DNA of 64,000 nucleotides from Isosphaeraceae bacterium EP7 (lineage in GTDB: Bacteria; Planctomycetota; Planctomycetia; Isosphaerales; Isosphaeraceae). Shown piece after piece: positions 1-64,000 of the stretch (position 1 is its first letter; each line of letters starts with the position of its first letter). A program made the position numbers and the translations under genes. A model generated the notes under the pieces. It worked only from the letters and a program-made list of their open reading frames with translations, was not told where the DNA came from and searched no databases. The stretch spans positions 2,367,174 to 2,431,173 of the forward strand of contig CP151667.1 in assembly GCA_038400315.1 (NCBI GenBank). Direction: 5' to 3'.

Positions 1-381
1 TTCCGCCCGTCGGAAGGCGGCGTGTTCGAGGTGGAGTGGACCGGGGACCTGAAACAACCTCGGCACCGGATGGTCGCGGCCCAAGGCCAGCCGCATCGTG
101 AGCGTCGTGCCCACGAAGTGGCTGTGGATCAGGTCGGGCCGGATTCCGGAAACCAGCTCGCGGGCCCGCCTGCGCAGGGCAGGCCAGCTCCAGGGATCGC
201 GCGTGGGGAAGTCGAACTGCCCGCGGTGAACCGTCACGCCGGCAGCCTCATAGAGCGGGACCAGGGGACCGCCCGACGGCATCGCCGCGTGGACCTCGAC
301 GCCCAGGCGTACCAGCTCGCGCATCTGGCGCAGGGCCCAACCGGCGCCGAGAGATGTCTTGACCAGATGCAGGACTCTCAT
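1..381 (-). CDS. Glycosyltransferase family 4, N-terminal part (cut by window edge)
   Basis: The reading frame starts at an ATG at 381 and runs off the window edge, so only about 127 residues are visible. The protein begins MRVLHLVKTSLGAGWALRQ, the N-terminal beta strand and glycine turn of a GT-B fold glycosyltransferase. It later has the DLIHSHFVGTT segment, which matches the 'D.vHaH' strand of family 4 enzymes. It would transfer a sugar from a nucleotide-sugar donor to the growing polysaccharide at the cytoplasmic face of the membrane. Its ATG overlaps the stop of the upstream family 2 gene by four bases (ATGA), so it is translationally coupled and is the most distal visible gene of the polysaccharide operon. 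Substrate and linkage cannot be read from the sequence. Confidence 0.8.
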   Translation of the reverse strand, partial: MRVLHLVKTSLGAGWALRQMRELVRLGVEVHAAMPSGGPLVPLYEAAGVTVHRGQFDFPTRDPWSWPALRRRARELVSGIRPDLIHSHFVGTTLTMRLALGRDHPVPRLFQVPGPLHLEHAAFRRAE

Positions 382-1349
382 GTGGGACCTCGCGTCGCCA
401 TCGCCATCTGGCCAAGGCATGAGCGTGCGAGGGCCCCGTCCTCTGCGCGATCCACCGGGCCGAAGTGCCGCTCGGCGACGTTGGCCACCTCCGTCAACGC
501 CTGGCCGAAGCCGCTCCGCTCGTCGGCCGTCGGGGTTCGCGACCTCCGCTTGATCAGCCGATACCCCAGGCCGAGCGCGAATCCCGAGCGATAGATTCCT
601 TCTTTGGCCATCACCTTGGCGACGTTGGCCCGGCTCTCGATCGGGAACCGCTCCTTGTGCTTGCGGAAGACTCGCCTGAGCGAACGCAGGCCGCCGACGA
701 TCTTCTCGAGAGTGACCGATTCATGCTCACTGTAGGCGTAGGCAGGGGCGGGGAGAATCGCGTACCGACCTTCCAGGAGCACTCGGATCAGGAAGTCGAC
801 ATCCTCGCCGAGATTGATGGTCGCGTCGTATCCAGCCCGACGCGCCGCCGGCATTCGGATCAGCGATGGCGCATGTGCCAGCGGCGGCTGGGCGAGCCGG
901 CTCATCTCCCCACGGGCAACAGAACTTCGATCGGAGGGCCCGCAGCAGCGGATGCCCACCAACTCGTCTCGCCCGGCGACGATCGCCATGCCCGTGCTCA
1001 CCAGGGCCACATCGGGGGCGGATCGAAGAAAGTCGACCTGCCGGGCCAGCTTGGACGGATAGAACCAATCGTCGGCGTCCAGCATGCCTAGGAACTCGCC
1101 TCGCGCGTGATCGAGGGCCACCTGGCGGGCGAAACCACGCCCTCGATTGCGATCGAGCCGGATGTAGCGGATCCGCGAGTCTCCCGCGTGGGCAATCAAC
1201 TCGCCCGGCCGGTCCGTGGAACCGTCGTCGACCAGGAGGCATTCCCAGTGCTCATAAGTCTGGGCGCGTAGCGATGCCAGGGCCATCGGAAGGGTGCGGG
1301 TTGCGTTGTGGCAGGGCATCGCGATCGACACGAGCGGCTCGAGAGTCAT
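378..1349 (-). CDS. Glycosyltransferase family 2
   Basis: 323 residues, the usual size for a GT-A fold family 2 enzyme. The N-terminus carries VSIAMPCHNATRTL (residues 7-20), the donor-binding strand. The aspartates of VDDGSTD lie at 41-42, and the metal-binding LDADDW motif is at 90-95. There is no membrane segment, so it should act at the cytoplasmic face, adding one sugar to a lipid-linked repeat unit. The ATG overlaps the stop of the upstream Wzy-like gene (ATGA) and its own stop overlaps the next glycosyltransferase. The acceptor and donor are unknown. The family call is secure; the role in exopolysaccharide assembly is inferred from the operon. Confidence 0.9.
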   Translation of the reverse strand: MTLEPLVSIAMPCHNATRTLPMALASLRAQTYEHWECLLVDDGSTDRPGELIAHAGDSRIRYIRLDRNRGRGFARQVALDHARGEFLGMLDADDWFYPSKLARQVDFLRSAPDVALVSTGMAIVAGRDELVGIRCCGPSDRSSVARGEMSRLAQPPLAHAPSLIRMPAARRAGYDATINLGEDVDFLIRVLLEGRYAILPAPAYAYSEHESVTLEKIVGGLRSLRRVFRKHKERFPIESRANVAKVMAKEGIYRSGFALGLGYRLIKRRSRTPTADERSGFGQALTEVANVAERHFGPVDRAEDGALARSCLGQMAMATRGPT

Positions 1350-2605
1350 ACATCCCGACCTTCCGGAGCGAAGATATCTTTGAAATCAGCGTGCCCCGAC
1401 CACACGGGCTCCGGCTGAATCAAGTGACATCCGACGGGCGCGAAGATCAGGAGCAGGGTGAAGATGACCATGCCGCCGTAGAAATATTCCCCGGAAAGGC
1501 CGCCGACGAGCGCGGCGACCAGGGCGGAGCGCGTGGGAACATCCAGACCGAGCCCCCGCGACTGGGCCGATCCGGCCAGAATCCAGAGCCGGAGGAAGAT
1601 GGAGAGGACCAGGAGGCCGCCGATGAGTCCCGTCTCCAGGAACATCTGGAGGAAGAAGTTGTGGCTCCCCGTGGCCCACAAACCGGAGGCCCCGCCACGG
1701 TGGTAGAAGCCTGTCCCGAGCAGGGGCGAACGGGTGAATGCCGACAGCTCGTGGGACCAGGTGCTCAGCCTCGCCCCGTCATCAAATCCGCCCACGCCGG
1801 ACTGATACCAGACCATCGCCTGCTGATCAGGCCAGATGGTCCGATCGAGTTCGACGCGAAACTCGGGGATGAAGACGTACGCGACGCCAGTCAGGACCAC
1901 GGAGCCCGCCATCCCTGCCAGCAGACGCGGGCTTAGCCCCCTCCGGCAGATTAGATAGGCGGCCCCGGCCAGAGCGGCGAGCCACCCTCCTCGACCGCGA
2001 GAGATCAGGAACCCAAGGGTCATCAGGGCGAGCCCGGGGCCAGCCAGTCGACGCCAGAGAGGCGTCCCCAGCCCGACGATCCAGAGCCCCCCGAGATAAC
2101 AGAGGAGCATGGCCATCATGACACTGACGGCGTTCGCGGCCTTGTAGCCGGACGCCGCCTGGCCGGTATGGAACGCGTCATTCGGGTCATGCACCTTCAT
2201 CAAGGCGATCCCGACGACGAGCCCCGATGCCAGCAATGCCCAGGGGTAGTTGCGTCGCGATGATTCGTCGGACAACGCCCCGGCCGCGAGCACGCCGGCG
2301 AAGCCATAAAGCGCGAGCCGGCCAAGCTTCAGGGCACCGTTGAAGATGGCGATGTCATTGCCGTAGCCGTAACGCTCACGGATGAGGAGCGTGGAGAGCG
2401 ACGCCCAGACGATGAATCCGATGAGCAGGGGCGAGAGGCGATGGATGGCCGTCCGACCTCGTCTGCGTCCGGCCAGCGCCGCGAGGATGAGAAACGGCCC
2501 GATGAGGAAGTCGGATAGTTCCAGAATCCCGAATCCTGTCGAACCGCCCAGCCCGAAATTCGGCAGGAACAGGAGGGGCAACCATGCGAGCCAGAGGCAC
2601 CTCAC
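1346..2605 (-). CDS. O-antigen polymerase/ligase-like membrane protein (Wzy/WaaL type)
   Basis: 419 residues, very hydrophobic throughout, with about ten predicted membrane helices starting at LWLAWLPLLFLPNFG. The central region has SRGRGGWLAALAGA, the arginine-rich loop typical of the Wzy_C/O-antigen ligase superfamily. A long periplasmic loop follows (about residues 240-305) with GTGFYHRG and the GSHNFFLQMFLETG segment, the 'G.HN.yL....E.G' signature of this family. It is expected to polymerise or ligate polysaccharide repeats on the periplasmic side. The start is a GTG overlapping the stop of the upstream glycosyltransferase (GTGA), and its stop overlaps the next ATG. A second, broken member of the same superfamily lies at 15.6-19.7 kb, so this copy may be the working polymerase (inference). 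Confidence 0.85.
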   Translation of the reverse strand: MRCLWLAWLPLLFLPNFGLGGSTGFGILELSDFLIGPFLILAALAGRRRGRTAIHRLSPLLIGFIVWASLSTLLIRERYGYGNDIAIFNGALKLGRLALYGFAGVLAAGALSDESSRRNYPWALLASGLVVGIALMKVHDPNDAFHTGQAASGYKAANAVSVMMAMLLCYLGGLWIVGLGTPLWRRLAGPGLALMTLGFLISRGRGGWLAALAGAAYLICRRGLSPRLLAGMAGSVVLTGVAYVFIPEFRVELDRTIWPDQQAMVWYQSGVGGFDDGARLSTWSHELSAFTRSPLLGTGFYHRGGASGLWATGSHNFFLQMFLETGLIGGLLVLSIFLRLWILAGSAQSRGLGLDVPTRSALVAALVGGLSGEYFYGGMVIFTLLLIFAPVGCHLIQPEPVWSGHADFKDIFAPEGRDV

Positions 2606-3495
2606 GCGGGAGCCCCCTCAGCGTAGATTGAGCACGAAGGCGCCCGGCCTCCGGCGCGGAGGCCTTGAAAGGACCCCTTGATGCAGGCGGGCAGCGCACC
2701 TGGCACGCGGTAGTGGCGAGAGTATGAGAGCCCCAGCGCAGCCAGGCGAGCCAGGGCGACCGGGGCATGGAACCATCGCCCATGCCTGCGAATCATGATG
2801 CCTCGATTATGGGACATTGCGTGGACGTAGTCGGCGACACGGTCCACACGGCATCCGCCCCCGGGCGCGGCCAGATGAATCAACCGGGCCCTGCCGTTGA
2901 AATAGACGCGGTACCCGGCGCGACCAGCCCTCAGGCATAGGTCCGTCTCTTCATACAACGCCGCTCCCAGGCCCAGCGCCTCGTCGACGCCACCGGCAGC
3001 CCGAAGGGCCCGACGCCAGGCGGAGAAGTTACCTCCCGGTGCATGATCGGTGTCGCCTTCGCCGCTCGCGGCGAATCCACGCAGAGGAGTCGCAGTCCAG
3101 CGGCGGTAGGCGCCCGTCCGGCAGGCAAGGTCCGTCGGGCCCGCCGGCGTGTCGATCCCGCCCCCGACCAGGCCGACACCCGGCAATTGGAGGGCTCGGA
3201 GGTGCTCCGAGATGAGATCAGGGCCGCAGCGGATGTCGTCGTCGACGAAGAGGATGGCCTCGTGCTTCGCGTGCTGCCAGCCATAGTTGCGGGCGAGCGG
3301 CAGACTTCGGAAGGGGACGCGGTGGTGTGCGATCACGTCTCGGTGTCGCGAGATGAGCTCGGCGAGGTCGTCCCCGACCGCATCCGACTGATCGACGACG
3401 AGGATTTCCAGCGGACGGTGGCGCTGAGCCACCAGGTCCGCCAGGCAGTCATGCAGGAACCCGCCCCGGTTCAGAGTTGGGACGACCACAGTCAT
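2602..3495 (-). CDS. Glycosyltransferase family 2
   Basis: I start this gene at the ATG at 3495, giving 297 residues beginning MTVVVPTLNRGGFLHDC. An in-frame ATG at 3528 would add eleven residues. The open frame runs further upstream to 3900, but that part only shadows the preceding gene. Family 2 signatures are VVDQSD (residues 33-38), the SLPLARNYGW segment (64-73) and the metal-binding FVDDDI (83-88). YEETDLCLRAGRAGY near the C-terminal third is the usual 'ED.dl..R....G' acceptor-side motif. It lies seven bases after the upstream family 4 gene and overlaps the Wzy-like gene downstream. It probably adds one sugar of the repeat unit; donor unknown. Confidence 0.85.
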   Translation of the reverse strand: MTVVVPTLNRGGFLHDCLADLVAQRHRPLEILVVDQSDAVGDDLAELISRHRDVIAHHRVPFRSLPLARNYGWQHAKHEAILFVDDDIRCGPDLISEHLRALQLPGVGLVGGGIDTPAGPTDLACRTGAYRRWTATPLRGFAASGEGDTDHAPGGNFSAWRRALRAAGGVDEALGLGAALYEETDLCLRAGRAGYRVYFNGRARLIHLAAPGGGCRVDRVADYVHAMSHNRGIMIRRHGRWFHAPVALARLAALGLSYSRHYRVPGALPACIKGSFQGLRAGGRAPSCSIYAEGAPA

Positions 3496-3502
3496 TCCAG
3501 GT

Positions 3503-4630
3503 TCAGCCAAGGTCGATTCCTTCCGCATGCAACGTCCGCTGAAGCCGCCCGAGATAGTGTTCCCAGGTCCACTCGCGCTCGACCCGAAGCCTGGCCGCCT
3601 CGCCCGCACGCCGGAACGACTCCGGCCGCTCACCCAACTCCAGCAGGAGATCTGACAGGCCCTGGACGTCATCCGCCTCGATGAGCCATCCTCCGTCCTG
3701 ATGAGCGATCGCGTCAGGGATCCCACCAGTGCTCGTGCCGACGACGGGGGTTCCGCACGCCTGGGCCTCCAGGAAAACCAGGCCAAAACCTTCGACTTCC
3801 TGGAATTCGGGTGTTTCGCGGGTGCAGAGGACGAACAGGTCGGTGGCGCGATAGAGCTCGGGTAGATCTTCCTCCGCAACATAGCCAAGCCATCGGACAA
3901 GATCCGTCACGCCGAGCTCCTCGGTCCTGGCCCGCAGGAGACCTACGTCAGGGCCCCGGCCGGCCACCAGGTAGATGAATCTGTCCCGGAGCGGCGATGG
4001 CATGGCGGCCATGGCCCGGAAGACGGTCTCATGTCCCTTGTATGCCTGGATCCGGGAGACCGAGGAAAGCACCAGACGATCTTCGACGTCAAAGCGAGCC
4101 TTCGCCGCGGCCCGATTTCCCGGACAGAACCTCCGATGATCGACGGCCAGGGGAACTGCCACCGCCCGACTCTTCGGTGCGGACGCCAGAACCAGGCCGA
4201 GAGTGTACTCGCTGTCCGCGAGGACCAGGTCGGCCGAACCGAGCACGAGCCGCTGAAGGCGGCGCCAGATGCCGCGGCGCCAGCGAGCTCGCGGAGGCAT
4301 CAATTCGGAGCCGTGTGCCATGATCACGCGCGGTCGGATCCCCGCGAGAGTCGCGAGAAGTCCCTCCGGATACCAGATCCCGCAGAGGACCGCGGATCGA
4401 TCGGATCGACTCCTCCACAGATGACGCAGCGCCTGCCATTCCCGCCACGGTCGTCGAGAAGTAACCCGGTCCTCAAGAAGAGCGGGGATGCTGCTCCCGC
4501 CCGTCCCCTCGGCGGCCTGACCCAGGATTCTGACGCACGCACCTCGGCGGTCGAGTCCGATGGCGACCTCGGCGCAGAGGCGTGAGATGCCGCCATGAGT
4601 CGGAGGATAGTCGAACGAATGCAGGATCAT
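3503..4630 (-). CDS. Glycosyltransferase family 4
   Basis: The frame is open from 4843, but the protein starts at the ATG at 4630 (MILHSFDYPPTHGGISRL), where the family N-terminus with its GGI acceptor loop begins. This gives 375 residues, a normal family 4 length. The ATG shares one base with the TGA of the upstream gene (TGATG). The C-terminal half carries the donor-binding signature VEGFGLVFLEAQACGTPVV followed by GTSTGGIPDAI, with the two glutamates of the EX7E motif. LSSVSRIQAYKGHETV is the usual linker strand. It is a cytoplasmic GT-B enzyme of the polysaccharide operon; its sugar specificity cannot be told. Confidence 0.9.
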   Translation of the reverse strand: MILHSFDYPPTHGGISRLCAEVAIGLDRRGACVRILGQAAEGTGGSSIPALLEDRVTSRRPWREWQALRHLWRSRSDRSAVLCGIWYPEGLLATLAGIRPRVIMAHGSELMPPRARWRRGIWRRLQRLVLGSADLVLADSEYTLGLVLASAPKSRAVAVPLAVDHRRFCPGNRAAAKARFDVEDRLVLSSVSRIQAYKGHETVFRAMAAMPSPLRDRFIYLVAGRGPDVGLLRARTEELGVTDLVRWLGYVAEEDLPELYRATDLFVLCTRETPEFQEVEGFGLVFLEAQACGTPVVGTSTGGIPDAIAHQDGGWLIEADDVQGLSDLLLELGERPESFRRAGEAARLRVEREWTWEHYLGRLQRTLHAEGIDLG

Positions 4631-6114
4631 CAGACCTCCACCGGCAGACGAGCCTTCGGGCAGGAGACGGGGGCAGCCGCATCGCCTTCCCATAATCCAA
4701 GTTGCACGCGGCCTCCTCCTTGAGCAATGTAAGCCGCAGCGGTATGGCAAGCGGTCACGGGGTCCGAATCTCCGCCTCCGATCAGGTCGTCGAACAGCCT
4801 CGCGAACGTTCTCACCTGCTCGTTGGCCAGGAAGCGATCGCAAGCGGCGGCCGAGGGGATGGGCCTCGCCGTGCGGCCGACGAGGAAATCGGCAAGCTTC
4901 GAGGCGCAGGCCTCGCGGTCACCGTCGAGGAACAAGCCGAGACCGGCGTCACTCAGGCGCGTGCGTGCTTCGCTCGGGTCCGGCAGGATTGAGACGACGG
5001 TCTTACGCATCGCGATGTAGTCGACCAGCTTCGCGTAAAGGCACCACCAGTGGGATCGCCGCGAGCTGATCAGGACTCCTGCCTCGGCACCCTGGAGCAG
5101 CCGGTACAGCTCGCGCTGGGGGACGTGGTCGACGAACTCGACATGAGATTCGAGCCCAAGCCTCCGTACGATGGGCTCAAGCTGCGGCCCGTTCACGTTC
5201 AGTCGACCGACGACGAGTAGCTTTGCCCCCAGCGCACGGACGCCGGGGCGAAGCAATGCCGACGCGAAGATTTCCAGGAATTCCGGGCCATATTCGGACA
5301 AGAACTCGCCGGAGAAGAGCAGGTAGGGAAAGGGCCGGGGACGGGGCTGATCGCCCGCCGGGACCAGATTCTCATCGAGTCCGGTCGGGATGAAGTGGGT
5401 CCGGTCCAGGGCCTCGATCCCGTAGCTATCCGCGAGGATCATCGCGATCGCGGAGGAGGCCACCGTTACCGCATCGGCCCGGAGCACCGCGTCGCGTTCC
5501 AACTGCCGCTGCCGGGCGTAGACGGCCGGATATCGCGAGTGCATGCGGCCGCAATAGGCGTGCGGGTCGCGTAGATCGGCAATCCAGCGGCATCCCTCAC
5601 GTTGCAGTGTCCGGCCGATCTTGTGGCTGGTGAACGGGTCTGCGGAGGTGTAGACGAGAGGGATCTCGTGCCGCCGGATCAGTTGGCGCGCCGCCCTGAC
5701 CGCCGGCCCATACCAGGTCCAATGCGCGTCCGGGGTCTGGACCCACCTTCGCAGGAGGTAATCACGGACGCGTCCGATCCCGCCAGACCGGGAGGTTCCC
5801 CCCTTCGATCCTTCGTACGGGGCCAGGCCACGTTCACTCTTCAGGCCGGCAAAGGTCCGATCACGCCCTCCCAGTGCCATCCGAAGGCCCCGGAGGGAAG
5901 GCTCGATGTAGCGGGCGGTCGTCACCTCGACTTCGGCGGGAAGATCTTCCAGCAACGTCGGATCTTCATTGTAGAGGTAGTTGCGGTCGACGGTGAGCAC
6001 GTATGGCTTCCAGCCGAATTGCGGCAGATATTTCGCCAGCTTGTAGGCGCGGAAGACCGCCGCATGGCTCTGAGGCGCGAAGAACGGGGTGACAATCAGG
6101 ATCGATCGATTCAT
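4630..6114 (-). CDS. Glycosyltransferase (GT-B fold, family 4-like)
   Basis: A GTG at 6123 opens the frame, but the ATG at 6114 is preceded by AGGTGA five bases upstream, so I start there: 494 residues beginning MNRSILIVTPFFAPQSHAA. The N-terminal domain has YRAYKLAKYLP-like and WIADLRDPHAY segments, as in WbuB/WcaI-type glycosyltransferases. The C-terminal domain has LLVVGRLN and the AEAGVLISSRRSHWW region, where the usual EX7E motif is weak. About 30 C-terminal residues beyond the catalytic fold are proline- and glycine-rich and unrecognised. It sits between two other glycosyltransferases with nearly no gap. Family membership is good; the less standard donor site makes the activity less certain. 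Confidence 0.8.
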   Translation of the reverse strand: MNRSILIVTPFFAPQSHAAVFRAYKLAKYLPQFGWKPYVLTVDRNYLYNEDPTLLEDLPAEVEVTTARYIEPSLRGLRMALGGRDRTFAGLKSERGLAPYEGSKGGTSRSGGIGRVRDYLLRRWVQTPDAHWTWYGPAVRAARQLIRRHEIPLVYTSADPFTSHKIGRTLQREGCRWIADLRDPHAYCGRMHSRYPAVYARQRQLERDAVLRADAVTVASSAIAMILADSYGIEALDRTHFIPTGLDENLVPAGDQPRPRPFPYLLFSGEFLSEYGPEFLEIFASALLRPGVRALGAKLLVVGRLNVNGPQLEPIVRRLGLESHVEFVDHVPQRELYRLLQGAEAGVLISSRRSHWWCLYAKLVDYIAMRKTVVSILPDPSEARTRLSDAGLGLFLDGDREACASKLADFLVGRTARPIPSAAACDRFLANEQVRTFARLFDDLIGGGDSDPVTACHTAAAYIAQGGGRVQLGLWEGDAAAPVSCPKARLPVEV

Positions 6115-6123
6115 GATGTTCAC

Positions 6124-7314
6124 CTATGAAGCTCGACGATCGAGTCCATAGAGCCTGTAAAGCCGGTCGACGTAATCGCCGACGGAAAATCTCTCGATCG
6201 CGGCGAGGCGACCCGCTTCGCCCATGGACCGACGCAGGTCGGGCCGCTCGTGCAGGCGAATCATGTGACGGGCCAGTGCCTCGTGGTCGAGTGCCTCGTA
6301 AATCAGGCCCGTCACCCCGTCATCGACTGCCTCTCGAATTCCGCCAGAGTTGGGCACCACGACGGGCAGCCCCACGGCCATCGCCTCGATGCATACGATG
6401 CCGAACGGCTCGAAGGGGGCTGCATGGCAGAATGCGTCGCATGAGGCCAGGATCTCGGGGATATCCGCCCGAGTCCCCAGAAATGGCACAAAACCCGCGA
6501 TCCCAAGCCCTTCGGCGAGCGCCTCGAGTTCCGCCCTCTGCTCACCATCGCCACAGATGACCAGCCCGACATTGCCCCCCATCGATCGCGCGGCCGCGAC
6601 GGCCCGGATGGCGACATCGGTCCGCTTGTTGACTCCTCGGCCCAGTGTGCCCACGGCACCGAAGACGGTCGTGCCGGCCGGAAGGCCGAAGACGATGGGA
6701 GCGGGTCCGCCCTGCCGGGGTTGGAAGCGATCGAGGTCGATGCAACAGTGCATGACCTCCAGACGCGCGAGAGAGATGCCGTGGGTCCTGCGATTCCAGT
6801 CCGCCAGGGCCTCGCTGCAGACGACGATCCGTTCCGCGAAGTGCTGGCCGATCTGATTGGCCACGCGGAACTTCCATGAATTCAGATAGACGTCCCCTTG
6901 TTCGAAGCCGATTCGCCGCGGGACTCCCTCGCGCCAGGCGGCATACAGTCCCAACAGTCGGCTCCAGGTGAGGTGGGCTTCCACCAGGTCGGGCCGGTGT
7001 TCTCGCATCAGATCAGCGAGGATTCGGGACGCGGCGAGGAAGCGACGACGGCCGAGGTGGGGCCTCAGATCGAGGACATCGACCTCGATTCCCATTTCTC
7101 GCAACTGCCCGCCCACCGGACCGTCGCCGAACAGGACGACGACGCGATGATCCACGTCAAACCTCGCCCTCGCCTCGCGAAGCATGCTTACCAGGTGAGT
7201 CTGCGCGCCGCCGACCTGAAGCTCATCGATCAGGTGGAGGATCGCGGGGCGAGCCGTCGCGAGGAGTGGGCCCGAAACTCCCCTCGGGACGAAATGCGGG
7301 GCGAGGTGGATCAT
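6124..7314 (-). CDS. Glycosyltransferase family 4
   Basis: 396 residues. After about 25 leading residues comes ILHLIDELQVGGAQTHLV, the classic family 4 acceptor loop with its double glycine. The C-terminal Rossmann domain has GAVGTLGRGVNKRTDV, VICGDGEQRAELEAL and the donor signature FEPFGIVCIEAMAVGLPVV followed by SGGIREAV. It should be a cytoplasmic retaining sugar transferase for the surface polysaccharide. The ATG overlaps the upstream stop by four bases (ATGA), and the next gene starts ten bases downstream. The linkage formed is unknown. Confidence 0.9.
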   Translation of the reverse strand: MIHLAPHFVPRGVSGPLLATARPAILHLIDELQVGGAQTHLVSMLREARARFDVDHRVVVLFGDGPVGGQLREMGIEVDVLDLRPHLGRRRFLAASRILADLMREHRPDLVEAHLTWSRLLGLYAAWREGVPRRIGFEQGDVYLNSWKFRVANQIGQHFAERIVVCSEALADWNRRTHGISLARLEVMHCCIDLDRFQPRQGGPAPIVFGLPAGTTVFGAVGTLGRGVNKRTDVAIRAVAAARSMGGNVGLVICGDGEQRAELEALAEGLGIAGFVPFLGTRADIPEILASCDAFCHAAPFEPFGIVCIEAMAVGLPVVVPNSGGIREAVDDGVTGLIYEALDHEALARHMIRLHERPDLRRSMGEAGRLAAIERFSVGDYVDRLYRLYGLDRRAS

Positions 7315-8507
7315 CCGAGATTCCTTTCATGAACACGTTTGAGTATCTCGCTCAATCGTCGATTCTGCTCATGGAGGCCGAATCTCCGTCGGACCAGGTC
7401 GCTGCCAGCGGCCCCCAGGCGTTCCCGTAGCCCCGGATCGCGCGCCAGGGAGAGGATCGCAGCCGCCATCGCGGCCTCGTCGCCGGGCTCCACCACGATT
7501 CCCGTCCGGCCGTCCTCGACGGCCTCGGGCACGCCGCCCGAGCGGGTCACGACCACCGGCAGCCGGTGTGCTGACGCCTCCAAGATCGAGCCGCCAAGGC
7601 TCTCCTCCTGTCCTGATGGCGTCTGAACATTGTGCTGGAGGAAGACGTCCGAACGTTTCAGAGCTCGATAGACTTCGGCGAGAGGAAGGCTCCCTTTGAA
7701 CTGAATGCGATCGGTGAGGCCGAGTTCGGCGACCAGGGCCAGACACGTGGGCATCAATTCGCCGTCGCCGATGACCTCCAACGTCGCGCCGGGGATCTCG
7801 GCCGCGATCCGTGAGAAGGCCCTTATGGAATGTACGATGCCCTTGACGGCCGAGAGTCTGGAAACCGTGATGGCCCGAAATTCACGCCCCTCGCCAGCCG
7901 CCGGGGTCTCATCGGGTTGCGGGAGTTCGATGCCGATGTAGTGGACGATCAGCTTTTCTTCCGGGGCGCCCAGGGCGATCAGCCTGTCCCGCAGGAACGC
8001 CGACCCGCACAGGACGAGGGCCGCGCGGTCGCAGGCTAGCAGCAGCCTGCCGAGGTAGTCCTCTCCCAACGAGCGGGCGGAGGTGATGTCCGATCCCCCG
8101 GCGAGGAATACGAGGGGGACGGGCCGATCCAGGCGATCGAGGACGTCGAGCAGTTGTGCGGCGTTCCAGCCGAAGAGGCAATAGATCAGGTCAACCGGAT
8201 CTCTGCGCAGATGGGCAGAGATCCGTCGAATCGCATGCGGAGGAAGCCGACTAGTGGCGGGCCGGTCCCGGTAGAGCCGCCGCAGAAACGCGTGACGGGC
8301 GCGAATGATCGGCCTACGGAATTCCTCGGCGAGGAACAACGAGGGAACCGGAAACTCGTCCAGGCAGGCCCCCCAGCGGGCGATGGCCCGGACATTCGCC
8401 CCCGTCACCCCCATCATCTGATCGTGGAGGAAATGCTCCGTGCGGTAGAAGCACGTCTCGGCATAGAACGCATAGGTCGGGCCCGGATCGGCCCGGAATG
8501 CGGCCAT
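7311..8507 (-). CDS. Glycosyltransferase family 4
   Basis: 398 residues from the ATG at 8507, which shares a base with the upstream TGA (TGATG); a GTG three bases earlier is the alternative. The N-terminal acceptor domain is less standard (YAFYAETCFYRTEHF) and includes IYCLFGWNAAQLL. The C-terminal half is typical family 4: AITVSRLSAVKGIVHSIRAF, VIGDGELMP and the donor motif EESLGGSILEASAHRLPVV followed by SGGVPEAVEDG. The EESLGGSILEA form resembles colanic-acid-type WcaL enzymes (inference). It couples tightly to the flippase upstream and the next glycosyltransferase downstream. Confidence 0.88.
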   Translation of the reverse strand: MAAFRADPGPTYAFYAETCFYRTEHFLHDQMMGVTGANVRAIARWGACLDEFPVPSLFLAEEFRRPIIRARHAFLRRLYRDRPATSRLPPHAIRRISAHLRRDPVDLIYCLFGWNAAQLLDVLDRLDRPVPLVFLAGGSDITSARSLGEDYLGRLLLACDRAALVLCGSAFLRDRLIALGAPEEKLIVHYIGIELPQPDETPAAGEGREFRAITVSRLSAVKGIVHSIRAFSRIAAEIPGATLEVIGDGELMPTCLALVAELGLTDRIQFKGSLPLAEVYRALKRSDVFLQHNVQTPSGQEESLGGSILEASAHRLPVVVTRSGGVPEAVEDGRTGIVVEPGDEAAMAAAILSLARDPGLRERLGAAGSDLVRRRFGLHEQNRRLSEILKRVHERNLG

Positions 8508-10027
8508 CACGCCCCTCCCGCGGTGCGGCGTCGCAGGCCCGCGAAGGCCCCGGACGCCAGGTCCTCGAAAAGGCGTGCCCCGCCGATGACCAGGGCAAGG
8601 GCCCCGGCGGCGGACTTGGCCATAAGGAGGATTCCCCGCGAATCCGTCTGCATGGACACGAACTCACCCCCAATCAGACCTGCCCCAATCGCAAAGGCTG
8701 TGACGCGGGCGACGGGCCAGACTGCATGGAGGGTTTCCGAAAGGCGGAGTCCGGCCAGTCGATGCGCGATCCAGAGCGTGGGCAGGGCGAGCGATACACT
8801 CGACAGGGTATAGGCGATGGCGACCCCGAGTGGTCCCCATGAATTCCCGACGATGATTGCCGACGAATGGACCGCCGTGAGCGCGAGTCCCACGACCAGC
8901 AGCGCACGGCCGTGCCCAAGGGAGACATACAACCATCCGGAACTTGCCACGAGAGTCTGGGCCATACCCGCCAGGGCAAGCCAGCGAAGAAGCGGGATGA
9001 CCGCGGTCCAGCGATCCCCGTAGAGCAGATGCACGACCTCCGGGGCGGCGACGAGCAAGAAGGCGGCCAGCGGCAGGCCGATCAGGCTGATCGCTCGCGC
9101 GGCCTGCCGATACGCCCGGCCCAGCCGGTCTCGATCGAACTCCAGGCTCGACAGCAACGGGATCATCACACCGGACAGTGCGCTCGTGGCGAGCATCAGC
9201 GGCATCGACATCAGGAAGTAAGCGCGTGCGTAATAACCCAACGCCGCCGGTCCCCAGGATCGCCCGATCACGATGTTGTCGAGATTCCTGCCGACGTAGG
9301 TGACCAGGGCATAGGCCGTGAGATATCCGCCGAACGCGAGGAGCCCGCAAGTCCCCGCCCCCGACCTAGGAAGACCGGGTCGGTAACCGGTCGCGGCCAG
9401 GACCAGGACGAGACGCATGAGTTGGGTCGCCAGCGACTGGCCGACGAGCGCCCAGTATCCGTAGCCCAGCCGAGCAAGCCAGACGGCCGTCACCGCCCCG
9501 GCCAGGCAAGCTGTCACATCCACGCCGAAGATCGCACGCGAGCGGAATTGCCGGGCCAGGAGCGCCGAGGGCTGGGCGGCCAGGCCGCCAATTGCGAACG
9601 TGGCGCCCAACGCGGCGGCGATCCCGGAGAGCTCGTCCCGGCCGAAGAATGCGGACAGGGCTGGGCCGGCTAGGGCGCATCCGCCCCAGAGCAGCACGCC
9701 GGCGGCGGCGTTGATCCAGAAAAGGTTGTCCACCTGAGCCCGAGTCAGCCCTTCTCGCCTGACAGCGGCCAGGGACAGGCCCATGTCCGAAAAGGCTTGC
9801 AAGAAGGCGGTCAGGACCGCGGCCATCCCGATGAGCCCATATTGGTCCGGGGTCAGCAGCCGAGACAGGACGGACGTCGCGGCCAGGCCGATCGGCTGGC
9901 GAGCCACGACCAAGAGGATCGACCAGGTCGCGCCCTTCCGCGCCAGGTGGCCGATGTTCTCGGTGCTCGGTGGGTTGAGGCTCCATCGAGCCGGACGAGC
10001 GTCCTGAGCGAGCGCCGACGAACTCAT
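8507..10027 (-). CDS. Polysaccharide flippase, WzxC-type MOP superfamily
   Basis: 506 residues with about twelve to fourteen predicted membrane helices. The motif RKGATWSILLVVARQPIGLA opens the first helices, and SRLLTPDQYGLIGMAAVLTA is the characteristic first loop of the WzxC/Wzx family. TYVGRNLDNIVIGRSWGP marks the central repeat boundary. It should move undecaprenyl-linked repeat units from the cytoplasmic to the periplasmic leaflet, between the glycosyltransferases and the Wzy-type polymerase. The ATG overlaps the stop of the acyltransferase upstream (ATGA), and its stop overlaps the next glycosyltransferase. The family call is strong; the exact glycolipid cargo is unknown. Confidence 0.9.
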   Translation of the reverse strand: MSSSALAQDARPARWSLNPPSTENIGHLARKGATWSILLVVARQPIGLAATSVLSRLLTPDQYGLIGMAAVLTAFLQAFSDMGLSLAAVRREGLTRAQVDNLFWINAAAGVLLWGGCALAGPALSAFFGRDELSGIAAALGATFAIGGLAAQPSALLARQFRSRAIFGVDVTACLAGAVTAVWLARLGYGYWALVGQSLATQLMRLVLVLAATGYRPGLPRSGAGTCGLLAFGGYLTAYALVTYVGRNLDNIVIGRSWGPAALGYYARAYFLMSMPLMLATSALSGVMIPLLSSLEFDRDRLGRAYRQAARAISLIGLPLAAFLLVAAPEVVHLLYGDRWTAVIPLLRWLALAGMAQTLVASSGWLYVSLGHGRALLVVGLALTAVHSSAIIVGNSWGPLGVAIAYTLSSVSLALPTLWIAHRLAGLRLSETLHAVWPVARVTAFAIGAGLIGGEFVSMQTDSRGILLMAKSAAGALALVIGGARLFEDLASGAFAGLRRRTAGGA

Positions 10028-11271
10028 GAGGCCACCCCGACCAGCGAGATCGTCGGGACTGAACGCCTCGGCGCCGATGGCGGCGAATCGGGGCTCGTGC
10101 TGGGCCCTTTATGCGGCCGATTGCAGAACCGACGCTCGACCAGCGTGAATAAGCCCCATCCCAGCAAGAAGCTCGTCCCGAGTGCGACGGGGATGCTCAC
10201 GAGCAAGGTCGACCAGACGTCCCGGAAGCCCGCCATCCAGAGTGTCCTGCTGACGGCCTTGCATGCGGTCCAATGGACCAGATCGATGCTGTAAGACCGC
10301 GTTCCGCACCATGAGAGCGGGCGCAACGCCCTCAAGCTGGCCAGACGCACGTCGCTCCCCCAAAGCAGGATCAGCGCCGCTCCGCACAGGCCACCGACGA
10401 TCATCTCGATCACGAGTTGGGAGCCCAGGCTAGCGAAGAGTGCGCTGCGGCCGGCGAATCCGCCGAGCGCGATGGCCGCGAGGCTCGGGGGGAGCAGCCG
10501 GGGCGCCGCCCCGGTCGCGTGGTGGATCCGGTAGTAGACCGACACACCGACCGCGAAGAGAAACCAACGGCCGTCGAAGAAGACGCCCGAGATATTTGGA
10601 TAGGAGGGGATGAGCCAGGTCAGGATCACCCTCGTCGCGACGAGCACGCTGACCGCCCCGACGCCGAGGAAGAATCTGCAAGGGACGATTGCGACGAGCA
10701 GGCCACAGATCAGATAGAATCGTTCTTCATAGCAGAGGGTCCACGTCTGAGCCGCGACGAAGCGATAGTCGCCGCCGAAGAGGGGTGCCCGCCACGTCTC
10801 GATGAGTGCGACGTTGCCCGCCCAGTTGCCCCAGGTCAGGCTGGATAGCCTGGGAATCGGGTGGATTCCATCGTGGAACAGCTCGGGCCACCCGACGAAT
10901 GAAACCCCCCAAATCAGGGCGATCGCGAACGCGAGCGCAGCCCAGTAGGTCGGGTGGATCCTGCGGAAACGCCTGAAGATGAAGGCCCCGAGCCCCCTGC
11001 GATGCTCGCGTGCGGAGTCGGATGCCGATGCGATGCAATAGCCGCTGATGACGAAAAAGATGGGAACGCCGACCCACATGAGCGAGACGATCTTCAGGAG
11101 CGACCCGCCGATGCCCGCAAAGCCCGTCCCGGAGCCGGGTGCGGCGGCCGTCGCATATCCATCATTGGAGGAGTGGAAGGCCACGACCATCAGGCAGGCG
11201 ATTCCGCGCCAGGCATCCAGGCATTGATAATGACGTCGCGCCGGGATGGACGTGAGATCGGAGGGATTCAT
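10024..11271 (-). CDS. Acyltransferase family 3 (polysaccharide O-acetyltransferase type)
   Basis: 415 residues with about ten predicted membrane helices. The N-terminus has CLDAWRGIACLMVVAFHSS; the arginine and histidine of this 'R.iA.l.Vv..H' motif are the family's conserved catalytic-site residues. Further on are GVPIFFVISGYCI and FRRFRRIHPTYW, both standard acyltransferase-3 features. It probably transfers acetyl or another acyl group to sugars of the exopolysaccharide. The ATG is preceded by an AGAGGAG ribosome site seven bases upstream, which fixes the start and suggests independent initiation after the 70-base gap from the aminotransferase. Substrate is inferred from the cluster only. 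Confidence 0.88.
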   Translation of the reverse strand: MNPSDLTSIPARRHYQCLDAWRGIACLMVVAFHSSNDGYATAAAPGSGTGFAGIGGSLLKIVSLMWVGVPIFFVISGYCIASASDSAREHRRGLGAFIFRRFRRIHPTYWAALAFAIALIWGVSFVGWPELFHDGIHPIPRLSSLTWGNWAGNVALIETWRAPLFGGDYRFVAAQTWTLCYEERFYLICGLLVAIVPCRFFLGVGAVSVLVATRVILTWLIPSYPNISGVFFDGRWFLFAVGVSVYYRIHHATGAAPRLLPPSLAAIALGGFAGRSALFASLGSQLVIEMIVGGLCGAALILLWGSDVRLASLRALRPLSWCGTRSYSIDLVHWTACKAVSRTLWMAGFRDVWSTLLVSIPVALGTSFLLGWGLFTLVERRFCNRPHKGPSTSPDSPPSAPRRSVPTISLVGVAS

Positions 11272-11340
11272 CCGCTGACTCCTCTGAGACCTTCCGCGAC
11301 GGCCCGCCCGACTTCGATGTCGTGGCGAGCCCTGGGCTGC

Positions 11341-12546
11341 TCAATTCATCGCGATCCCGGCGGGCATCCATCGAGGCAGGGCCGACCGATCGCAGTGCAG
11401 ACCTGCCCCCACAATTTGAGCCTCGACATTCAACGCGAGTCGTTCGCAGACGTAGTCGATTTGCTCGTCGGTCATCTCGGTGAAGAAAGGCAGGGCCAGC
11501 GTGGACTGGGCGACCCGCTCGGTCACCGGGAAGTCTCCGGGCCGGTGGCCAAGCCGCTCGCGGTAGAGCGGTTGCAGGTGGATCGGCACGAAGTAAGGTC
11601 GAGTCGGGATGCCGTCCGCCTCGAGCGCCGCCATGAGTGCGGGCCTGTCGATCCCCTCTTCAAGCCTCACGACGTAGACGAACCAGCTCATCCGCGTGGT
11701 CTCGGGCGCGATGAATGGGATCTCGACCCCATCCTGCGAGGCGAGTCGCCTGTTGTATCGGGCGGCGACTCGTGCGCGGCGGTCGAGGATCTCGTCGAGC
11801 CGCCCTAGCTGCGTCAGGCCCATCGCCGCGCTCATCTCGTCGAGCCGGTAGTTGAAGCCCAGCCGCACGTGGTTCATCCAGGTCCCGTCGTCGTCGCGCC
11901 CCTGATTGGACAGGCTCCGCAGGACTCGCGCGAACGCGCGGTCGTCGGTGACGATCATGCCCCCCTCGCCGGCGGTGATTTGCTTGTTGGGATAGAAGGC
12001 GAAGACCGCCGCCCTAGCCTGGCTTCCCACACGCCGGCCGTTCCGCTCGGCACCGATCGCCTCGCACGCGTCCTGGATCAGCTCGAGGTCGTGCTCCTCG
12101 GCGATCGACCTCAGCTCTTCGATGGGGCAAGGCTGGCCGAAGACGTCGACGGCGACGATGGCCCGGGTCTTCGGGGTGATCAGGGCCTCGACATTGCTCG
12201 GGTCGATGTTCAGCGTCCGCGGGTCGATGTCGGCGAAGACCGGCCGCGCCCCCTGGTAAAGTGCGCAGTTGGCCGAGGCGATGAAGCTGAACGGGGTCGT
12301 GATCACCTCGTCGCCGGGGCCGATCCCAGCGGCGGCCAGGCAGAGGTGCAGCCCGCTCGTGCCGCTGTTGACGGCGACGCCCTCGGCAACTCCGGCGGAC
12401 TCCGCAGCCGCGCGTTCGAAGGCGCCAACCTGCGGCCCCAGGCTCAGTGTCCGTGTCCGCAGGACGGCGAGGACCGCTTCGATCTCGACTTCGGTGATCG
12501 AGGGCTGGGACAGTGGGACTCTCATCGATGCGCGGGCCTTGCTCAC
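11341..12546 (-). CDS. DegT/DnrJ/EryC1/StrS family PLP-dependent sugar aminotransferase
   Basis: 401 residues from a GTG at 12546, chosen because GGAGG lies seven bases upstream; an ATG at 12525 lacks such a site. The protein has NSGTSGLHLCL (PLP phosphate binding, about residue 60), Asp159 in LIQDACEAIGAE (pyridine nitrogen) and the Schiff-base lysine Lys188 in FYPNKQITAGEGG. It should transfer an amino group to a keto nucleotide-sugar, giving an amino-sugar donor. The CapD-type dehydratase at 20.4 kb could supply a keto substrate (inference). About 20 C-terminal residues after NVEAQIVG look extra compared with the family. Confidence 0.92.
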   Translation of the reverse strand: MSKARASMRVPLSQPSITEVEIEAVLAVLRTRTLSLGPQVGAFERAAAESAGVAEGVAVNSGTSGLHLCLAAAGIGPGDEVITTPFSFIASANCALYQGARPVFADIDPRTLNIDPSNVEALITPKTRAIVAVDVFGQPCPIEELRSIAEEHDLELIQDACEAIGAERNGRRVGSQARAAVFAFYPNKQITAGEGGMIVTDDRAFARVLRSLSNQGRDDDGTWMNHVRLGFNYRLDEMSAAMGLTQLGRLDEILDRRARVAARYNRRLASQDGVEIPFIAPETTRMSWFVYVVRLEEGIDRPALMAALEADGIPTRPYFVPIHLQPLYRERLGHRPGDFPVTERVAQSTLALPFFTEMTDEQIDYVCERLALNVEAQIVGAGLHCDRSALPRWMPAGIAMN

Positions 12547-12712
12547 AGATCATCCTCCGTTGAATTGGACGTCACCGCATCGCACTCGCAACCAGCTCGC
12601 TCGGAGACCGGACCGAGGGCCGGATGGCTGCCTGTACGTAAAATCGGGACCGGTTTTGCCGCTTCGTGGGCGAGAGACCTCGGGACACGGTTCTCCGTCC
12701 CTGTGATTCAAC

Positions 12713-15469
12713 TTAAGTCGCCGATCGAGGCCGGTCGTCGGGGTCAGTCGGAATCCCGCCGCCCCGACGCGTTTTCCGGGCAGATTTCTCGCAGTCGGTG
12801 GGCGATGCTTGGTCGTCGACGCCGTGCGCAGGCGACTTGTTGGAAACCACATCAAGTCGTCTAGGGCTGGTTCGCGGGATACTCAGGGGCAGGTTAGACG
12901 CGCGATCCGCCCCGTAGCCGTACCCGCATTCCCGACCATCGATCCCGTTGATCACGACCCCAAAGACGGGGGAGCCGATGCTTTTGAGGGACTCGCTCGT
13001 CCGCTCGGCGTCCTGCCGGCGGATGGCAGAGGCCCGGACGACGAGTAAGACTCCGTCGACCAGCCCGCCCAGGATCGCGGCATCAGCGACGGTCAGGAGC
13101 GGCGGGGAGTCGATGATCACAGAGTCGTAGGACCGGCGGACCGCGGCGAGGAACTCCACCAGCCGGAGCGAGGTCAGTAGCTCGGCCGGGTCGTCGACGT
13201 CCGGGCCTGCCGTGACGACGTCGAGCTTCGCGACCGATGTGGCCTGAACGGCCAGGTGGACCGGCACTCGGTCCTGGAGAATCTGAGAGAGACCGAAATC
13301 GCGGCTGAGGCCGTGGATCGCGTCGAGCCTGGGGCGGCGGAGGTCGGCATCGACGAGCAGGACTCGCCGGCCGGCCTGGGCCAGGCTGATCGCCAGGTTA
13401 CTGGCCGTGGTCGTCTTGCCGTCGCCCGGCATCGGGCTGGTAACCATGATTACCTGCAGGGGTCGGCTGCGGCGCAGGAAATCGAGGTTGGTCCGGACGA
13501 CCCGGAAGCCCTCGGCCGCGGGAGACCGGGGCATCACATGACCGAGCAAGCCGGGCCCGCCCGGCGTGGCGAGACGGCCCCCCGTTAACCTGGGGATCAG
13601 GCCCAGTACGGAGAGGCCGACCGCATGGCGGATCTCCTCGACCGTATGCAGTCGAGAGTCAAGCTGATCAACGACCACCGCGCTGCCCAAGCCCAGAACG
13701 AGCCCGGCCGCCAGCGCCACGCCGAGGACCAGAACCGAATTCGGGCGGACCGGGGACGTGCTGGGCGGGTCGACGACCTGGGCCGAGATCCCATTGAAGT
13801 CGCCAGCAAGCTGCACCTGCTTGAGCTGGTCGACCACGGTGTTGAACAATGCCCTCTGGCGCTCCAGATTGCTGCGGACGTTGGCGATGGCTAGCCAATC
13901 GACCTCGGAACGCTTCGATGCATCCAGGTCCTCGGCAAACTTCCCCTGGATCTCCACGCGCATCGCCTCGACCGAGGCGAGGCCGTGCTCGATCGAATCG
14001 AGCAGGTCGCGGATCGCGCCGTGCTCCTGATGAGAGGGGCCCTTCGAGCGTCCGTCCCGCAGCCGGGCGATCTGGGACCGGACGGCGATCAACGGGGCAT
14101 CCTTCGGGCCGAACTTCCCGGTCAGCTCTCGCTCGCGATTTTCCAGGCGTAGCAGGATGTCCGCGTCGATCGCCGCCAGCTTGTCCTTCAGGGTCTGCTC
14201 GCGGGCGAGCACCACGTCCAGCTGCGCCTTGGCCCTGTTGGCCTCGGCATCGGCGAATTCATCCCGCCCGAGCTGCTGTAAGAGCATTGGCCGCCGCTGG
14301 GCCATGAGCCGGTCCAGTTCTGCCTGCAACGTCCCGACTTGCCCCGCGGCCTGCCGCGCCGCCAGGTCGCTCGAATTGCGGGCCCTGATCCGGGACGCCG
14401 AACGCTGCTGCTGGGCGGCTCGCAGCCGGTCCCGCAGTTCGGCCACGTCAGGGTCCGCGGCGAGCAGCCTGGCCAGTTGCGTCTCGTCGATCGGCCGGCT
14501 CGGATCCCGGCCCGAGCGCCGACGTTCGTGGCCTTCGAGCAGGCGGGTGGCCGCGCCTCGCTGCAGCTCGAGGTCGGTCAGCTCCTCGAGAAGTCGAGCC
14601 GCGAGCGCGGTGTCGGGATCGGCCGAGCCATCGTCTTGAGGCTGGGCATTGGGGGATGCCGCTCCGCCGAGGTGTCCCATCGCCTGATTGATGGCCCTCA
14701 GGCTGGCTCCGTTGGCCGCCAGCTTCCTGCCGAGCTCGAGCTGGGCCTTGAGATAGACGGTCTTGAGCCTCGCCTCTCCCGCGGCGTGATCCCAGAGCTC
14801 GACTCGACGAGCCTGAGACGACCGGCCCGCGTCGTCCGCGGCCTGTGCGGGGGCCTCCTTGTAGAGCTCCAGGTACTTCTGCTCGAGCTCCTGCAGATCA
14901 CGGCCAAGCTCGTCCCTCGCCTTCACCAGTAGCTCGGTCACGTCGTGATTCTTCTTGTGATACCGATCGTCCAGGAAGGATTCATAGCTCGCCAGAACGG
15001 CGCGAAGGACCGCCTCGGCATCAGCGGGATCGGCGGATAGATAGCCGACCTGGAGCACCTTCGCGGCGGGATCAGGGCGGCTGACCGTCAGACGATTGAC
15101 GACCTCGCGTGTCGAGCGATCACCAAACCCGAGCGACACGAGGGCACGGCCCACGACCAGTGGACTGCGGAGGATCAGCGCCTGAGTCGGCAGGTAATCC
15201 TCAATCCCCTCGACTGACTGCCCCGCGTCGCCCCGCGTGAGGCTGAGAGGACTCCGACCTTGCTGGAGGACGAGAAGTCGGCTGGTCGAGTGAAACGAGG
15301 TCGTCTTCCTCGCCAGGTAGACGACCGAGGCCGTCAGGCAGGCCAGCGCCGCGACCGTGACGATCGGCCAGTTGCGTCGCGCCGTGCTCAGCAGGCGGCG
15401 AATGTCATCGAGGAGCCCGGCCGAATGGGATCCCGGCGCCGGGAGGGCGTGTGATGCCGATTGCGGCAT
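12713..15469 (-). CDS. Polysaccharide co-polymerase / tyrosine autokinase (Wzc/CpsCD type)
   Basis: 918 residues. An N-terminal Wzz-type membrane segment (WPIVTVAALACLTASVVYLA) is followed by a long periplasmic coiled coil. A second membrane helix (NSVLVLGVALAAGLVLGLG) leads to a cytoplasmic BY-kinase domain. Walker A is SPMPGDGKTTTASNLA at about residue 680, Walker A' is LLVDADLRRP and Walker B is SVIIDSPPLL. The C-terminus is basic and serine-rich and lacks the usual tyrosine cluster; only GYGYG offers tyrosines. It should set chain length and couple polymerisation to export. A GGAGAG site precedes the ATG. The 144-base upstream gap could hold an internal promoter, which matters because the upstream gene carries an IS element. 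Confidence 0.92.
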   Translation of the reverse strand: MPQSASHALPAPGSHSAGLLDDIRRLLSTARRNWPIVTVAALACLTASVVYLARKTTSFHSTSRLLVLQQGRSPLSLTRGDAGQSVEGIEDYLPTQALILRSPLVVGRALVSLGFGDRSTREVVNRLTVSRPDPAAKVLQVGYLSADPADAEAVLRAVLASYESFLDDRYHKKNHDVTELLVKARDELGRDLQELEQKYLELYKEAPAQAADDAGRSSQARRVELWDHAAGEARLKTVYLKAQLELGRKLAANGASLRAINQAMGHLGGAASPNAQPQDDGSADPDTALAARLLEELTDLELQRGAATRLLEGHERRRSGRDPSRPIDETQLARLLAADPDVAELRDRLRAAQQQRSASRIRARNSSDLAARQAAGQVGTLQAELDRLMAQRRPMLLQQLGRDEFADAEANRAKAQLDVVLAREQTLKDKLAAIDADILLRLENRERELTGKFGPKDAPLIAVRSQIARLRDGRSKGPSHQEHGAIRDLLDSIEHGLASVEAMRVEIQGKFAEDLDASKRSEVDWLAIANVRSNLERQRALFNTVVDQLKQVQLAGDFNGISAQVVDPPSTSPVRPNSVLVLGVALAAGLVLGLGSAVVVDQLDSRLHTVEEIRHAVGLSVLGLIPRLTGGRLATPGGPGLLGHVMPRSPAAEGFRVVRTNLDFLRRSRPLQVIMVTSPMPGDGKTTTASNLAISLAQAGRRVLLVDADLRRPRLDAIHGLSRDFGLSQILQDRVPVHLAVQATSVAKLDVVTAGPDVDDPAELLTSLRLVEFLAAVRRSYDSVIIDSPPLLTVADAAILGGLVDGVLLVVRASAIRRQDAERTSESLKSIGSPVFGVVINGIDGRECGYGYGADRASNLPLSIPRTSPRRLDVVSNKSPAHGVDDQASPTDCEKSARKTRRGGGIPTDPDDRPRSAT

Positions 15470-15612
15470 GGGACTCTCCGATTCTTGTGGGGAAATTCGC
15501 GGGACGTTCCGGGTGGGTGGTTTCGAGCCCGTTCAGGTACGACAAAATTAAGTTAAGGCGCGGATCGACCACTTCCGCCGCTCATTCGCCAGATCGGCAT
15601 CGCTCCGCCCCA

Positions 15613-16218
15613 TCAGGGAGCCGGAACGGTCCGGGCGAGCGTCCCGGCCGTTGATAGCACGGCACGGCGCAGGCCCTGATGTTCGGGGTTGAGCTGTTCA
15701 CCGATGACGGCCTGGCGATAGGCGAGCTCGGCCTCTCCCCGAGCCACTAGCCAGGTGATGAATTCCTCGCGCCACTCCGCTCGCGAGGGCTCGAGGGCCA
15801 ACGCCCTCACCCAGAGCGATTTTGCGAGATTGGATTCCCCCAGCCCGGCCCTGGCGAGGGCCTCCAAGCGGAGCCGCTCCGGAGCCGACAGGCTGGTGTC
15901 GTCCGGAGTTCGCTCCAGGGTCGCCCGAAAAAATCGGAGCCGTACCTCCGCGCCGTCAGCGTGGGTGTATAGCCCGTTCACGAATGGAATCGGCCAGGCA
16001 CCTCCGCTGGGGAGGACTCCGTCGAGGATCATCCCCGGGTCGAGCACGGCCGAGGCCGCGTCTGCGACCTCTTCCCACGAGGTCGGCCGGACTTCCAGGC
16101 AACGCCTCCAGCACAGGGTCGCCAGGTCGAGGTCGCCGGCCTGCGCGTCCAGCGCAAGTATTGAGCTGTCGGCCCCGGCAAGCCGGAGGGCGCGGCCGGC
16201 ATGGACACGAGTCGGCTC
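15613..16218 (-). pseudogene. C-terminal TPR fragment of the broken O-antigen ligase
   Basis: About 201 codons in the same frame as the 492-codon piece, separated from it only by the TGA at 16219-16221. The first codons (EPTRVHAGRALRLAGADS) read straight on from YLIDG, as a TPR helix would. There is no good start codon until a GTG at 16047. Alternating small and hydrophobic residues (ERLRLEALARAGLGESNLA and ELAYRQAVIGEQLNPEHQG) are typical of TPR helices. The region probably sat in the periplasm or cytoplasm as a protein-interaction module of the ligase. Confidence 0.65.
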
Positions 16219-17697
16219 TCACCCGTCGATCAGGTAGCTGAGGATTGCCAGATGGGCATGGGCCGAGGCCAGGGCAGGCGAGCTCCGTCGAGCATCCAGG
16301 AAGCAGCGGGTGGCCGGGACGAGGTGGCGCCGGAGGGGCTCATGCCCGATCACCTCGGACCCCCACCCGACTCCCGAGTGCGGCGCGGAGTGGACCGTGG
16401 CATGGAGCCAGAGTGGGTCGGCCAGTTGGGCAACTGCCGCCGGATTGTCGACCGAATCGCCGAGCCTTTCGGCCGCTTCACGCTCGTACAGGTCCAGGTG
16501 CGTCATCCCGAGCCGGAGATGCCCTTTGCCCCAGTCCGGTCGATCGAGGAGGGCCAGTTCCAGGGCCGACTGCATCCGCTCAAGTGCGGCCTTCGTCACA
16601 ATTCGGGGAATCGCCATCGGCGTCCCGGCCCCCGGCGTGGGGTGGCCGGTGCCGGCCAGCTTCGACTCGGACCGGGCGCGGCCGAAGTCATGATAAACCA
16701 GGGCGAGGGCGAGCCCGAGCACGGCCAGGATCAGCCCTGCTGCGACCGACCGAGCCATCCTCGGCCCGGCGTCGACCGGTCGAGCCTTACCGGCTCGGGT
16801 CGGGTCGCAGACATGCCCGCAGAGAACGACGGCGGGGATCGCGACCCTGGGGATGTGCGGGCTGAAATCGAACAGGCTCTGCACGGCCAAGGCCGTCAGG
16901 CCGAACAGGCCACCCGCAGCCAAGGCCCGGTCGGATTCCGTCGGGGCCTGGCGGACGGCGCGGACGCCCTCGAGACCGACGGCAGCCACCCCCACGAAGG
17001 CCATGCCCAGGCCAAGCAGGCCCCCCTCGACAAGCAGGTCGAGGGGCTCGTTCTCCGCCCGGGCGAAGATTACCCCTTGACCGTGACGGAACGAGGGGCC
17101 AGCCGCGACCCCGAAGCACCCCAGGCCCGAGCCGAGATACGGGTGTGCCGCCCAGGCCTGGGCGGCCGCCCCCCAGATTTCGAGGCGGTCGGAGTAGGCA
17201 GATCCATCCCGGAGCGAGCCCAGGCGGTGGTAAGCGGAAGTTTCGCCCACGATCGCCAGGAGCAGGACGGTCATCGCGGCAATCACCGCGAGGACACCGC
17301 CGATCTGCACGCCGACCCGGCCGCGGAGCAACAGGGCCATCACAGCCGCGGCGACCATCGTTGCCATAAGACCACTGCGCGAATGCGAGCTGACGATCCC
17401 GACGATGATCAGGCTGGCGGCATACGCCCCCCAAGCTCGTGAACCTCGGCAGCGCAGCACCGGGCCTGACAAGCCGAGACCCAGGGCCAGGTTGAGCGAT
17501 GCAGCCAGCGGGTTATGGCCGACAAACGGGCCCCCCGTACGCCAACCGTCGACGATCGGAGAGGCCCGGAACCCGTAAATTTTGCCGCCCCACGACAGGG
17601 ATTGCAGCAATGCGAACAGTCCCATCGCCGAGGCGCTTACGACCATCGCCACGCCGAACCGGCGCATCGCCGCATGGCCGCCACCCAGGCCGCGCAC
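16219..17697 (-). CDS. Central fragment of the broken O-antigen ligase (Wzy_C domain)
   Basis: The longest open piece, about 492 codons, between the IS element and the second TGA. It contains most membrane helices of the ligase, the SSHSRSGLMATMVAA arginine loop, and the periplasmic segment PYLGSGLGCFGVAAG typical of the Wzy_C family. It ends in the first TPR-like helices (HLAILSYLIDG). The apparent start near 17697 is only where the IS element ends: the coding frame continues to 17700 and matches the fragment on the other side of the insertion. Annotated on its own it would look like a complete O-antigen ligase, which would be misleading. Confidence 0.7.
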   Translation of the reverse strand: MRGLGGGHAAMRRFGVAMVVSASAMGLFALLQSLSWGGKIYGFRASPIVDGWRTGGPFVGHNPLAASLNLALGLGLSGPVLRCRGSRAWGAYAASLIIVGIVSSHSRSGLMATMVAAAVMALLLRGRVGVQIGGVLAVIAAMTVLLLAIVGETSAYHRLGSLRDGSAYSDRLEIWGAAAQAWAAHPYLGSGLGCFGVAAGPSFRHGQGVIFARAENEPLDLLVEGGLLGLGMAFVGVAAVGLEGVRAVRQAPTESDRALAAGGLFGLTALAVQSLFDFSPHIPRVAIPAVVLCGHVCDPTRAGKARPVDAGPRMARSVAAGLILAVLGLALALVYHDFGRARSESKLAGTGHPTPGAGTPMAIPRIVTKAALERMQSALELALLDRPDWGKGHLRLGMTHLDLYEREAAERLGDSVDNPAAVAQLADPLWLHATVHSAPHSGVGWGSEVIGHEPLRRHLVPATRCFLDARRSSPALASAHAHLAILSYLIDG

Positions 17698-17703
17698 GCC
17701 TAG

Positions 17704-19110
17704 TACTACAGTTGCAACTAACCGATCAGCCCGGTAGTTTGGCCATGGAATCCCCGAGGAGGATCACCATGGCCAGCACCGATGCCGCCTTCAGCCCCGA
17801 GGACGTCCACGATTGGGGGCGGCAGATCGACGAGGTGGCCCGCCGGATCGGGGCGAGGTTTCCTCGAAGCGAGACCCGCGATCGCGTCCGGGCCTATCTC
17901 ATCGGCCTGCTCGGGCCGGTCCAGCGGAAGAACGCCTGGCAGGTCGCCGAGCAGATCGGTGACGAGACGCCCTACGGCGTCCAGTACCTCATGGGCCGGG
18001 CCGACTGGGACCCCGACTCCGTCCGCGACGACCTGCGGGCCTACGTCGTCGAGACGCTCGGCGACCCCGACGCCGTGCTGATCCTCGACGAGACCGGGTT
18101 CCTCAAGAAGGGGACCAAGTCGGTGGGCGTGGCGAGGCAATACACCGGCACCGCGGGCCGGATCGAGAACGCCCAGGTCGGGGTCTTCCTCGCGTACGCC
18201 AGCCGGCATGGCGTCGCGTTCCTCGACCGCACGCTGTACCTGCCCGAGGAGTGGGCCGGCGACCCCGGGCGGTGCAAGGCGGCGGGTGTCCCGGAGAAGA
18301 CCGCCTTCGCGACCAAGATCCGGCTGGCCAGGGCGATGCTCGAGCGGGCGTTCAAGGCCGGGGTGCCTGCGGCGTGGGTGACCGGCGACGAGGTCTACGG
18401 CGCGTGGGAGTTGCGGCGGTGGCTGGAAGAGCAGAAGCGGCCGTACGTGCTGGCGGTCCGGGCCAACCAGTATGTCTGGGCGGGGTCCGGGCAGGCCGCG
18501 GTCGCCACCCTGACCAGAGCGTTGCCGAAGCAGGCCTGGCACAAGATCACCATCGCGGCGGGCAGCAAGGGGCCGAGGCGGTACGCCTGGGCGTGGCTGG
18601 AGATCAACAGCGACCTGGGCCCGGCATGGAGGCGGTGGCTGCTGGTGCGCAAGAGTCTGGATGGCCGCGAGGAGTTGGCGTACTCCATCGCGGCCGGCCC
18701 GAGCCGCACGACGTTAACCCGGCTGGCCCAGACCGCCGGGGCTCGCTGGGCGGTGGAGGGCGGTTTCGAGGCGGCCAAGCAGGAGGCTGGACTGGCCGAC
18801 TACGAGGTGCGGAGTTGGACCGGCTGGCATCGGCACATCACCCTGGCCCTGCTGGCCCATGCCGTCCTGGCCGCGATCCGGAGACTTGCCGGCGCACCGC
18901 CCAAAAAAAGTCGGCCGACGAGCCGGAGTTGATCGCCCTGACGGTGCCCGAGGCCCGTCGGCTCCTGGTCCGACTCCTGTGGGGACGCCTGCCGGAGGCC
19001 GTCGAGGTCCTGGATTGGTCGGTATGGCGGCGCGCCCACCAGGCGTTCGCGCGGCGTTGCCACTACAAGAAACGCGAGGCCGGGCCCCCGGGTTAGTTAC
19101 AACTGTAGTA
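17704..19110 (+). mobile_element. IS701-type insertion sequence (1407 bp)
   Basis: The element is bounded by 20-base terminal inverted repeats: TACTACAGTTGCAACTAACC on the left and its complement with one difference (T for C at position 12) on the right. The flanks are CTAG (17700-17703) and TTAG (19111-19114), a four-base target duplication with one mismatch; insertion at CTAG-like sites fits the IS701 family. It carries one transposase gene on the plus strand, opposite to the polysaccharide operon it interrupts. Removing it restores an open ligase frame exactly, so the boundaries are well supported. Confidence 0.9.
17769..19096 (+). CDS. IS701-type transposase, with a probable -1 frameshift at an A7 tract
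   Basis: The start is the ATG at 17769, because GGAGG lies upstream at normal spacing; the longer open frame from 17499 reads through the terminal repeat. The DDE-type catalytic segments are LILDETGFLKKGTKSVGVAR, WVTGDEVYGAWELRRWLEE and RWAVEGGFEAAKQEAGLADY. Frame zero ends at 18932 after 387 residues (PPKKSRPTSRS). The matching C-terminus (ELIALTVPEARRLL through CHYKKREAGPPG) is in the -1 frame and ends at 19096, inside the right terminal repeat. Slipping back one base on AAAAAAA at 18903-18909 gives a 442-residue protein. A simple indel or a sequencing miscount is the alternative. Confidence 0.85.
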
Positions 19111-19216
19111 TTAGGAACAGAAGTAAGGCGGACGCCAGCCTTGCCGGGGCGTGAATCGACTCCTCGGAGACCAGGCTGAGTCTCGCAGCCGGCAGCTTGA
19201 AAGGCGGCACAGCATC

Positions 19217-19669
19217 TCAGATGACCACCCCCTGAGCGGACGGGACCGATGCCGCCCGGTTCTCAGCCGCCACGGAGTCGAGCCGTTTTAGAAGGGCCTC
19301 GGGAAGTGGGGCGGCTTGCACCATGGCCAGCAAGGCAAGGCCCGCCAGCGACAGGCTCGTCAGGCCGCAAAGCCAGTTCGGGCGACTTCCCCGGTTCCAA
19401 CCGGCCAGAATGCACAGGACTATGGCCACGAGGATGCACAGGTCCAGGACCACCTCCGCCCAGGCATCCACCGATCCGAACATCCAGGGGGCCAGGCAGG
19501 CCAGGCCGAGGATCGTCGCCGCCGAGAACCGCCCCGCCACCCGCTGGAATGCCGACCCCTCGGCCGTGATTAAGCGCCTCTCCAGGATCCGGACGGGCTC
19601 TCGGCACCGGGTGGCCGATGAGTCGCCCCCGACCCGCGTCGAAACCTCGAAATCCACCATCCATGTCAC
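19217..19669 (-). CDS. N-terminal fragment of the broken O-antigen ligase
   Basis: 150 codons from a GTG coupled (GTGA) to the upstream gene and ending at an in-frame TGA. The visible part has two to three membrane segments, including FSAATILGLACLAPWMFGSV and a second around VVLDLCILVAIVLCILAG. This is the usual start of planctomycete O-antigen ligase proteins. The frame stays open for 35 further codons after the TGA until the IS element. If translated alone it would give a short membrane peptide of no obvious use. Confidence 0.6.
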   Translation of the reverse strand: MTWMVDFEVSTRVGGDSSATRCREPVRILERRLITAEGSAFQRVAGRFSAATILGLACLAPWMFGSVDAWAEVVLDLCILVAIVLCILAGWNRGSRPNWLCGLTSLSLAGLALLAMVQAAPLPEALLKRLDSVAAENRAASVPSAQGVVI

Positions 19670-20241
19670 AGGCGTCCCTCGAAAACGCTTGCAACATTCA
19701 GGGGCGCGGCCGGCGTTGCCGCGAGCCGGTCGAAGGTGGCAACTTGTGCGGTTGTCCGCTGAAGCTGCACCCGCAACGAGGCCATCGCTTGCTCGATCTG
19801 GCGTGCCTGCCTCGGATTGCGCGCGACGGTCTGGGCCAGCCGGGCCAGCCGAGCTTCGAGCTGTTGCACCTGCCGGAGGAGCGCCCGTTTCTGCTGATAT
19901 AGCAGGGTGCGTACCGGTGAGTCGGGAGGATTGGCGCTCGTCCGCTCTACGGCTTGCACACGCTGCCCGATCCGCTGCTCGGTTAGTTTGATCTGGGCTG
20001 GCTGCTGCGGATTACGCGGGATCAACTTCTCCAGCCGATCCAGTTGCCGCTGGAGCTGTGCCTTCTGCCGGGTCAGCAACAGCTCCATCGCCCGGTCCTG
20101 TCGCAACATGAGGAGCGACAGGAATCTCTCGCGCTCGGCAGTCATGGCAGGGAAGTACTGGGCCATGGTCGGAGTGGGCCCCCAAGCCGCCAGGAGCTCG
20201 AGACACGCCAGCAGGCCGAGGAATCGGGCGATTCGCTGCAT
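19666..20241 (-). CDS. Secreted coiled-coil protein at the head of the polysaccharide operon (function unknown)
   Basis: I start at the ATG at 20241, giving 191 residues that open with a clear signal peptide (MQRIARFLGLLACLELLAA, cleavage near TMAQ). The longer frame from 20304 is less likely because its ATG lies inside a good -10 promoter hexamer. The mature part is almost all helix, rich in Gln, Arg, Leu and Ala with heptad patterning (RQKAQLQRQLDRLEKLIP, LLYQQKRALLRQVQQLEARL), so a periplasmic coiled coil is expected. No family is recognised. Its stop overlaps the start of the ligase gene (GTGA). Position suggests a scaffold or assembly role in polysaccharide export, but that is inference. 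Confidence 0.6.
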   Translation of the reverse strand: MQRIARFLGLLACLELLAAWGPTPTMAQYFPAMTAERERFLSLLMLRQDRAMELLLTRQKAQLQRQLDRLEKLIPRNPQQPAQIKLTEQRIGQRVQAVERTSANPPDSPVRTLLYQQKRALLRQVQQLEARLARLAQTVARNPRQARQIEQAMASLRVQLQRTTAQVATFDRLAATPAAPLNVASVFEGRL

Positions 20242-20255
20242 CCTTGCACGCTTAC

Positions 20256-20282
20256 TTTCTGATAATTGGAAATGATCAGAAA
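20256..20282. promoter_or_regulatory. AT-rich inverted repeat in the operon leader (possible operator or hairpin)
   Basis: TTTCTGAT at 20256-20263 and its exact complement ATCAGAAA at 20275-20282 are separated by 11 bases. The repeat lies between the predicted transcription start of the polysaccharide operon and its first ATG, and upstream of the divergent dehydratase gene. An AT-rich dyad in such GC-rich DNA could be a repressor site or an mRNA hairpin. Confidence 0.4.
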
Positions 20283-20300
20283 AGTATAAGTTCAGTGTCG

Positions 20301-20329
20301 ACATTAGGACACTTTGCCCGGGGAGTCAA
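20301..20329 (-). promoter_or_regulatory. Sigma-70-like promoter of the polysaccharide operon
   Basis: On the minus strand TTGACT (20324-20329) is followed after exactly 17 bases by TAATGT (20301-20306), a good -35/-10 pair. Transcription would begin near 20294, giving a leader of about 50 bases before the ATG at 20241. The -10 covers the alternative ATG at 20304, which argues against that start. Confidence 0.5.
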
Positions 20330-20378
20330 AAAACCGAATCCTTAAGGAACAGCCCCCGCTTTCAAGTCCTAGGTTGGA

Positions 20379-22718
20379 ATGCGTACCCGCCCCCGACGGA
20401 GCAAGATCGTCGCTCGGCATCGTCTCGAGTCGAACAGTTTGAAGTGGAGCTTCACCTTGGCGAGCCTAAATCCCATACAACCCTTGCTGACGGGTCGATG
20501 GCCCGGGCTCGTGCCGAATCCCATCGGCGCCGTCCGGGGCGGAAATCTCGAGGCCGATCGCGACTCCGGGGCGGCTACGCGGGATAACAATGAACGCGGA
20601 TCGTCGAGATGCAGGAGGGCCGCCGGAGCCTACCAGGAGCTGCTCGCGGACGTCATCCCGCGTTGCCGGATCCCGATCTTGCTGATGCTCCACGGGCTGG
20701 CCTTCGCGGGGGTCTATCTGCTGGCCCACGTCATCCGCTGCGACGGATCGGTGCCCACGTCCCTCGCGGATGCGGCGATCGCGGCCCTCCCGCTAGTCGT
20801 CGGGCTGAAGGTGGCGACCTTCTTGGCGTGCGGGTGCCACCGAGGGTGGTGGCGCTCGGCGACCTTCTCCGACCTGACCGGCCTGGCCGAGGTTGCCACG
20901 ATCAGCTCACTGACGCTGGCACTGGCCAGCGTGCTATCCCGGGGGCTCTGGCCCGCCCCGCGATCGGTCCTGGTCATCGATTGGGCCGGCAGCCTCCTCG
21001 CCCTGTGTGGTGCCCGCGGGACCGTCCGGCTGCTCCACGATCGATACGGGCCCCTCTTCGCGACACGGCGGATAAGCCGCGTGCTCGTCGTCGGCGCAGG
21101 CGAAGCCGGCGAGGAACTGGTGCGGCAGATCAGCTCTCACCCCAAGATGGGCCTGAAGGTCGTTGGCATCCTCGATCACGATCGCCTCACTCATGGACGT
21201 GTCTTGGCCGGCGCACGGGTCCTCGGCGACCCGGCCGAGCTGGCGAGGCTCTCCGCCCGCCATCGGGTCGAGGCCCTGCTGATCCCCAGCCCAGCGGTTC
21301 CGGCGACCGAGGTCCGCGACCTGTCCAGGGCCTGCGGCGCGGCGGGGCTGAAGGCCCAGGTCGTCCCTGGGTTCGACTCACTCCTCTCCGGCGCCCTGAC
21401 TGTCCAGCCCCGCGATGTCGACATCGAGGACCTGCTCTGCCGCGAGTCGGTTCGGCTTGACGGACCGGCGATCGCCGCCTTCCTGGAGGGCCGCGTCGTC
21501 CTGGTCACCGGCGCATCGGGCAGCATCGGCTCCGAACTCTGCCGCCAGGTCCTCACGTTCCGCCCCGCACGCCTCATCCTTCTCGACCACTCGGAGAATG
21601 GGCTGTTCTTCCTGGAGCGTAGGCTCCGACCCTTCGTGTCCGGAGCGACCGAGGTCGTCCCCTGCATCGCCAGCATCACCGATGCCGAGAGGATCAGGGC
21701 CCTGTTCGCCGAACATCGTCCGCACGTCGTCCTACACGCCGCGGCACACAAGCATGTCCCGATGATGGAGTCCAACCCCGGCGAGGCGGTCAAGAACAAC
21801 GTCTTCGGCACGCGTACTGTGGTCGACGAGTCGCTCCGCGCCCGCGTCGACGCGTTTGTGATGATCTCCACCGACAAGGCGGTTAACCCGACCAGCATCA
21901 TGGGAGTCTGCAAGCGACTCGCCGAGATCTACATGCAATCGCTCTCCGGACGGACAAACACGCGGCTGGTCACCGTCCGCTTCGGCAACGTCCTGGGCTC
22001 CAACGGCAGCGTCGTGCCGATCTTCAAGGATCAGATCCGTGATGGCGAGCCGATCACCGTCACTCACCCCGACATGACCCGCTACTTCATGACCATCCCC
22101 GAGGCGGCGCAGCTGGTCCTTCAGGCCGGGGCCCAGGGGAGGGGGGGCGAGATCTTCGTGCTCGACATGGGCGAGCCGGTCAAGATTGTCGACCTGGCCC
22201 GCGACATGATCCGGCTGTCTGGCCAGGCCGAGGGGCGCGACGTCGAGATCATCTTCACGGGCATGCGGCCCGGCGAGAAGCTCCACGAGGAATTGTACGA
22301 CCAGGGCGAGGAGTTGCTCGCGACGGCTCATCCCAAGATCCGCGCAGCCCGGCACCGCCCTTATCCGCAAGACAGGATCGACGCCGGGCTCGATCGGCTC
22401 GTCGCCGCCGTCGACGGCCCCGCCAAGCAAATTGTCGCCATCCTCGCCGACCTAGTGCCCGGCTATCGACCCGATCGAATCGACCCCGCCCAGCACTCCT
22501 CCGATCGTCGCCCCGCCACCATCGGGGGACCAACGCAAGATTCCCTGCCCGAGATTCAAGCAATTCACTCACAAACCTTGGGAACGCTTGAAACAAGAGG
22601 TCCTGGCGCAACATTCGAGCTCGCCGGATCCAACGTGGTGTCCTCGATCTATCCCCCGGCTCGCCCGGCCGCGCGTCCCGAGCGGCTCGGCCGACTCGTC
22701 GGGTCCGCTGTGTCATAG
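20379..22718 (+). CDS. CapD/WbpM-type nucleotide-sugar 4,6-dehydratase (polysaccharide biosynthesis protein)
   Basis: 779 residues from the first ATG; the true start may be later, because the first 80 residues are low-complexity and the family normally begins near the first membrane helix. Four membrane helices (for example IPILLMLHGLAFAGVYLLAH) are followed by a CoA-binding-like Rossmann unit with VLVVGAGEAGEEL. The catalytic dehydratase domain follows, with LVTGASGSIGSEL. In place of the classic Tyr-X3-Lys there is STDKAVNPTSIMGVCKRLAE, the Met-X3-Lys form known from WbpM/FlaA1-type enzymes. It makes a 4-keto-6-deoxy sugar, probably a UDP-HexNAc derivative. The last 90 residues are unrecognised. 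It is transcribed divergently from the polysaccharide operon and likely feeds it. Confidence 0.88.
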   Translation: MRTRPRRSKIVARHRLESNSLKWSFTLASLNPIQPLLTGRWPGLVPNPIGAVRGGNLEADRDSGAATRDNNERGSSRCRRAAGAYQELLADVIPRCRIPILLMLHGLAFAGVYLLAHVIRCDGSVPTSLADAAIAALPLVVGLKVATFLACGCHRGWWRSATFSDLTGLAEVATISSLTLALASVLSRGLWPAPRSVLVIDWAGSLLALCGARGTVRLLHDRYGPLFATRRISRVLVVGAGEAGEELVRQISSHPKMGLKVVGILDHDRLTHGRVLAGARVLGDPAELARLSARHRVEALLIPSPAVPATEVRDLSRACGAAGLKAQVVPGFDSLLSGALTVQPRDVDIEDLLCRESVRLDGPAIAAFLEGRVVLVTGASGSIGSELCRQVLTFRPARLILLDHSENGLFFLERRLRPFVSGATEVVPCIASITDAERIRALFAEHRPHVVLHAAAHKHVPMMESNPGEAVKNNVFGTRTVVDESLRARVDAFVMISTDKAVNPTSIMGVCKRLAEIYMQSLSGRTNTRLVTVRFGNVLGSNGSVVPIFKDQIRDGEPITVTHPDMTRYFMTIPEAAQLVLQAGAQGRGGEIFVLDMGEPVKIVDLARDMIRLSGQAEGRDVEIIFTGMRPGEKLHEELYDQGEELLATAHPKIRAARHRPYPQDRIDAGLDRLVAAVDGPAKQIVAILADLVPGYRPDRIDPAQHSSDRRPATIGGPTQDSLPEIQAIHSQTLGTLETRGPGATFELAGSNVVSSIYPPARPAARPERLGRLVGSAVS

Positions 22719-23069
22719 GGATATTGATCGATGGACTGAAAACAGATGCGTTTGAACATCGGCCGACACGTTCGCCCCTAATCTCGGAGCCCGGATCGCG
22801 ATCGCGACGGAGGCGAGCCGATTCCTCGGTCGCGAGGCCGCCGGGAAGGAGGGCCTCAGCCTGGTCACCCTGCCGCGATGAGCCCGACCCTTGACCTACC
22901 CACGCCCAGTTGCCTGAAAATCCTGGAACTCTGGGTCGGAAAATGAGCCCGGCGTGCCGATAAGGATGGAGATCACGGCTAAGCGGGTTGCTTCGGTCAA
23001 TCGGGCCATGAGAGCCTGCCCAATCAACCGGATCACCCCCAAACGCCTCGAAGCAATCGAGCGAGGTGA
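22719..23069. other. Intergenic region, 351 bases, no gene seen
   Basis: This lies between the dehydratase gene and the TolC-like gene on the same strand. No frame looks coding and no convincing hairpin is seen after the dehydratase stop. It presumably holds the promoter of the TolC-like gene. Confidence 0.5.
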
Positions 23070-24449
23070 ATGCGGAAGGCGGACCCTGTGAACGAAAAGA
23101 AGCCCTTCACCCTACTCGGTATTCGAAAGTCTTTGGTCGTCATGGCGATGGTGAGCACCGCCCATCTTGCCGAACTTGGCGTCCACCGCTGTTGGGCACA
23201 GCCGCAGGCCGTCCTGATCCCTGCCCTGCCACAGCACTCCACGCCGGAAACCTTCCGCCTGACACTCGACGACGCCAGGCAGCGGATTCTCGCGAATCAT
23301 AAGCTCCTCAGGCTCGCCGCCCTTAACGTCCAGGGAAAGGGTCATGAGACGAGCGCAGCCCGAGCCGACTACTTCCCGAAGATCGTCGGGAACACCGTGT
23401 ATCTGCACTTCAATGATTCGTTGGGTTCGGTCGTCAGCACCCAGGGGCGCCCGATCCTTGGAATCCCCGCGAAGACGGTTGCCGTGAACGTGTTGAACCA
23501 AAACACATCGTTCACGAACGTCACGGTCCTCCAGCCTATCACGGACCTCATTAAGGTCCGCCAGGGGGTCCAGGTCGCCCAGGCCGATGAGAATATTGCT
23601 CAGGCCCAGCTCGAAAAAGGGATGCGAGAACTTCTCGGTGGCATGGAGCAGCTCTACTGGGGGCTCCTGGCGACTCAACGAATCCGCGCCGGTGTCGTCG
23701 AAGGATATTCCGGGGCACAGAAACTTGCCGAACTCGGCACCGTCGAGACCCGGACTGCGTTGCTCGAGGCAAGGCAGGCACTCCAGCAAGTTAACGTCCA
23801 GTTTGCTGACCTTCAGGAGCAGCTCGATATCCTCTTGGATCTGCCCCCTTCCACGATCCTAGAATTGATCGAGCCACCCCTGCCCGGACTGCCAGTCGCC
23901 TGCGCCGATGATGCGATCAAACTCGCCATGGAAACCAGCCCGGACCTGCGGGAAGCCGCGGCCAACATCGCCAAGGCCGACGCCGCGACCCGCGCCGCCC
24001 GTCTCGACTTCGTGCCGAGTATCGCCGCGATGGGCGGCTATACGAACCAGACGGGTGCGTCGTACATCCAGCAGAATATCGGCTACGTCGGCCTCGTGGG
24101 TTCGTACACGTTCGTCGACTGGGGCAAGCGGAAGAATGTGATCCGCGGTCGCGAGCACCTGATCAGCATGGCGCACCTGAAATACAGGCAAACCCAGGAC
24201 GAGCTGTTTCAGAAGACGTTGAAAGCATATCGGGGCATGTCCGAGAGCCATGAGGCCCTGATCCTCGCCCAGGAGCTGGTCGAACTCCGCAAGGAGGCCG
24301 AGGAGAAGGCGCTCCCAGCGGCACAGACGAATCCCGTTGGCCTGATCGAGGCGTCGAAGGCCCGCACGACGGCGGAGGTGGACTACGTGAAGGCGGATCT
24401 CGGTTACCGCCAAGCCCACATGGAGCTTTGCATGCTGATCGGCCGTTAG
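23070..24449 (+). CDS. TolC-family outer membrane efflux/export protein
   Basis: 459 residues from the ATG at 23070; a GTG at 23088 has a better ribosome site (GGAAGG, eight bases upstream) and is a real alternative. The N-terminal hydrophobic stretch SLVVMAMVSTAHLAEL is a signal peptide. Two repeats of the outer-membrane-efflux type follow: LTLDDARQRILANHKLLRL opens the first and ACADDAIKLAMETSPDLREA the second. Each has long helices and beta segments such as YTFVDWGKRKNVIRG. It should form a trimeric outer membrane channel. It lies 0.35 kb behind the dehydratase and close to a polysaccharide operon with no visible Wza gene, so it may serve polysaccharide export, though an ordinary efflux role is equally possible. 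Confidence 0.85.
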   Translation: MRKADPVNEKKPFTLLGIRKSLVVMAMVSTAHLAELGVHRCWAQPQAVLIPALPQHSTPETFRLTLDDARQRILANHKLLRLAALNVQGKGHETSAARADYFPKIVGNTVYLHFNDSLGSVVSTQGRPILGIPAKTVAVNVLNQNTSFTNVTVLQPITDLIKVRQGVQVAQADENIAQAQLEKGMRELLGGMEQLYWGLLATQRIRAGVVEGYSGAQKLAELGTVETRTALLEARQALQQVNVQFADLQEQLDILLDLPPSTILELIEPPLPGLPVACADDAIKLAMETSPDLREAAANIAKADAATRAARLDFVPSIAAMGGYTNQTGASYIQQNIGYVGLVGSYTFVDWGKRKNVIRGREHLISMAHLKYRQTQDELFQKTLKAYRGMSESHEALILAQELVELRKEAEEKALPAAQTNPVGLIEASKARTTAEVDYVKADLGYRQAHMELCMLIGR

Positions 24450-24458
24450 TCGCATCGA

Positions 24459-24533
24459 CTCGCGGCCCGGGGGGTGAATTCGCTTCGCGGGCCGCGAGAC
24501 GCGAGCCCCGCCCAGGCACAAGCCGGGGCGGGG
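24459..24533. terminator. Two tandem hairpins between convergent genes
   Basis: The first hairpin pairs CTCGCGGCCCG (24459-24469) with CGGGCCGCGAG (24488-24498), an 11-base perfect stem. The second pairs CCCCGCCC (24506-24513) with GGGCGGGG (24526-24533). They lie ten bases after the TolC-like gene and just before the end of the sulfatase gene. A two-way terminator is likely, although neither has a T tract. Confidence 0.6.
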
Positions 24534-24546
24534 TCGAACGACTCTG

Positions 24547-26961
24547 CTATTTCAGATCGACGGTCACCTTGCCGATCTTGCCGGTGAACTTGTTGTCGCG
24601 TTCCTTGTAATCGTCGGTCACCGGTGTCTCGCCATCGAGGCCGACGTCCGCGCCTTCGTCGGCCGAGAAGATGTTGGCCTGCGTGCGGTCGATCCGCCCC
24701 TCGGCGACCTTCTCACCGTCGACGAAGATCGTGCCCTTGCCGCCCTTGCCCTGACCGCCGTCGTACACGAACTCGTAGCGGATCGTCACCTTGCCCTCGG
24801 GCAGCGGTTTGGGAGCAGCAACCTTATATGAACTGAGGCCGAGGAAGTTGTACGTGTAAGCCGGCTTGCCATCCTTGACGTACAAACTCCATCCGCCGAA
24901 TCGCCCGGCCTGGGACAGGATCACGCCGTTCACGCCACCTTTCGGAACCTGGACCTCGGCGGTGATGGTGTGCGACTTGTTCTTGGTGTTGATGAAGACG
25001 TTCTCCGTCATCCCGATCATGCCCTCGTAGACCGTGAGCGAGGTGCGGCCTGCCATCAGGTCGGGACGACCCGCGAGAGCGGCATTCGCACGCTCGATCA
25101 CGCGATCATCGAGCGGCAAGGCATGGTTTTTGGTGGCCTCCTTCAGGAAAAGCTCCTGCAATTCCTTGAGCTTCTCGGGATGCTTCGCGGCCACATCGTT
25201 CGCCGAGCTGAAGTCCTCGTCGACGTGGTACAGCTCCCACTTGTCTTCGAGGAATGGCCTCCGTGGTGTCATCTCCCAGGCGGCACGGTGAACGGTGTGG
25301 GCCAACCAGCCGTCGTGGTAGATGCCGCGGTTACCGAAGATCTCGAAGTACTGCGTCTTGTGCCGGTCCTTCGCCTTCGCGTCCGCGAACGAGTACAGCA
25401 TGCTCACGCCTTCGATGGGCGTCTGGGGCGTGGTGTTGACCACCGTGGGTTCGGGCAGGCCGGCCGCTTCGAGGATCGTCGGTGCGATGTCGATGACGTG
25501 ATGCCACTGCGAACGAATCTCGCCCTTGGCCGCGATCCCCTCGGGCCAGTGGATCACCATTCCGTTGCGAGTGCCGCCGTAGCTGCCGGCGACTTGCTTC
25601 GTCCAGGCGAACGGCGCGTCGCCGGCCACGGCCCAACCGGCGGCGTAGTGGCCGTAGGAGCTCGGGCCGCCCAGTTCGTCGAGATGCTTGAGGATCTCAG
25701 GCACCGTTTCCGGTACGCCGTTGAAGTACGTCATTTCATTGAAAAGCCCGTTCATGGTGCCTTCGCCGCTCGCGCCGTTGTCGCCGACGATGTAGAAGAC
25801 GAGCGTGTTGTCCAACTGACCGAGGTCGTCGATAGCCTGGATGACGCGGCCGACTTCGTAGTCGGCATATTCGCCGAACCCGGCGAAGACCTCCATCTGG
25901 CGGGCGAAGAGTCGCTTCTCGTCGACGCCGAGTTTGTCCCAATCCTTGATGGCATCGGGCTTGGGCGCGAGCTTCGTACCGGAGGGGACGACGCCGAGCT
26001 TGATCTGGCGGGAAAGCGTCTCTTCACGAAGCGTGTCCCAGCCCTGGTCGAATTTGCCCTTATACTTGGCGATCCACTCCTTCGGCACGTGATGCGGGGC
26101 GTGCGTTGCACCAGGCGCGAAGTAGGTGAAAAACGGCTTGTCAGGCGTCAGCGATTTCTGGAAGTTCGTCCACTTGATCGCCTGGTTGGCGAGGTCCGTC
26201 ATGAGGTGGTAGTTCGGGTCCTTCGGTACCTCGATGCGGGTCATGTCCTCGTAGATCGCCGGGGACCACTGGTTCGCCTCGCCGCCGATGAATCCGTAGA
26301 ACTTGTCGAAGCCGGCGCGGGTCGGCCACCGGTCGGTCGGGCCGGACGGGCTCACTTCCCAGGCGGCGGTCTCATGCGACTTGCCGAAGGCGGACGTGCT
26401 GTACCCATTGAGCCGCAACATCTCCGCCAGCGGTGCTACGCTGTTCGGGCGTTGCCCGGTCTGGCCTGGGAATGCGGTGGCAGTCTCGGTGATCGATCCC
26501 ATGTTACAGACGTGATGATTGCGTCCGGTCAGCAAGGCAGCGCGGCTCGGCGAGCAGAGTGCAGTGGTGTGGAACTGGTTGTATCTCAGGCCGCCCTTGG
26601 CCATTTTCTCTAGCGTCGGCATGTGGATCGGTCCGCCGAAGGCGCTGGACTGACCGAAGCCCATGTCGTCGATCAGCACGACAAGCACGTTCGGGGCCTT
26701 GGCAGGCGCCTTGACCTCAAACCGCGGCGGGGCCTTCGCGTTGCGGGCGTCGAGTTCGGTGATCGGCGGGAGCTTCGGCTCAAGAATCGGCAGGACCGTC
26801 CGGTCGAGTTTGAACGTCTGCTGGTCGTCGACCGAGGAGTTCGGACCCAAGTCCGCGGCCGTCGCGAGTCCGGGACCTGCCGTGCCGTTCACCGCCGCAT
26901 GGCCTAACGCCATGCATACGGCGAGAACTAAGATCGTCAGCCATGTCATGACTCTCTTCAC
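24547..26961 (-). CDS. Secreted arylsulfatase (sulfatase family, formylglycine type)
   Basis: 804 residues from a GTG with GAGGAG upstream. A signal peptide (TWLTILVLAVCMALGHAA) shows export. The catalytic domain starts with NVLVVLIDDMGFG, whose Asp98-Asp99 bind calcium. Cys136 in ALCSPSRAALLTGRN is the CxPxR site converted to formylglycine. GDNGASGEG supplies the distal metal ligands. The last 130 residues (GGWSLYVKDGKP, IFVDGEKVAEG) form a beta-rich, lectin-like domain seen in large arylsulfatases. It should remove sulfate esters from polysaccharides or aryl substrates outside the cytoplasm. No sulfatase-maturing enzyme is in the window. It is divergent from the cytochrome/DUF1553 gene and convergent with the TolC-like gene. 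Confidence 0.93.
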   Translation of the reverse strand: MKRVMTWLTILVLAVCMALGHAAVNGTAGPGLATAADLGPNSSVDDQQTFKLDRTVLPILEPKLPPITELDARNAKAPPRFEVKAPAKAPNVLVVLIDDMGFGQSSAFGGPIHMPTLEKMAKGGLRYNQFHTTALCSPSRAALLTGRNHHVCNMGSITETATAFPGQTGQRPNSVAPLAEMLRLNGYSTSAFGKSHETAAWEVSPSGPTDRWPTRAGFDKFYGFIGGEANQWSPAIYEDMTRIEVPKDPNYHLMTDLANQAIKWTNFQKSLTPDKPFFTYFAPGATHAPHHVPKEWIAKYKGKFDQGWDTLREETLSRQIKLGVVPSGTKLAPKPDAIKDWDKLGVDEKRLFARQMEVFAGFGEYADYEVGRVIQAIDDLGQLDNTLVFYIVGDNGASGEGTMNGLFNEMTYFNGVPETVPEILKHLDELGGPSSYGHYAAGWAVAGDAPFAWTKQVAGSYGGTRNGMVIHWPEGIAAKGEIRSQWHHVIDIAPTILEAAGLPEPTVVNTTPQTPIEGVSMLYSFADAKAKDRHKTQYFEIFGNRGIYHDGWLAHTVHRAAWEMTPRRPFLEDKWELYHVDEDFSSANDVAAKHPEKLKELQELFLKEATKNHALPLDDRVIERANAALAGRPDLMAGRTSLTVYEGMIGMTENVFINTKNKSHTITAEVQVPKGGVNGVILSQAGRFGGWSLYVKDGKPAYTYNFLGLSSYKVAAPKPLPEGKVTIRYEFVYDGGQGKGGKGTIFVDGEKVAEGRIDRTQANIFSADEGADVGLDGETPVTDDYKERDNKFTGKIGKVTVDLK

Positions 26962-27477
26962 GATGGAAACTCCTCGATGTCATCGGGTGAGAACTCAGAC
27001 ACTTCGCAGTCGGTCGCCGTCAGGCATGCGGGACGCGTGATCGTCAGTCCCGGGGGACGACTACGGACTTCCAGTCGGTCTTCTGTGCTCGGCTCACCAT
27101 GACCAGCCGTGCTCCCGCTCGGCTTACGCGATCCCGCGCCAGGCGTCGTCGTGTTCGACAAGTCGCTTCAGCGACCGCAGCTTACTGCTCCGGAAGTTGC
27201 ATCGCATGGTGGTAACGACCCGTTGTTGGCGTTTCCTACGGATAGGAACTGTGTGCAGGAGGTCTACAGGGCAGGACTTCGCCATTCTGAGGGGAGTAAG
27301 ACGACCAGGATTGCCGGCAAGGATTTACTCCCGCACGATCTCACGATGTGGCCGGCCTGTGAGTCGCTCCTGTCTCACGTCAGCCTCATGGAATGTGAAA
27401 CATTGATTTCATCGGACCGCTCGACGCGTTATGATGCTGTCGGGTCGGGAGCCGCAAGGGTTCTCTCGAGGCATTCG
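26962..27477. other. Divergent intergenic region, 516 bases
   Basis: This lies between the divergent sulfatase and cytochrome/DUF1553 genes and should contain both promoters. An open frame upstream of the cytochrome gene (from 27109) is in phase with it but lacks coding character before the signal peptide. TATGAT at 27430-27435 could be a -10 box, without a well-spaced -35. Confidence 0.4.
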
Positions 27478-30400
27478 ATGATTCGACGAACGCAACCCCG
27501 CAACATCCTGCGAGGCTGGACGCTGACGCTGATCCTCGCCCTTCCTGCGATGGGTGCGGGAGACGTCGCGGAACGCGACTTCTTCGAGGCGAGGGTCCGC
27601 CCTGTCCTCGTCAAGCATTGCTACGCGTGCCACTCGGCCGGGGCGTCGAAGGCCAAGGGTGGTCTGCGGCTCGACGACCGCCAGGCCACGCTCGCCGGTG
27701 GCCACTCGGGGCCCGCCCTTGATCCGGGCAAGCCCGACGAGAGCCTGATCATCCAGGCGATCGAGCAGGGGGGCGCTGTCGAGTCGATGCCGCCCAAGGG
27801 CAAACTGCCCGACACGGCAATTGCGGACCTCCGCAGGTGGGTCGAACGTGGCGCGTTCGATCCCCGCGAGCCGGCCACATCGCCGATTGTTGCCGCGGAG
27901 GCCGACCCCTGGGCGCTCAGGCCCGTCGTTCGGCCGATCGTCCCGACTCCCGAGGCCGATGGGCGACGCTGGGTGCGAGGTCCGATCGACGCATTCATCC
28001 TCGACCGCCTCGTTCGGGAAGGGCTGGCCCCCTCAACCGAGGCAAACCGACGGACACTAATCCGGCGCGTGACCTTCGACCTTCTCGGCTTGCCCCCCAC
28101 GCCCGGTGAAATCGATGCCTTCGTAGCCGACCAGTCCCCCGACGCCTACGAGCGTCTGGTCGACCGCCTGCTGGCCAGCCCGCACTACGGCGAGCGCTGG
28201 GCCCGTCGGTGGATGGATCTGGCTCACTATGCCGAGACCCACGGCCACGATCAGGACCGGGTCCGGCCCAACGCCTGGCCGTATCGCGACTATCTCATCA
28301 ACGCATTCAACGTCGACAAGCCATACGCTCGATTCGTGCGCGAGCAGGTGGCCGCCGACGCCCTCTATCCCGACGAGCCGGGGCTGGCCGTGGCGATGGG
28401 CTTCCTGGCGGCCGGGCCCTGGGACGAAAGCTCGCTGCGCGACATCCGCGAGGACAGCATCGACCGCCAGGCGGGTTATTACCTCGACCGCGACGACATG
28501 GTGGCCACGGTGATGTCCACCTTCGTCAGCAGCACCGTGCACTGCGCACGCTGTCATGATCATAAGTTCGATCCCATCAGCCAGTCAGAATACTACGGGC
28601 TCCAGGCCGTCTTCGCCGGTGTGGGACGGGCCGACCGAGCCTACGATGCCGACCCCAACCTAGCCAAACTGCGTCGCGACCTGACGGCACGGCGAAAGGC
28701 ACTGACGAACAAGGAACCCGGCCTGATGGCGTCGCTGCTGGACGACACGACGCAGGCCGATGTCGCCTCTTGGGCTGCCACGCGGAAGGGGCCGCTCGTC
28801 CCCTGGACGGTGCTGAACCCCTCGGAGATGAAGGCCGAGGGAGGGACGACCCTGACACTCCAGCCCGACCGATCGATCCTGGCCGAAGGGCCTCAGCCGT
28901 CCGAGGGCACCTACACGATTATTGCCACAACAGACCTGCCGGGTATCACCGCGGCGAGGCTTGAGTTGCTGCCCGACGACCGCCTGCCCAGCAAGGGCCC
29001 GGGGCGAGCCGGCAACGGTAACCTGCATCTGACCGAACTGGTTGTCTCGCACTCATCGACCTCGGCCCCCGATCGTTGGCGGCCAGTGAAGATCGCCGGA
29101 TCGATGGCCGACTACGACCAGCCCGGTTGGGGGATCGCCGGTGCCATCGACGGCGACCCGAAGACGGCCTGGGGCATCTATCCCGAGGTCGGCAAGCCGC
29201 ACGAGGGGGTCTTCGAATTCGGCGAGAACATCGGGGCCTCGTCGCTCCAGTTCGTGCTCCGACAGACCTTCCCGGCCGGCCACCCGATCGGACGATTCCG
29301 GATCTCGATCACGAACGCCCTGCGTCCGGTCCGCACGGGCTCGCCTCCGGGGCCGCTCGCCGTCCTCCTAGACATCCCGGCCGAGCATCGGACGACCGAC
29401 CAGAAGCGAGAGCTTGCGGCGATCTACCTGGCCGAGACCCTGGACCGTCAGATTGCCGCGTTGCCGCCGCAGCAGCTCGTCTATTCGGGCACGAGCGACT
29501 TCGCCCCCGACGGCAGCCACAAACCGACCTCCACCCCGAGGCCCGTCTTCATCCTCAATCGAGGCGAGATCCGTCAGCCTGGGGCGGCGGCCGTGCCGGG
29601 TGCCCTCGGCTGCGTTGCTGGCCTCGTCTCGCGGTTCGACCGACCAAGCGAGGCCGAACGACGCGCCGAGCTAGCCCGATGGCTGGCCGATCCGGGCAAC
29701 CCGCTTACCTGGAGGTCGATCGTCAACAGGGCCTGGCAGGCTCACTTCGGCCGCGGGCTGGTCGACACGCCCAACGACTTCGGGCGGATGGGCAGCAAGC
29801 CGTCCCATCCCGAATTGCTCGACTGGCTTGCCTGGACGTTTCGCGAGGGCGGGGGCTCGCTGAAGTCGCTCGACCGGATCATCGTCACGTCGGCCTCCTA
29901 TCGCCAGAGGTCGGACCACAACCAAACCGGGGCGAAGGTCGACGCTGACAACCGTCTGCTCTGGCGGATGAACGTGGCCAGGCTCGACGCCGAGTCGATC
30001 CGCGACGCGATGCTGGCCGCCTCGGGACGGCTCGATTCGATGATGGGCGGCCCTTCGGTTCAGCACTTCGCGATGGGCAAGGGGGTGCACGTCACGCCCA
30101 CGGTCGACTACACGGCGTATGACTGGGACTCGCCCGGCGCTGGCAGGCGGAGCGTCTACCGATTTCTGTTCCGGACGCTGCCCGACCCGTTCATGGAAGT
30201 CTTCGACGCCGCGGATTCGTCGCAGTTGACCGCCACGCGAAACGCTTCGGTCACGGCGCTCCAGGCCCTTGCACTCCTGAACGACCCGTTTGTGATCCGC
30301 CAGGCCGAGCATTTCGCAGAGCGGCTGGCGGGGCTCGCACCAGACGACGCAGGCCGGGTTCGCGAAGGGTACCGGCTCGCCGTCGGTCGTGAGCCCGAAC

Positions 30401-30501
30401 TGGCCGAGGTCCGCGAGTGGGTCGAGTACGGCCGGAGGCATGGCCTGGCGAACTTCTGCCGGATGCTCCTCAACAGCAGTGAATTCCTGTTCATCCCGTG
30501 A
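27478..30501 (+). CDS. Planctomycete cytochrome C / DUF1549 / DUF1553 protein (PSD1 type) with an inserted binding-like domain
   Basis: I start at the ATG at 27478 (GAGG upstream), giving 1007 residues that begin with a signal peptide (TLTLILALPAMGAGD). A PSCyt1 haem-c-like motif CYACH is at residues 48-52, followed by the DUF1549 domain (PIDAFILDRLVREGL, RVTFDLLGLPPTPGEIDAFV, ASPHYGERWARRWMD). A second CARCHDHKFDP sits near residue 355. A region of about 200 residues is inserted (around GAIDGDPKTAWGIYP) that resembles an F5/8-type-C sugar-binding fold. DUF1553 ends the protein (SKPSHPELLDWLAWTFREGG). These planctomycete proteins are secreted; their reaction is not established. It overlaps the DUF1501 gene by four bases (GTGA), the standard pairing. 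Confidence 0.9.
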   Translation: MIRRTQPRNILRGWTLTLILALPAMGAGDVAERDFFEARVRPVLVKHCYACHSAGASKAKGGLRLDDRQATLAGGHSGPALDPGKPDESLIIQAIEQGGAVESMPPKGKLPDTAIADLRRWVERGAFDPREPATSPIVAAEADPWALRPVVRPIVPTPEADGRRWVRGPIDAFILDRLVREGLAPSTEANRRTLIRRVTFDLLGLPPTPGEIDAFVADQSPDAYERLVDRLLASPHYGERWARRWMDLAHYAETHGHDQDRVRPNAWPYRDYLINAFNVDKPYARFVREQVAADALYPDEPGLAVAMGFLAAGPWDESSLRDIREDSIDRQAGYYLDRDDMVATVMSTFVSSTVHCARCHDHKFDPISQSEYYGLQAVFAGVGRADRAYDADPNLAKLRRDLTARRKALTNKEPGLMASLLDDTTQADVASWAATRKGPLVPWTVLNPSEMKAEGGTTLTLQPDRSILAEGPQPSEGTYTIIATTDLPGITAARLELLPDDRLPSKGPGRAGNGNLHLTELVVSHSSTSAPDRWRPVKIAGSMADYDQPGWGIAGAIDGDPKTAWGIYPEVGKPHEGVFEFGENIGASSLQFVLRQTFPAGHPIGRFRISITNALRPVRTGSPPGPLAVLLDIPAEHRTTDQKRELAAIYLAETLDRQIAALPPQQLVYSGTSDFAPDGSHKPTSTPRPVFILNRGEIRQPGAAAVPGALGCVAGLVSRFDRPSEAERRAELARWLADPGNPLTWRSIVNRAWQAHFGRGLVDTPNDFGRMGSKPSHPELLDWLAWTFREGGGSLKSLDRIIVTSASYRQRSDHNQTGAKVDADNRLLWRMNVARLDAESIRDAMLAASGRLDSMMGGPSVQHFAMGKGVHVTPTVDYTAYDWDSPGAGRRSVYRFLFRTLPDPFMEVFDAADSSQLTATRNASVTALQALALLNDPFVIRQAEHFAERLAGLAPDDAGRVREGYRLAVGREPELAEVREWVEYGRRHGLANFCRMLLNSSEFLFIP

Positions 30502-31973
30502 CGATCGATCGGGAACTTCACCGGATGCAGACCGAGGGCTGGGACATGCACGGGCGGATTTCGCGACGCGAGATGCTCTGGGGCTTGGGGGGTGGCCTTG
30601 GCGGCATTGCGCTGGCCGAGATGCTCGGCCGCGGCCGGGCGCTGGCGGGAACGGACGAGGTCCCGCTCGGGCTCAACGGCGGCCTGCATCATCCGGCGAA
30701 AGCCAGGCGAATGGTGCAGATTTTCCTCAATGGCGGCGTCAGCCAGATGGACACCTTCGATCGCAAGCCGGAACTGGACCGCCTGCACGGTCAGGCGTTC
30801 GATCCCGGCGAGCATGTCGAAGGGGTCACCAGCGTTCCCGGGCAAGTGATGAAGTCGCCGTTTGCATTCCGACAGCACGGCGAGTCAGGCCGCTGGGTGA
30901 GCGACGTCTTCCCGCACCTGGCGACCCGCGTGGACGACCTGGCATTCCTGATGGCGGTGACCTCGAAGACCAACGTCCACGGCCCGGCCAGCTACCTGAT
31001 GAATACGGGGTTTCTCACCCCGGGATTCCCCTGCATGGGGGCCTGGGTCTCGTACGGACTGGGTGCGTTGGGCGACAATTTACCGACGTTCGTCGTGCTG
31101 CCCGACCCTAAGGGCCTGCCCTACAACGCCAAGGGCAACTTCTCGGCGGGATTTCTGCCGATGGCCCACCAGGGGACCCCGATCAACGCGGCCGCCCCCG
31201 ACCCGATTCCCGACCTCTTCCCCCCGAAATCGGCGAAATCGCTGACGGCCGAGTCCGAGCGAGAAGGACTGATGCGACTGGCGGCGATGAACGGTCGGCA
31301 CGCGGCAAACCATCCGGGCGACTCGCGGCTCGAGTCGCGAATTGCCTCCTACGAGTTGGCCGCCCGGATGCAGCTGAGCGCCCCCGAGGCGCTGGACCTG
31401 GCCGGCGAGACCAAGTTGACTAGGCGACTCTACGGGATGGACGAACCCGAGACGGCCGACTTCGGCCGCCGCTGCCTGCTGGCCCGGCGTCTGCTAGAAC
31501 GGGGTGTCCGGTTCGTGCAGGTCTGGAGCGGCGCGGGCGGTCCCAAGGACAACTGGGACAACCACAGCGATATCCCCAAGGAGCTGCCGGCCATCGCTCG
31601 CAGCGTCGATCGGCCGACCGCCGGGTTGCTCGCCGACCTGAAAGCTCGCGGCCTGCTCGATGACACGCTGGTCGTCTGGTCCACCGAGTTCGGACGGATG
31701 CCGTTCACCCAGGGGGCCACAGGGCGCGACCATAACGGCGGCACCTCCGTCGCCTGGCTGGCAGGGGCTGGTGTGAAAGCGGGGGTGGCCCATGGCGAGA
31801 GCGATCTCTGGTCATGGCGGGCTGCCGCAGGTGCGACGTCAGGGTACGACCTGCACGCGACCATCCTCCATCTCCTCGGGATCGACCACGAACGACTGGT
31901 CGTCCGCCACGACGGGATCGATCGCCGGCTCACCGACGTCCACGGCAGGTTGATCCCGGAAATCCTGGCCTAA
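30498..31973 (+). CDS. DUF1501 protein with Tat signal
   Basis: 491 residues from a GTG overlapping the upstream stop (GTGA); ATGs at 30525 and 30546 are alternatives. RISRREMLWGLGGGLGGIAL (residues 20-39) is a twin-arginine signal, so the protein is exported folded. The DUF1501 body has MVQIFLNGGVSQMDTFDRKP near the start, GMDEPETADFGRRCLLARRL and VWSTEFGRMPFTQG; the family is distantly related to sulfatases and alkaline phosphatases. The DUF1501 partner always lies beside a DUF1549/DUF1553 gene in planctomycetes and is thought to act with it at the cell envelope, but no activity is established. Confidence 0.9.
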   Translation: MTIDRELHRMQTEGWDMHGRISRREMLWGLGGGLGGIALAEMLGRGRALAGTDEVPLGLNGGLHHPAKARRMVQIFLNGGVSQMDTFDRKPELDRLHGQAFDPGEHVEGVTSVPGQVMKSPFAFRQHGESGRWVSDVFPHLATRVDDLAFLMAVTSKTNVHGPASYLMNTGFLTPGFPCMGAWVSYGLGALGDNLPTFVVLPDPKGLPYNAKGNFSAGFLPMAHQGTPINAAAPDPIPDLFPPKSAKSLTAESEREGLMRLAAMNGRHAANHPGDSRLESRIASYELAARMQLSAPEALDLAGETKLTRRLYGMDEPETADFGRRCLLARRLLERGVRFVQVWSGAGGPKDNWDNHSDIPKELPAIARSVDRPTAGLLADLKARGLLDDTLVVWSTEFGRMPFTQGATGRDHNGGTSVAWLAGAGVKAGVAHGESDLWSWRAAAGATSGYDLHATILHLLGIDHERLVVRHDGIDRRLTDVHGRLIPEILA

Positions 31974-32119
31974 CGTGACGGACCGTGAGACAAGATCGAT
32001 CCCCGTCGCGCCCGGCTCGGGTCCAGGACCTTCCCGCGCCTCGTCCAACTGACCGACGAGATCCTCAGTTCCAGTCACGGCCATCCAGAATGCTACCTCG
32101 CGCAGAAAGCCAGCGACCC

Positions 32120-33715
32120 ATGCCCGAAAACGTGCCACGCCCCAAGACGTGCTTGCCCGATTGGGACGTTGCGGAGCTTCCCGAACCGCATCCATTGAGT
32201 TGGCGGAACTGGACGCGGTTTATCGGTCCGGGCGTCGTGATGATGGGCATTCAGATCGGTGGCGGCGAGTGGCTGCTCGGCCCGGAGGTCACCGCCAAGT
32301 ACGGCGGCGGACTGATGTGGATCGCCACGATCGCCATCATCCTTCAAGTTTTCTACAATATCGAATGCGGCCGATACTCTCTTTACTGCGGCGAGCCCGT
32401 CTTCACAGGCTTTCTCCGCACCCGACCGGGCCCTCGATTCTGGATGGGGTTCATCCTCTTCCTGAACCTCAGCGCCCTGATCCCCGGCCTCTCGACCCAT
32501 GGCGCCGCGATGGCGGCGTCACTCTGGCTGGACCGACCGCCGACGCAGGCGGACAGCAAGCTCGTCACGGGCCTGGCCTACGTGTTCCTCCTGGCCGTCG
32601 CGCTGCCGGTCCTGGTCGGGGGAAAGGTCTATAACATGCTCCAGGCGATCATGATGGCGAAGGTCGCCGTGGTTCTGGGGTTCTGTCTGATCGTGGGCGT
32701 GCTCTTCGTCAGCCCTGAGAACTGGTGGAATGTGTTCAGCGGCTTCGCGAAGTTCGGCACGGTCCCCACCGTCGTCGATGGCCGCGAGACGACCGTCAAC
32801 CTCGTCAGTCACTGGGCGAACGGGGAGGAGTGGCCCCTGATCGCGCTTGGGAACATCGCCGTACTCGGGGCGTTCGCGGGCTACGCAGGTGGGGGGGGTC
32901 TTTCGAACGCCACATACGGCAACTTCGTGCGAGATAAGGGCTGGGGGATGGGCAGTGTCGTCGGGGCCATCCCCAGCGCCATCGGCGGACGCCACGTGAC
33001 GCTTAGCCACATCGGCAAGGTGTTCGTCATCGACGCCGAGAACCTGCGGCGATGGAAGGTCTGGTGGCGGTACGTCCTGATCGATCAAATCTATGTCTGG
33101 GCCCCTGGCTGCTTCATGGGAATGGCCCTTCCTGCGCTACTCTCTCTCGAGTTCGCGCCGAATTCCCCGCTCGTGGGCGCGAAGCTCGATTGGGCGCAAT
33201 CGCTCATCACGGCCGATGGCATCCGGCATTCCCCACACTTCCTGGCGACGACGGCGAAGTCGATGTGGATCGCAACGGTGTTGGTCGGGATGATGGTGAT
33301 GCTGCCCAGTCAGATGTCGATCGTCGACGACTTCAGCCGCCGCTGGACCGACATGATCTGGTCCGGCAACCGCCGGGTCCGCGAGTCGCTGGTAGGCCAT
33401 CAGGCAGGGCGGATTTACTACTCGATCCTGTGCACCTACGTGATCTGGACGGTGGTCGCGGCCTACGTGTTCAGCACCTACGGCACACCCAAGCTGATGA
33501 CCCTGGTGATTGCCAACCTCAACAATCTGGCGATCGGCTTGACCGCCTTCCATCTGCTATGGATCAACGTCACGCTATTACCCACCGAGCTAAGGCCGCG
33601 GTGGTATCAGCGAGCGGGACTCGCGGCGTGCGGGGTCTTCTATCTGTCGATGGCGGCGTTGGTATTCGTGACGAAACAATGGCCGATAATCCAGCAAATG
33701 CTAGGACGCTCGTGA
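32120..33715 (+). CDS. Nramp-like transporter lacking the canonical metal-site motifs
   Basis: The frame opens at 31985, but the protein most likely starts at the ATG at 32120 (MPENVPRPKT), giving 531 residues; an ATG at 32090 is possible. Eleven or so membrane helices are predicted. RFIGPGVVMMGIQIGGGEW matches Nramp helix 1, but the metal-binding Asp-Pro-Gly-Asn of true Nramp proteins is replaced by IGGGEW. The helix 6 region (LGAFAGYAGGGGLSNATYG) lacks Met-Pro-His. MMVMLPSQMSIVDDFSRRW is a conserved later loop. It belongs to the broader APC/Nramp fold but may not carry divalent metals. It follows the DUF1501 gene by about 150 bases, possibly co-transcribed. Confidence 0.8.
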   Translation: MPENVPRPKTCLPDWDVAELPEPHPLSWRNWTRFIGPGVVMMGIQIGGGEWLLGPEVTAKYGGGLMWIATIAIILQVFYNIECGRYSLYCGEPVFTGFLRTRPGPRFWMGFILFLNLSALIPGLSTHGAAMAASLWLDRPPTQADSKLVTGLAYVFLLAVALPVLVGGKVYNMLQAIMMAKVAVVLGFCLIVGVLFVSPENWWNVFSGFAKFGTVPTVVDGRETTVNLVSHWANGEEWPLIALGNIAVLGAFAGYAGGGGLSNATYGNFVRDKGWGMGSVVGAIPSAIGGRHVTLSHIGKVFVIDAENLRRWKVWWRYVLIDQIYVWAPGCFMGMALPALLSLEFAPNSPLVGAKLDWAQSLITADGIRHSPHFLATTAKSMWIATVLVGMMVMLPSQMSIVDDFSRRWTDMIWSGNRRVRESLVGHQAGRIYYSILCTYVIWTVVAAYVFSTYGTPKLMTLVIANLNNLAIGLTAFHLLWINVTLLPTELRPRWYQRAGLAACGVFYLSMAALVFVTKQWPIIQQMLGRS

Positions 33716-33724
33716 GTCATGTGT

Positions 33725-33746
33725 CCGGGTGAGGCCGTTCACCCGG
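33725..33746 (+). terminator. Hairpin after the Nramp-like gene
   Basis: CCGGGTGA (33725-33732) pairs perfectly with TCACCCGG (33739-33746) across a six-base loop, ten bases past the stop codon. A second small hairpin (GTGCC-TCG-GGCAC) follows at about 33750-33762. There is no T tract. Confidence 0.45.
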
Positions 33747-33953
33747 CCGGTGCCTCGGGCACTCCTGGAAGGTGCACCCGCACACCGACGCAGCGCCCCC
33801 TGCATACGGACACAGCCCCCCCTGAGTTCCCCGGCACGAGGCGAACTACCCGGCGTCTCGTGCCGCGGACATTCCTTCAACTTGATTTGATGAGATAAGG
33901 GAGAACGGGCCTGAATCAACGGCGCTGGCCGCCTCGTCCGAACGCAGGCGGTT

Positions 33954-34736
33954 CTAGAATTCCCGGGCATAGCCCGCCGTCCAGCCGCCGTCGACCGTGA
34001 GGATATGACCGTTCATGTAGCTATTCTCGGGATCGGCCAGGAAGAGGGCCGCGACGGCGATCTCGCGGGCCTCGGCCGGGCGGCCGAGCGGGATGTGCGC
34101 CAGCATCCTCTGAACCGAATCGCGGAAGAGGCCGTCCTCGCCATAGAAGAGCTGACGAGTACCGTCGGTGAGCGTCGAGCCCGGCGCGATCCCGTTCACT
34201 AGGATGCCGTGCGGGCCGAGTTCCAGCGCCATCGCCTTCGTCAAGTTGATGACGCCCGCCTTCGCGGCCACAAATGCGCATTGCAGACGCAGCGGCACCA
34301 GGCCGGCGATCGAGGCGATATTGATGATCCGGCCCGACCCCTGCGCCTTCATCGCTTGCGCGGCGAACCGGCTGACTTCGAACAGACCGGTCAGGTCGAC
34401 CGAGAGAATCCGGTCCCACTCCGATCGCGGGAATTCATCGATGTTGACCCGGTGGGCCATCGTGTTGATGCCCGCGTTGTTGACCAGGATATCGAGCCGC
34501 CCGTGTGTCTCCACGACGCGACGCATGACGTCTTCGACCTGGTCGGTCCTGGTCACATCGAGCGGCATCGACGAGGCACCCGGGGTCCTCGCGGCGGCCT
34601 GGCGTGCGCCTGCCTCGTCCACGTCGGTGTAGACGACTCGGCTGCCGTTGGCGGCCAACGCATCGGCGATTGACTGGCCGATGCCGCGTGCGGCACCCGT
34701 CACCAGGCTGACTTTCTCGGAGAGATCGCAGCGCAT
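33954..34736 (-). CDS. Short-chain dehydrogenase/reductase with Phe in place of the catalytic Tyr
   Basis: 260 residues; GAGGAGG seven bases upstream fixes the ATG. The cofactor motif TGAARGIG is at residues 13-20 and NNAG at 86-89. Asp38 after the second strand suggests NAD preference. The catalytic serine is Ser142 and the lysine Lys159, but the residue 13 after the serine and four before the lysine is Phe155 (codon TTT, 34272-34274) where Tyr is expected. The rest of the fold is intact, including the GGWTAGYAREF C-terminus. The protein may bind its ligand without normal catalysis or use another acid. It ends an operon with 2-oxoacid dehydrogenase genes, 13 bases after the E2 gene. Confidence 0.9.
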   Translation of the reverse strand: MRCDLSEKVSLVTGAARGIGQSIADALAANGSRVVYTDVDEAGARQAAARTPGASSMPLDVTRTDQVEDVMRRVVETHGRLDILVNNAGINTMAHRVNIDEFPRSEWDRILSVDLTGLFEVSRFAAQAMKAQGSGRIINIASIAGLVPLRLQCAFVAAKAGVINLTKAMALELGPHGILVNGIAPGSTLTDGTRQLFYGEDGLFRDSVQRMLAHIPLGRPAEAREIAVAALFLADPENSYMNGHILTVDGGWTAGYAREF

Positions 34737-34748
34737 CGTCGGGCCTCC

Positions 34749-35942
34749 TCAGGCGATCAGCCAAGGGCCTGGATTCTCAACCATCAGGGACAGATCCTGG
34801 AGGAATCGCGCCGCCGGCCCGCCGTCGACGATCCGATGGTCGAACGTGAGGCTCAGCGTCATCCGCTCGCGAGAGACGATCTGTTCGCCGATGGTGACGG
34901 GCTGACGCGCGATCCGACCGAGCCCCAGGATGGCGCACTCGGGCGAGTTGATGATCGGAGTGAACGCCTCGATGCCGAATGCACCGAGGTTGGTGATTGT
35001 GAACGTCCCACCCCTCATGTCGGCGGCGGGCAGGTGCCCCTCGCGTGCCTGGCCGATGAGTGCGAGCGACCGTTCGGCGATCTGCCGCAACCCGAGTTCT
35101 CCCGCTCCCCGGACCACCGGGACCAGCAGGCCGGCCTCGGTGTCGACGGCGAAGCCGACGTGGGCTTCGTTGCTCAGCTCGATCCGATCGTCGGCCCATC
35201 GCGCGTTGAGCATGGGATGATCGGCCAGCGCCAGGGCGGTCAATTTGATGAAGAAGTCGGTGAAGCTCGGCACCGGAGCCTTTGGAGACCGGGCGTCGCG
35301 GAACTGGAGTCGAAGGCTCACGAGATTCGTCGCGTCGATCGTGGTCATGAGCGTCACGGGGGCCGTCGTCCGGCGGCTCTCCACCATCCGCGCCGCGATG
35401 GTTCGCCGGATGGGGCTGACGGCAACTGATGGGACAGGGGCAACTTCAGCACGCGACGAGAGATCGCGGGCTGCCTCCAGCACGTCCACCTTGCGGATTC
35501 GACCGCCGCTACCGCTCCCTGCGAGACGAACCCAATCGATCCCCAGCTCTCGCGCGATTCGGCGTGCGAGCGGGGTCGAGCGGACCCGCCCCCGGCCGTT
35601 CGCGCGGACGACGACGAGCACCTCCGGTTCCGCCGACTTGAATGCCTCAACGGTGCGAACCGGCCGCGACGCCGGAGAGGCGGCGGGCGCGGCTTCGCCG
35701 GGCGTCAGGAGGTAGCCGAGGATCGCGCCGACGAGGACCTTGTCGCCCACGGCCGGTGCGTCGGGCGGGATGTTCAGGGTGCCGGGGTCGATCGACTCGA
35801 CATCCTGGGTGGATTTGTCGCCTTCGAGGCTGAACAGGGGCTCGCCCTCGCGGACGGGGTCACCGTCTCGCTTGAGCCAGCCGGCGAAGACGCCTTCTTC
35901 CATGTTCCAGCCGAGGCGGGGGACGGTGATGGCGGTCGGCAT
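34749..35942 (-). CDS. 2-oxoacid dehydrogenase E2, dihydrolipoamide acyltransferase
   Basis: 397 residues. An N-terminal lipoyl domain has the lipoylated lysine Lys43 in EGDKSTQDVES. A proline/alanine-rich linker leads to a peripheral subunit-binding domain (RSTPLARRIARELGIDWVRL, then GSGSGGRIRKVDVL). The catalytic acyltransferase domain ends with DHRIVDGGPAARFLQDL, where His369 and Asp373 form the active site. It transfers an acyl group from lipoamide to CoA in the multienzyme complex. The gene starts nine bases after the fused E1 gene. Only one lipoyl domain is present, as in acetoin and branched-chain complexes. No E3 gene is in the window. Confidence 0.92.
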   Translation of the reverse strand: MPTAITVPRLGWNMEEGVFAGWLKRDGDPVREGEPLFSLEGDKSTQDVESIDPGTLNIPPDAPAVGDKVLVGAILGYLLTPGEAAPAASPASRPVRTVEAFKSAEPEVLVVVRANGRGRVRSTPLARRIARELGIDWVRLAGSGSGGRIRKVDVLEAARDLSSRAEVAPVPSVAVSPIRRTIAARMVESRRTTAPVTLMTTIDATNLVSLRLQFRDARSPKAPVPSFTDFFIKLTALALADHPMLNARWADDRIELSNEAHVGFAVDTEAGLLVPVVRGAGELGLRQIAERSLALIGQAREGHLPAADMRGGTFTITNLGAFGIEAFTPIINSPECAILGLGRIARQPVTIGEQIVSRERMTLSLTFDHRIVDGGPAARFLQDLSLMVENPGPWLIA

Positions 35943-35951
35943 GGGAGCGGT

Positions 35952-37970
35952 TCACTCGCGGATGAGGTCCCGGATGGCCGCGGCGATCGTGCCCGGATTC
36001 GGCACGACGCTCGCTTCCAGGGTCGGACTGTAGGGGATCGGCGTGTGGGCCCCGTTGAGACGGCGGATCGGCGCGTCGAGGTCGTCAAATCCGGCGTCCG
36101 CCATCCGTGCGGCGATCTCCGCGCCGATGCCGAACGGCGCGAATGCCTCGTCCACAATCAGAAGACGGCCGGTCTTCCGCACCGAGTCGTGGATCGTCTC
36201 GAAGTCGAGCGGGGCGACCGTACGAGGGTCGATCAGCTCGACGGAGATCCCCTCGGCGGCGAGGACCTCGCAGGCCTTCAACGTGTGATGGACCATGAGA
36301 GCCAGGGCCACGACGGTGACGTCGGCCCCCTCGCGGACGACGGCGGCCTTGCCGAACTCGATCTCGTAAGGCTCCTCGGGCACCGGCCCCTTGATCGCGA
36401 TGACCTCGCGATGTTCCAGGAAGAGCACCGGATCGTCGCAACGCAGGGCCCGGGCCAGCAGACCCTTCGCATCGTAGGCCGATGACGGGACGACCACCCG
36501 AAGGCCCGGGAAATGGGCATACATCGGGTAATAGTTGCCCGAATGATGGGTCGCTGCCGAGTGGCCGACGCCGACGCATCCCCTCAGCAAGACCGGCATG
36601 GTCAGCCGACCGCTGCTCATGTACTGGACTTTGGCGATCTGGTTGAGGATCTCGCCGACGGCGTCGAGGACGAAGTCGGCGAACATGAAGTCGATCACCG
36701 GTCGCGTGCCGGTCATGGCCGCCCCGGTGGCCAGACCGACGAATCCGCGTTCACAAATCGGCGTGTCGCAGAGCCGCGCCGGGCCATATTTGCTGAACAG
36801 CCCCACCGTCGTGGCGAAGTTGCCCCCGCGTGCCCCGATCCCCTCGCCCATGACGAAGATCGACGGGTCCCGCTCCATCGCGTCGGCCAAGGCCTCCAAC
36901 GTCGACTTCATGGAGGGGATCTCACGGACACCCGGCGGCGGGGGGCCGTTGCGGACCGGAGATGCCGGATCGTCGGCTTTCGGGGCCGCGTAGATATGAT
37001 CCGTGGCGGTCGAGCCGTCGGGATAGGTGCCAGCCTCGGCGAACTGGATCGCGTCGGCGGCCACCTCCTCAACCTCGTCGTCCATCGCCTGCAGTTCGGC
37101 CTCGGTCGCGAACTTTTCCAGGAGGAGTTTCTCGCGGAGCCTGCGGATGGGGCATCTTCCTTTCCAGCCCTCCACATCCTCGCGGGTCCGATAGGTGTAG
37201 TCCCCCATGCCCTCGGCGTGGGCCCGGGTGCGGTAGGTCTTGCACTCGATCAGGGTGGCGCCTCCGCCCGAGCGGGCCCGCTCGACGGCTTCGCGGGCGG
37301 CCTCGGTGACGGCCAGGACGTCATTTCCGTCGACCTCGATACCGGGCAACCCATAGGCGCTCGCCCGTCCCGCGACCGAAGGGTTGCCGCTGGAGTAGGA
37401 GAACGGGACCTCGGTGGCGAACTGGTTGTTCTCGCAGATGAAGAGCGCGGGCAGCTTCCAGATTGAGGCCATGTTGAGGCCCTCATGGAAGGCCCCGTTG
37501 TTCACGGCGCCATCGCCGAAAAAGGCAACCGACACTCGCCCCGTTTCCATGAGCTTGGAGCTGTACGCCGATCCGGCCGCCTGGAGGATGCACGGGCCGA
37601 CGATGCCACTTGTGCCCATCATGCCAACCTCGGGGGCGAAGAGGTGCATGCTGCCGCCTCGCCCGCGTGAACAGCCTTCCCGCCGGCCGAACAGCTCCGC
37701 CGCCAGTTCCCTGGGGGTCACGCCCTTGGCCAGGGCATGGCCATGCCCTCGGTGGGTGCTGAAGACGGTATCCGCGGCGTCGAGGTTGGCGCAAACGCCG
37801 GTGGCGATCGCCTCCTGGCCGACGTAGGTGTGGCAGGCTCCGTGGACCAGCCCCTTCTGATGAGCTCGCGCGAGATGCTCCTCGCACCTGCGAATCGTCT
37901 GCATCGTACGATAGAGCGACAGCAGGCCTTGGAGCGTCATGCTCTCGCCTTGAATCAGGGTTTCGGCCAC
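35952..37970 (-). CDS. 2-oxoacid dehydrogenase E1, alpha and beta subunits fused
   Basis: 672 residues from a GTG with AGGTGG upstream; the second start is an ATG at 37940. The alpha part (about 1-335) has the thiamine diphosphate motif GDGAVNNGAFHEGLNMASIW beginning at 152, with the second Asn pair at 181-182. After a proline-rich junction (PPPPGVREIP) the beta part follows, with EALADAMERDPSIFVMGEG, GCVGVGHSAATHHSGNYYP and LIVDEAFAPFGIGAEIAAR. It decarboxylates a 2-oxo acid or acetoin and loads lipoamide on E2. Fused E1 chains are known in planctomycetes and Bacteroidetes. The pyruvate, acetoin or branched-chain specificity cannot be decided from sequence alone. Confidence 0.92.
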   Translation of the reverse strand: MAETLIQGESMTLQGLLSLYRTMQTIRRCEEHLARAHQKGLVHGACHTYVGQEAIATGVCANLDAADTVFSTHRGHGHALAKGVTPRELAAELFGRREGCSRGRGGSMHLFAPEVGMMGTSGIVGPCILQAAGSAYSSKLMETGRVSVAFFGDGAVNNGAFHEGLNMASIWKLPALFICENNQFATEVPFSYSSGNPSVAGRASAYGLPGIEVDGNDVLAVTEAAREAVERARSGGGATLIECKTYRTRAHAEGMGDYTYRTREDVEGWKGRCPIRRLREKLLLEKFATEAELQAMDDEVEEVAADAIQFAEAGTYPDGSTATDHIYAAPKADDPASPVRNGPPPPGVREIPSMKSTLEALADAMERDPSIFVMGEGIGARGGNFATTVGLFSKYGPARLCDTPICERGFVGLATGAAMTGTRPVIDFMFADFVLDAVGEILNQIAKVQYMSSGRLTMPVLLRGCVGVGHSAATHHSGNYYPMYAHFPGLRVVVPSSAYDAKGLLARALRCDDPVLFLEHREVIAIKGPVPEEPYEIEFGKAAVVREGADVTVVALALMVHHTLKACEVLAAEGISVELIDPRTVAPLDFETIHDSVRKTGRLLIVDEAFAPFGIGAEIAARMADAGFDDLDAPIRRLNGAHTPIPYSPTLEASVVPNPGTIAAAIRDLIRE

Positions 37971-38556
37971 TCGAGCACCACCTCATGTTGGATCGGCGTC
38001 GAATCCTCGCACTGGGGAGGGGGATTATCCCAGGTCGGGGCCCGAGACGCGAGGCACCGCCCATCCTCGGAATCAAGGTCCCCCTGACATACCCCCGCCA
38101 GTGATACGATGTGCGATGTTCTGGATCCGCAATTTGGTTAATGCGACTCCGTTAGCTTGGGGCTAAGTGCGGCGTGTTGAGCTGGCCGTTGGCCTGCGCC
38201 TCGACGAGCAGCCAGATTGGCGACCCGCGACACCTCGAAGCACTGGCCGGTCGCCCAGCCCCCAGCCGGCCAGACCCGATTCCAGGAGAATCGCCCGTCC
38301 ATCGGGACCTTGGTCCCCTCGCGCCAGATCCCCTTGTGCCGGGGCGACCGGGCGGCAAACGCCGACAGGCTCACCGGCCGCGAGCCCGCGTCGCTTCCGC
38401 GGCTTGCGCTTGCCCCCATCTCCACACCTGTTCGTAGTCGCTGATCACCCGCTGTTTTGGGTAAAATGGCGGAATCGGTCGAATGGATCGTAGGAGAAGC
38501 CTCGAGCGTTCAAGGAAAGGCGGCGGCATTCGGATTCGTTTGGCCGTCTGGGCAGC
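37971..38556. other. Intergenic region, 586 bases, with an unrecognised 95-codon frame
   Basis: This lies upstream of the E1 gene and behind the ceramidase-like gene. A minus-strand frame at 38138-38425 encodes a 95-residue basic peptide (with GRFSWNRVWPAGGWATGQ) that resembles no family I can name. It may be a decayed gene or transposase scrap. The rest, especially 37971-38137, should contain the E1 promoter. Confidence 0.35.
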
Positions 38557-39978
38557 TCACTCCTTCTTCGGTGCAAGTTGCGTCGCCATCTCCACCAGCG
38601 CGTCGAGCATCGTCTCGGAGGCTTGCGGCTCGAGATAATTGGTACCAGGCCAGGTCTCGTAGCCACCTAGCGCGAAGTGCCGCGGCGTGGGCAGGTAGCC
38701 GATGTAGCCGTGGTTGAGCTCGACCATGAACGAGTGGGCGATGGGACTCCTGCGTTTGAATGCCAGGCCGGTCTCGGTGAACGTTTCGCAAGGCGTCGTG
38801 CCGATGGCGATGTCGCCGATCCGCAAGACCTGAAGCGGCACGGCCGCGGTGTCGGCGGCCGCCGCGAGACTCTGGACGCGTGATGCGTAGCTCGCCGTGA
38901 CGATGTCCGGCGAGTCGCCCCTGGCCTCAGTCGCCTTCGCCCATGCGAGCAACTCGGCGTCGATCTTGCGATATCCGATCTGCGGCTCCCGGTAGAGAGC
39001 CTGCAACTCCGCCACGTCCTTCCACTCTGCCTTGGTTAAGGCATCGCTGACCCTGCGGGCAACGTCCTCGGCCACATGCCGCATCTGCCCGTAAGCGGGC
39101 TTTGCCGGGCGAGGGTGGCGGAAGTCGATGTTGTTGACGTCGCCGCTGGTGCCGTTGGCCATCATCGCGACGTAGGGCGGATCGCCTTCCGTCCCACCCT
39201 GGAGTTTCGCCAGCGCCTTGCAAAACATGCCGTAGTAATCGGCCGAGATGTGCCCGTCTCCCACCCCGCCGACGTAGTGCAGCGAGTAAGCACAAAAGGT
39301 GGAAATCGGCTTCCCGGACGGCTCGCGCAGGCCGATGATCGAGACCGTCGGGTCAGTGGGTCCTGCGGGTTCGGTCAGGTCGGGGCTGCCCGACGGTGGG
39401 TTCATCCTGACCTTGTCCACCTTGCCGAAGGGATTCTTCGGCATCGTACCTTCCTTCATGAACCAGCGGCGGTTGAAGAGGTGCTCGGGGGCTTCCGCCG
39501 TCACGAAGGCGATCTGGGCGGGCCTTGCCAGGTTGAGCGCCCGCCTCACGCCGTCGGCCACGCGTCTGGCCACGAACCGCTGATAATCGTCGAGCGGCTG
39601 TTCGGAGGTGTAGGCACCCTTGCCCAGCGCGCTCGTGGCGGAGTGGGTGTGTGTCGCCGAGATCAGCACTCGTTCGGGCGGGATGCCCGTTTCTTCCTGG
39701 ATGAGCCGCCGGGCCTCGACGCTGACGCTGCGGTGGAGACCGAGCAGGTCGCAGACGACGAGCGCGAGCTTCGTCTTGCCGTCGTCGAACACCAGGCAGC
39801 GAGCATGCAGTTCGTCGTGGACGTGCGTGGCGGGAAATCCCTTGAAGCCGCCGATGATCTCCAGGCCTAATTCCGGGGTGATGTTGCTCGTCGCCGCGCC
39901 GGCCCGGAGCGTTGGCTCGGCCGCGAAGACTGGGGCACACGCCAGGAGGGGTAGTAAGAAGGTAAGTAGCGTCTTCAT
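38557..39978 (-). CDS. Secreted neutral/alkaline ceramidase-like protein
   Basis: I start at the ATG at 39978, where a signal peptide begins (MKTLLTFLLPLLACAPVFA) with GGAG nine bases upstream, giving 473 residues; the longer frame to 40020 adds 14 unneeded residues. LRAGAATSNITPELGLEI is the conserved N-terminus of the neutral ceramidase superfamily. ISATHTHSATSALG holds the zinc-ligand histidines, and VAMMANGTSGDVNNIDF is the family's 'NG..GD' segment. SLHYVGG supplies a further histidine. The C-terminal domain of true ceramidases is missing or short, so an amidase or lipid substrate other than ceramide is possible. It is a single gene without an obvious operon. Confidence 0.82.
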   Translation of the reverse strand: MKTLLTFLLPLLACAPVFAAEPTLRAGAATSNITPELGLEIIGGFKGFPATHVHDELHARCLVFDDGKTKLALVVCDLLGLHRSVSVEARRLIQEETGIPPERVLISATHTHSATSALGKGAYTSEQPLDDYQRFVARRVADGVRRALNLARPAQIAFVTAEAPEHLFNRRWFMKEGTMPKNPFGKVDKVRMNPPSGSPDLTEPAGPTDPTVSIIGLREPSGKPISTFCAYSLHYVGGVGDGHISADYYGMFCKALAKLQGGTEGDPPYVAMMANGTSGDVNNIDFRHPRPAKPAYGQMRHVAEDVARRVSDALTKAEWKDVAELQALYREPQIGYRKIDAELLAWAKATEARGDSPDIVTASYASRVQSLAAAADTAAVPLQVLRIGDIAIGTTPCETFTETGLAFKRRSPIAHSFMVELNHGYIGYLPTPRHFALGGYETWPGTNYLEPQASETMLDALVEMATQLAPKKE

Positions 39979-40074
39979 GGTCCGGCACTCCGTGGGCAGC
40001 CGTCGGACGTGTCGCCTCATTGCGGGCGGGGCGGGATCCGGGCCGAGGGGGGCGACTGAGTCGATGGTGGGGGG

Positions 40075-41240
40075 CTAGCTGAACCGTGAGCTCGGCAAGC
40101 TCGCAGGACATCTTGCCCCGCCTGTGAAGGCACCGCAACGACTTTGTCGATCCCGGACGGATGAAGCGTCGAAGTCGTCCGCCAAACTGGAACCCATCTT
40201 CTTAGGCAGGCCCCGATGCGACGTCGTTCGCCGATTTCCCACGAGGGGCACGTCGACTGCGTCCATTTCCTTCGAGCACAAGCGCATCCTGACACTCTCC
40301 GGAGGAGTCTGAAGCGATACCAACCAGGGCGAATCATACAGACCAGGGATTAACCTGCAGCGGGCACGGGGCGTTCGGCATGGGCGGTCAGCCGTCGGAT
40401 GGACGTCCCCACCGAGGACGGGCGCCGGGTTCACGATCGATCCGGCTCTCTCGTACTCGATCGGTGATCGGTATCCCAAGGTCGAATGACGACGGATCCG
40501 TTTGTAGAAGACCGCGATACACTCGAGCAGGTTCGACCTGGCCTCCTCCCTCGTGGGGAAGATCTCGCCCCGTGTCAGTTCCTTCTTCAGACTCGCGAAG
40601 AGGCTCTCGATCGGCGCATTATCCCAGCAGTTGCCACGGCGGCTCATGCTGCAGGTGATCCCGCGCCCGGCCAGCACACGTGGTAATGCTCGCTGGCGTC
40701 TTGGCTGTCCCGATCCGCGTACGCCACCGGCCCACCGCCGGGCTGGCGACTTGCCAGTGCTATCTCCAGGGTGTCCACAACCAGAGGGCTGTCAATCCGC
40801 TCGGACATCGACCAGCCGACGATCCGACGCGAGTCCAGGTCCTCGACCGCCGCAAGGTACAGCCAACCCTCGCCGGTCGCCACATTCGGTGTGTCGGCCG
40901 TCCAGGCCCGGTTGGCCGCCTCCGGCTCGAATCGGCGATTCAGTACGTTCTCAGCCAATGGGCGGGCATGATTCGAGTCAGTGGTGCAGCGGTTCTTCCG
41001 CTTCAACTTGGCGGCGATCCCATGTGTCCGCATCAGCCGGGCCACGGTAATCACGCAGCAGGGCTCTCCGTGAGCCACCCACTCGACATGGATCCTCGGG
41101 CTGCCATGGCGGGCCTTCACCCGGCCGCGGGTGGCCTTGATCGCGAAGACCAGGGCCTCTCCGCTCACCGACTTGGCGCTCGTCGGCCTTCCGCGCTAGT
41201 CGTAATAGCCGCCTGAGCAAGTTCGTCGAGACGGCGACGG
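40075..41240 (-). pseudogene. IS3-family transposase relic (OrfB), frameshifted with a premature stop
   Basis: Two overlapping frames give the pieces of one integrase-type transposase. The first (about 41240-40644) contains SGGYYD, an in-frame TAG at 41196-41198 where Trp is expected, then RGRPTSAKSV, GSPRIHVEW, the catalytic AWTADTPNVATGEG and YADRDSQDASEHY. A frameshift near 40675-40682 moves to the second frame with LAGRGITCSMSRRGNCWDN, the glutamate of NAPIESLFASLKKEL, and RRHSTLGYRSPIEYER. The coding similarity fades at about 40438, although the frame runs on to 40075. No OrfA and no clear terminal repeats were found, so the element is a dead fragment. Confidence 0.8.
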
Positions 41241-42636
41241 AGCTGACGAGCTTGCCGGGGTCGCCTTCCCGCCCCCGGAGTTCGCCTCGAGACCTACATC
41301 GCCTCGCGATTGTGACCCATCGTTGCTCGATCCGCACTCAGATCCACCGCGCCCCGTGAACATGGCCTACCCTAGATTGTGCCTGACGGGTGAGCCGCAG
41401 GCAGCAAGGGCGAACGATGACGTCGGAACAAGGGGGCAATCCCGATGCCTCCTCCCGAGAAACGGCACCCGAGGTGAGTCATGATCCAATCAAGCCATCC
41501 CGCCGCGATGCGACGCTCCTCCCAGCAGGTAGGCACCTTACAATTCTCCTCTGCGGAGATGGCGTGGCCCTTGGCCGACGCCCGCGGGCACCGGGATTGG
41601 AAGAGGGGGCCGAAGTTCGTGGCCTGCGCCGCGGCCGGCTTCGCCGCTTGGTCCCGCGACTTTCTCTATCTGGCCGCCGTCGGCATCCCCATGGTCGATG
41701 AGTCGTACGACGCTCGGCGCAACGAGCGCGGTGTGGCCGGCCGCCGTCCCCCAAACTGAACGTCAATAGGGGTCGGTTATCTACCCGCAGGCAGCCGCCA
41801 GTACGTTCCGCCGCTCCTCTCCCACATACTCCGCAGCCTCGCCCAACACCACGAACCGAAGTCCCAAGCCAATTCATCGCCCAGGGAGGCTCGGACCTGC
41901 AGATGGACCGCCGGTATATGGTGACGGGCCCCTTTATGTCGGCCATCTGGCCCATGGCATGGGAGATCCCGGATGCCATCGCGCAATGATCGGAATGCTT
42001 GCGTCAGTTAGGTCGGCCGGGTCGATGCAAGAGCAGGCGGGCAGGTCGTGGTTGGTGCAGTTCGGGCCATTGGGCGGGCTGCACGAAGATCAGAAGGGGC
42101 CGGACGGTTTGTTGAGGGTCTGAGTCTCGAGGTGGTCGGTATCATAGGTCATCAACGGAAGTTTTAGATCCATCGTTCGGGCTCCCCGGATCCGTCCTCC
42201 CACCTAGCCTCGACCCTGTTGCCCGGGCGGATCCATGCGCCACGCACGCGATGTTGCCCTTGAATGAGCGGAGCGAAACAAAGGCCGTCGTGGACTTCAA
42301 CTTGGACGGCAGCCTGCCGGCATGTTTCGGATGGATCCGCGCGGTCAACCACGTCGAGGCCTGTCGCTGTTCCGTCGCCATGCGGCGTATCATCGCTCGG
42401 CCGGTTCCCGCCTCGGCCCTTCCGGCGAAGATGCCGGGGTAGCCACCTTTGAGCAAGCGCACAGCTACCGCACTCGATCCGGGCAAGGTTCTGCTGCTCA
42501 TTCTGAATGACAGCCCGAGAACTCAGGCCAATAAATAAACTGGGCCGATCTGTTCCGGCCAATCGGTGACCGACGGACCGTCATCCTCCTCGGCCCGCCG
42601 AGGCGCAGGCAAGGGTCGCTGGACGAAGGCGAGTCG
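41241..42636. other. About 1.4 kb without a clear gene
   Basis: Several short frames exist on both strands but none matches a family I know. The best candidate is a plus-strand frame at 41481-41759 (92 codons, with KRGPKFVACAAAGFAAWSRD), whose second half has GC-rich third positions. It could be a fragment of a longer gene. The region lies beside the IS3 relic and looks like decayed DNA. Confidence 0.35.
42588..42603 (-). terminator. Hairpin downstream of the hybrid kinase
   Basis: CCTCGG and CCGAGG pair across a CCCG tetraloop, 34 bases beyond the kinase stop. It has no T tract, so a terminator role is only likely. Confidence 0.35.
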
Positions 42637-44670
42637 TCACGCCGCTGTTCGCCGGATCAAGTCCACCAGCTGATTCAGGCTCGATGGCTTGGGCAGGTGG
42701 TGAGAGAAGCCCGCTGCGAGGCTGTCGCTCACATCCTGCGGCGAAGAATAGCCGCTGAACGCGATCCCCTTCAGGCCGAATGCGTCCCGGCTGTGGTGCA
42801 TGATCTCAAGCCCGCTGCCGTCCGGCAGACCGATGTCGCTGATCAGCAGATCGAAACGCTCCAACGACAAGGCCTCCATGGCTTCGGCTACGTTCGACGC
42901 GGTCCGCAACGCGAAGCCCATTGTGCGCAGTAGCTGGCCGACCGCACGCAGGGTGTCGGGGTTGTCGTCCACCAGCAACAGCCGCAGCGGCAACTCCGAG
43001 GGTCTCGACGTCGATCGGGGCGATGGGGTCGAGGCCTCCGCACCGGCCAGCGTTTCCAACTGAACACACGCCGAATACTCCGACTCAACACAGGCCAGCT
43101 GCTCGACCTCAACACCGGCTACCTGCTCCAGTTCGACGCGGAACGTCGAGCCGAGGCCCAAGCCGTCGCTCGCCGCCGTCAGCGCGCCGCCGTGCTGATC
43201 CACCAAAAGCTTCGCGATCGAAAGGCCAAGACCGAGACCGCCTTGACGACGCGATGCCTCCGGGTTCCCCTGCTCGAAGGCGTTGAAGACCCGGGGCAGG
43301 AACTCCGGGTCGATCCCATCGCCCGAGTCTGAAATCTCGATCGCCAGGCGCCCCGACCCGGCATCCATCGAGCGGATCCGGATGATCCCCCCCGGGGGCG
43401 TGAACTTCGCCGCGTTCGTGATCAAATTCCAGAACACCTGCTGAAGTCGCGACGAGTCACCCCACACCAGATGGGACGCCGCCCGCATCGCCTGCGAGAC
43501 TTCCAGCTGCTTGGAGTCCACCTCCACATGGCACAGTTCCACGGCCGAACGCAGTACGACGTGCGCGTCGAGCACCTCGAAGTGCAAATCCGGCTTCCCT
43601 CGCCCGGCCCGTGTCACCTCGAGAAGGTCATCGATCAGTCGCGACTCGAGCTCCACGTTGCGGCGGATCGTGGCAAGGTCCGCTCGCAGCCAATCGGCAA
43701 GGTCGGCCATCGACTCCATGCGGGAGACCGTCGCCAGCACCGGCGTCAGCGGCGTCTTCAGTTCGTGGCTCAGAGCCGACAGGAACATGTCTTTGGCGCG
43801 GCCCGACACCTCGGCCTGATCCTGGGCACGCACCAGCTCCGCTTCGGCACGCTTCCGATCCGTGATGTCGCGGGCGATCTTCGACGCGCCGATCAATCGA
43901 CCGGCCCGGTCCCGGATCGGCGAGATCGTCAACGAGACGTCGACCAGCACGCCGTCCTTGCGCCGGCGGACCGTCTCGAAGTGATCTACCCGATGGCCTC
44001 CACGAAGCCTCTCGAGGATTGCCGCCGCCTCATCGAGACGGTCGGCCGGGATAATCCGCGAGATCGACTCGCCGACGGCCTCCTGCTCCTCGTAGCCGAA
44101 GAGCCGCGCCGCGGCAGCGTTCCAGGAAGTCACCACCCCACCGAGGTCCTTGGCGATGATTGCGTCGTCGGACGACCCCACGATCGCTGCCAGCCGGGCG
44201 TTCGTCGCCTCGGCACGTTTCCGATCCGTGATTTCGCGGATGTTGCACTGGATGATCAGGTGGTCGCCCGTCCGGTACACGTTGCTTACGAACTCCACCT
44301 CCACGCGGCGGCCGTCTCGCGTTTCCAGCGGCAGGTCGTCATACCTCACGTACCCCAACGCCTGGAGTTCGCGGAATGCCGCGCGGCTGGCCCCCTCGTC
44401 ACCCAGAAGGCCGATCTCCCACAGGTGACGTCCTTCCACCTCTGCACGCGAGTAGCCGAGAAGCCCCAGCAAGTATGGGTTCGCGTCGACGATCGCCCCG
44501 CTGTCACGGTCGACGAATAAGATCCCGTCGCGGGCCGCTTCAAAGAGCCGTCGGAACTGCTGCTCGGAGTCCGCCAACGAGAGCACCGGCCGAGGGACGT
44601 CCCCCGGGGCCGGCGGATCCCCAGCGTCGATCGAGTCTGCGGCTGCGTTCGCGGCCGACGTTGACGTCAT
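42637..44670 (-). CDS. Soluble PAS-PAS hybrid histidine kinase with receiver domain
   Basis: I start at the ATG at 44670 (AGGGA eight bases upstream); the ATG at 44676 is equally close and the frame opens at 44781. 677 residues. Two PAS domains (EQQFRRLFEAARDGILFVD and IVGSSDDAIIAKDLGGVVT) precede the HisKA domain with the phosphorylated histidine in SALSHELKTPLTPVL (about residue 302). The ATPase domain has NLITNAAKFTPPGG and GGLGLGLSIAKLL. A linker of four 8-residue repeats leads to a receiver domain whose acceptor Asp is in LLISDIGLPDGSG. There is no membrane segment, so it senses an internal signal. Its target is not encoded nearby. Confidence 0.92.
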   Translation of the reverse strand: MTSTSAANAAADSIDAGDPPAPGDVPRPVLSLADSEQQFRRLFEAARDGILFVDRDSGAIVDANPYLLGLLGYSRAEVEGRHLWEIGLLGDEGASRAAFRELQALGYVRYDDLPLETRDGRRVEVEFVSNVYRTGDHLIIQCNIREITDRKRAEATNARLAAIVGSSDDAIIAKDLGGVVTSWNAAAARLFGYEEQEAVGESISRIIPADRLDEAAAILERLRGGHRVDHFETVRRRKDGVLVDVSLTISPIRDRAGRLIGASKIARDITDRKRAEAELVRAQDQAEVSGRAKDMFLSALSHELKTPLTPVLATVSRMESMADLADWLRADLATIRRNVELESRLIDDLLEVTRAGRGKPDLHFEVLDAHVVLRSAVELCHVEVDSKQLEVSQAMRAASHLVWGDSSRLQQVFWNLITNAAKFTPPGGIIRIRSMDAGSGRLAIEISDSGDGIDPEFLPRVFNAFEQGNPEASRRQGGLGLGLSIAKLLVDQHGGALTAASDGLGLGSTFRVELEQVAGVEVEQLACVESEYSACVQLETLAGAEASTPSPRSTSRPSELPLRLLLVDDNPDTLRAVGQLLRTMGFALRTASNVAEAMEALSLERFDLLISDIGLPDGSGLEIMHHSRDAFGLKGIAFSGYSSPQDVSDSLAAGFSHHLPKPSSLNQLVDLIRRTAA
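43036..43131 (-). repeat. Four 24-base tandem repeats encoding an 8-residue linker repeat
   Basis: Within the kinase gene the units encode LEQVAGVE, VEQLACVE, SEYSACVQ and LETLAGAE, exactly 96 bases in frame. The first two units are most alike. The repeat joins the ATPase domain to the receiver domain and could form a short helical spacer. Confidence 0.65.
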
Positions 44671-45700
44671 CTTCATCTTCCCTGGTGGGCGGGGAACTTC
44701 CCGGTGCCCGAGCCCAGTACCCGGATCGAGGCACGAGAGCGCGGGCGGATACCTCGCATGATTCATCACATCGTGCGACAATGATCATTCCACATCAATT
44801 TTTAGGCATATTAATTAAATAATTGGCTCATAATTCCGGTCTTTTACCGAACATAACGAAGATCGCAACTATTAAATAAATATAAAATCCAACGACTGCA
44901 GCCTTGAAATGCTTCGGGACACGCACGACTTCCGACCTTCTCAGAGCTTCGTCTGAGCATCGTTGTCGGTGTGCGATGGGGCAGACTCTACCCCTGCGAC
45001 GGCAGGCACTGGGGTGCCGTGTTCGGCGTACCGAGGCTTCGCTGAATCGTGCGTCGACCCCCAAACCATTTCTTGAGGATGCAGGATCTGGTTGCCAGGC
45101 GCTAAAATGGACACAACCCGAGGAACAACTCCGACTGGCCAACGACCCGCACAGCATCACCGCCAGCGTTTCAGGGGCCTTCAAGTGCCCTTGCGGTGGA
45201 CCAAATTCCTTCGTGACGCCTCGGGCCTCCTGCGGGCCGACCAATCGAGCAGCGTGGGCTTTCCGACCGAAGGGGCGTCGGTGTAGGGGAAGGCCAGCAT
45301 TGTTGGGAACAGTCAGACGTCGAAGTCAGCGAGCCGCACCCAGGGTCCTCGAGCCACGCCGTCCGGCGGGAAGTTGATGGGGCCGGTCAGGGGCACGGCG
45401 GCCTCGGCAGGCGGTCAAACGTTCGTATATTTCACGATCAAACGATCCGTTCAGATACAAAATTCGCGATGGCATAAGCCATTATTATCACCGACTTTAT
45501 GGCCAAACATCCCGATCTGCCCGACTTTACCCAACCTTCTCCGCACTGCGGCGAGGTACGCTTCAGGTAGCCGACCTCTCCCCGTAATGCCTTGCGGTGC
45601 ATCCATCCCGGTCGCGCGAGGGCCGGCAGCGGTCAGGCCCGTAACGCCGAACTCCGGGCCGCTCCCGCCCAGACCGACCGACGACGGAAGAGTCCGCTCG
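44671..45700. other. Divergent kinase intergenic region, about 1 kb, with an AT-rich block
   Basis: This lies between two divergently read sensor kinases. About 44786-44893 is strikingly AT-rich for this genome, with runs such as TATTAATTAAATAATT. A second, weaker AT-rich patch is at about 45425-45500. No frame in the region shows convincing coding character. It likely holds both promoters. Confidence 0.4.
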
Positions 45701-45856
45701 ATGAACGAGACCATCCCCACCGGAGAGGACGTCAAACGACCCGAGCTGACCAGGAGCGGCGCAGCCGCATCAAACAACCTGGGGTCGTTGTCCATGCCCG
45801 GTTGGACCTTCGGGCTGGAGCCCCTCAAGTGTGTCATCCCCGGCCTGCCAGGATGA
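45701..45856 (+). pseudogene. First fragment of a split membrane sensor (N-terminus)
   Basis: 51 codons from an ATG with GGAAGAG upstream. The last residues, GWTFGLEPLKCVIPGLPG, match the start of a membrane sensor found at the N-terminus of PAS hybrid kinases ('GW.LGIE.LKSVLPG...M.PNTAL'). The stop overlaps the ATG of the next frame (ATGA), where the same protein carries on: MNPNSALTLIL is the expected continuation. One base is missing between the two frames. Confidence 0.55.
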
Positions 45857-46311
45857 ACCCGAACTCCGCCCTGACCCTGATCCTGGCAGACGTAGCCCTC
45901 CGGAACATTCGCGAGGTTCGCAGGAACACGGCGAACTCTCACCTCGCTCGCTCGGTCTCGCTGACTGGGCTCCTCATCGGCTACGCTTCGGGCGACGACT
46001 CGGACATCGACCAGCCCCTCGTCCGAGAGCCGACGGGTGCCATCGGATCGCTCCGACCCGGCCGAATCGACCCGGTGGTCGCGATGAATTTCACCGCCCT
46101 CGTCTTGATCGCCAACAATCGAGGCGATTGGGTTGCCCATACGCTGGCGAAGTTGGCAGCCTCGACAGCCGACTCGTCCCTGTTCGGCGAGCTCTACGTA
46201 CTCGGTCGGGTCGAGGGACGTTCCGCCTTTAATCAGATGTCGATGCACACCGCCATCGGTACGCCGACGCTGGCCGCTGGCATCAACTCGGCCCGCCCAG
46301 GGGGGGCATGA
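45853..46311 (+). pseudogene. Second fragment of the split membrane sensor
   Basis: 152 codons. Family landmarks are MNPNSALTLILADVAL, DIDQPLVREPTGAIGSLRPG (matching the 'GIDQLL.R.P.GA.G...PGRM' motif), IDPVVAMNFTALVL and MSMHTAIGTPTLAAGI. These normally flank several membrane helices, but here the helices have lost much of their hydrophobicity, a sign of relaxed selection. The frame ends in a seven-G tract (46300-46306) with TGA overlapping the kinase ATG. Moving to the -1 frame there joins it to the kinase that follows. It could still be made as a separate coupled peptide. Confidence 0.55.
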
Positions 46312-48860
46312 TGGCGGCGAACGCCGGAGATCAGATGGCGAGGCGGCTCCTGCCGGTGGCGATCCTCCTGCCCGTCGCCCTGGAAGGCCTGTCCCTGATG
46401 GCTGGCCGCTCCGGACTCGTCGACGAGGGGTCCGCCGCGGCTGTCCGCGTGGTCGCCACCATCGCCATCCTCGCAGCCTGCATCGGCGCCAATGCGCATG
46501 CCCTGTACGGGGCAGGACGCGATCGACTCCGAGTCGAGGGACGCTACCGCTTCCTCGCCGAAACGATGCCCCTCATCATCTGGACGGCGCGGCCCGACGG
46601 GGGGGCCGATTACATGAACCGGCGGTGGACCGAGTTCACCGGGCAGGGTCGCGAGCAGTACGAGGGGAGGGGATGGGAGCGGGCCGTCCACCCCGACGAC
46701 CTGGACCGCTGTCGCGGCTCATGGGGACGGTCGACCGGCGACGGCACGGACTACCAGTGCGAGTTCCGCCTCCGCAATGTCGACGGCTCATTCCGTTGGC
46801 ACCTTCGCCGGGCCGAGCCGATGCGCGGCGATGACGGGAAGGTCCTCCAGTGGGTCGGGACCTGTGCCGACATCCACGACCGAAAGCTGGCCGACGAGCA
46901 GCGCTATCGGTCGCTGGTGGAGGCCACTTCGGCGATCGTCTGGATCACGCCGGCTTCCGGCGAATTCGAATCGGACCAGCACGCCTGGTCCGCCTTCACC
47001 GGCCAGTCCTTCAACCAGCTCAGGGGATGGGGCTGGCTCGATGCGGTTCACCCCGAGGACCGGGACGAGACGGCACGCGTCTGGGCCGAGGCCACCGCGA
47101 GCCGTTCGCTCTACCAGGTCGAGCATCGGCTCAGGCGGAACGACGGCGAATATCGGCACATGTCAGTAAGAGCTGTCCCGATCTTCTCGGAGGGCGGGAC
47201 GATCTGCGAGTGGATCGGGGTGCACGCCGACGCCACCGAGCGCAGGCGAGCCGAGGGAGAGCTGCGCCATGCCAAGGAGGCGGCCGAGGCCGCCACCCGG
47301 GCCAAGGGGGAGTTCCTCGCCAACATGAGTCACGAGATCCGCACCCCCATGAATGGCATACTCGGCATGACCGAGCTGGCCCTGGGCACCAAGCTCGACC
47401 CGCGCCAGCGCGAATATCTTGGCCTGGTCAGGACCTCCGCGGAATCGCTACTCACGGTCATCGACGACATCCTCGACTTCTCCAAGATCGAGGCGGGCAA
47501 GCTCACGCTCGACGAGGCCCCCTTCGACATCCGCGACGCCGTAACGGACACCCTAAGAGCCCTGGCGATCAGGGCCCACGACAAGGGGCTGGAGCTTGCA
47601 TGCCGGGTCGGCCCGGACGTCCCCGGCACGGTCGTCGGCGACGCTGGACGTCTCCGGCAGGTTCTGATCAACCTGGTCGGAAATGCGATCAAGTTCACCG
47701 AGCGAGGCGAGGTCTGCGTGGCCATCGAGGCCGGCGAGCCCGGCAAGGAGGACTGCGAGATCCGCCTGGCCGTGTCGGACACCGGGGTCGGAATCCCGGC
47801 CAACAAGCGGGCTTCGATCTTCGCGCCGTTTGAGCAGGCCGACGGATCCACCACCCGCAAGTTCGGGGGCACCGGCCTAGGACTATCGATCTCGGCCCAA
47901 TTGGTCGGGCTGATGGGGGGGCGGATCTGGGCCGAGGCCAATCCCGTCGGCGGCAGCATCTTCCGTTTCGAAGTCCACCTGGCACCAGGACCCGTGGACA
48001 ATTCTCTCGCCGTTGGGCCTGGAGCGGCACCGCCGGCCGGCCTCCGCGTCCTCATTGTTGACGACAATCGCACCACTCGCACGATCCTGGAGGAGCAACT
48101 GTCGGCCTGGGGCTGCCGGGCCAACGCGACCGACCCCGAGCAATGCCTCGAGGCCATGGCGGAGGCCGCTCGACGTTCCGAGCCGTTCGAGGTCGTCGTG
48201 CTGGACCGGACGATGCCCGGGATAGACGGCCTCGCGTTGGCCGACCGGATTCGCCGCAATCCCGAGCTAAACGAGGTCAAGATTCTGATGCTGACATCCG
48301 GCGGAGCCGACGAGTCGCCCCGCTTCCGTGATCTCGGGATCGGAGCCTGGCTGGCGAAGCCGGTCCGCCAATCTGAGTTGTTCAACGCCGTGGCGGCCTT
48401 GGTGGGCTTGGCCGAGGATGAGTCCCAGACGGCCGTGCCTGACGGGGCCGAACGTACCCCGACCTCGTCGCGGCAGCTATGCGTACTGCTCGCGGAGGAC
48501 CATCCCGTCAATCAGAAGGTGGCGGCCCGGATGCTGGAGAAGCTTGGGCATGTGGTTACGATCGTCGGCGACGGCAGGGCGGCTGTCGAGGCTGCCGCGG
48601 CCGGTTCCTTCGACGTCGTTTTCATGGACGTTCAGATGCCCGTGATGGACGGCTTCGAAGCCCTGGCGGCGATCCTCGCGTTGGAACGGGGCACGGCCCG
48701 GCGTCCCTCGGTCGTGGCGCTGACGGCGCACGCCATGGCCGGCGACCGCGAGCGCTGCCTGGAAGCCGGCTTCGACGACTACCTGACCAAACCGATCCGC
48801 GCCGCCTCGCTCCACGACGCCCTGGCCCGACTGGACGATGACGGGAAGAGCTCCATCTGA
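46308..48860 (+). CDS. Hybrid histidine kinase: two membrane helices, two PAS, kinase, two receivers
   Basis: 850 residues from ATG-ATG at 46308, overlapping the preceding frame (ATGA). Two membrane helices (LLPVAILLPVALEGLSLMAG and VRVVATIAILAACIGANAHA) are the end of the sensor module whose beginning lies in the two fragments upstream. Two PAS domains follow (about 80-190 and 200-310). His342 in ANMSHEIRTPMNGILG is the phosphorylated residue, and NLVGNAIKFTERGE and FGGTGLGLSISAQ form the ATP site. Receiver 1 has Asp633 (VVLDRTMPGIDG) and receiver 2 Asp774 (VFMDVQMPVMDG), both with the conserved Lys. The kinase core looks fully functional even if the sensor is damaged. Confidence 0.92.
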   Translation: MMAANAGDQMARRLLPVAILLPVALEGLSLMAGRSGLVDEGSAAAVRVVATIAILAACIGANAHALYGAGRDRLRVEGRYRFLAETMPLIIWTARPDGGADYMNRRWTEFTGQGREQYEGRGWERAVHPDDLDRCRGSWGRSTGDGTDYQCEFRLRNVDGSFRWHLRRAEPMRGDDGKVLQWVGTCADIHDRKLADEQRYRSLVEATSAIVWITPASGEFESDQHAWSAFTGQSFNQLRGWGWLDAVHPEDRDETARVWAEATASRSLYQVEHRLRRNDGEYRHMSVRAVPIFSEGGTICEWIGVHADATERRRAEGELRHAKEAAEAATRAKGEFLANMSHEIRTPMNGILGMTELALGTKLDPRQREYLGLVRTSAESLLTVIDDILDFSKIEAGKLTLDEAPFDIRDAVTDTLRALAIRAHDKGLELACRVGPDVPGTVVGDAGRLRQVLINLVGNAIKFTERGEVCVAIEAGEPGKEDCEIRLAVSDTGVGIPANKRASIFAPFEQADGSTTRKFGGTGLGLSISAQLVGLMGGRIWAEANPVGGSIFRFEVHLAPGPVDNSLAVGPGAAPPAGLRVLIVDDNRTTRTILEEQLSAWGCRANATDPEQCLEAMAEAARRSEPFEVVVLDRTMPGIDGLALADRIRRNPELNEVKILMLTSGGADESPRFRDLGIGAWLAKPVRQSELFNAVAALVGLAEDESQTAVPDGAERTPTSSRQLCVLLAEDHPVNQKVAARMLEKLGHVVTIVGDGRAAVEAAAAGSFDVVFMDVQMPVMDGFEALAAILALERGTARRPSVVALTAHAMAGDRERCLEAGFDDYLTKPIRAASLHDALARLDDDGKSSI

Positions 48861-49088
48861 TCTGCGGGGCGGAGAAAAGTCACCGATCGTCCAGAACCGC
48901 ACCCTCGTCGGTGACCCGAGCCTCGACGCGGCGTACGGGTGGGGGCGTTGCGATTGATGCGCCGGCCATGGTCTGGCCTCGGCATCAACGAGCCGAGCTC
49001 GAGACGATGAGAGTCGAGCCCGAGACATTGCGGGAACGACATCCCCTCCGGGACGCATCGACGTTATCGCATTGACCTTCGCGGGTCG

Positions 49089-50195
49089 TCAGTCATTCGC
49101 TGGGGTCGGCCTGGGTTTTCTTCGCGCCAGCCGGGCCAGGATCTCGGGCAATTCTTCGAGGGCGAATTGGCGGCGAACCCCTCCCTCGAGGAACGCGGCC
49201 TTGTTCATGCCGTAGACAACAGAGGTTGCCTCGTCCTGGCCTAAGGTCAATCCACCCGCGGCGAGGATCGACTTGCACCCTTCGACACCGTCTCGCCCCA
49301 TCCCGGTCATGATGATGCCCGTGGTCGCCGCCCCGAATACTTTAGCTGCCGAGAGGAAGAGCGCGTCGACCGACGGCTTGTGTCCGCTGACATGCGGTCC
49401 GTCGGAGATCGAGACGTGGACGCGAGGCGAACGGCCGGTGAGAGTCATCTGCCGGCCGCCGGGTGCGATCAGGATCTGGTCGGGCAGGACCCGGTCCCCC
49501 TCCTCGGCCTCCTTCACTGTCAGGTTGCACTGTCGGCCCAGCCGCTCGGCAAAAACCTGGGTGAACCCGCTCGGCATGTGCTGCACGATGAGAATCGGCG
49601 GCATCGGTGGCGACATCCCGGCGAACACCTGCCCCAGCGCCTGGGGGCCGCCGGTGGAGATGCCGATCACCACCACCTCGGCCGCCGCGGTTGGGGTCGT
49701 TGCCGGCGCCTGGGACGTGGGGATGTCCTGGCGCGAAGGGGGCCGGGCCGCGGGCTTCGGTTGCCTTGGCCCCGGCCGCCTGACGTGGCTTTGAGCAGCC
49801 GCGAGCACCTTGCCAACCAGGACCTCTCCCAGGGCCTTCAATTCGGCAAGCTGGTGGTGGGTCGGCTTGGGCAAGAAGTCGAAAGCCCCCAGCTCAAGCG
49901 CTTCCAGGGTCACAGCCGCCCTCTCCTGGGTGAGGACGCTGACCATGATCACGGGGGCCTCGTGGACGGCGAAGAGCAGGGGGAGTGTCTCCAGGCCGGA
50001 CATGCCGGGCATCTCGACGTCGAGGGTGATCACGTCGGGGCGGAGTTTCTGCGCCAGCTCGATCGCCTCGGTCCCGTCCCTGGCCGAGCCGACGACCGTG
50101 ATCTCGGGGCTGAGGCCGAGGATGCCGGCCAGAAGCTTGCGCATCAGAGCCGAGTCGTCAACGACGAGGACGCGGACCGGTTCTGTTCTCGACAA
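49089..50195 (-). CDS. cheB: Chemotaxis protein-glutamate methylesterase CheB
   Basis: I start at a TTG at 50195, because AGGAGG lies exactly seven bases upstream; the ATG at 50234 would add 13 residues without a ribosome site. 368 residues. A receiver domain (VLVVDDSALMRKLLAGIL, acceptor Asp59 in ITLDVEMPGMSG) is joined by a proline-rich linker to the methylesterase domain. That domain holds the catalytic Ser in GISTGGPQAL, His in QHMPSGFTQVFAERL and Asp in MTGMGRDGVEGCK. It removes methyl groups from the receptor when phosphorylated by CheA. It is the last gene of the chemotaxis operon. Confidence 0.95.
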   Translation of the reverse strand: MSRTEPVRVLVVDDSALMRKLLAGILGLSPEITVVGSARDGTEAIELAQKLRPDVITLDVEMPGMSGLETLPLLFAVHEAPVIMVSVLTQERAAVTLEALELGAFDFLPKPTHHQLAELKALGEVLVGKVLAAAQSHVRRPGPRQPKPAARPPSRQDIPTSQAPATTPTAAAEVVVIGISTGGPQALGQVFAGMSPPMPPILIVQHMPSGFTQVFAERLGRQCNLTVKEAEEGDRVLPDQILIAPGGRQMTLTGRSPRVHVSISDGPHVSGHKPSVDALFLSAAKVFGAATTGIIMTGMGRDGVEGCKSILAAGGLTLGQDEATSVVYGMNKAAFLEGGVRRQFALEELPEILARLARRKPRPTPAND

Positions 50196-50235
50196 GGGAC
50201 CGCCTCCTGCGGGCACGATCGGGGCTCGATGCAAT

Positions 50236-50628
50236 TCAGGGCTTGGGGCTCGTGGTCGAAGGGGGCAAGGCCTGGACCTTGCCCAGCAGGGCGATGAGGC
50301 GGTCGCGGTCGAACGGCTTGACGAGGAAATCGAGGGCGCCGTCGCGGATGGCCTCCTCGATGGTCTGCTTCTGGTTCAGGGCCGAGACCATCACCACGCG
50401 CGCCTCGGGGTCGATCTCGCGAATGAGCCGGAGTGCCTGGAGGCCCCCCATCTCGGGCATGACGACATCCATCGTGACCAGCCCTGGCCTGAGCCGATCG
50501 TAAAGGTCGACGCCTTCCTGGCCATTTCTGGCCTCTCCGACGACTTCCCAGCCAGCCGCTTCGGCCGCACCTCGGATCATCCGTCGCATCATCATGGCGT
50601 CGTCGACGACCAGCAAGCGTCCCATCAT
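50236..50628 (-). CDS. cheY: Chemotaxis response regulator CheY
   Basis: 130 residues, a stand-alone receiver. Acidic pocket residues are in LLVVDDAMMMRRM, the acceptor Asp54 is in LVTMDVVMPEMGG, and the conserved Lys is in FLVKPFDRDRL. Start is at either of two adjacent ATGs (50628 or 50625), with GGGGGAG just upstream; spacing favours the second. CheY carries the phosphoryl signal from CheA to the output. No FliM or other flagellar gene is in the window, so the target is unknown. Confidence 0.92.
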   Translation of the reverse strand: MMGRLLVVDDAMMMRRMIRGAAEAAGWEVVGEARNGQEGVDLYDRLRPGLVTMDVVMPEMGGLQALRLIREIDPEARVVMVSALNQKQTIEEAIRDGALDFLVKPFDRDRLIALLGKVQALPPSTTSPKP

Positions 50629-50673
50629 AACTCCCCCGGGGCCTTGGCGTGGCCGGTTGGCCCGGCCTCGACC

Positions 50674-51162
50674 TCAGATCTTATATTCTTCGCCGCCGGG
50701 AACTCGAATCTGGACGATCCCCGTCGCGAGGTCGAGCGTTAGCCGTCGGCCCGCCCCTCCCCCGACATCCCTGGCCAGCACGGGGATTCCCAGCGTGCCG
50801 AGGATCTGGTCAACCGCATCCTGGTTCATCTTGCCGATATTCAGGGCGGGCCCCGTCTGGAACATGCTCGCGCCACCGACGACCTTCGCCGTCAGACGCC
50901 CTCGAGAGCTTCGGCCGAGCAGCCGCTCAAGATCGGCGATCATCGCCGGGATCGCTGTGTCGGCGAATTTCCCAGGCTGGTCGGACGTCCCCTTCGAGTC
51001 GGGCAGGACAATGTGAGCCACCCCTCCCAGCTTCGCGGCTCGGTCGTGAAGGATGACCCCTGCGCACGAGCCGAGCAACGTCCTGAGCTGATTCGGCGCG
51101 GAGGTGACCTGCCAGCGACCGATCGGGACCGACACGATCTCGAATGGGTCCCGATTGCTCAA
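50674..51162 (-). CDS. cheD: Chemoreceptor glutamine deamidase CheD
   Basis: 162 residues from a TTG at 51162 with AAAGG seven bases upstream; no other in-frame start precedes the catalytic region. The catalytic Cys33 is in LLGSCAGVILHD and His50 in GVAHIVLPDS, the signatures of the CheD family. VVGGASMFQTGPALNIG is the conserved core. CheD deamidates receptor glutamines and in other bacteria binds CheC, whose gene is just upstream here. Its presence suggests the CheC/CheD/CheY adaptation loop known from Bacillus and Thermotoga. Confidence 0.92.
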   Translation of the reverse strand: MSNRDPFEIVSVPIGRWQVTSAPNQLRTLLGSCAGVILHDRAAKLGGVAHIVLPDSKGTSDQPGKFADTAIPAMIADLERLLGRSSRGRLTAKVVGGASMFQTGPALNIGKMNQDAVDQILGTLGIPVLARDVGGGAGRRLTLDLATGIVQIRVPGGEEYKI

Positions 51163-51252
51163 GGGTCGGCCTTTCGGGGGTTCGACGGGAGGATTCGTGT
51201 CCTGGATCTTCGGCAGACGGAGTTTTTGAGGCTGGAAGCGACCGAGACCAGG

Positions 51253-51882
51253 CTAGACAACCTGGGCCAGCCACTCCAGCGAGTCGCTGCTCGGGACCAG
51301 AAGAAGCGACCAGCCAAGCTCCTTCGCGTCAGACTCGAAGCGTGTCTTGATCAGGAGGAGCCGGTCGAGTTGACACGCCTGCTCCATCAGGGCGAATTCG
51401 AGGAGGCTCCCAGCGAACTCGTGCCGGAAGCTTGGCGGTGAAGGGATGATCCCCGCGGCGGCATCGCTCGACCCCTCGCGTGGCCGGGGGAGCATGACGG
51501 CCAGCGAATTGAGGTAAGCGCAGCCGACGATGTTGGCCGTCTCGTTGGCCGCGGATTGCTCCAGCTCGCCCCAGGAATCGGCCGTCCCGTCCGGCTGTCG
51601 GAGGAGCAAGTCGACCAGAGCCAGGCCCGACCGGCCCTCGAAGACGAGCAGGAGCTGGCCGCTGATTTGACCGAGGATCTCCATCGAGCTGACGGCCACG
51701 AGCTCGTCGGCCGGGCCGAGGAGTTCGGCGGCCTCGGCGAGGTCAACCTCCTCGACGTCGCTGGTCCGGAGCGTCGCTGGCTGGCCGAGCCATTTCGAGA
51801 GCGCGGCCGAGGCATCCTCCGCCCCGCGTTCGAAGATGGCCCTGAGGCGTTGCCGTGCATGTTCGTTCAAGGACTGCCCCAT
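51253..51882 (-). CDS. cheC: CheY-P phosphatase CheC
   Basis: 209 residues. The phosphatase signature [S/D]-x3-E-x2-N appears once, as Ser110, Glu114 and Asn117 in QSAANETANIVG, followed by LNSLAVMLP. The second site of two-site CheC proteins (around EFALMEQACQLD) lacks the Glu-x2-Asn pair, so this is a single-site form. VSSMEILGQISGQLLLVFEG is the usual beta-alpha unit before the motif. It should dephosphorylate CheY and partner with CheD. The gene sits three bases after cheA. Confidence 0.88.
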   Translation of the reverse strand: MGQSLNEHARQRLRAIFERGAEDASAALSKWLGQPATLRTSDVEEVDLAEAAELLGPADELVAVSSMEILGQISGQLLLVFEGRSGLALVDLLLRQPDGTADSWGELEQSAANETANIVGCAYLNSLAVMLPRPREGSSDAAAGIIPSPPSFRHEFAGSLLEFALMEQACQLDRLLLIKTRFESDAKELGWSLLLVPSSDSLEWLAQVV

Positions 51883-51885
51883 GAT

Positions 51886-54282
51886 TCAAAGCCCCCGCCA
51901 ACCGGCCGCGGCCGAAGTCGCGTCGATCCGGCCGGCCTCGAGCGCGGCCATCCCGATAAGGGCCTCGACGTCAAGGATCAGGCAGACCCGGCCGTCGCCG
52001 AGGATGCTCGCCCCGGAGAGCCCACCGATCGGCCTGAAGTTCCTGGCTAATGACTTCAAGACCGCCTCCTGCATCCCGAGCAGCTCGTCAACGATCAGGC
52101 CGATGGTCGCCTCGCCGTCGGAGACGATCACGACGGTGTGCTTCGCGTCGATGGCTTCCGCCTCGGCGACGCCCGGGTGGGTGTCATCCGGCCTGAAGAC
52201 ATCGGCGAAGGAGACGAGTGACGTGATCTTGCCGCGGATCTCGATCGACCGTCGGCCGTGGACCCGGTAGATCTGGCCCGGTCCAATCTCGACGATCTCG
52301 TCGAGGTGATCCAGCGGGATGGCATACGTCTCCTCGCCCACTCTTGCGAGAAGGACGGACATGATGGCGAGGGTCAGCGGCAGGCGGATGGTGAAGGTCG
52401 TGCCGCGGCCGGGCTCGGGGCGGGCCTCGACGGTGCCGTTGAGGGCCTCGATCCGGCTCTTGACGATGTCCATGCCCACGCCACGGCCGGAGATGTCAGT
52501 CACGGTCTCGGCCGTGCTCAGGCCGGGGTGGAAGATGTACTGGACGACCTGACGGTCGCTCAGCCTGTGCGACTCTTCCTCGCCGATCAGGCCCTTTGCC
52601 ACGGCCTTGCGGCGGACCTTCTCGCGGTCGATGCCACGGCCGTTGTCGCTAACGGTGATGACGACGCTATTCCCCCGATGTGAGGCGGCCAGCGAGACCG
52701 TGCCTACGCGGGGCTTGCCCGCGGCCTCGCGGACGTCGGGCGCCTCCAGGCCATGGTCGACTGCGTTGCGGATCAGGTGGACGAGCGGGTCGCCCAGCTC
52801 GTCGATCATCCGCTTGTCCAGCTCGGTCTTCTCGCCCTCGGTCCGCAGGACCACCTCCTTGCCCGACGTCTGCTTCAGGTCGCGGATCACGCGATGGAAT
52901 CGGTCGAAGAGCGGCCCGATCGGCACCATCCTGGTCTCCAGGACGCCTCGCTGGATGCCGTCGGAGACCCTGGAGAGATGATCGATGGCCTCCGACATGG
53001 CGGCGAGCCGCTCGCGCCCCTGGCGGATCAGGTCGAGTTCGACCTCGATCACGCGGAAGTTCTCGCGGAGCCTGCGGATCTGTGCGGCCCAACGGCCAAT
53101 CGAGCCGCCCGCGAGATGCTCAGTGGCTTCTCGCCCCTCAAGGCCCTGGGCGATCCCATCGAGCCGGTCAAGGGTGTCGGCCGCAAGGAGCTGCGCGTTC
53201 GAGTCTCGGAACAGCTCGTCGAGCCCGCGGGCGATCTCGGAGAACCGAGACTTGCTGATGACCAGCTCGCCCGCCAGGTTCATGAGCTGGTCGAGCCGGT
53301 CGACGTCGACGCGGACCGTCTCGGCAACTCGCTTCCTGACCTCGCCCAGAGGCGAAGTCGCGGCCTTGGTGTCGGCCGCGGAGGCCTCGGGTTCGATTGC
53401 CGGGGCAATCTCATCACGCATCGAGACGTGAGAGTCAGGCGATTCTCCAACCTCGTCTTCGCGTTCTCCGGAAGGTTGGGGGGTGGGGACGACGGGAAGG
53501 GCAGGGGGCGCGATCGGGTCGGGAAGTCGGCCTTCGTCGGGCAAGACGCCAACGCCCGAGACGGCCTCGACGTCGGATCCCGCCACGCCGTCGACGTCGA
53601 CCAGGGCTAGCAGGTCGCCCTCGCTGGCGTCGGCGACCAGCCAGATCCGGAAGCAACGGAGATCCTCGTTGTCTTCGAGCTGGTCGGCGGGCGGGTCGGT
53701 GGCCAGGATTCGGGCCTTGGCGGCGAGCCGATTCAGGACGAGTTTCGCCTTCATGTCGGGCCAGGGCAGGTTCGGCTCGAACCGGAGTGTGAGGCAGGTG
53801 ATCACCTCGCCTTCCAGGCTCACGGTCGGCCGGATAGGCTCGGCGGTCGAGGAGGGCTCGTCCTCGGCCGACGGCGCGGACTCCTCCTCTTCGTGGCCTT
53901 CGGAAATCCGGACGACCAGGGCTGTCAGGGCCGCAAGGTCGACGGCGCTTTGGCCCTCGGCCCGGAGATCCTTGTGGTAGTCGCGGAGGGCGTCCAGGCA
54001 GCGGAAGCAGAGGTCGAGCGAGCGCCGATCGAGAGACCTCTTCCCGCTCCTGAGGGCGTCGAAATAGGCTTCGAGGTGGTGGGTCAGGTCCTTCACGGAC
54101 TCGAACCCGAGCACCATCGAGGATCCCTTGATGGTGTGGACCAGGCGGAACACCGCGCGCAGCGACGCCTCCTCGGTGGGCGCCTGCTCCAGCTTGAGCA
54201 GCGCGTCGCTCAGGCTGGCGATCTGCTCATCGGTCTCGTCCAGATAGTAGGGAAGTAGGTCTGTCAGATCGAAGCCCGACAT
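51886..54282 (-). CDS. cheA: Chemotaxis histidine kinase CheA
   Basis: 798 residues. The HPt domain has the phosphorylated His49 in FRLVHTIKGSSMVLGFE. A CheY/CheB-binding region and an acidic, proline-rich linker follow (about 130-315), then the dimerisation domain (ETVRVDVDRLDQLMNLAGEL). The ATPase domain has HLIRNAVDHGLEAPD, SDNGRGIDREKV and DISGRGVGMDIVKSR, and the C-terminal CheW-like domain ends near GDGRVCLILDVEALIGM. It autophosphorylates under receptor control and passes phosphate to CheY and CheB. GAGG precedes the ATG at nine bases. All key residues are present. Confidence 0.96.
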   Translation of the reverse strand: MSGFDLTDLLPYYLDETDEQIASLSDALLKLEQAPTEEASLRAVFRLVHTIKGSSMVLGFESVKDLTHHLEAYFDALRSGKRSLDRRSLDLCFRCLDALRDYHKDLRAEGQSAVDLAALTALVVRISEGHEEEESAPSAEDEPSSTAEPIRPTVSLEGEVITCLTLRFEPNLPWPDMKAKLVLNRLAAKARILATDPPADQLEDNEDLRCFRIWLVADASEGDLLALVDVDGVAGSDVEAVSGVGVLPDEGRLPDPIAPPALPVVPTPQPSGEREDEVGESPDSHVSMRDEIAPAIEPEASAADTKAATSPLGEVRKRVAETVRVDVDRLDQLMNLAGELVISKSRFSEIARGLDELFRDSNAQLLAADTLDRLDGIAQGLEGREATEHLAGGSIGRWAAQIRRLRENFRVIEVELDLIRQGRERLAAMSEAIDHLSRVSDGIQRGVLETRMVPIGPLFDRFHRVIRDLKQTSGKEVVLRTEGEKTELDKRMIDELGDPLVHLIRNAVDHGLEAPDVREAAGKPRVGTVSLAASHRGNSVVITVSDNGRGIDREKVRRKAVAKGLIGEEESHRLSDRQVVQYIFHPGLSTAETVTDISGRGVGMDIVKSRIEALNGTVEARPEPGRGTTFTIRLPLTLAIMSVLLARVGEETYAIPLDHLDEIVEIGPGQIYRVHGRRSIEIRGKITSLVSFADVFRPDDTHPGVAEAEAIDAKHTVVIVSDGEATIGLIVDELLGMQEAVLKSLARNFRPIGGLSGASILGDGRVCLILDVEALIGMAALEAGRIDATSAAAGWRGL

Positions 54283-54324
54283 GGACAGGATCCTCTGGAT
54301 TCGAGGCGATTCGTCGCGACCCGG

Positions 54325-55149
54325 TCAGGCCGGCTTCTGATAGAGCCAGGTCTTGTGCTTGGTCAGCTCGCCGAGCATCGTGAAGATCCCTTCGGTGGGC
54401 CCGACCACCAGATACCCGCCCCGGGCGAGCGCGTCGAGAAGGCGTCGAACGACGACTCGCTTGGATTCGTCATCGAAGTAGATCAGCACGTTCTTGATGA
54501 AGATGCAGTCGAAAGGCTCCTGGGCGATGGGCCTGAGGAGGTTGTGGAGCTTCCAGGTCACTAAGTCACGCACCTCGGGCTTGAGCGTCCATCGCTGCTG
54601 GGCTGCGTCGTGGTCGAACGCCTTCTTCCGCTCCTCAGCCCCGATCAGGCGGACCGCCCTGGCATCGTAGCTCGCCAGGCGAGCAGTCGCCAGCGCGGCC
54701 CCGCTGATGTCGGTGCCCAGGATCGTGAGCTTGCGACCGCCCATGGCTAATCGGTTCGCGAAGACCTTCAGCGCGAGCGAATAAGGCTCCTCGCCCGTGG
54801 CACACGCGGCCGACCAGACACGCAGCGGCTTGTCGCGGGGGCGACCCTGCGTGGCGAGGCCGGGCAGGAACGTCCCGCCGAACCATTCATAATGCTGGAT
54901 ATCGCGATAGAAATAGGTCTCGTTCGTCGTGATGGCGTCGAGAAACGCCGGCATCTCGGACGCTCCGGCGAGCGAGGTCAGGTGGATGTAATAGGACTCG
55001 AAGGATCCGATGCCGGTCGCCCTGAGGCGGCGCCGGAGCCGGTTGCTGACCATCACTTTCTTAGAGGCGGGGATGCGGATCCCCGCGACCTTGTAGATCA
55101 AGGCGAGGAACCGCTCGAACTCAGGCCCGGTCAGCTCGCCGTTGATCAC
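54325..55149 (-). CDS. cheR: Chemotaxis protein methyltransferase CheR
   Basis: 274 residues from a GTG with GGAGGGGG four bases upstream. The N-terminal helical domain (FERFLALIYKVAGIRIP) is followed by TTNETYFYRDIQHYEWF, the family signature, and the SAM-binding motif WSAACATGEEPYSLAL. CIFIKNVLIYFDDESK replaces the more common 'RNVLIYF' with Lys-Asn. It methylates receptor glutamates using S-adenosylmethionine. It lies between the receptor gene and cheA, about 40 bases from each. Confidence 0.94.
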   Translation of the reverse strand: MINGELTGPEFERFLALIYKVAGIRIPASKKVMVSNRLRRRLRATGIGSFESYYIHLTSLAGASEMPAFLDAITTNETYFYRDIQHYEWFGGTFLPGLATQGRPRDKPLRVWSAACATGEEPYSLALKVFANRLAMGGRKLTILGTDISGAALATARLASYDARAVRLIGAEERKKAFDHDAAQQRWTLKPEVRDLVTWKLHNLLRPIAQEPFDCIFIKNVLIYFDDESKRVVVRRLLDALARGGYLVVGPTEGIFTMLGELTKHKTWLYQKPA

Positions 55150-55186
55150 GCATCCCCCTCCGTCCGCAGCCTTTCCAGAATCTCCA

Positions 55187-57676
55187 TCAGACCTTGAACT
55201 TCGAGGTCAGCTCTTTCAAGGTCGAGGCCTGGGCCCCCAGCTCCTCGGCGCTGGCGGAGAGTTGCTCGGAACTGGCCGCGTTGGTCTCGGTGATGGTGGA
55301 GACGTCCTGGATCGCCTTGCTGACCTCGCTCGCCGACTCGGACTGTTCCTGCGTGGCTTTGGCAATCTTGGCGATGCTCGCCGCGGTCTCCTCGACTCCG
55401 TGGACGATCGTCGCCAGCGACTGCCCGGCTTTTTCCGAGAGCTGGGCCCCATCGGCCACCCGCCGGGTGGACTCTTTGATCAGGGAGGTGATCTCCTTAG
55501 CGGCGGCCCTTGACCGCTCGGCCAACTTGCGGACCTCATCGGCCACGACGGCGAAGCCGAGCCCGTGCTCGCCGGCCCTTGCCGCCTCGATGGCGGCGTT
55601 GAGGGCCAGCAGGTTGGTCTGGCTGGCGATCTCGCCGATGACCTGGATGATGTCGCTGACCTGCTCGCTCGACTTGCGGATGAGGACCATCGCTTCGATC
55701 GCCTGGTCGACCGACTCGCCGCCCTGTTTGGCCAGGTGCGAAGTGCGCTCGGCCAGTTCACGGGCGGAATTGGCGTTCTGGTTGATCTCGACGATCGCCT
55801 TGCTGAGATGTTCGACCGAGGCCGACATCTCCTCGACGGTGGCCGCCTGGTTCTGAGACGAGTCGCTCAGGTAGCTGGCACTCTCGGCGACGACCCTGGC
55901 CCCCTCGGAGAACTGATTGGCCGATTCGATTACCTGGCCGATGACCTGCTTCAGATCGTCGGTCATCTCGGCGATGGCGCTGCCGAGCCGGCCCATGTCG
56001 CCGTCACCCTTGACCTCGACCTCGACGGTCAGGTCTCCCTTGGCGGCGGCCTGGGCTACCTTCATCAGCTGGTTGACGTTACGTTCCATGTCGTGCTTGG
56101 CCCGCTCGACTTCGGCCTGGCGGCGGACCCGCTCCAGTCGCGTCGAGATCATCCGTCCAATGCTCTTGAGGGTGTCAAGGCGATGCTCGGAGAGCTGGAG
56201 CTTCTTCTCACTGGTGAAGTCGAGCGCCCCCGTGACGACGCCGTCGACCAAAATCGGCAGGCCGACCGCCGAGTTCAGGCCCGCCGCGTTGGCCGCCGCG
56301 GCCCTGGGGTCAGCCGACCTGTTGGGCATCTCCGTCAGGACGACCATCTCGCGGGTCTGCCAGACGAGCCCTAGCGCGCCCTCCCCCTCGCGATAGCGTG
56401 CCTCCCGCGTCGCCCGGCGGAACTCCTCGGCCACATATCCGGAATCGGCCGTGAATTTCAGGACCCGCTCGGCCGGGTCCAACACCCAGGTCGCCCCGTA
56501 GGTCCACCCGAACGTCTCGCGTATCGTTTCCAGCGCGGTCATGGCCACCTCATGTTCGGTGGTGGCCCGGCCCATCGCCTGGAGGAGTTGGTTGATCGCG
56601 GACGTGTCCGAGGCCATCTCGACCTCGCGAGCCTCGGCCTGGATCTTCTCGGTCACGATGTCCCAGGTCAGCATCGGCCCGAGATATTTGCCCGACTTAT
56701 CGAGGATCGCGCTGACGAGCAGATCGGCCTGCTCGGGGCCGATCTGGATCAGGGCGCGGTGAGGGAGATTCTTGGGATCGGCCAGCAGGCGCCTCTGATG
56801 TGAGGGGTCGCGGTGGAACATGTCGATCGACCGGCCCATCATCTCCTCGGGCTTGCAGGGCAGGTAGGCCTCGATCCGCTTCATGAGCTTGAGCGTTGCC
56901 GGGTTCATGTAGCGGATCTTCAGGTCGCGATCGGCGAACATCATGCTCGTCGGGGCATTCTCGAGCATCTGCGCCTGGCGGACCATCTCCTGCTGCTCGC
57001 CCAGGACGGTGATCTTGTCGGAGGCGAGCCGGGCGATCGCCCGCAGGGCGTCGAGCCGCTCGCGGGTGATATCCAGGGACTCCGAGGCGAAGAAGTCCAT
57101 CGTGCCGATGACCTCGCCTCCCCTGAGGATGGGCAGGCAGACGGCCGCGCGCACCCCGGATCGTCGCGCAATCGGAGCCCGGCAGCAATCGGCGAGCTCG
57201 CCGATATCCTCGACGTGGACCAGCTCGCGACGGTGCCAGGCCCGGCCGTTGAGGCCCTCGCCGTCGGCGAACTTGGCCGCGCGGCTCACGCGGGCGAACT
57301 CGGCGTCGACCTCGCCCGAATCCATGGCGAAGACGAGGGCTTTCTGCTCCAGGTCGAGCGACCAGTACGACCCATACGCCCAACCGAATTCTCGGCGGAT
57401 CGTGTCGAGGGTCGTCTTCACGATCTCGTCAATCGTCTCGGCGCGAACGATCGCCTCGACCGAGTCGATCACCGCCCGAGCGGTGCCCGAGGATGCGTCG
57501 TCCGCCTTCGGCCCGACGCCGTTGCCCTTGCCAATCTCATCAGCCAACGACTCAACGACGGGTGGCCCGTCCGTCCAGTTTGGCAACCTTCTCGGCCCGA
57601 GCCCGAAGCGGGACCGCTTGATCCGGCTGGGGCGTTCAGGCCCCTTGGGGCGATCGCTCGGCATGGTCGGTTCCAC
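55187..57676 (-). CDS. Soluble methyl-accepting chemotaxis protein, GAF-PAS-GAF sensor
   Basis: 829 residues from a GTG (AAGG upstream); an ATG at 57664 is possible. No membrane segment is seen, so it is cytoplasmic. A GAF domain (about 65-215: [39 protein letters not shown]), a PAS domain (225-340: [20 protein letters not shown]) and a second GAF (355-500: [20 protein letters not shown]) precede a HAMP-like stretch. The signalling domain has [17 protein letters not shown] at its tip and [13 protein letters not shown] beside it. The paired GAF domains are alike and may have arisen by duplication. GAF domains often bind haem, cyclic nucleotides or small metabolites; the ligand here is unknown. 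Confidence 0.93.
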
Positions 57677-57679
57677 GGC

Positions 57680-58240
57680 TCACGCACCTTTTTCTGTGGA
57701 CATCACGGGCAGAGCAGCGGCAACGGAGAGGCCCGAGGAGGGGTCGAGCTCGATCTCGCCGCGTGCGAAGAGCTTGTCGATATCGAGGATGATGATCAGG
57801 CGATCTTCGAGCCGAGCGAGACCGGCGATGTACTGCGTCGCGATGGCGGTCATCGCAATCGGTAATGGCTGAACCTGGTCGGCGGCGATCCGGACCACCT
57901 GCGTGACCTCGTCGACGATGAAGCCGATCGTCTTGTCATGGACGGAGACGACAATCGTCCGGGTTTCATCGTCGAACGGCAGGCCGTCCAGGCCGAATCT
58001 CTTGCGGAGATTCACGAGCGGGATGACCGTGCCTCGAAGGTTAATCAAGCCCTCGATCCACGCTGGGACCTGGGGAAGCCTGGTGATCGGCTTCATCAGG
58101 ATAATCTCGCGTATCGTGGTGATCGCGAGGGCATAGTCGGCGCCGTCAAGCCGGAACCCGACGAGCTGACGGATTGACTGGTCCGCGCGACGAGGGTTGC
58201 GATCAGGCGAGGTCGAACTCGCGGCCGTTGTGGCGGACAT
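57680..58240 (-). CDS. cheW: Chemotaxis coupling protein CheW
   Basis: I start at the ATG at 58240 (GAGAGGG upstream), giving 186 residues; the frame opens at 58354 but the first 38 codons look non-coding. After a disordered serine-rich leader, RQLVGFRLDGADYALAITTI begins the CheW fold. WIEGLINLRGTVIPLVNLRK and KTIGFIVDEVTQVVRI are the two conserved cores. CheW bridges receptor and CheA. It is the first gene of the operon, so the promoter should lie in the roughly 190 bases between it and the IS630-type element. Confidence 0.93.
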   Translation of the reverse strand: MSATTAASSTSPDRNPRRADQSIRQLVGFRLDGADYALAITTIREIILMKPITRLPQVPAWIEGLINLRGTVIPLVNLRKRFGLDGLPFDDETRTIVVSVHDKTIGFIVDEVTQVVRIAADQVQPLPIAMTAIATQYIAGLARLEDRLIIILDIDKLFARGEIELDPSSGLSVAAALPVMSTEKGA

Positions 58241-58432
58241 AGAGCCCTCTCGCCCGGAGACACGACGGAGATGCGCAAGGATGAATCGGCGGCATCGCCG
58301 GTGGGAAGATCGGAGCGAGGCCGTTCGATTACGCGTCAATACCATATCATCCAAATGAGGACGAGGAGCGGGCCCACCGGAAAAATCCGAAAAGCCGACG
58401 CAGACTTCCGACCTTATGGGGCGTGTGTTCAG

Positions 58433-59484
58433 CTATTGGTAATCAGGACGCCAGGTTCTTGCCATGGAAGGGGAGTTCGATCCCCTCCACAGCGACCGGA
58501 TCATCGCCGGCTGGCCACCTAGTCGCTCCAGATGGCCATTGACGACCCGATCCAGGTCGTGCACGTCGCGGGGCACGAAGTTGGCCTTCAGGCCGTGCTT
58601 CAGGTGCCCCCAGATGAACTCCACCGGGTTGAGGTCCGGGGCGTAGGCCGGCAGCCGCTCCAGATGCAGGCGAGGATAGCGTGACAGGGGCGTCCGAATC
58701 AGCGGCCCCTTGTGGTTGCTGCCGCCGCCCCAGATCACCACGACCGCGCCGCGCAGGTGCCGCAGCAGATCGCGCAGGAATGCCACGACCGCCGCCCCGT
58801 CGATGTAATGCGCCGGGTCGGTCCGCCAGTAGAGGCCGACACGGCGTCGCCGCGGGGCGACGGAGATCGCCGCAATCGTCGAGACCTTGTCGCGGTGCCG
58901 GCCGAACCCCGTCAGCACCGGTGTCCGGCCCCTCGGCGCCCAGGTCCGACGTAGCGTCGGGTTGAGGAAGAACCCGCTCTCGTCGATCAGGACGACGTGG
59001 GCCCGCTCGTCCCGGGCTTTTTTTTGATCCGCGGCCAGTCCTCGGCGGCCCAGCGGGCGATGGCCGGGTTGTCGCGTTCCACCGCCGTGGTCACGGGCTT
59101 CTGCGGCGAGTGGCCGCGGCGGCTGAGCCACTCGGCCAGGCAGTTGGAGTTGAAGCGGACGCCGTACCGCTGGGCGATCACCTCGGCCAGCCTGCGGGTG
59201 GTCCAGAGCTGGGTCTTGTCGCCGAAGGCCTCGGGGCTGACGGCCAGCCAGGACAAGACCGACCGCTCCTGCCTGCGCGACAGCTTCGGAGCGGGCCCCG
59301 GGTGCGGCTTGCCCTTGAGACCGTCCTCGCCGGCGGCGCGATAGGCGGCCATCCACTTGCCGACGGCCTTGAGCGAGACGCCCAGGAACGCGGCGACATC
59401 CTTCTGCTTCCAGCCCTCATTGACCCGCGTCACCGCCAGGCGGCGACGGGCTTCCAGTTCGGCGGCAGATCCCCGAGGTATCAT
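58433..59484 (-). CDS. IS630-type transposase in two frames joined by a -1 shift
   Basis: The upstream frame starts at the ATG at 59484 and gives 165 residues with a helix-turn-helix region (KDVAAFLGVSLKAVGKWM). It reaches an eight-A tract (59018-59025 on the plus strand as T8) in PRIKKK. A -1 slip there leads into the second frame (ARDERAHVVLIDESGFFL), giving 350 residues. The first catalytic Asp is in LIDESGFF and the Glu in APDLNPVEFIWGHLK. The middle Asp expected after IW is Gly (GGC at 58727-58729). The stop codon TAG uses the flanking TA target copy. IS630 elements are known to use such shifts, but the Asp loss makes this copy probably inactive. Confidence 0.85.
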
Positions 59485-59543
59485 CCCTGGATGCTACAGT
59501 CGATCCGACCGGGGTGACAAGGATCGGGCTATTTGAATGCCAA
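58436..59543 (-). mobile_element. IS630-type insertion sequence (1108 bp)
   Basis: The element is flanked by TA on both sides (58434-58435 and 59544-59545), the target duplication of the IS630/Tc1 group. Its ends match as short inverted repeats: TTGGTAATCA on the left and TTGGCATTCA (complement) on the right. It carries one transposase on the minus strand in two frames. It lies between the chemotaxis operon and the second DUF1501 operon and breaks no visible gene. Confidence 0.8.
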
Positions 59544-59698
59544 TAGGTCTACCGCTTCACGAGCCAGTCAGAGGTGCGGATGTATGTGCCCGAAGGTAAG
59601 CTGATGCCCTAACAGTGAAATTTTCGGGAAACTACTGACTAAAGCTGGCCATGGTTTACTCTCGACCGAATTGTGGAGCCTTGTCAGGGCACAATCCA

Positions 59699-61150
59699 TC
59701 AGGCCAGGAGCCCCTCGATGACCGTGCCTTCGACGTCGGTCAACCGGAAATTCCGCCCTTGGGAACGGTAAGTGAGCCTGGTGTGATCGAGCCCCAGCAG
59801 GTTGAGAATCGTCGCCTGGAGGTCGTGCACGTGCACACGCCCCTCGACAGGGCGGAAGCCGAACTCATCAGTCTCGCCATAGACGACACCTGCCTTCGTG
59901 CCACCTCCGGCCATCCACATTGTGAAGGCGTCGACGTGGTGGTTACGTCCGACTTGCTCGCGCACCTCACCCATCGGGGTCCGGCCGAACTCACCTCCCC
60001 AGATCACGAGTGTTTCGTCCAGCAGGCCTCGCGCCTTCAGGTCCTGGACCAAGGCCGCGCACGGGTTGTCGATCTCGCGGCAGACGAGGTCCAGGTCGCC
60101 GGCCAGGTCCTGGCCGGGTGTCCCGTGATGGTCCCAGTTACTGTGGTAAAGCTGGACGAACCGCACCCCACGCTCGACCAGTCGCCTCGCCAGCAGGCAG
60201 TTCGCTGCGAATGATGGCTGGCCAGGCTCAGCGCCATAAAGATCCAGCGTCGCCTTCGATTCGCCCCGCAAGTCAATCAATTCGGGGGCGCTCGCCTGCA
60301 TCCGGAAGGCCATCTCGTAGGAGGAGATCCGGGTGGCAATTTCCGGGTCGCCGGTCGCGTCCAGCCGCTCGCGGTTCAGGTCGCCGATCGCGTCGATCAC
60401 CGCTCTCTGACGCGCAGGGTTCGTGCCCTTGGGGTTCGCCAGGTTCAAGATCGGCTCGGCACCGTTGCGGAAGGGAACCCCCTGGTGGACCGACGGCAGG
60501 AACCCGGTCCCCCAGTTCACCGCGCCGCCGCGAGGCCCACGCGGTCCCGATTGGAGGACCACGAAGCCTGGAAGTTCGTTCGACTCGCTTCCGATCCCGT
60601 AGGTCAGCCACGCACCCAGGCTAGGCCGGCCGAACTGGGTACTCCCCGTGTTCATGAACAGCTTCGCCGGGGCGTGGTTAATTGGCTCGGTAACCACCGA
60701 TTTGATCACCGTCAGGTCGTCCACGATGGTGGCGATCCGCGGAAGGCACTCCGAGACCCATGCCCCGCTTGCGCCATGTTGAGCGAAGGCGCGGCCCGTC
60801 GCCAGGAGCTTGGGCGGCTCCTTGGAGAACGTGTCCATGAAGGCGAACCGCTTGCCCCGAATGAAGGAATCGGGGATCGGCTTGCCGTGCCACTTGCCTA
60901 GCTCGGGCTTGTGTTCGAACAACTCAAACTGGCTGGGTCCGCCGGCCATGAAAAGGAAGATGACGCTCTTCGCCTTCGCCGGTCCATGCCCCGGCCTGGG
61001 AGCGAGCGGGTCGGCGTGACTGGCGGCGATATCTCCGCCGCGGCTCTCATTCAGGAGCGAGCCGAGAGCGATGGACCCAAGTCCGACGCCGCAATCGGCG
61101 AAGAATTGGCGGCGTGTCTGCTCGAGAAGTCTATGGTCGGGAGAATTCAT
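59699..61150 (-). CDS. DUF1501 protein with Tat signal
   Basis: 483 residues. QTRRQFFADCGVGLGSIALG (residues 11-30) is a twin-arginine signal peptide. KSVIFLFMAGGPSQFELFEH is the conserved DUF1501 opening, with DLYGAEPGQPSFAANCLLAR, YHSNWDHHGTPGQDL and WGGEFGRTPMGE further on; the histidines are likely metal ligands, by analogy with the sulfatase/phosphatase superfamily. The ATG lies one base after the stop of the DUF1553 gene. It is similar in plan to the copy at 30.5 kb but keeps the HH and H motifs more clearly. Its activity is not established. Confidence 0.9.
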   Translation of the reverse strand: MNSPDHRLLEQTRRQFFADCGVGLGSIALGSLLNESRGGDIAASHADPLAPRPGHGPAKAKSVIFLFMAGGPSQFELFEHKPELGKWHGKPIPDSFIRGKRFAFMDTFSKEPPKLLATGRAFAQHGASGAWVSECLPRIATIVDDLTVIKSVVTEPINHAPAKLFMNTGSTQFGRPSLGAWLTYGIGSESNELPGFVVLQSGPRGPRGGAVNWGTGFLPSVHQGVPFRNGAEPILNLANPKGTNPARQRAVIDAIGDLNRERLDATGDPEIATRISSYEMAFRMQASAPELIDLRGESKATLDLYGAEPGQPSFAANCLLARRLVERGVRFVQLYHSNWDHHGTPGQDLAGDLDLVCREIDNPCAALVQDLKARGLLDETLVIWGGEFGRTPMGEVREQVGRNHHVDAFTMWMAGGGTKAGVVYGETDEFGFRPVEGRVHVHDLQATILNLLGLDHTRLTYRSQGRNFRLTDVEGTVIEGLLA

Positions 61151-61151
61151 A

Positions 61152-63557
61152 TCATTCCCGCGTGATGAACTCGTCGAGGTTCAGGACCACTCGGGCTACG
61201 GTCGTCCAAGCGGACGTGTCATTCTGCTCATCGGCACGTTGACATTCCAATAATGCGTGCAGTCGCTCGCGCTCACGGCGGTTCGGCGTCCTTGCCAGGC
61301 ATCGTCGGAATGCTTCGTCGATTCGCTCGTCGTCGGTCCGATTCCCTTCCGTCAGCCTCGCCGCCAGTGCGGCAGCGCACTCCACGAAAGCTTCGTCGTT
61401 CAGCAAGGTAAGGGCCTGTAAGGGCGTGTTTGACCGCAGTCTTCGCGTGCAGGACCGCGCACCATCAGGGGCATCGAACAATGTGAAGAGCGGATGCGGG
61501 GTCGCCCGCCAGAGGAACGTATACATCCCGCGTCGATATCGATCGGGACCGGAGCTGGTCGCCCATTCCCGCCGCATCTGCCCAAAATTCATCACGCCAT
61601 CCGGCTGCGGCGGGAAGACGCTCGGACCGCCGACCTGCGGCGTGAGCAGCCCGCATGCCGACAGTGCCGCGTCTCGGATTAGCTCGGCGTCGAGTCGGAG
61701 TCGCGCCTGTCGCGAGAGCCGTCTGTTCTCGGGGTCAGTCGCCGTCACGTCGGCCCGGTATCGCGACGATTGCCGATACGTTGCCGACGTGACGATCAGG
61801 CGATGCATTGCCTTGAGGCTCCACCCGCTGCGTATGAACTCCGTGGCGAGCCAGTCGAGCAGCTCGGGATGAGACGGCTTCGCCCCCTGGGTCCCGAAGT
61901 CGTCATCCGTCTCGACGAGACCACGGCCGAAATAGACCTGCCAGAGCCGATTGACCGCAACCCGAGCCACGAGCGGGTTCTCGGGGGCGACGAGCCATCG
62001 GGCGAGATCCATGCGATCGGGGACCTCGTGGGACGTAGCCAGCCCGGGCAGGACTGTCGGCACGCCCGGCTCGACCTTCGCGGCAGGGCGAGTGAAGTCG
62101 CCTTGCGTAAGGAGGTGCGTCTCGCGAGGCTTCTCCCGATCTCGCACGACCATCGACGTCGAGAACTTCGGGGCGCTGCCCCGCAATGCCGCGATCGCCT
62201 CGCGGTGATGTTTCGAATCCGCAGCCTGGTCGATGAACGCGGCGAAGACGATCCGCTTCTGGAGGGCGTTGCGATTTTCGGAGACGATGTCAAACACGGC
62301 CCGCACCGCTTGCGACTGCTTCTGTCGGCCCGCCAAGTCGAGCGAGGCTTCCCACGCCGCCTGCTTGTCCTTCAGCGCCGGTTCATCGGCCTCGACCTTG
62401 GCGAGATAGGCGTGTGCTGCCATCTCAGCCGCCTCGGCCCGGGCGACGGCTTCGGGCGAGGCGAGGGGCATCTCGACCTCGTCAACATTGTTGAAGAACG
62501 CGAAGAATCGATAGTATTCTGATTGGGACAACGGGTCGTACTTGTGGTCGTGGCATTGACAGCAACCCATCGTCAGCCCGAGCCAGACCGAGGCGGTCGT
62601 GTTGGCGCGATCGATGATCGAATCGATCCGGAATTGCTCGATGTCAATTCCACCTTCCTGATTGATCGGCGTGTTACGGTGAAACCCCGTGGCAACCTTC
62701 TGGGCCAGAGTCGCCCCCGGCCGAAGGTCCCCGGCGATCTGGTCGATCGTGAACTCGTCGAAGGGCATGTCGCGGTTCAACGCGTCGATCACCCAGTCTC
62801 GGTACGGCCAGATCGTCCTGGGGGCATCGATGCTATAACCGTTCGAATCGGCGTATCGGGCCCCATCCAGCCAGAGCCGCCCCCACCGCTCCCCGTAGTG
62901 CGGCGACGCCAGGAGCCGATCGACCATGCGTTCGTGCGCGTCTGGCCGGTCATCGCGGAGGAACGCCTCGACGTCGGACGGGTCGGGGGGAAGACCCAGC
63001 AGGTCGAGGCTGATTCTGCGGATGCGGGTCGCCCGGTCGGCTTCCGGCGATGGGACAATCCCCTCGGCTTCCAATCCCTCAAGGATGAAGCGGTCGATCG
63101 GGTTGTGTGCCAACGCCCGATCCCGGATTGGGGGCGGCACGTGATGGACCGGCGGGACGAAAGCCCAGTGGGCCGGAGCCACCGAAGGGACCTCCTCGGC
63201 CGGGGCCTTGGCACCCTCGTCAATCCAACGTCGGATCGCTTCGATCTCGGCCTCGGAGAGGGGTGGACGATCCAGCGGCATCTGCTCGCCATCCCCATCA
63301 CCTCGGAGTGCCAGCACCACCGGACTCTCGCCGCCACGCCCCGGCAAGATGACCGGCCCGTTCTCTCCTCCCTCAGCCAGTTCCCTGGCGGTGTCCAACC
63401 TCAGGCCGGCACGCGGCTTGGTCGCCCCGTGACAGCGGACGCAATGGGCTGCAAGGATGGGCTTCACACGACGAGCATAATCAACCTGAGTCTCGCCTCC
63501 CCTCGTAGGCGAGACGAGGCTGAGTAGGATCCCCAGAGTGACGGCGATGCGTCTCAT
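61152..63557 (-). CDS. Planctomycete cytochrome C / DUF1549 / DUF1553 protein
   Basis: I start at the ATG at 63557, with GAGG six bases upstream; an ATG at 63569 lacks a ribosome site. 801 residues with a signal peptide (MRRIAVTLGILLSLVSPTRG). CVRCH at residues 39-43 is the PSCyt1 haem-c motif. DUF1549 has PIDRFILEGLEAEGI, RISLDLLGLPPDPSDVEAFL and ASPHYGERWGRLWLDGARY. CCQCHDHKYDPLSQSEYYRF is the second Cys-x2-Cys-His. DUF1553 follows with AKPSHPELLDWLATEFIRSG and SNTPLQALTLLNDEAFVE. Unlike the 27.5 kb copy it lacks the inserted binding-like domain. It is paired with DUF1501 downstream. Confidence 0.9.
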   Translation of the reverse strand: MRRIAVTLGILLSLVSPTRGGETQVDYARRVKPILAAHCVRCHGATKPRAGLRLDTARELAEGGENGPVILPGRGGESPVVLALRGDGDGEQMPLDRPPLSEAEIEAIRRWIDEGAKAPAEEVPSVAPAHWAFVPPVHHVPPPIRDRALAHNPIDRFILEGLEAEGIVPSPEADRATRIRRISLDLLGLPPDPSDVEAFLRDDRPDAHERMVDRLLASPHYGERWGRLWLDGARYADSNGYSIDAPRTIWPYRDWVIDALNRDMPFDEFTIDQIAGDLRPGATLAQKVATGFHRNTPINQEGGIDIEQFRIDSIIDRANTTASVWLGLTMGCCQCHDHKYDPLSQSEYYRFFAFFNNVDEVEMPLASPEAVARAEAAEMAAHAYLAKVEADEPALKDKQAAWEASLDLAGRQKQSQAVRAVFDIVSENRNALQKRIVFAAFIDQAADSKHHREAIAALRGSAPKFSTSMVVRDREKPRETHLLTQGDFTRPAAKVEPGVPTVLPGLATSHEVPDRMDLARWLVAPENPLVARVAVNRLWQVYFGRGLVETDDDFGTQGAKPSHPELLDWLATEFIRSGWSLKAMHRLIVTSATYRQSSRYRADVTATDPENRRLSRQARLRLDAELIRDAALSACGLLTPQVGGPSVFPPQPDGVMNFGQMRREWATSSGPDRYRRGMYTFLWRATPHPLFTLFDAPDGARSCTRRLRSNTPLQALTLLNDEAFVECAAALAARLTEGNRTDDERIDEAFRRCLARTPNRRERERLHALLECQRADEQNDTSAWTTVARVVLNLDEFITRE

Positions 63558-63879
63558 CGTCAGCCTCATGGGTGAGCGGCTTGAGTGGATTCCGAAGATT
63601 CAACATCACCAGACTACAGGATTGTCCGGGTAATTCCAGAGTTCTCGGCCACGGTACATTCCGGCAATCAGTCAAGCGCAACAACCTTCACCCGGATGAT
63701 GTGCTCACCTTCCGTCAGCGTCGCTAGTTCACGGGATGACGGCGGGCCGTCAGTGGCGATGGGGCGACGTCGGGTTTACACGCGGGATCGGGCCCTGAAG
63801 AATGTGGATCGCCAATGGAACGGCCTCGACACCGTGTCGGCCTTTTCATTTCGCGAGTCGTTCGGCAGAAGGCGAATCG
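63558..63879. other. Divergent intergenic region, 322 bases
   Basis: This separates the cytochrome/DUF1553 gene from the partial gene at the window end and should carry both promoters. No frame looks coding. Confidence 0.4.
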
Positions 63880-64000
63880 ATGTACGCTCGAATTGGCGGG
63901 ATTCTCGGAGTGATGGCAATGATAGGGGCGGGTGCCGCGGAGGACACGCCCTACGTTGCCCGCCCATTGACCCGTACGGGCGAGTTCACCAAGGGGATCG
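63880..64000 (+). CDS. Secreted protein, N-terminus only (possibly SMP-30/gluconolactonase-like)
   Basis: The ATG at 63880 has AGAAGG seven bases upstream and the frame runs off the window end after 40 codons. MYARIGGILGVMAMIGAGAA is a signal peptide. The mature part begins EDTPYVARPLTRTGEFTKGI, which resembles the start of planctomycete SMP-30/gluconolactonase-family proteins ('..PLT.pGeFTeGIEGPA'). That assignment is a guess from 20 residues. It is divergent from the second cytochrome/DUF1501 operon. Confidence 0.5.
   Translation, partial: MYARIGGILGVMAMIGAGAAEDTPYVARPLTRTGEFTKGI

Follow-up and report, generated by a model that had tools for sequence, protein, structure and literature searches.

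Several proteins have been described which share the fold of the Nramp metal importers and differ from them in the substrate site. According to the accessible part of a 2026 preprint (PMC12873925), the Nramp-related proteins possess neither the DPGN motif of helix 1 nor the MPH motif of helix 6, retain the Nramp fold, and are paraphyletic outside the canonical Nramps. Apart from the NRMT-like group and G-motif 3, the groups are described in that part as entirely uncharacterized. EleNRMT transports Mg2+ although it lacks the canonical motif (accessible part of PMC12873925). Slc11 outgroups with a divergent site were also reported by Cellier (accessible parts of PMC9606685 and PMC10606218). C. 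glutamicum needs PxpT, a protein with NRAMP-family members as its closest TCDB matches, for growth on 5-oxoproline (excerpt of PMC13274462), and the PxpT homologue YcsG (MntG) was reported as an Mn importer (excerpt of PMC10448178). MumT of Acinetobacter baumannii is encoded by a divergent NRAMP-family gene in a urea carboxylase/allophanate hydrolase operon and raises cellular Mn (excerpt of PMC5050338). In the excerpt of PMC12445098, Nramp appears only as a mouse genotype, and the paper is irrelevant here. Hence, there is dispute over what Nramp-related proteins transport (Mn2+ or 5-oxoproline for YcsG/PxpT, Mg2+ for EleNRMT); for the majority of groups, no substrate is known. Among the top-ranked matches in the open-licence literature, we found no paper in which sugar acids or Planctomycetota are connected with an Nramp-related protein.

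Here, we analyzed a window, i.e., a contiguous stretch of 64,000 nucleotides from the genome of Isosphaeraceae bacterium EP7, which encodes the following protein of this class:

32120..33715, plus strand: Nramp-related transporter P0001, assigned by NCBIfam NF037982 and a fold match to DraNramp 6d91

The reading frame encodes 531 amino acids from an ATG at 32120, which lies 146 bases past the end of a DUF1501 gene. These data agree with the initial annotation, as do the Nramp-type opening RFIGPG in the translation and the about eleven membrane helices read from the helix list of the model. A scan near the gene gave one promoter-like site (1.0 expected) and five terminator-like sites (2.5 expected), which is close to chance. 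P0001 passes the NCBIfam model NF037982 (Nramp_1, “Nramp family divalent metal transporter”) with 142.9 bits at a curated cut-off of 50. As the same model also passes the MntH and a second Nramp-related protein of the same genome, it does not separate substrates. With Pfam, no family was found for P0001 at E values up to 10, PF01566 included, the gathering score of which was not reached. Likewise, no PDB sequence was matched by phmmer with P0001 at E values of up to 10. With a profile built from 15 Nramp-related proteins, four PDB sequences were reached at E up to 0.01, namely EleNRMT, BfraNramp, human NRAMP2, and NRAMP1.

P0001 has the Nramp-type LeuT fold. An AlphaFold2 model was built on 77 alignment rows (mean pLDDT 84.2, pTM 0.88; pLDDT near 50–58 in the stretch after helix 6, about residues 281–300). 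The nearest solved structures are Nramps, with DraNramp 6d91 at Z 29.5 (rmsd 2.9, 393 aligned) and human NRAMP1 9f6q at Z 28.5 (rmsd 3.1, 414 aligned). The YcsG model 9a52_A gave Z 27.7 (rmsd 3.2, 389 aligned) and EleNRMT 7qia Z 26.6 (rmsd 3.5, 386 aligned). After the Nramps, LeuT-fold carriers follow at Z 21–24, among them the amino-acid transporters AdiC, SLC7A10, and BasC, mixed with KimA and cation-chloride cotransporters.

The second-best group of fold matches speaks for another possibility, namely that P0001 carries an amino acid, a cyclic amino acid, or an amine, as its LeuT-fold relatives do. PxpT with its 5-oxoproline is a precedent (excerpt of PMC13274462). As far as the excerpts go, PxpT, YcsG, and PxpG resemble P0001 in that they are Nramp-family proteins encoded with catabolic enzymes; PxpT was compared by description. 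In contrast to these systems, P0001 has no 5-oxoprolinase genes alongside, and its pathway consists of E1/E2, FAH, SDR, and hydroxyacid dehydrogenases. The genome has a single LamB_YcsF match, at C1:4216482 and thus at a distance of 1.8 Mb, and the stretch read around this match contains no Nramp-related gene. Of 98 genomes of the phylum, 10 have pxpA-family genes (PF03746); nine stretches around such genes were read, and none contained an Nramp-related gene. For this reason, YcsG was compared with P0001 by fold only. As, in addition, no amino-acid catabolic family was recognized among the recurrent neighbours of the transporter gene, we regard an amino acid or amine as an improbable substrate.

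The two motifs which distinguish P0001 from the canonical Nramps are:

32258..32272, plus strand: helix-1 motif G47-G48-G49-E50-W51, replacing DPGNW (ungapped profile alignment and column counts)
32888..32908, plus strand: helix-6 motif G257-G258-G259-G260-L261-S262-N263, with L-S-N replacing Met-Pro-His (profile alignment)

Helix 1: Seven canonical Nramps, the MntH of the same genome among them, were aligned with 77 ortholog rows. The stretch F-I-G-P-G...G47-G48-G49-E50-W51 pairs with F-L-G-P-A...D-P-G-N-W without a gap. In hhalign, the match of the 77-row alignment to the canonical Nramps is weak as a whole and covers helices 1–2 only, at a probability of 3% and E 0.015, but the stretch is anchored by GP and W.

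Helix 6: Owing to this limited coverage, the mapping of helix 6 rests on the wider profile A3. Its alignment with the canonical Nramps extends over 388 columns (probability 97%), and MPH is paired there with L261-S262-N263. Gaps near helix 6 in A3 mean that L-S-N could shift by at least one residue relative to M-P-H. The absence of MPH is independent of this, as Met-Pro-His occurs nowhere in the P0001 translation.

Helix 3: The position of the proton-path glutamate (E134 of DraNramp) is occupied by A130 in the profile alignment, inside a gapped stretch.

Conservation: All 77 ortholog rows agree at G48, G49, E50, W51, G257–G260, N263, and Y266, so that the motifs are not accidental; as the loci were retrieved by the peptide patterns VMMGIQI or DKGWGMG, conservation beside helix 1 is favoured. 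G49, E50, G257, and G259 are also identical in all 15 rows of a wider Nramp-related set. Alignment A2 leaves out four of 80 loci, i.e., L121 (partial) and L086, L118, and L125, which have one in-frame stop each within the tblastn match of the transporter; the match may run past the true end, or the stop may be a sequencing error.

The initial annotation had noted GGGEW at the place of DPGN and the lack of MPH in helix 6, and both observations hold in the alignments. It had also named metal ligands at shifted positions as a finding that would speak against its reading. For the most part, no such ligands were seen, as the Asp and Met-Pro-His are gone. Glu50, however, stands at the position of the Asn, and by alignment a carboxylate has moved from the Asp to the Asn position of the helix-1 motif. 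As Glu50 is invariant, one possible cation or proton ligand remains. EleNRMT, the Nramp-related Mg2+ transporter, also has the Nramp fold without the canonical site. At the position of DPGN it reads N-D-A-G-G and thus keeps the Asp, whereas P0001 reads G-G-G-E with Gly47 in its place (one NRMT sequence compared). A decayed or recently mutated Nramp was considered and discarded because the ortholog clade is deep and well supported, the motifs are identical in all 77 rows, and a canonical MntH is also present.

Three proteins of the genome pass NF037982, i.e., P0001, the canonical MntH (L001, G000:C1:2874950), which carries both DPGN and MPH, and a second Nramp-related protein (L002) with IVGTGEL in helix 1. 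The MntH (1327–3300 of its locus) has about 657 amino acids, with a C-terminal extension which by eye resembles a universal-stress-protein domain. In a maximum-likelihood tree of 59 proteins, P0001 falls into a supported ortholog clade (100/99) beside other GGGEW/GAGEW proteins (98/98 and 100/100). The next set (99/93) is made up of proteins with GSGE in helix 1, from Planctomycetota, Rubrobacter, and haloarchaea, together with rows from Aureimonas and Nonomuraea, in which G-x-G-E was not found in helix 1. The canonical Nramps lie across a 100/100 branch, beside GPGS and GAGD types. Among the best 80 of 283 relatives, the orthologs have 56–81% identity (best segment) and are mainly from Planctomycetota; a few come from assemblies that carry the label Verrucomicrobia or Bryobacterales. 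L150 is the ortholog of the isolate Aquisphaera insulae JC669. Hence, P0001 shares with the canonical Nramp/MntH proteins (DraNramp, BfraNramp, and its own MntH) the fold and the GPG-type start of helix 1, but it has no metal ligands and no PF01566 match and is separated from them by 100/100 branches. P0001 corresponds to the Nramp-related class as delimited in the accessible part of PMC12873925 (an Nramp fold in which helices 1 and 6 lack the substrate motifs), together with the “G-motif” and other groups named there. It is a member of a deep branch of this already described, mostly uncharacterized class, and the absence of DPGN and MPH is in itself an already described trait.

Upstream of the transporter gene, the window contains two neighbours:

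27109..30501, plus strand: PSCyt1/PSCyt2/PSD1 protein, a neighbour only (Pfam)
30498..31973, plus strand: DUF1501 protein, a neighbour only and not a conserved partner (Pfam DUF1501)

The label “cytochrome/DUF1501 pair” of the initial annotation was correct for these genes, and a sulfatase gene (24547–26961, minus strand) lies upstream of the pair. The annotation had further suggested that the transporter imports a product of the PSCyt/PSD1–DUF1501 system, and in the window the DUF1501 gene is indeed adjacent and on the same strand. Among the best 80 of 283 relatives, DUF1501 and PSD1 were each found in 18 of 80 loci, anywhere in flanks of up to 10 kb. Planctomycete genomes carry many such pairs, so some proximity to the transporter gene is expected by chance. 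We surveyed the adjacency. Among 53 orthologous loci in which each flank is visible for 3 kb or more, a DUF1501 gene was directly upstream in none, and DUF1501 or PSD1 was within 3 kb in five; detection was by tblastn with the window’s own proteins at 60 bits or more, by which very divergent copies could be missed. The adjacency is thus not conserved, and the recurrent partners are on the other side (33954–37970). This largely refutes the suggested uptake of a cytochrome/DUF1501 product, which we now consider very improbable. The more general claim of a different substrate is supported, as the metal site is replaced, the clade is separate, and the neighbours are catabolic.

On the other side, three genes adjoin the transporter gene:

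33954..34736, minus strand: SDR-family dehydrogenase, likely partner, third gene of E1-E2-SDR (Pfam adh_short_C2)
34749..35942, minus strand: lipoyl E2 acyltransferase of a 2-oxoacid-dehydrogenase-type complex, likely partner (Pfam Biotin_lipoyl, E3_binding, 2-oxoacid_dh)
35952..37970, minus strand: fused E1 alpha/beta, thiamine-diphosphate dehydrogenase P0002, likely partner (Pfam E1_dh, Transket_pyr, Transketolase_C)

In the window, E1-E2-SDR is convergent to the transporter gene, and there is hence no shared transcript there. The same order adjoins the transporter gene in L080 (80% identity) and L151 (71%). In the first stretches around 12 close orthologs, the transporter reading frame was picked in 11 (not in L045), and E1 and E2 were present in nine of the 11. 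The neighbourhood survey was extended to 80 loci, the best 80 of 283 relatives, many of which are trimmed by contig ends. It gave SDR in 61, E1 in 50, E2 in 45, a cyclase in 37, 2HADH in 33, and Ldh2 in 24 loci, followed by FAH (18), FGGY (15), and GntR (15). A DapA-family gene recurs in 5/80 and an NAD-epimerase gene in 6/80 loci, and these lie inside the operon in the representatives L145 and L139. Where 5 kb or more are visible downstream, E1 was found in 39/56 loci, E2 in 38/56, and SDR in 45/56, and where 7 kb or more are visible upstream, at least one of cyclase, 2HADH, Ldh2, FAH, and FGGY was found in 29/48. The fullest operon is that of L046, with a divergent GntR/FCD regulator followed by 2-hydroxyacid dehydrogenase, Ldh_2, FAH hydrolase, FGGY kinase, cyclase, transporter, SDR, E1, and E2. 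Its FAH hydrolase reaches 210 bits against the model of 2,4-didehydro-3-deoxy-L-rhamnonate hydrolase (cut-off 500). The cyclase (L046, 10757–12466, and other loci) has about 570–600 amino acids with two matched PF04199 stretches, and as its N-terminus is hydrophobic in some rows (by eye), it may be exported.

In relatives, the neighbourhood is an operon for sugar-acid-like or 2-oxo/2-hydroxy acids, and the substrate of the pathway is presumably such an acid. In the P0001 clade, the transporter is genetically linked to this pathway, a feature for which the accessible part of PMC12873925 has no mention. Of 34 gene families which recur in at least five of the 80 neighbourhoods, only the transporter has a median of at least three hydrophobic segments and is therefore the only candidate importer seen to recur. 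The linkage is not universal. E1 was absent within 6 kb in 17/56 loci, and no partner gene other than SDR was found in 16/80 loci; seven partner-less loci (L084, L093, L096, L097, L103, L130, and L158) have about 20 kb in view.

Next to gene order, we compared the occurrence of transporter and E1. Among 59 genomes, the own genome included, the transporter was present in 13 and E1 (at least 61% identity) in 17. E1 occurred in 13 of 13 genomes with the transporter versus 4 of 46 without it (Fisher p 6e-10, which is indicative as the genomes are related). A wider draw comprised 392 genomes, eight with the transporter (at least 59%) and seven with E1 (at least 69%), six of which were shared; this E1 search scored three candidates per genome and missed at least one E1. 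Hence, G327 came without a reported E1, which is visible on the same contig (L108). G411 had the transporter without a reported E1. The reverse case is G267, where E1, 2HADH, and Ldh2 are present with no transporter in the 16 kb read.

Two loci with E1 point to a replacement of the transporter, and they are the basis for this conclusion. In G029, an MFS permease lies between SDR and E1. Its best model is TIGR00893, the D-galactonate transporter, with 253 bits, which is below the cut-off of 395. G029 has no P0001 ortholog and carries a canonical MntH (DPGN/MPH) and a GTGE-type protein. In one of the two loci of G004, two ABC permeases are in one gene run with E1-E2-SDR-2HADH; they match MalF/MalG/Glc/Ugp sugar permeases, all below cut-off, and one further protein of the run weakly matches beta-L-arabinopyranosidase. 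The second G004 locus and G018 have an E1 ortholog with no transporter in view, and in G015 (E1 without transporter), the locus ends at the contig end. G029, G004, G018, and G015 are the four of the 59 genomes with E1 alone. Of 257 plasmid records with E1-like genes, three were read, all alphaproteobacterial; there, the more distant relatives of E1 (about 46%) are beside sugar PTS or ABC transporters.

Distant relatives of the transporter itself were found by tblastn in 11 plasmid records, seven of them from Haloarcula, and the contexts were taken from six of the 11. In Rubrobacter indicoceani (L269, NZ_CP031116.1, 147975–165366), two Nramp-family genes lie amid cyclases, an SDR, a UxaA-family hydrolase, and a FadR/GntR regulator; LutB-type lactate oxidation genes, a four-carbon acid sugar kinase, PdxA, and a lactate racemase-domain gene are in the same region. 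The relatives in Haloarcula sinaiiensis and Halobellus limi are near an L-lactate permease and an FAD/Fe-S protein. In Haloarcula pelagica, an FAD/Fe-S protein, the 2,4-diketo-3-deoxy-L-rhamnonate hydrolase rhcF, and an SDR are downstream, a branched-chain amino-acid-type ABC system is upstream, and E2 is further off. For the Aureimonas relative, isocitrate lyase is nearby and the context is otherwise uninformative; the surroundings of the Nonomuraea relative are unannotated.

The main competing explanation is that P0001 imports a divalent cation through another kind of site and thereby supplies the enzymes of the operon; the cation would be Mg2+, as with EleNRMT, or Mn2+, the metal claimed for MntG/YcsG and MumT. 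The E1 (thiamine diphosphate/Mg), FAH, and cyclase families use Mg, Mn, or Zn. The name given to P0001 by NF037982 fits this explanation, as does the invariant site carboxylate Glu50. EleNRMT shows that Mg2+ can be moved without the canonical motif, and the genes of MumT and YcsG share operons with catabolic enzymes, both proteins raising the Mn content of the cell (excerpts of PMC12873925, PMC5050338, and PMC10448178). MumT, likened here by description, resembles P0001 as a divergent NRAMP-family gene with a catabolic operon and differs from it as a reported Mn importer (excerpt of PMC5050338). Against a cation stands the loss of Asp, Met, and His from the site. Moreover, a catabolic operon needs an importer for its substrate, a role that none of the other recurrent neighbour families seems fit to fill. 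In two operon copies without the transporter, permeases of the organic-anion MFS type or the sugar ABC type are present instead, and these would not provide metal. On balance, we regard cation import as rather unlikely, though less so than an amino-acid substrate.

P0001 probably imports a small carboxylate instead. With the metal-binding residues gone and an organic-acid operon in many relatives, an organic acid is a likelier import than a metal. This reading is based on the change of DPGNW to GGGEW and of MPH to LSN in a genome that keeps a canonical MntH with both motifs, on the catabolic nature of the recurrent neighbours with the transporter as their sole recurrent candidate importer, on the co-occurrence with E1 and the replacement by other permeases in G029 and G004, and on the contexts of the distant Rubrobacter, Haloarcula, and Halobellus relatives together with the PxpT precedent. 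The loci without E1 or without partners, the opposite orientation of E1-E2-SDR in the window, the transporter genome without a reported E1 in the wider draw, the E1 loci with no transporter in view, the Mn reports for YcsG and MumT, the Aureimonas and Nonomuraea relatives, and the ABC system of H. pelagica argue against it.

As a mechanism, P0001 would be a LeuT-fold secondary importer of the Nramp-related class which, in a rocking-bundle cycle, brings a small organic acid across the cytoplasmic membrane. The cargo is most likely a sugar-acid-derived 2-hydroxy or 2-oxo carboxylate. After import, the acid would enter the co-occurring pathway, with oxidation by SDR, Ldh_2, or 2-hydroxyacid dehydrogenase, cleavage by FAH or DapA-type enzymes, and oxidative decarboxylation by E1/E2 as putative steps in no fixed order. 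In amino-acid/APC transporters, the G-S-G loop holds the carboxylate via backbone amides. Similarly, the glycine-rich unwound parts of helices 1 and 6 of P0001 plausibly expose backbone amides which hold the carboxylate, and Glu50 or Asn263 may read substrate hydroxyls or couple a proton.

Within the top-ranked open-licence matches, the link of the clade to an acid-catabolic operon and the transporter swap are new as far as our search shows. As the operon is recurrent and unrelated to metals, and at least one natural transporter swap exists, the substrate question is directly testable in the P0001 clade. If P0001 carries an acid, members of the class are wrongly labelled metal importers in routine annotation, and a fold for organic solutes would seem to have acquired metal transport late. 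More tentatively, the G-x-G-E Nramp-related clades as a whole might be carboxylate carriers, with metal import derived in the canonical branch. Many bacterial and archaeal genes named by NF037982 would then be organic-acid permeases, in which the helix-1 glycine loop holds the carboxylate and the helix-1 Glu couples a proton or reads hydroxyls. We consider this extension possible, with the odds against it.

The two Nramp-family genes of Rubrobacter indicoceani belong to different clades and lie in one four-carbon-acid/lactate catabolic region, which makes the region a good system for separating the substrates of the two clades. In L130, two different Nramp-related genes (8007–9797 and 9974–11563) are in tandem, followed by a convergent gene which by eye is sodium/solute-symporter-like. 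Near the cluster of the window, a neutral-ceramidase-like protein is encoded at 38557–40020 on the minus strand (Pfam Ceramidase_alk, 34.6 bits), and a member of its blastp cluster (L054, 10958–12379) adjoins a different Nramp-related gene.
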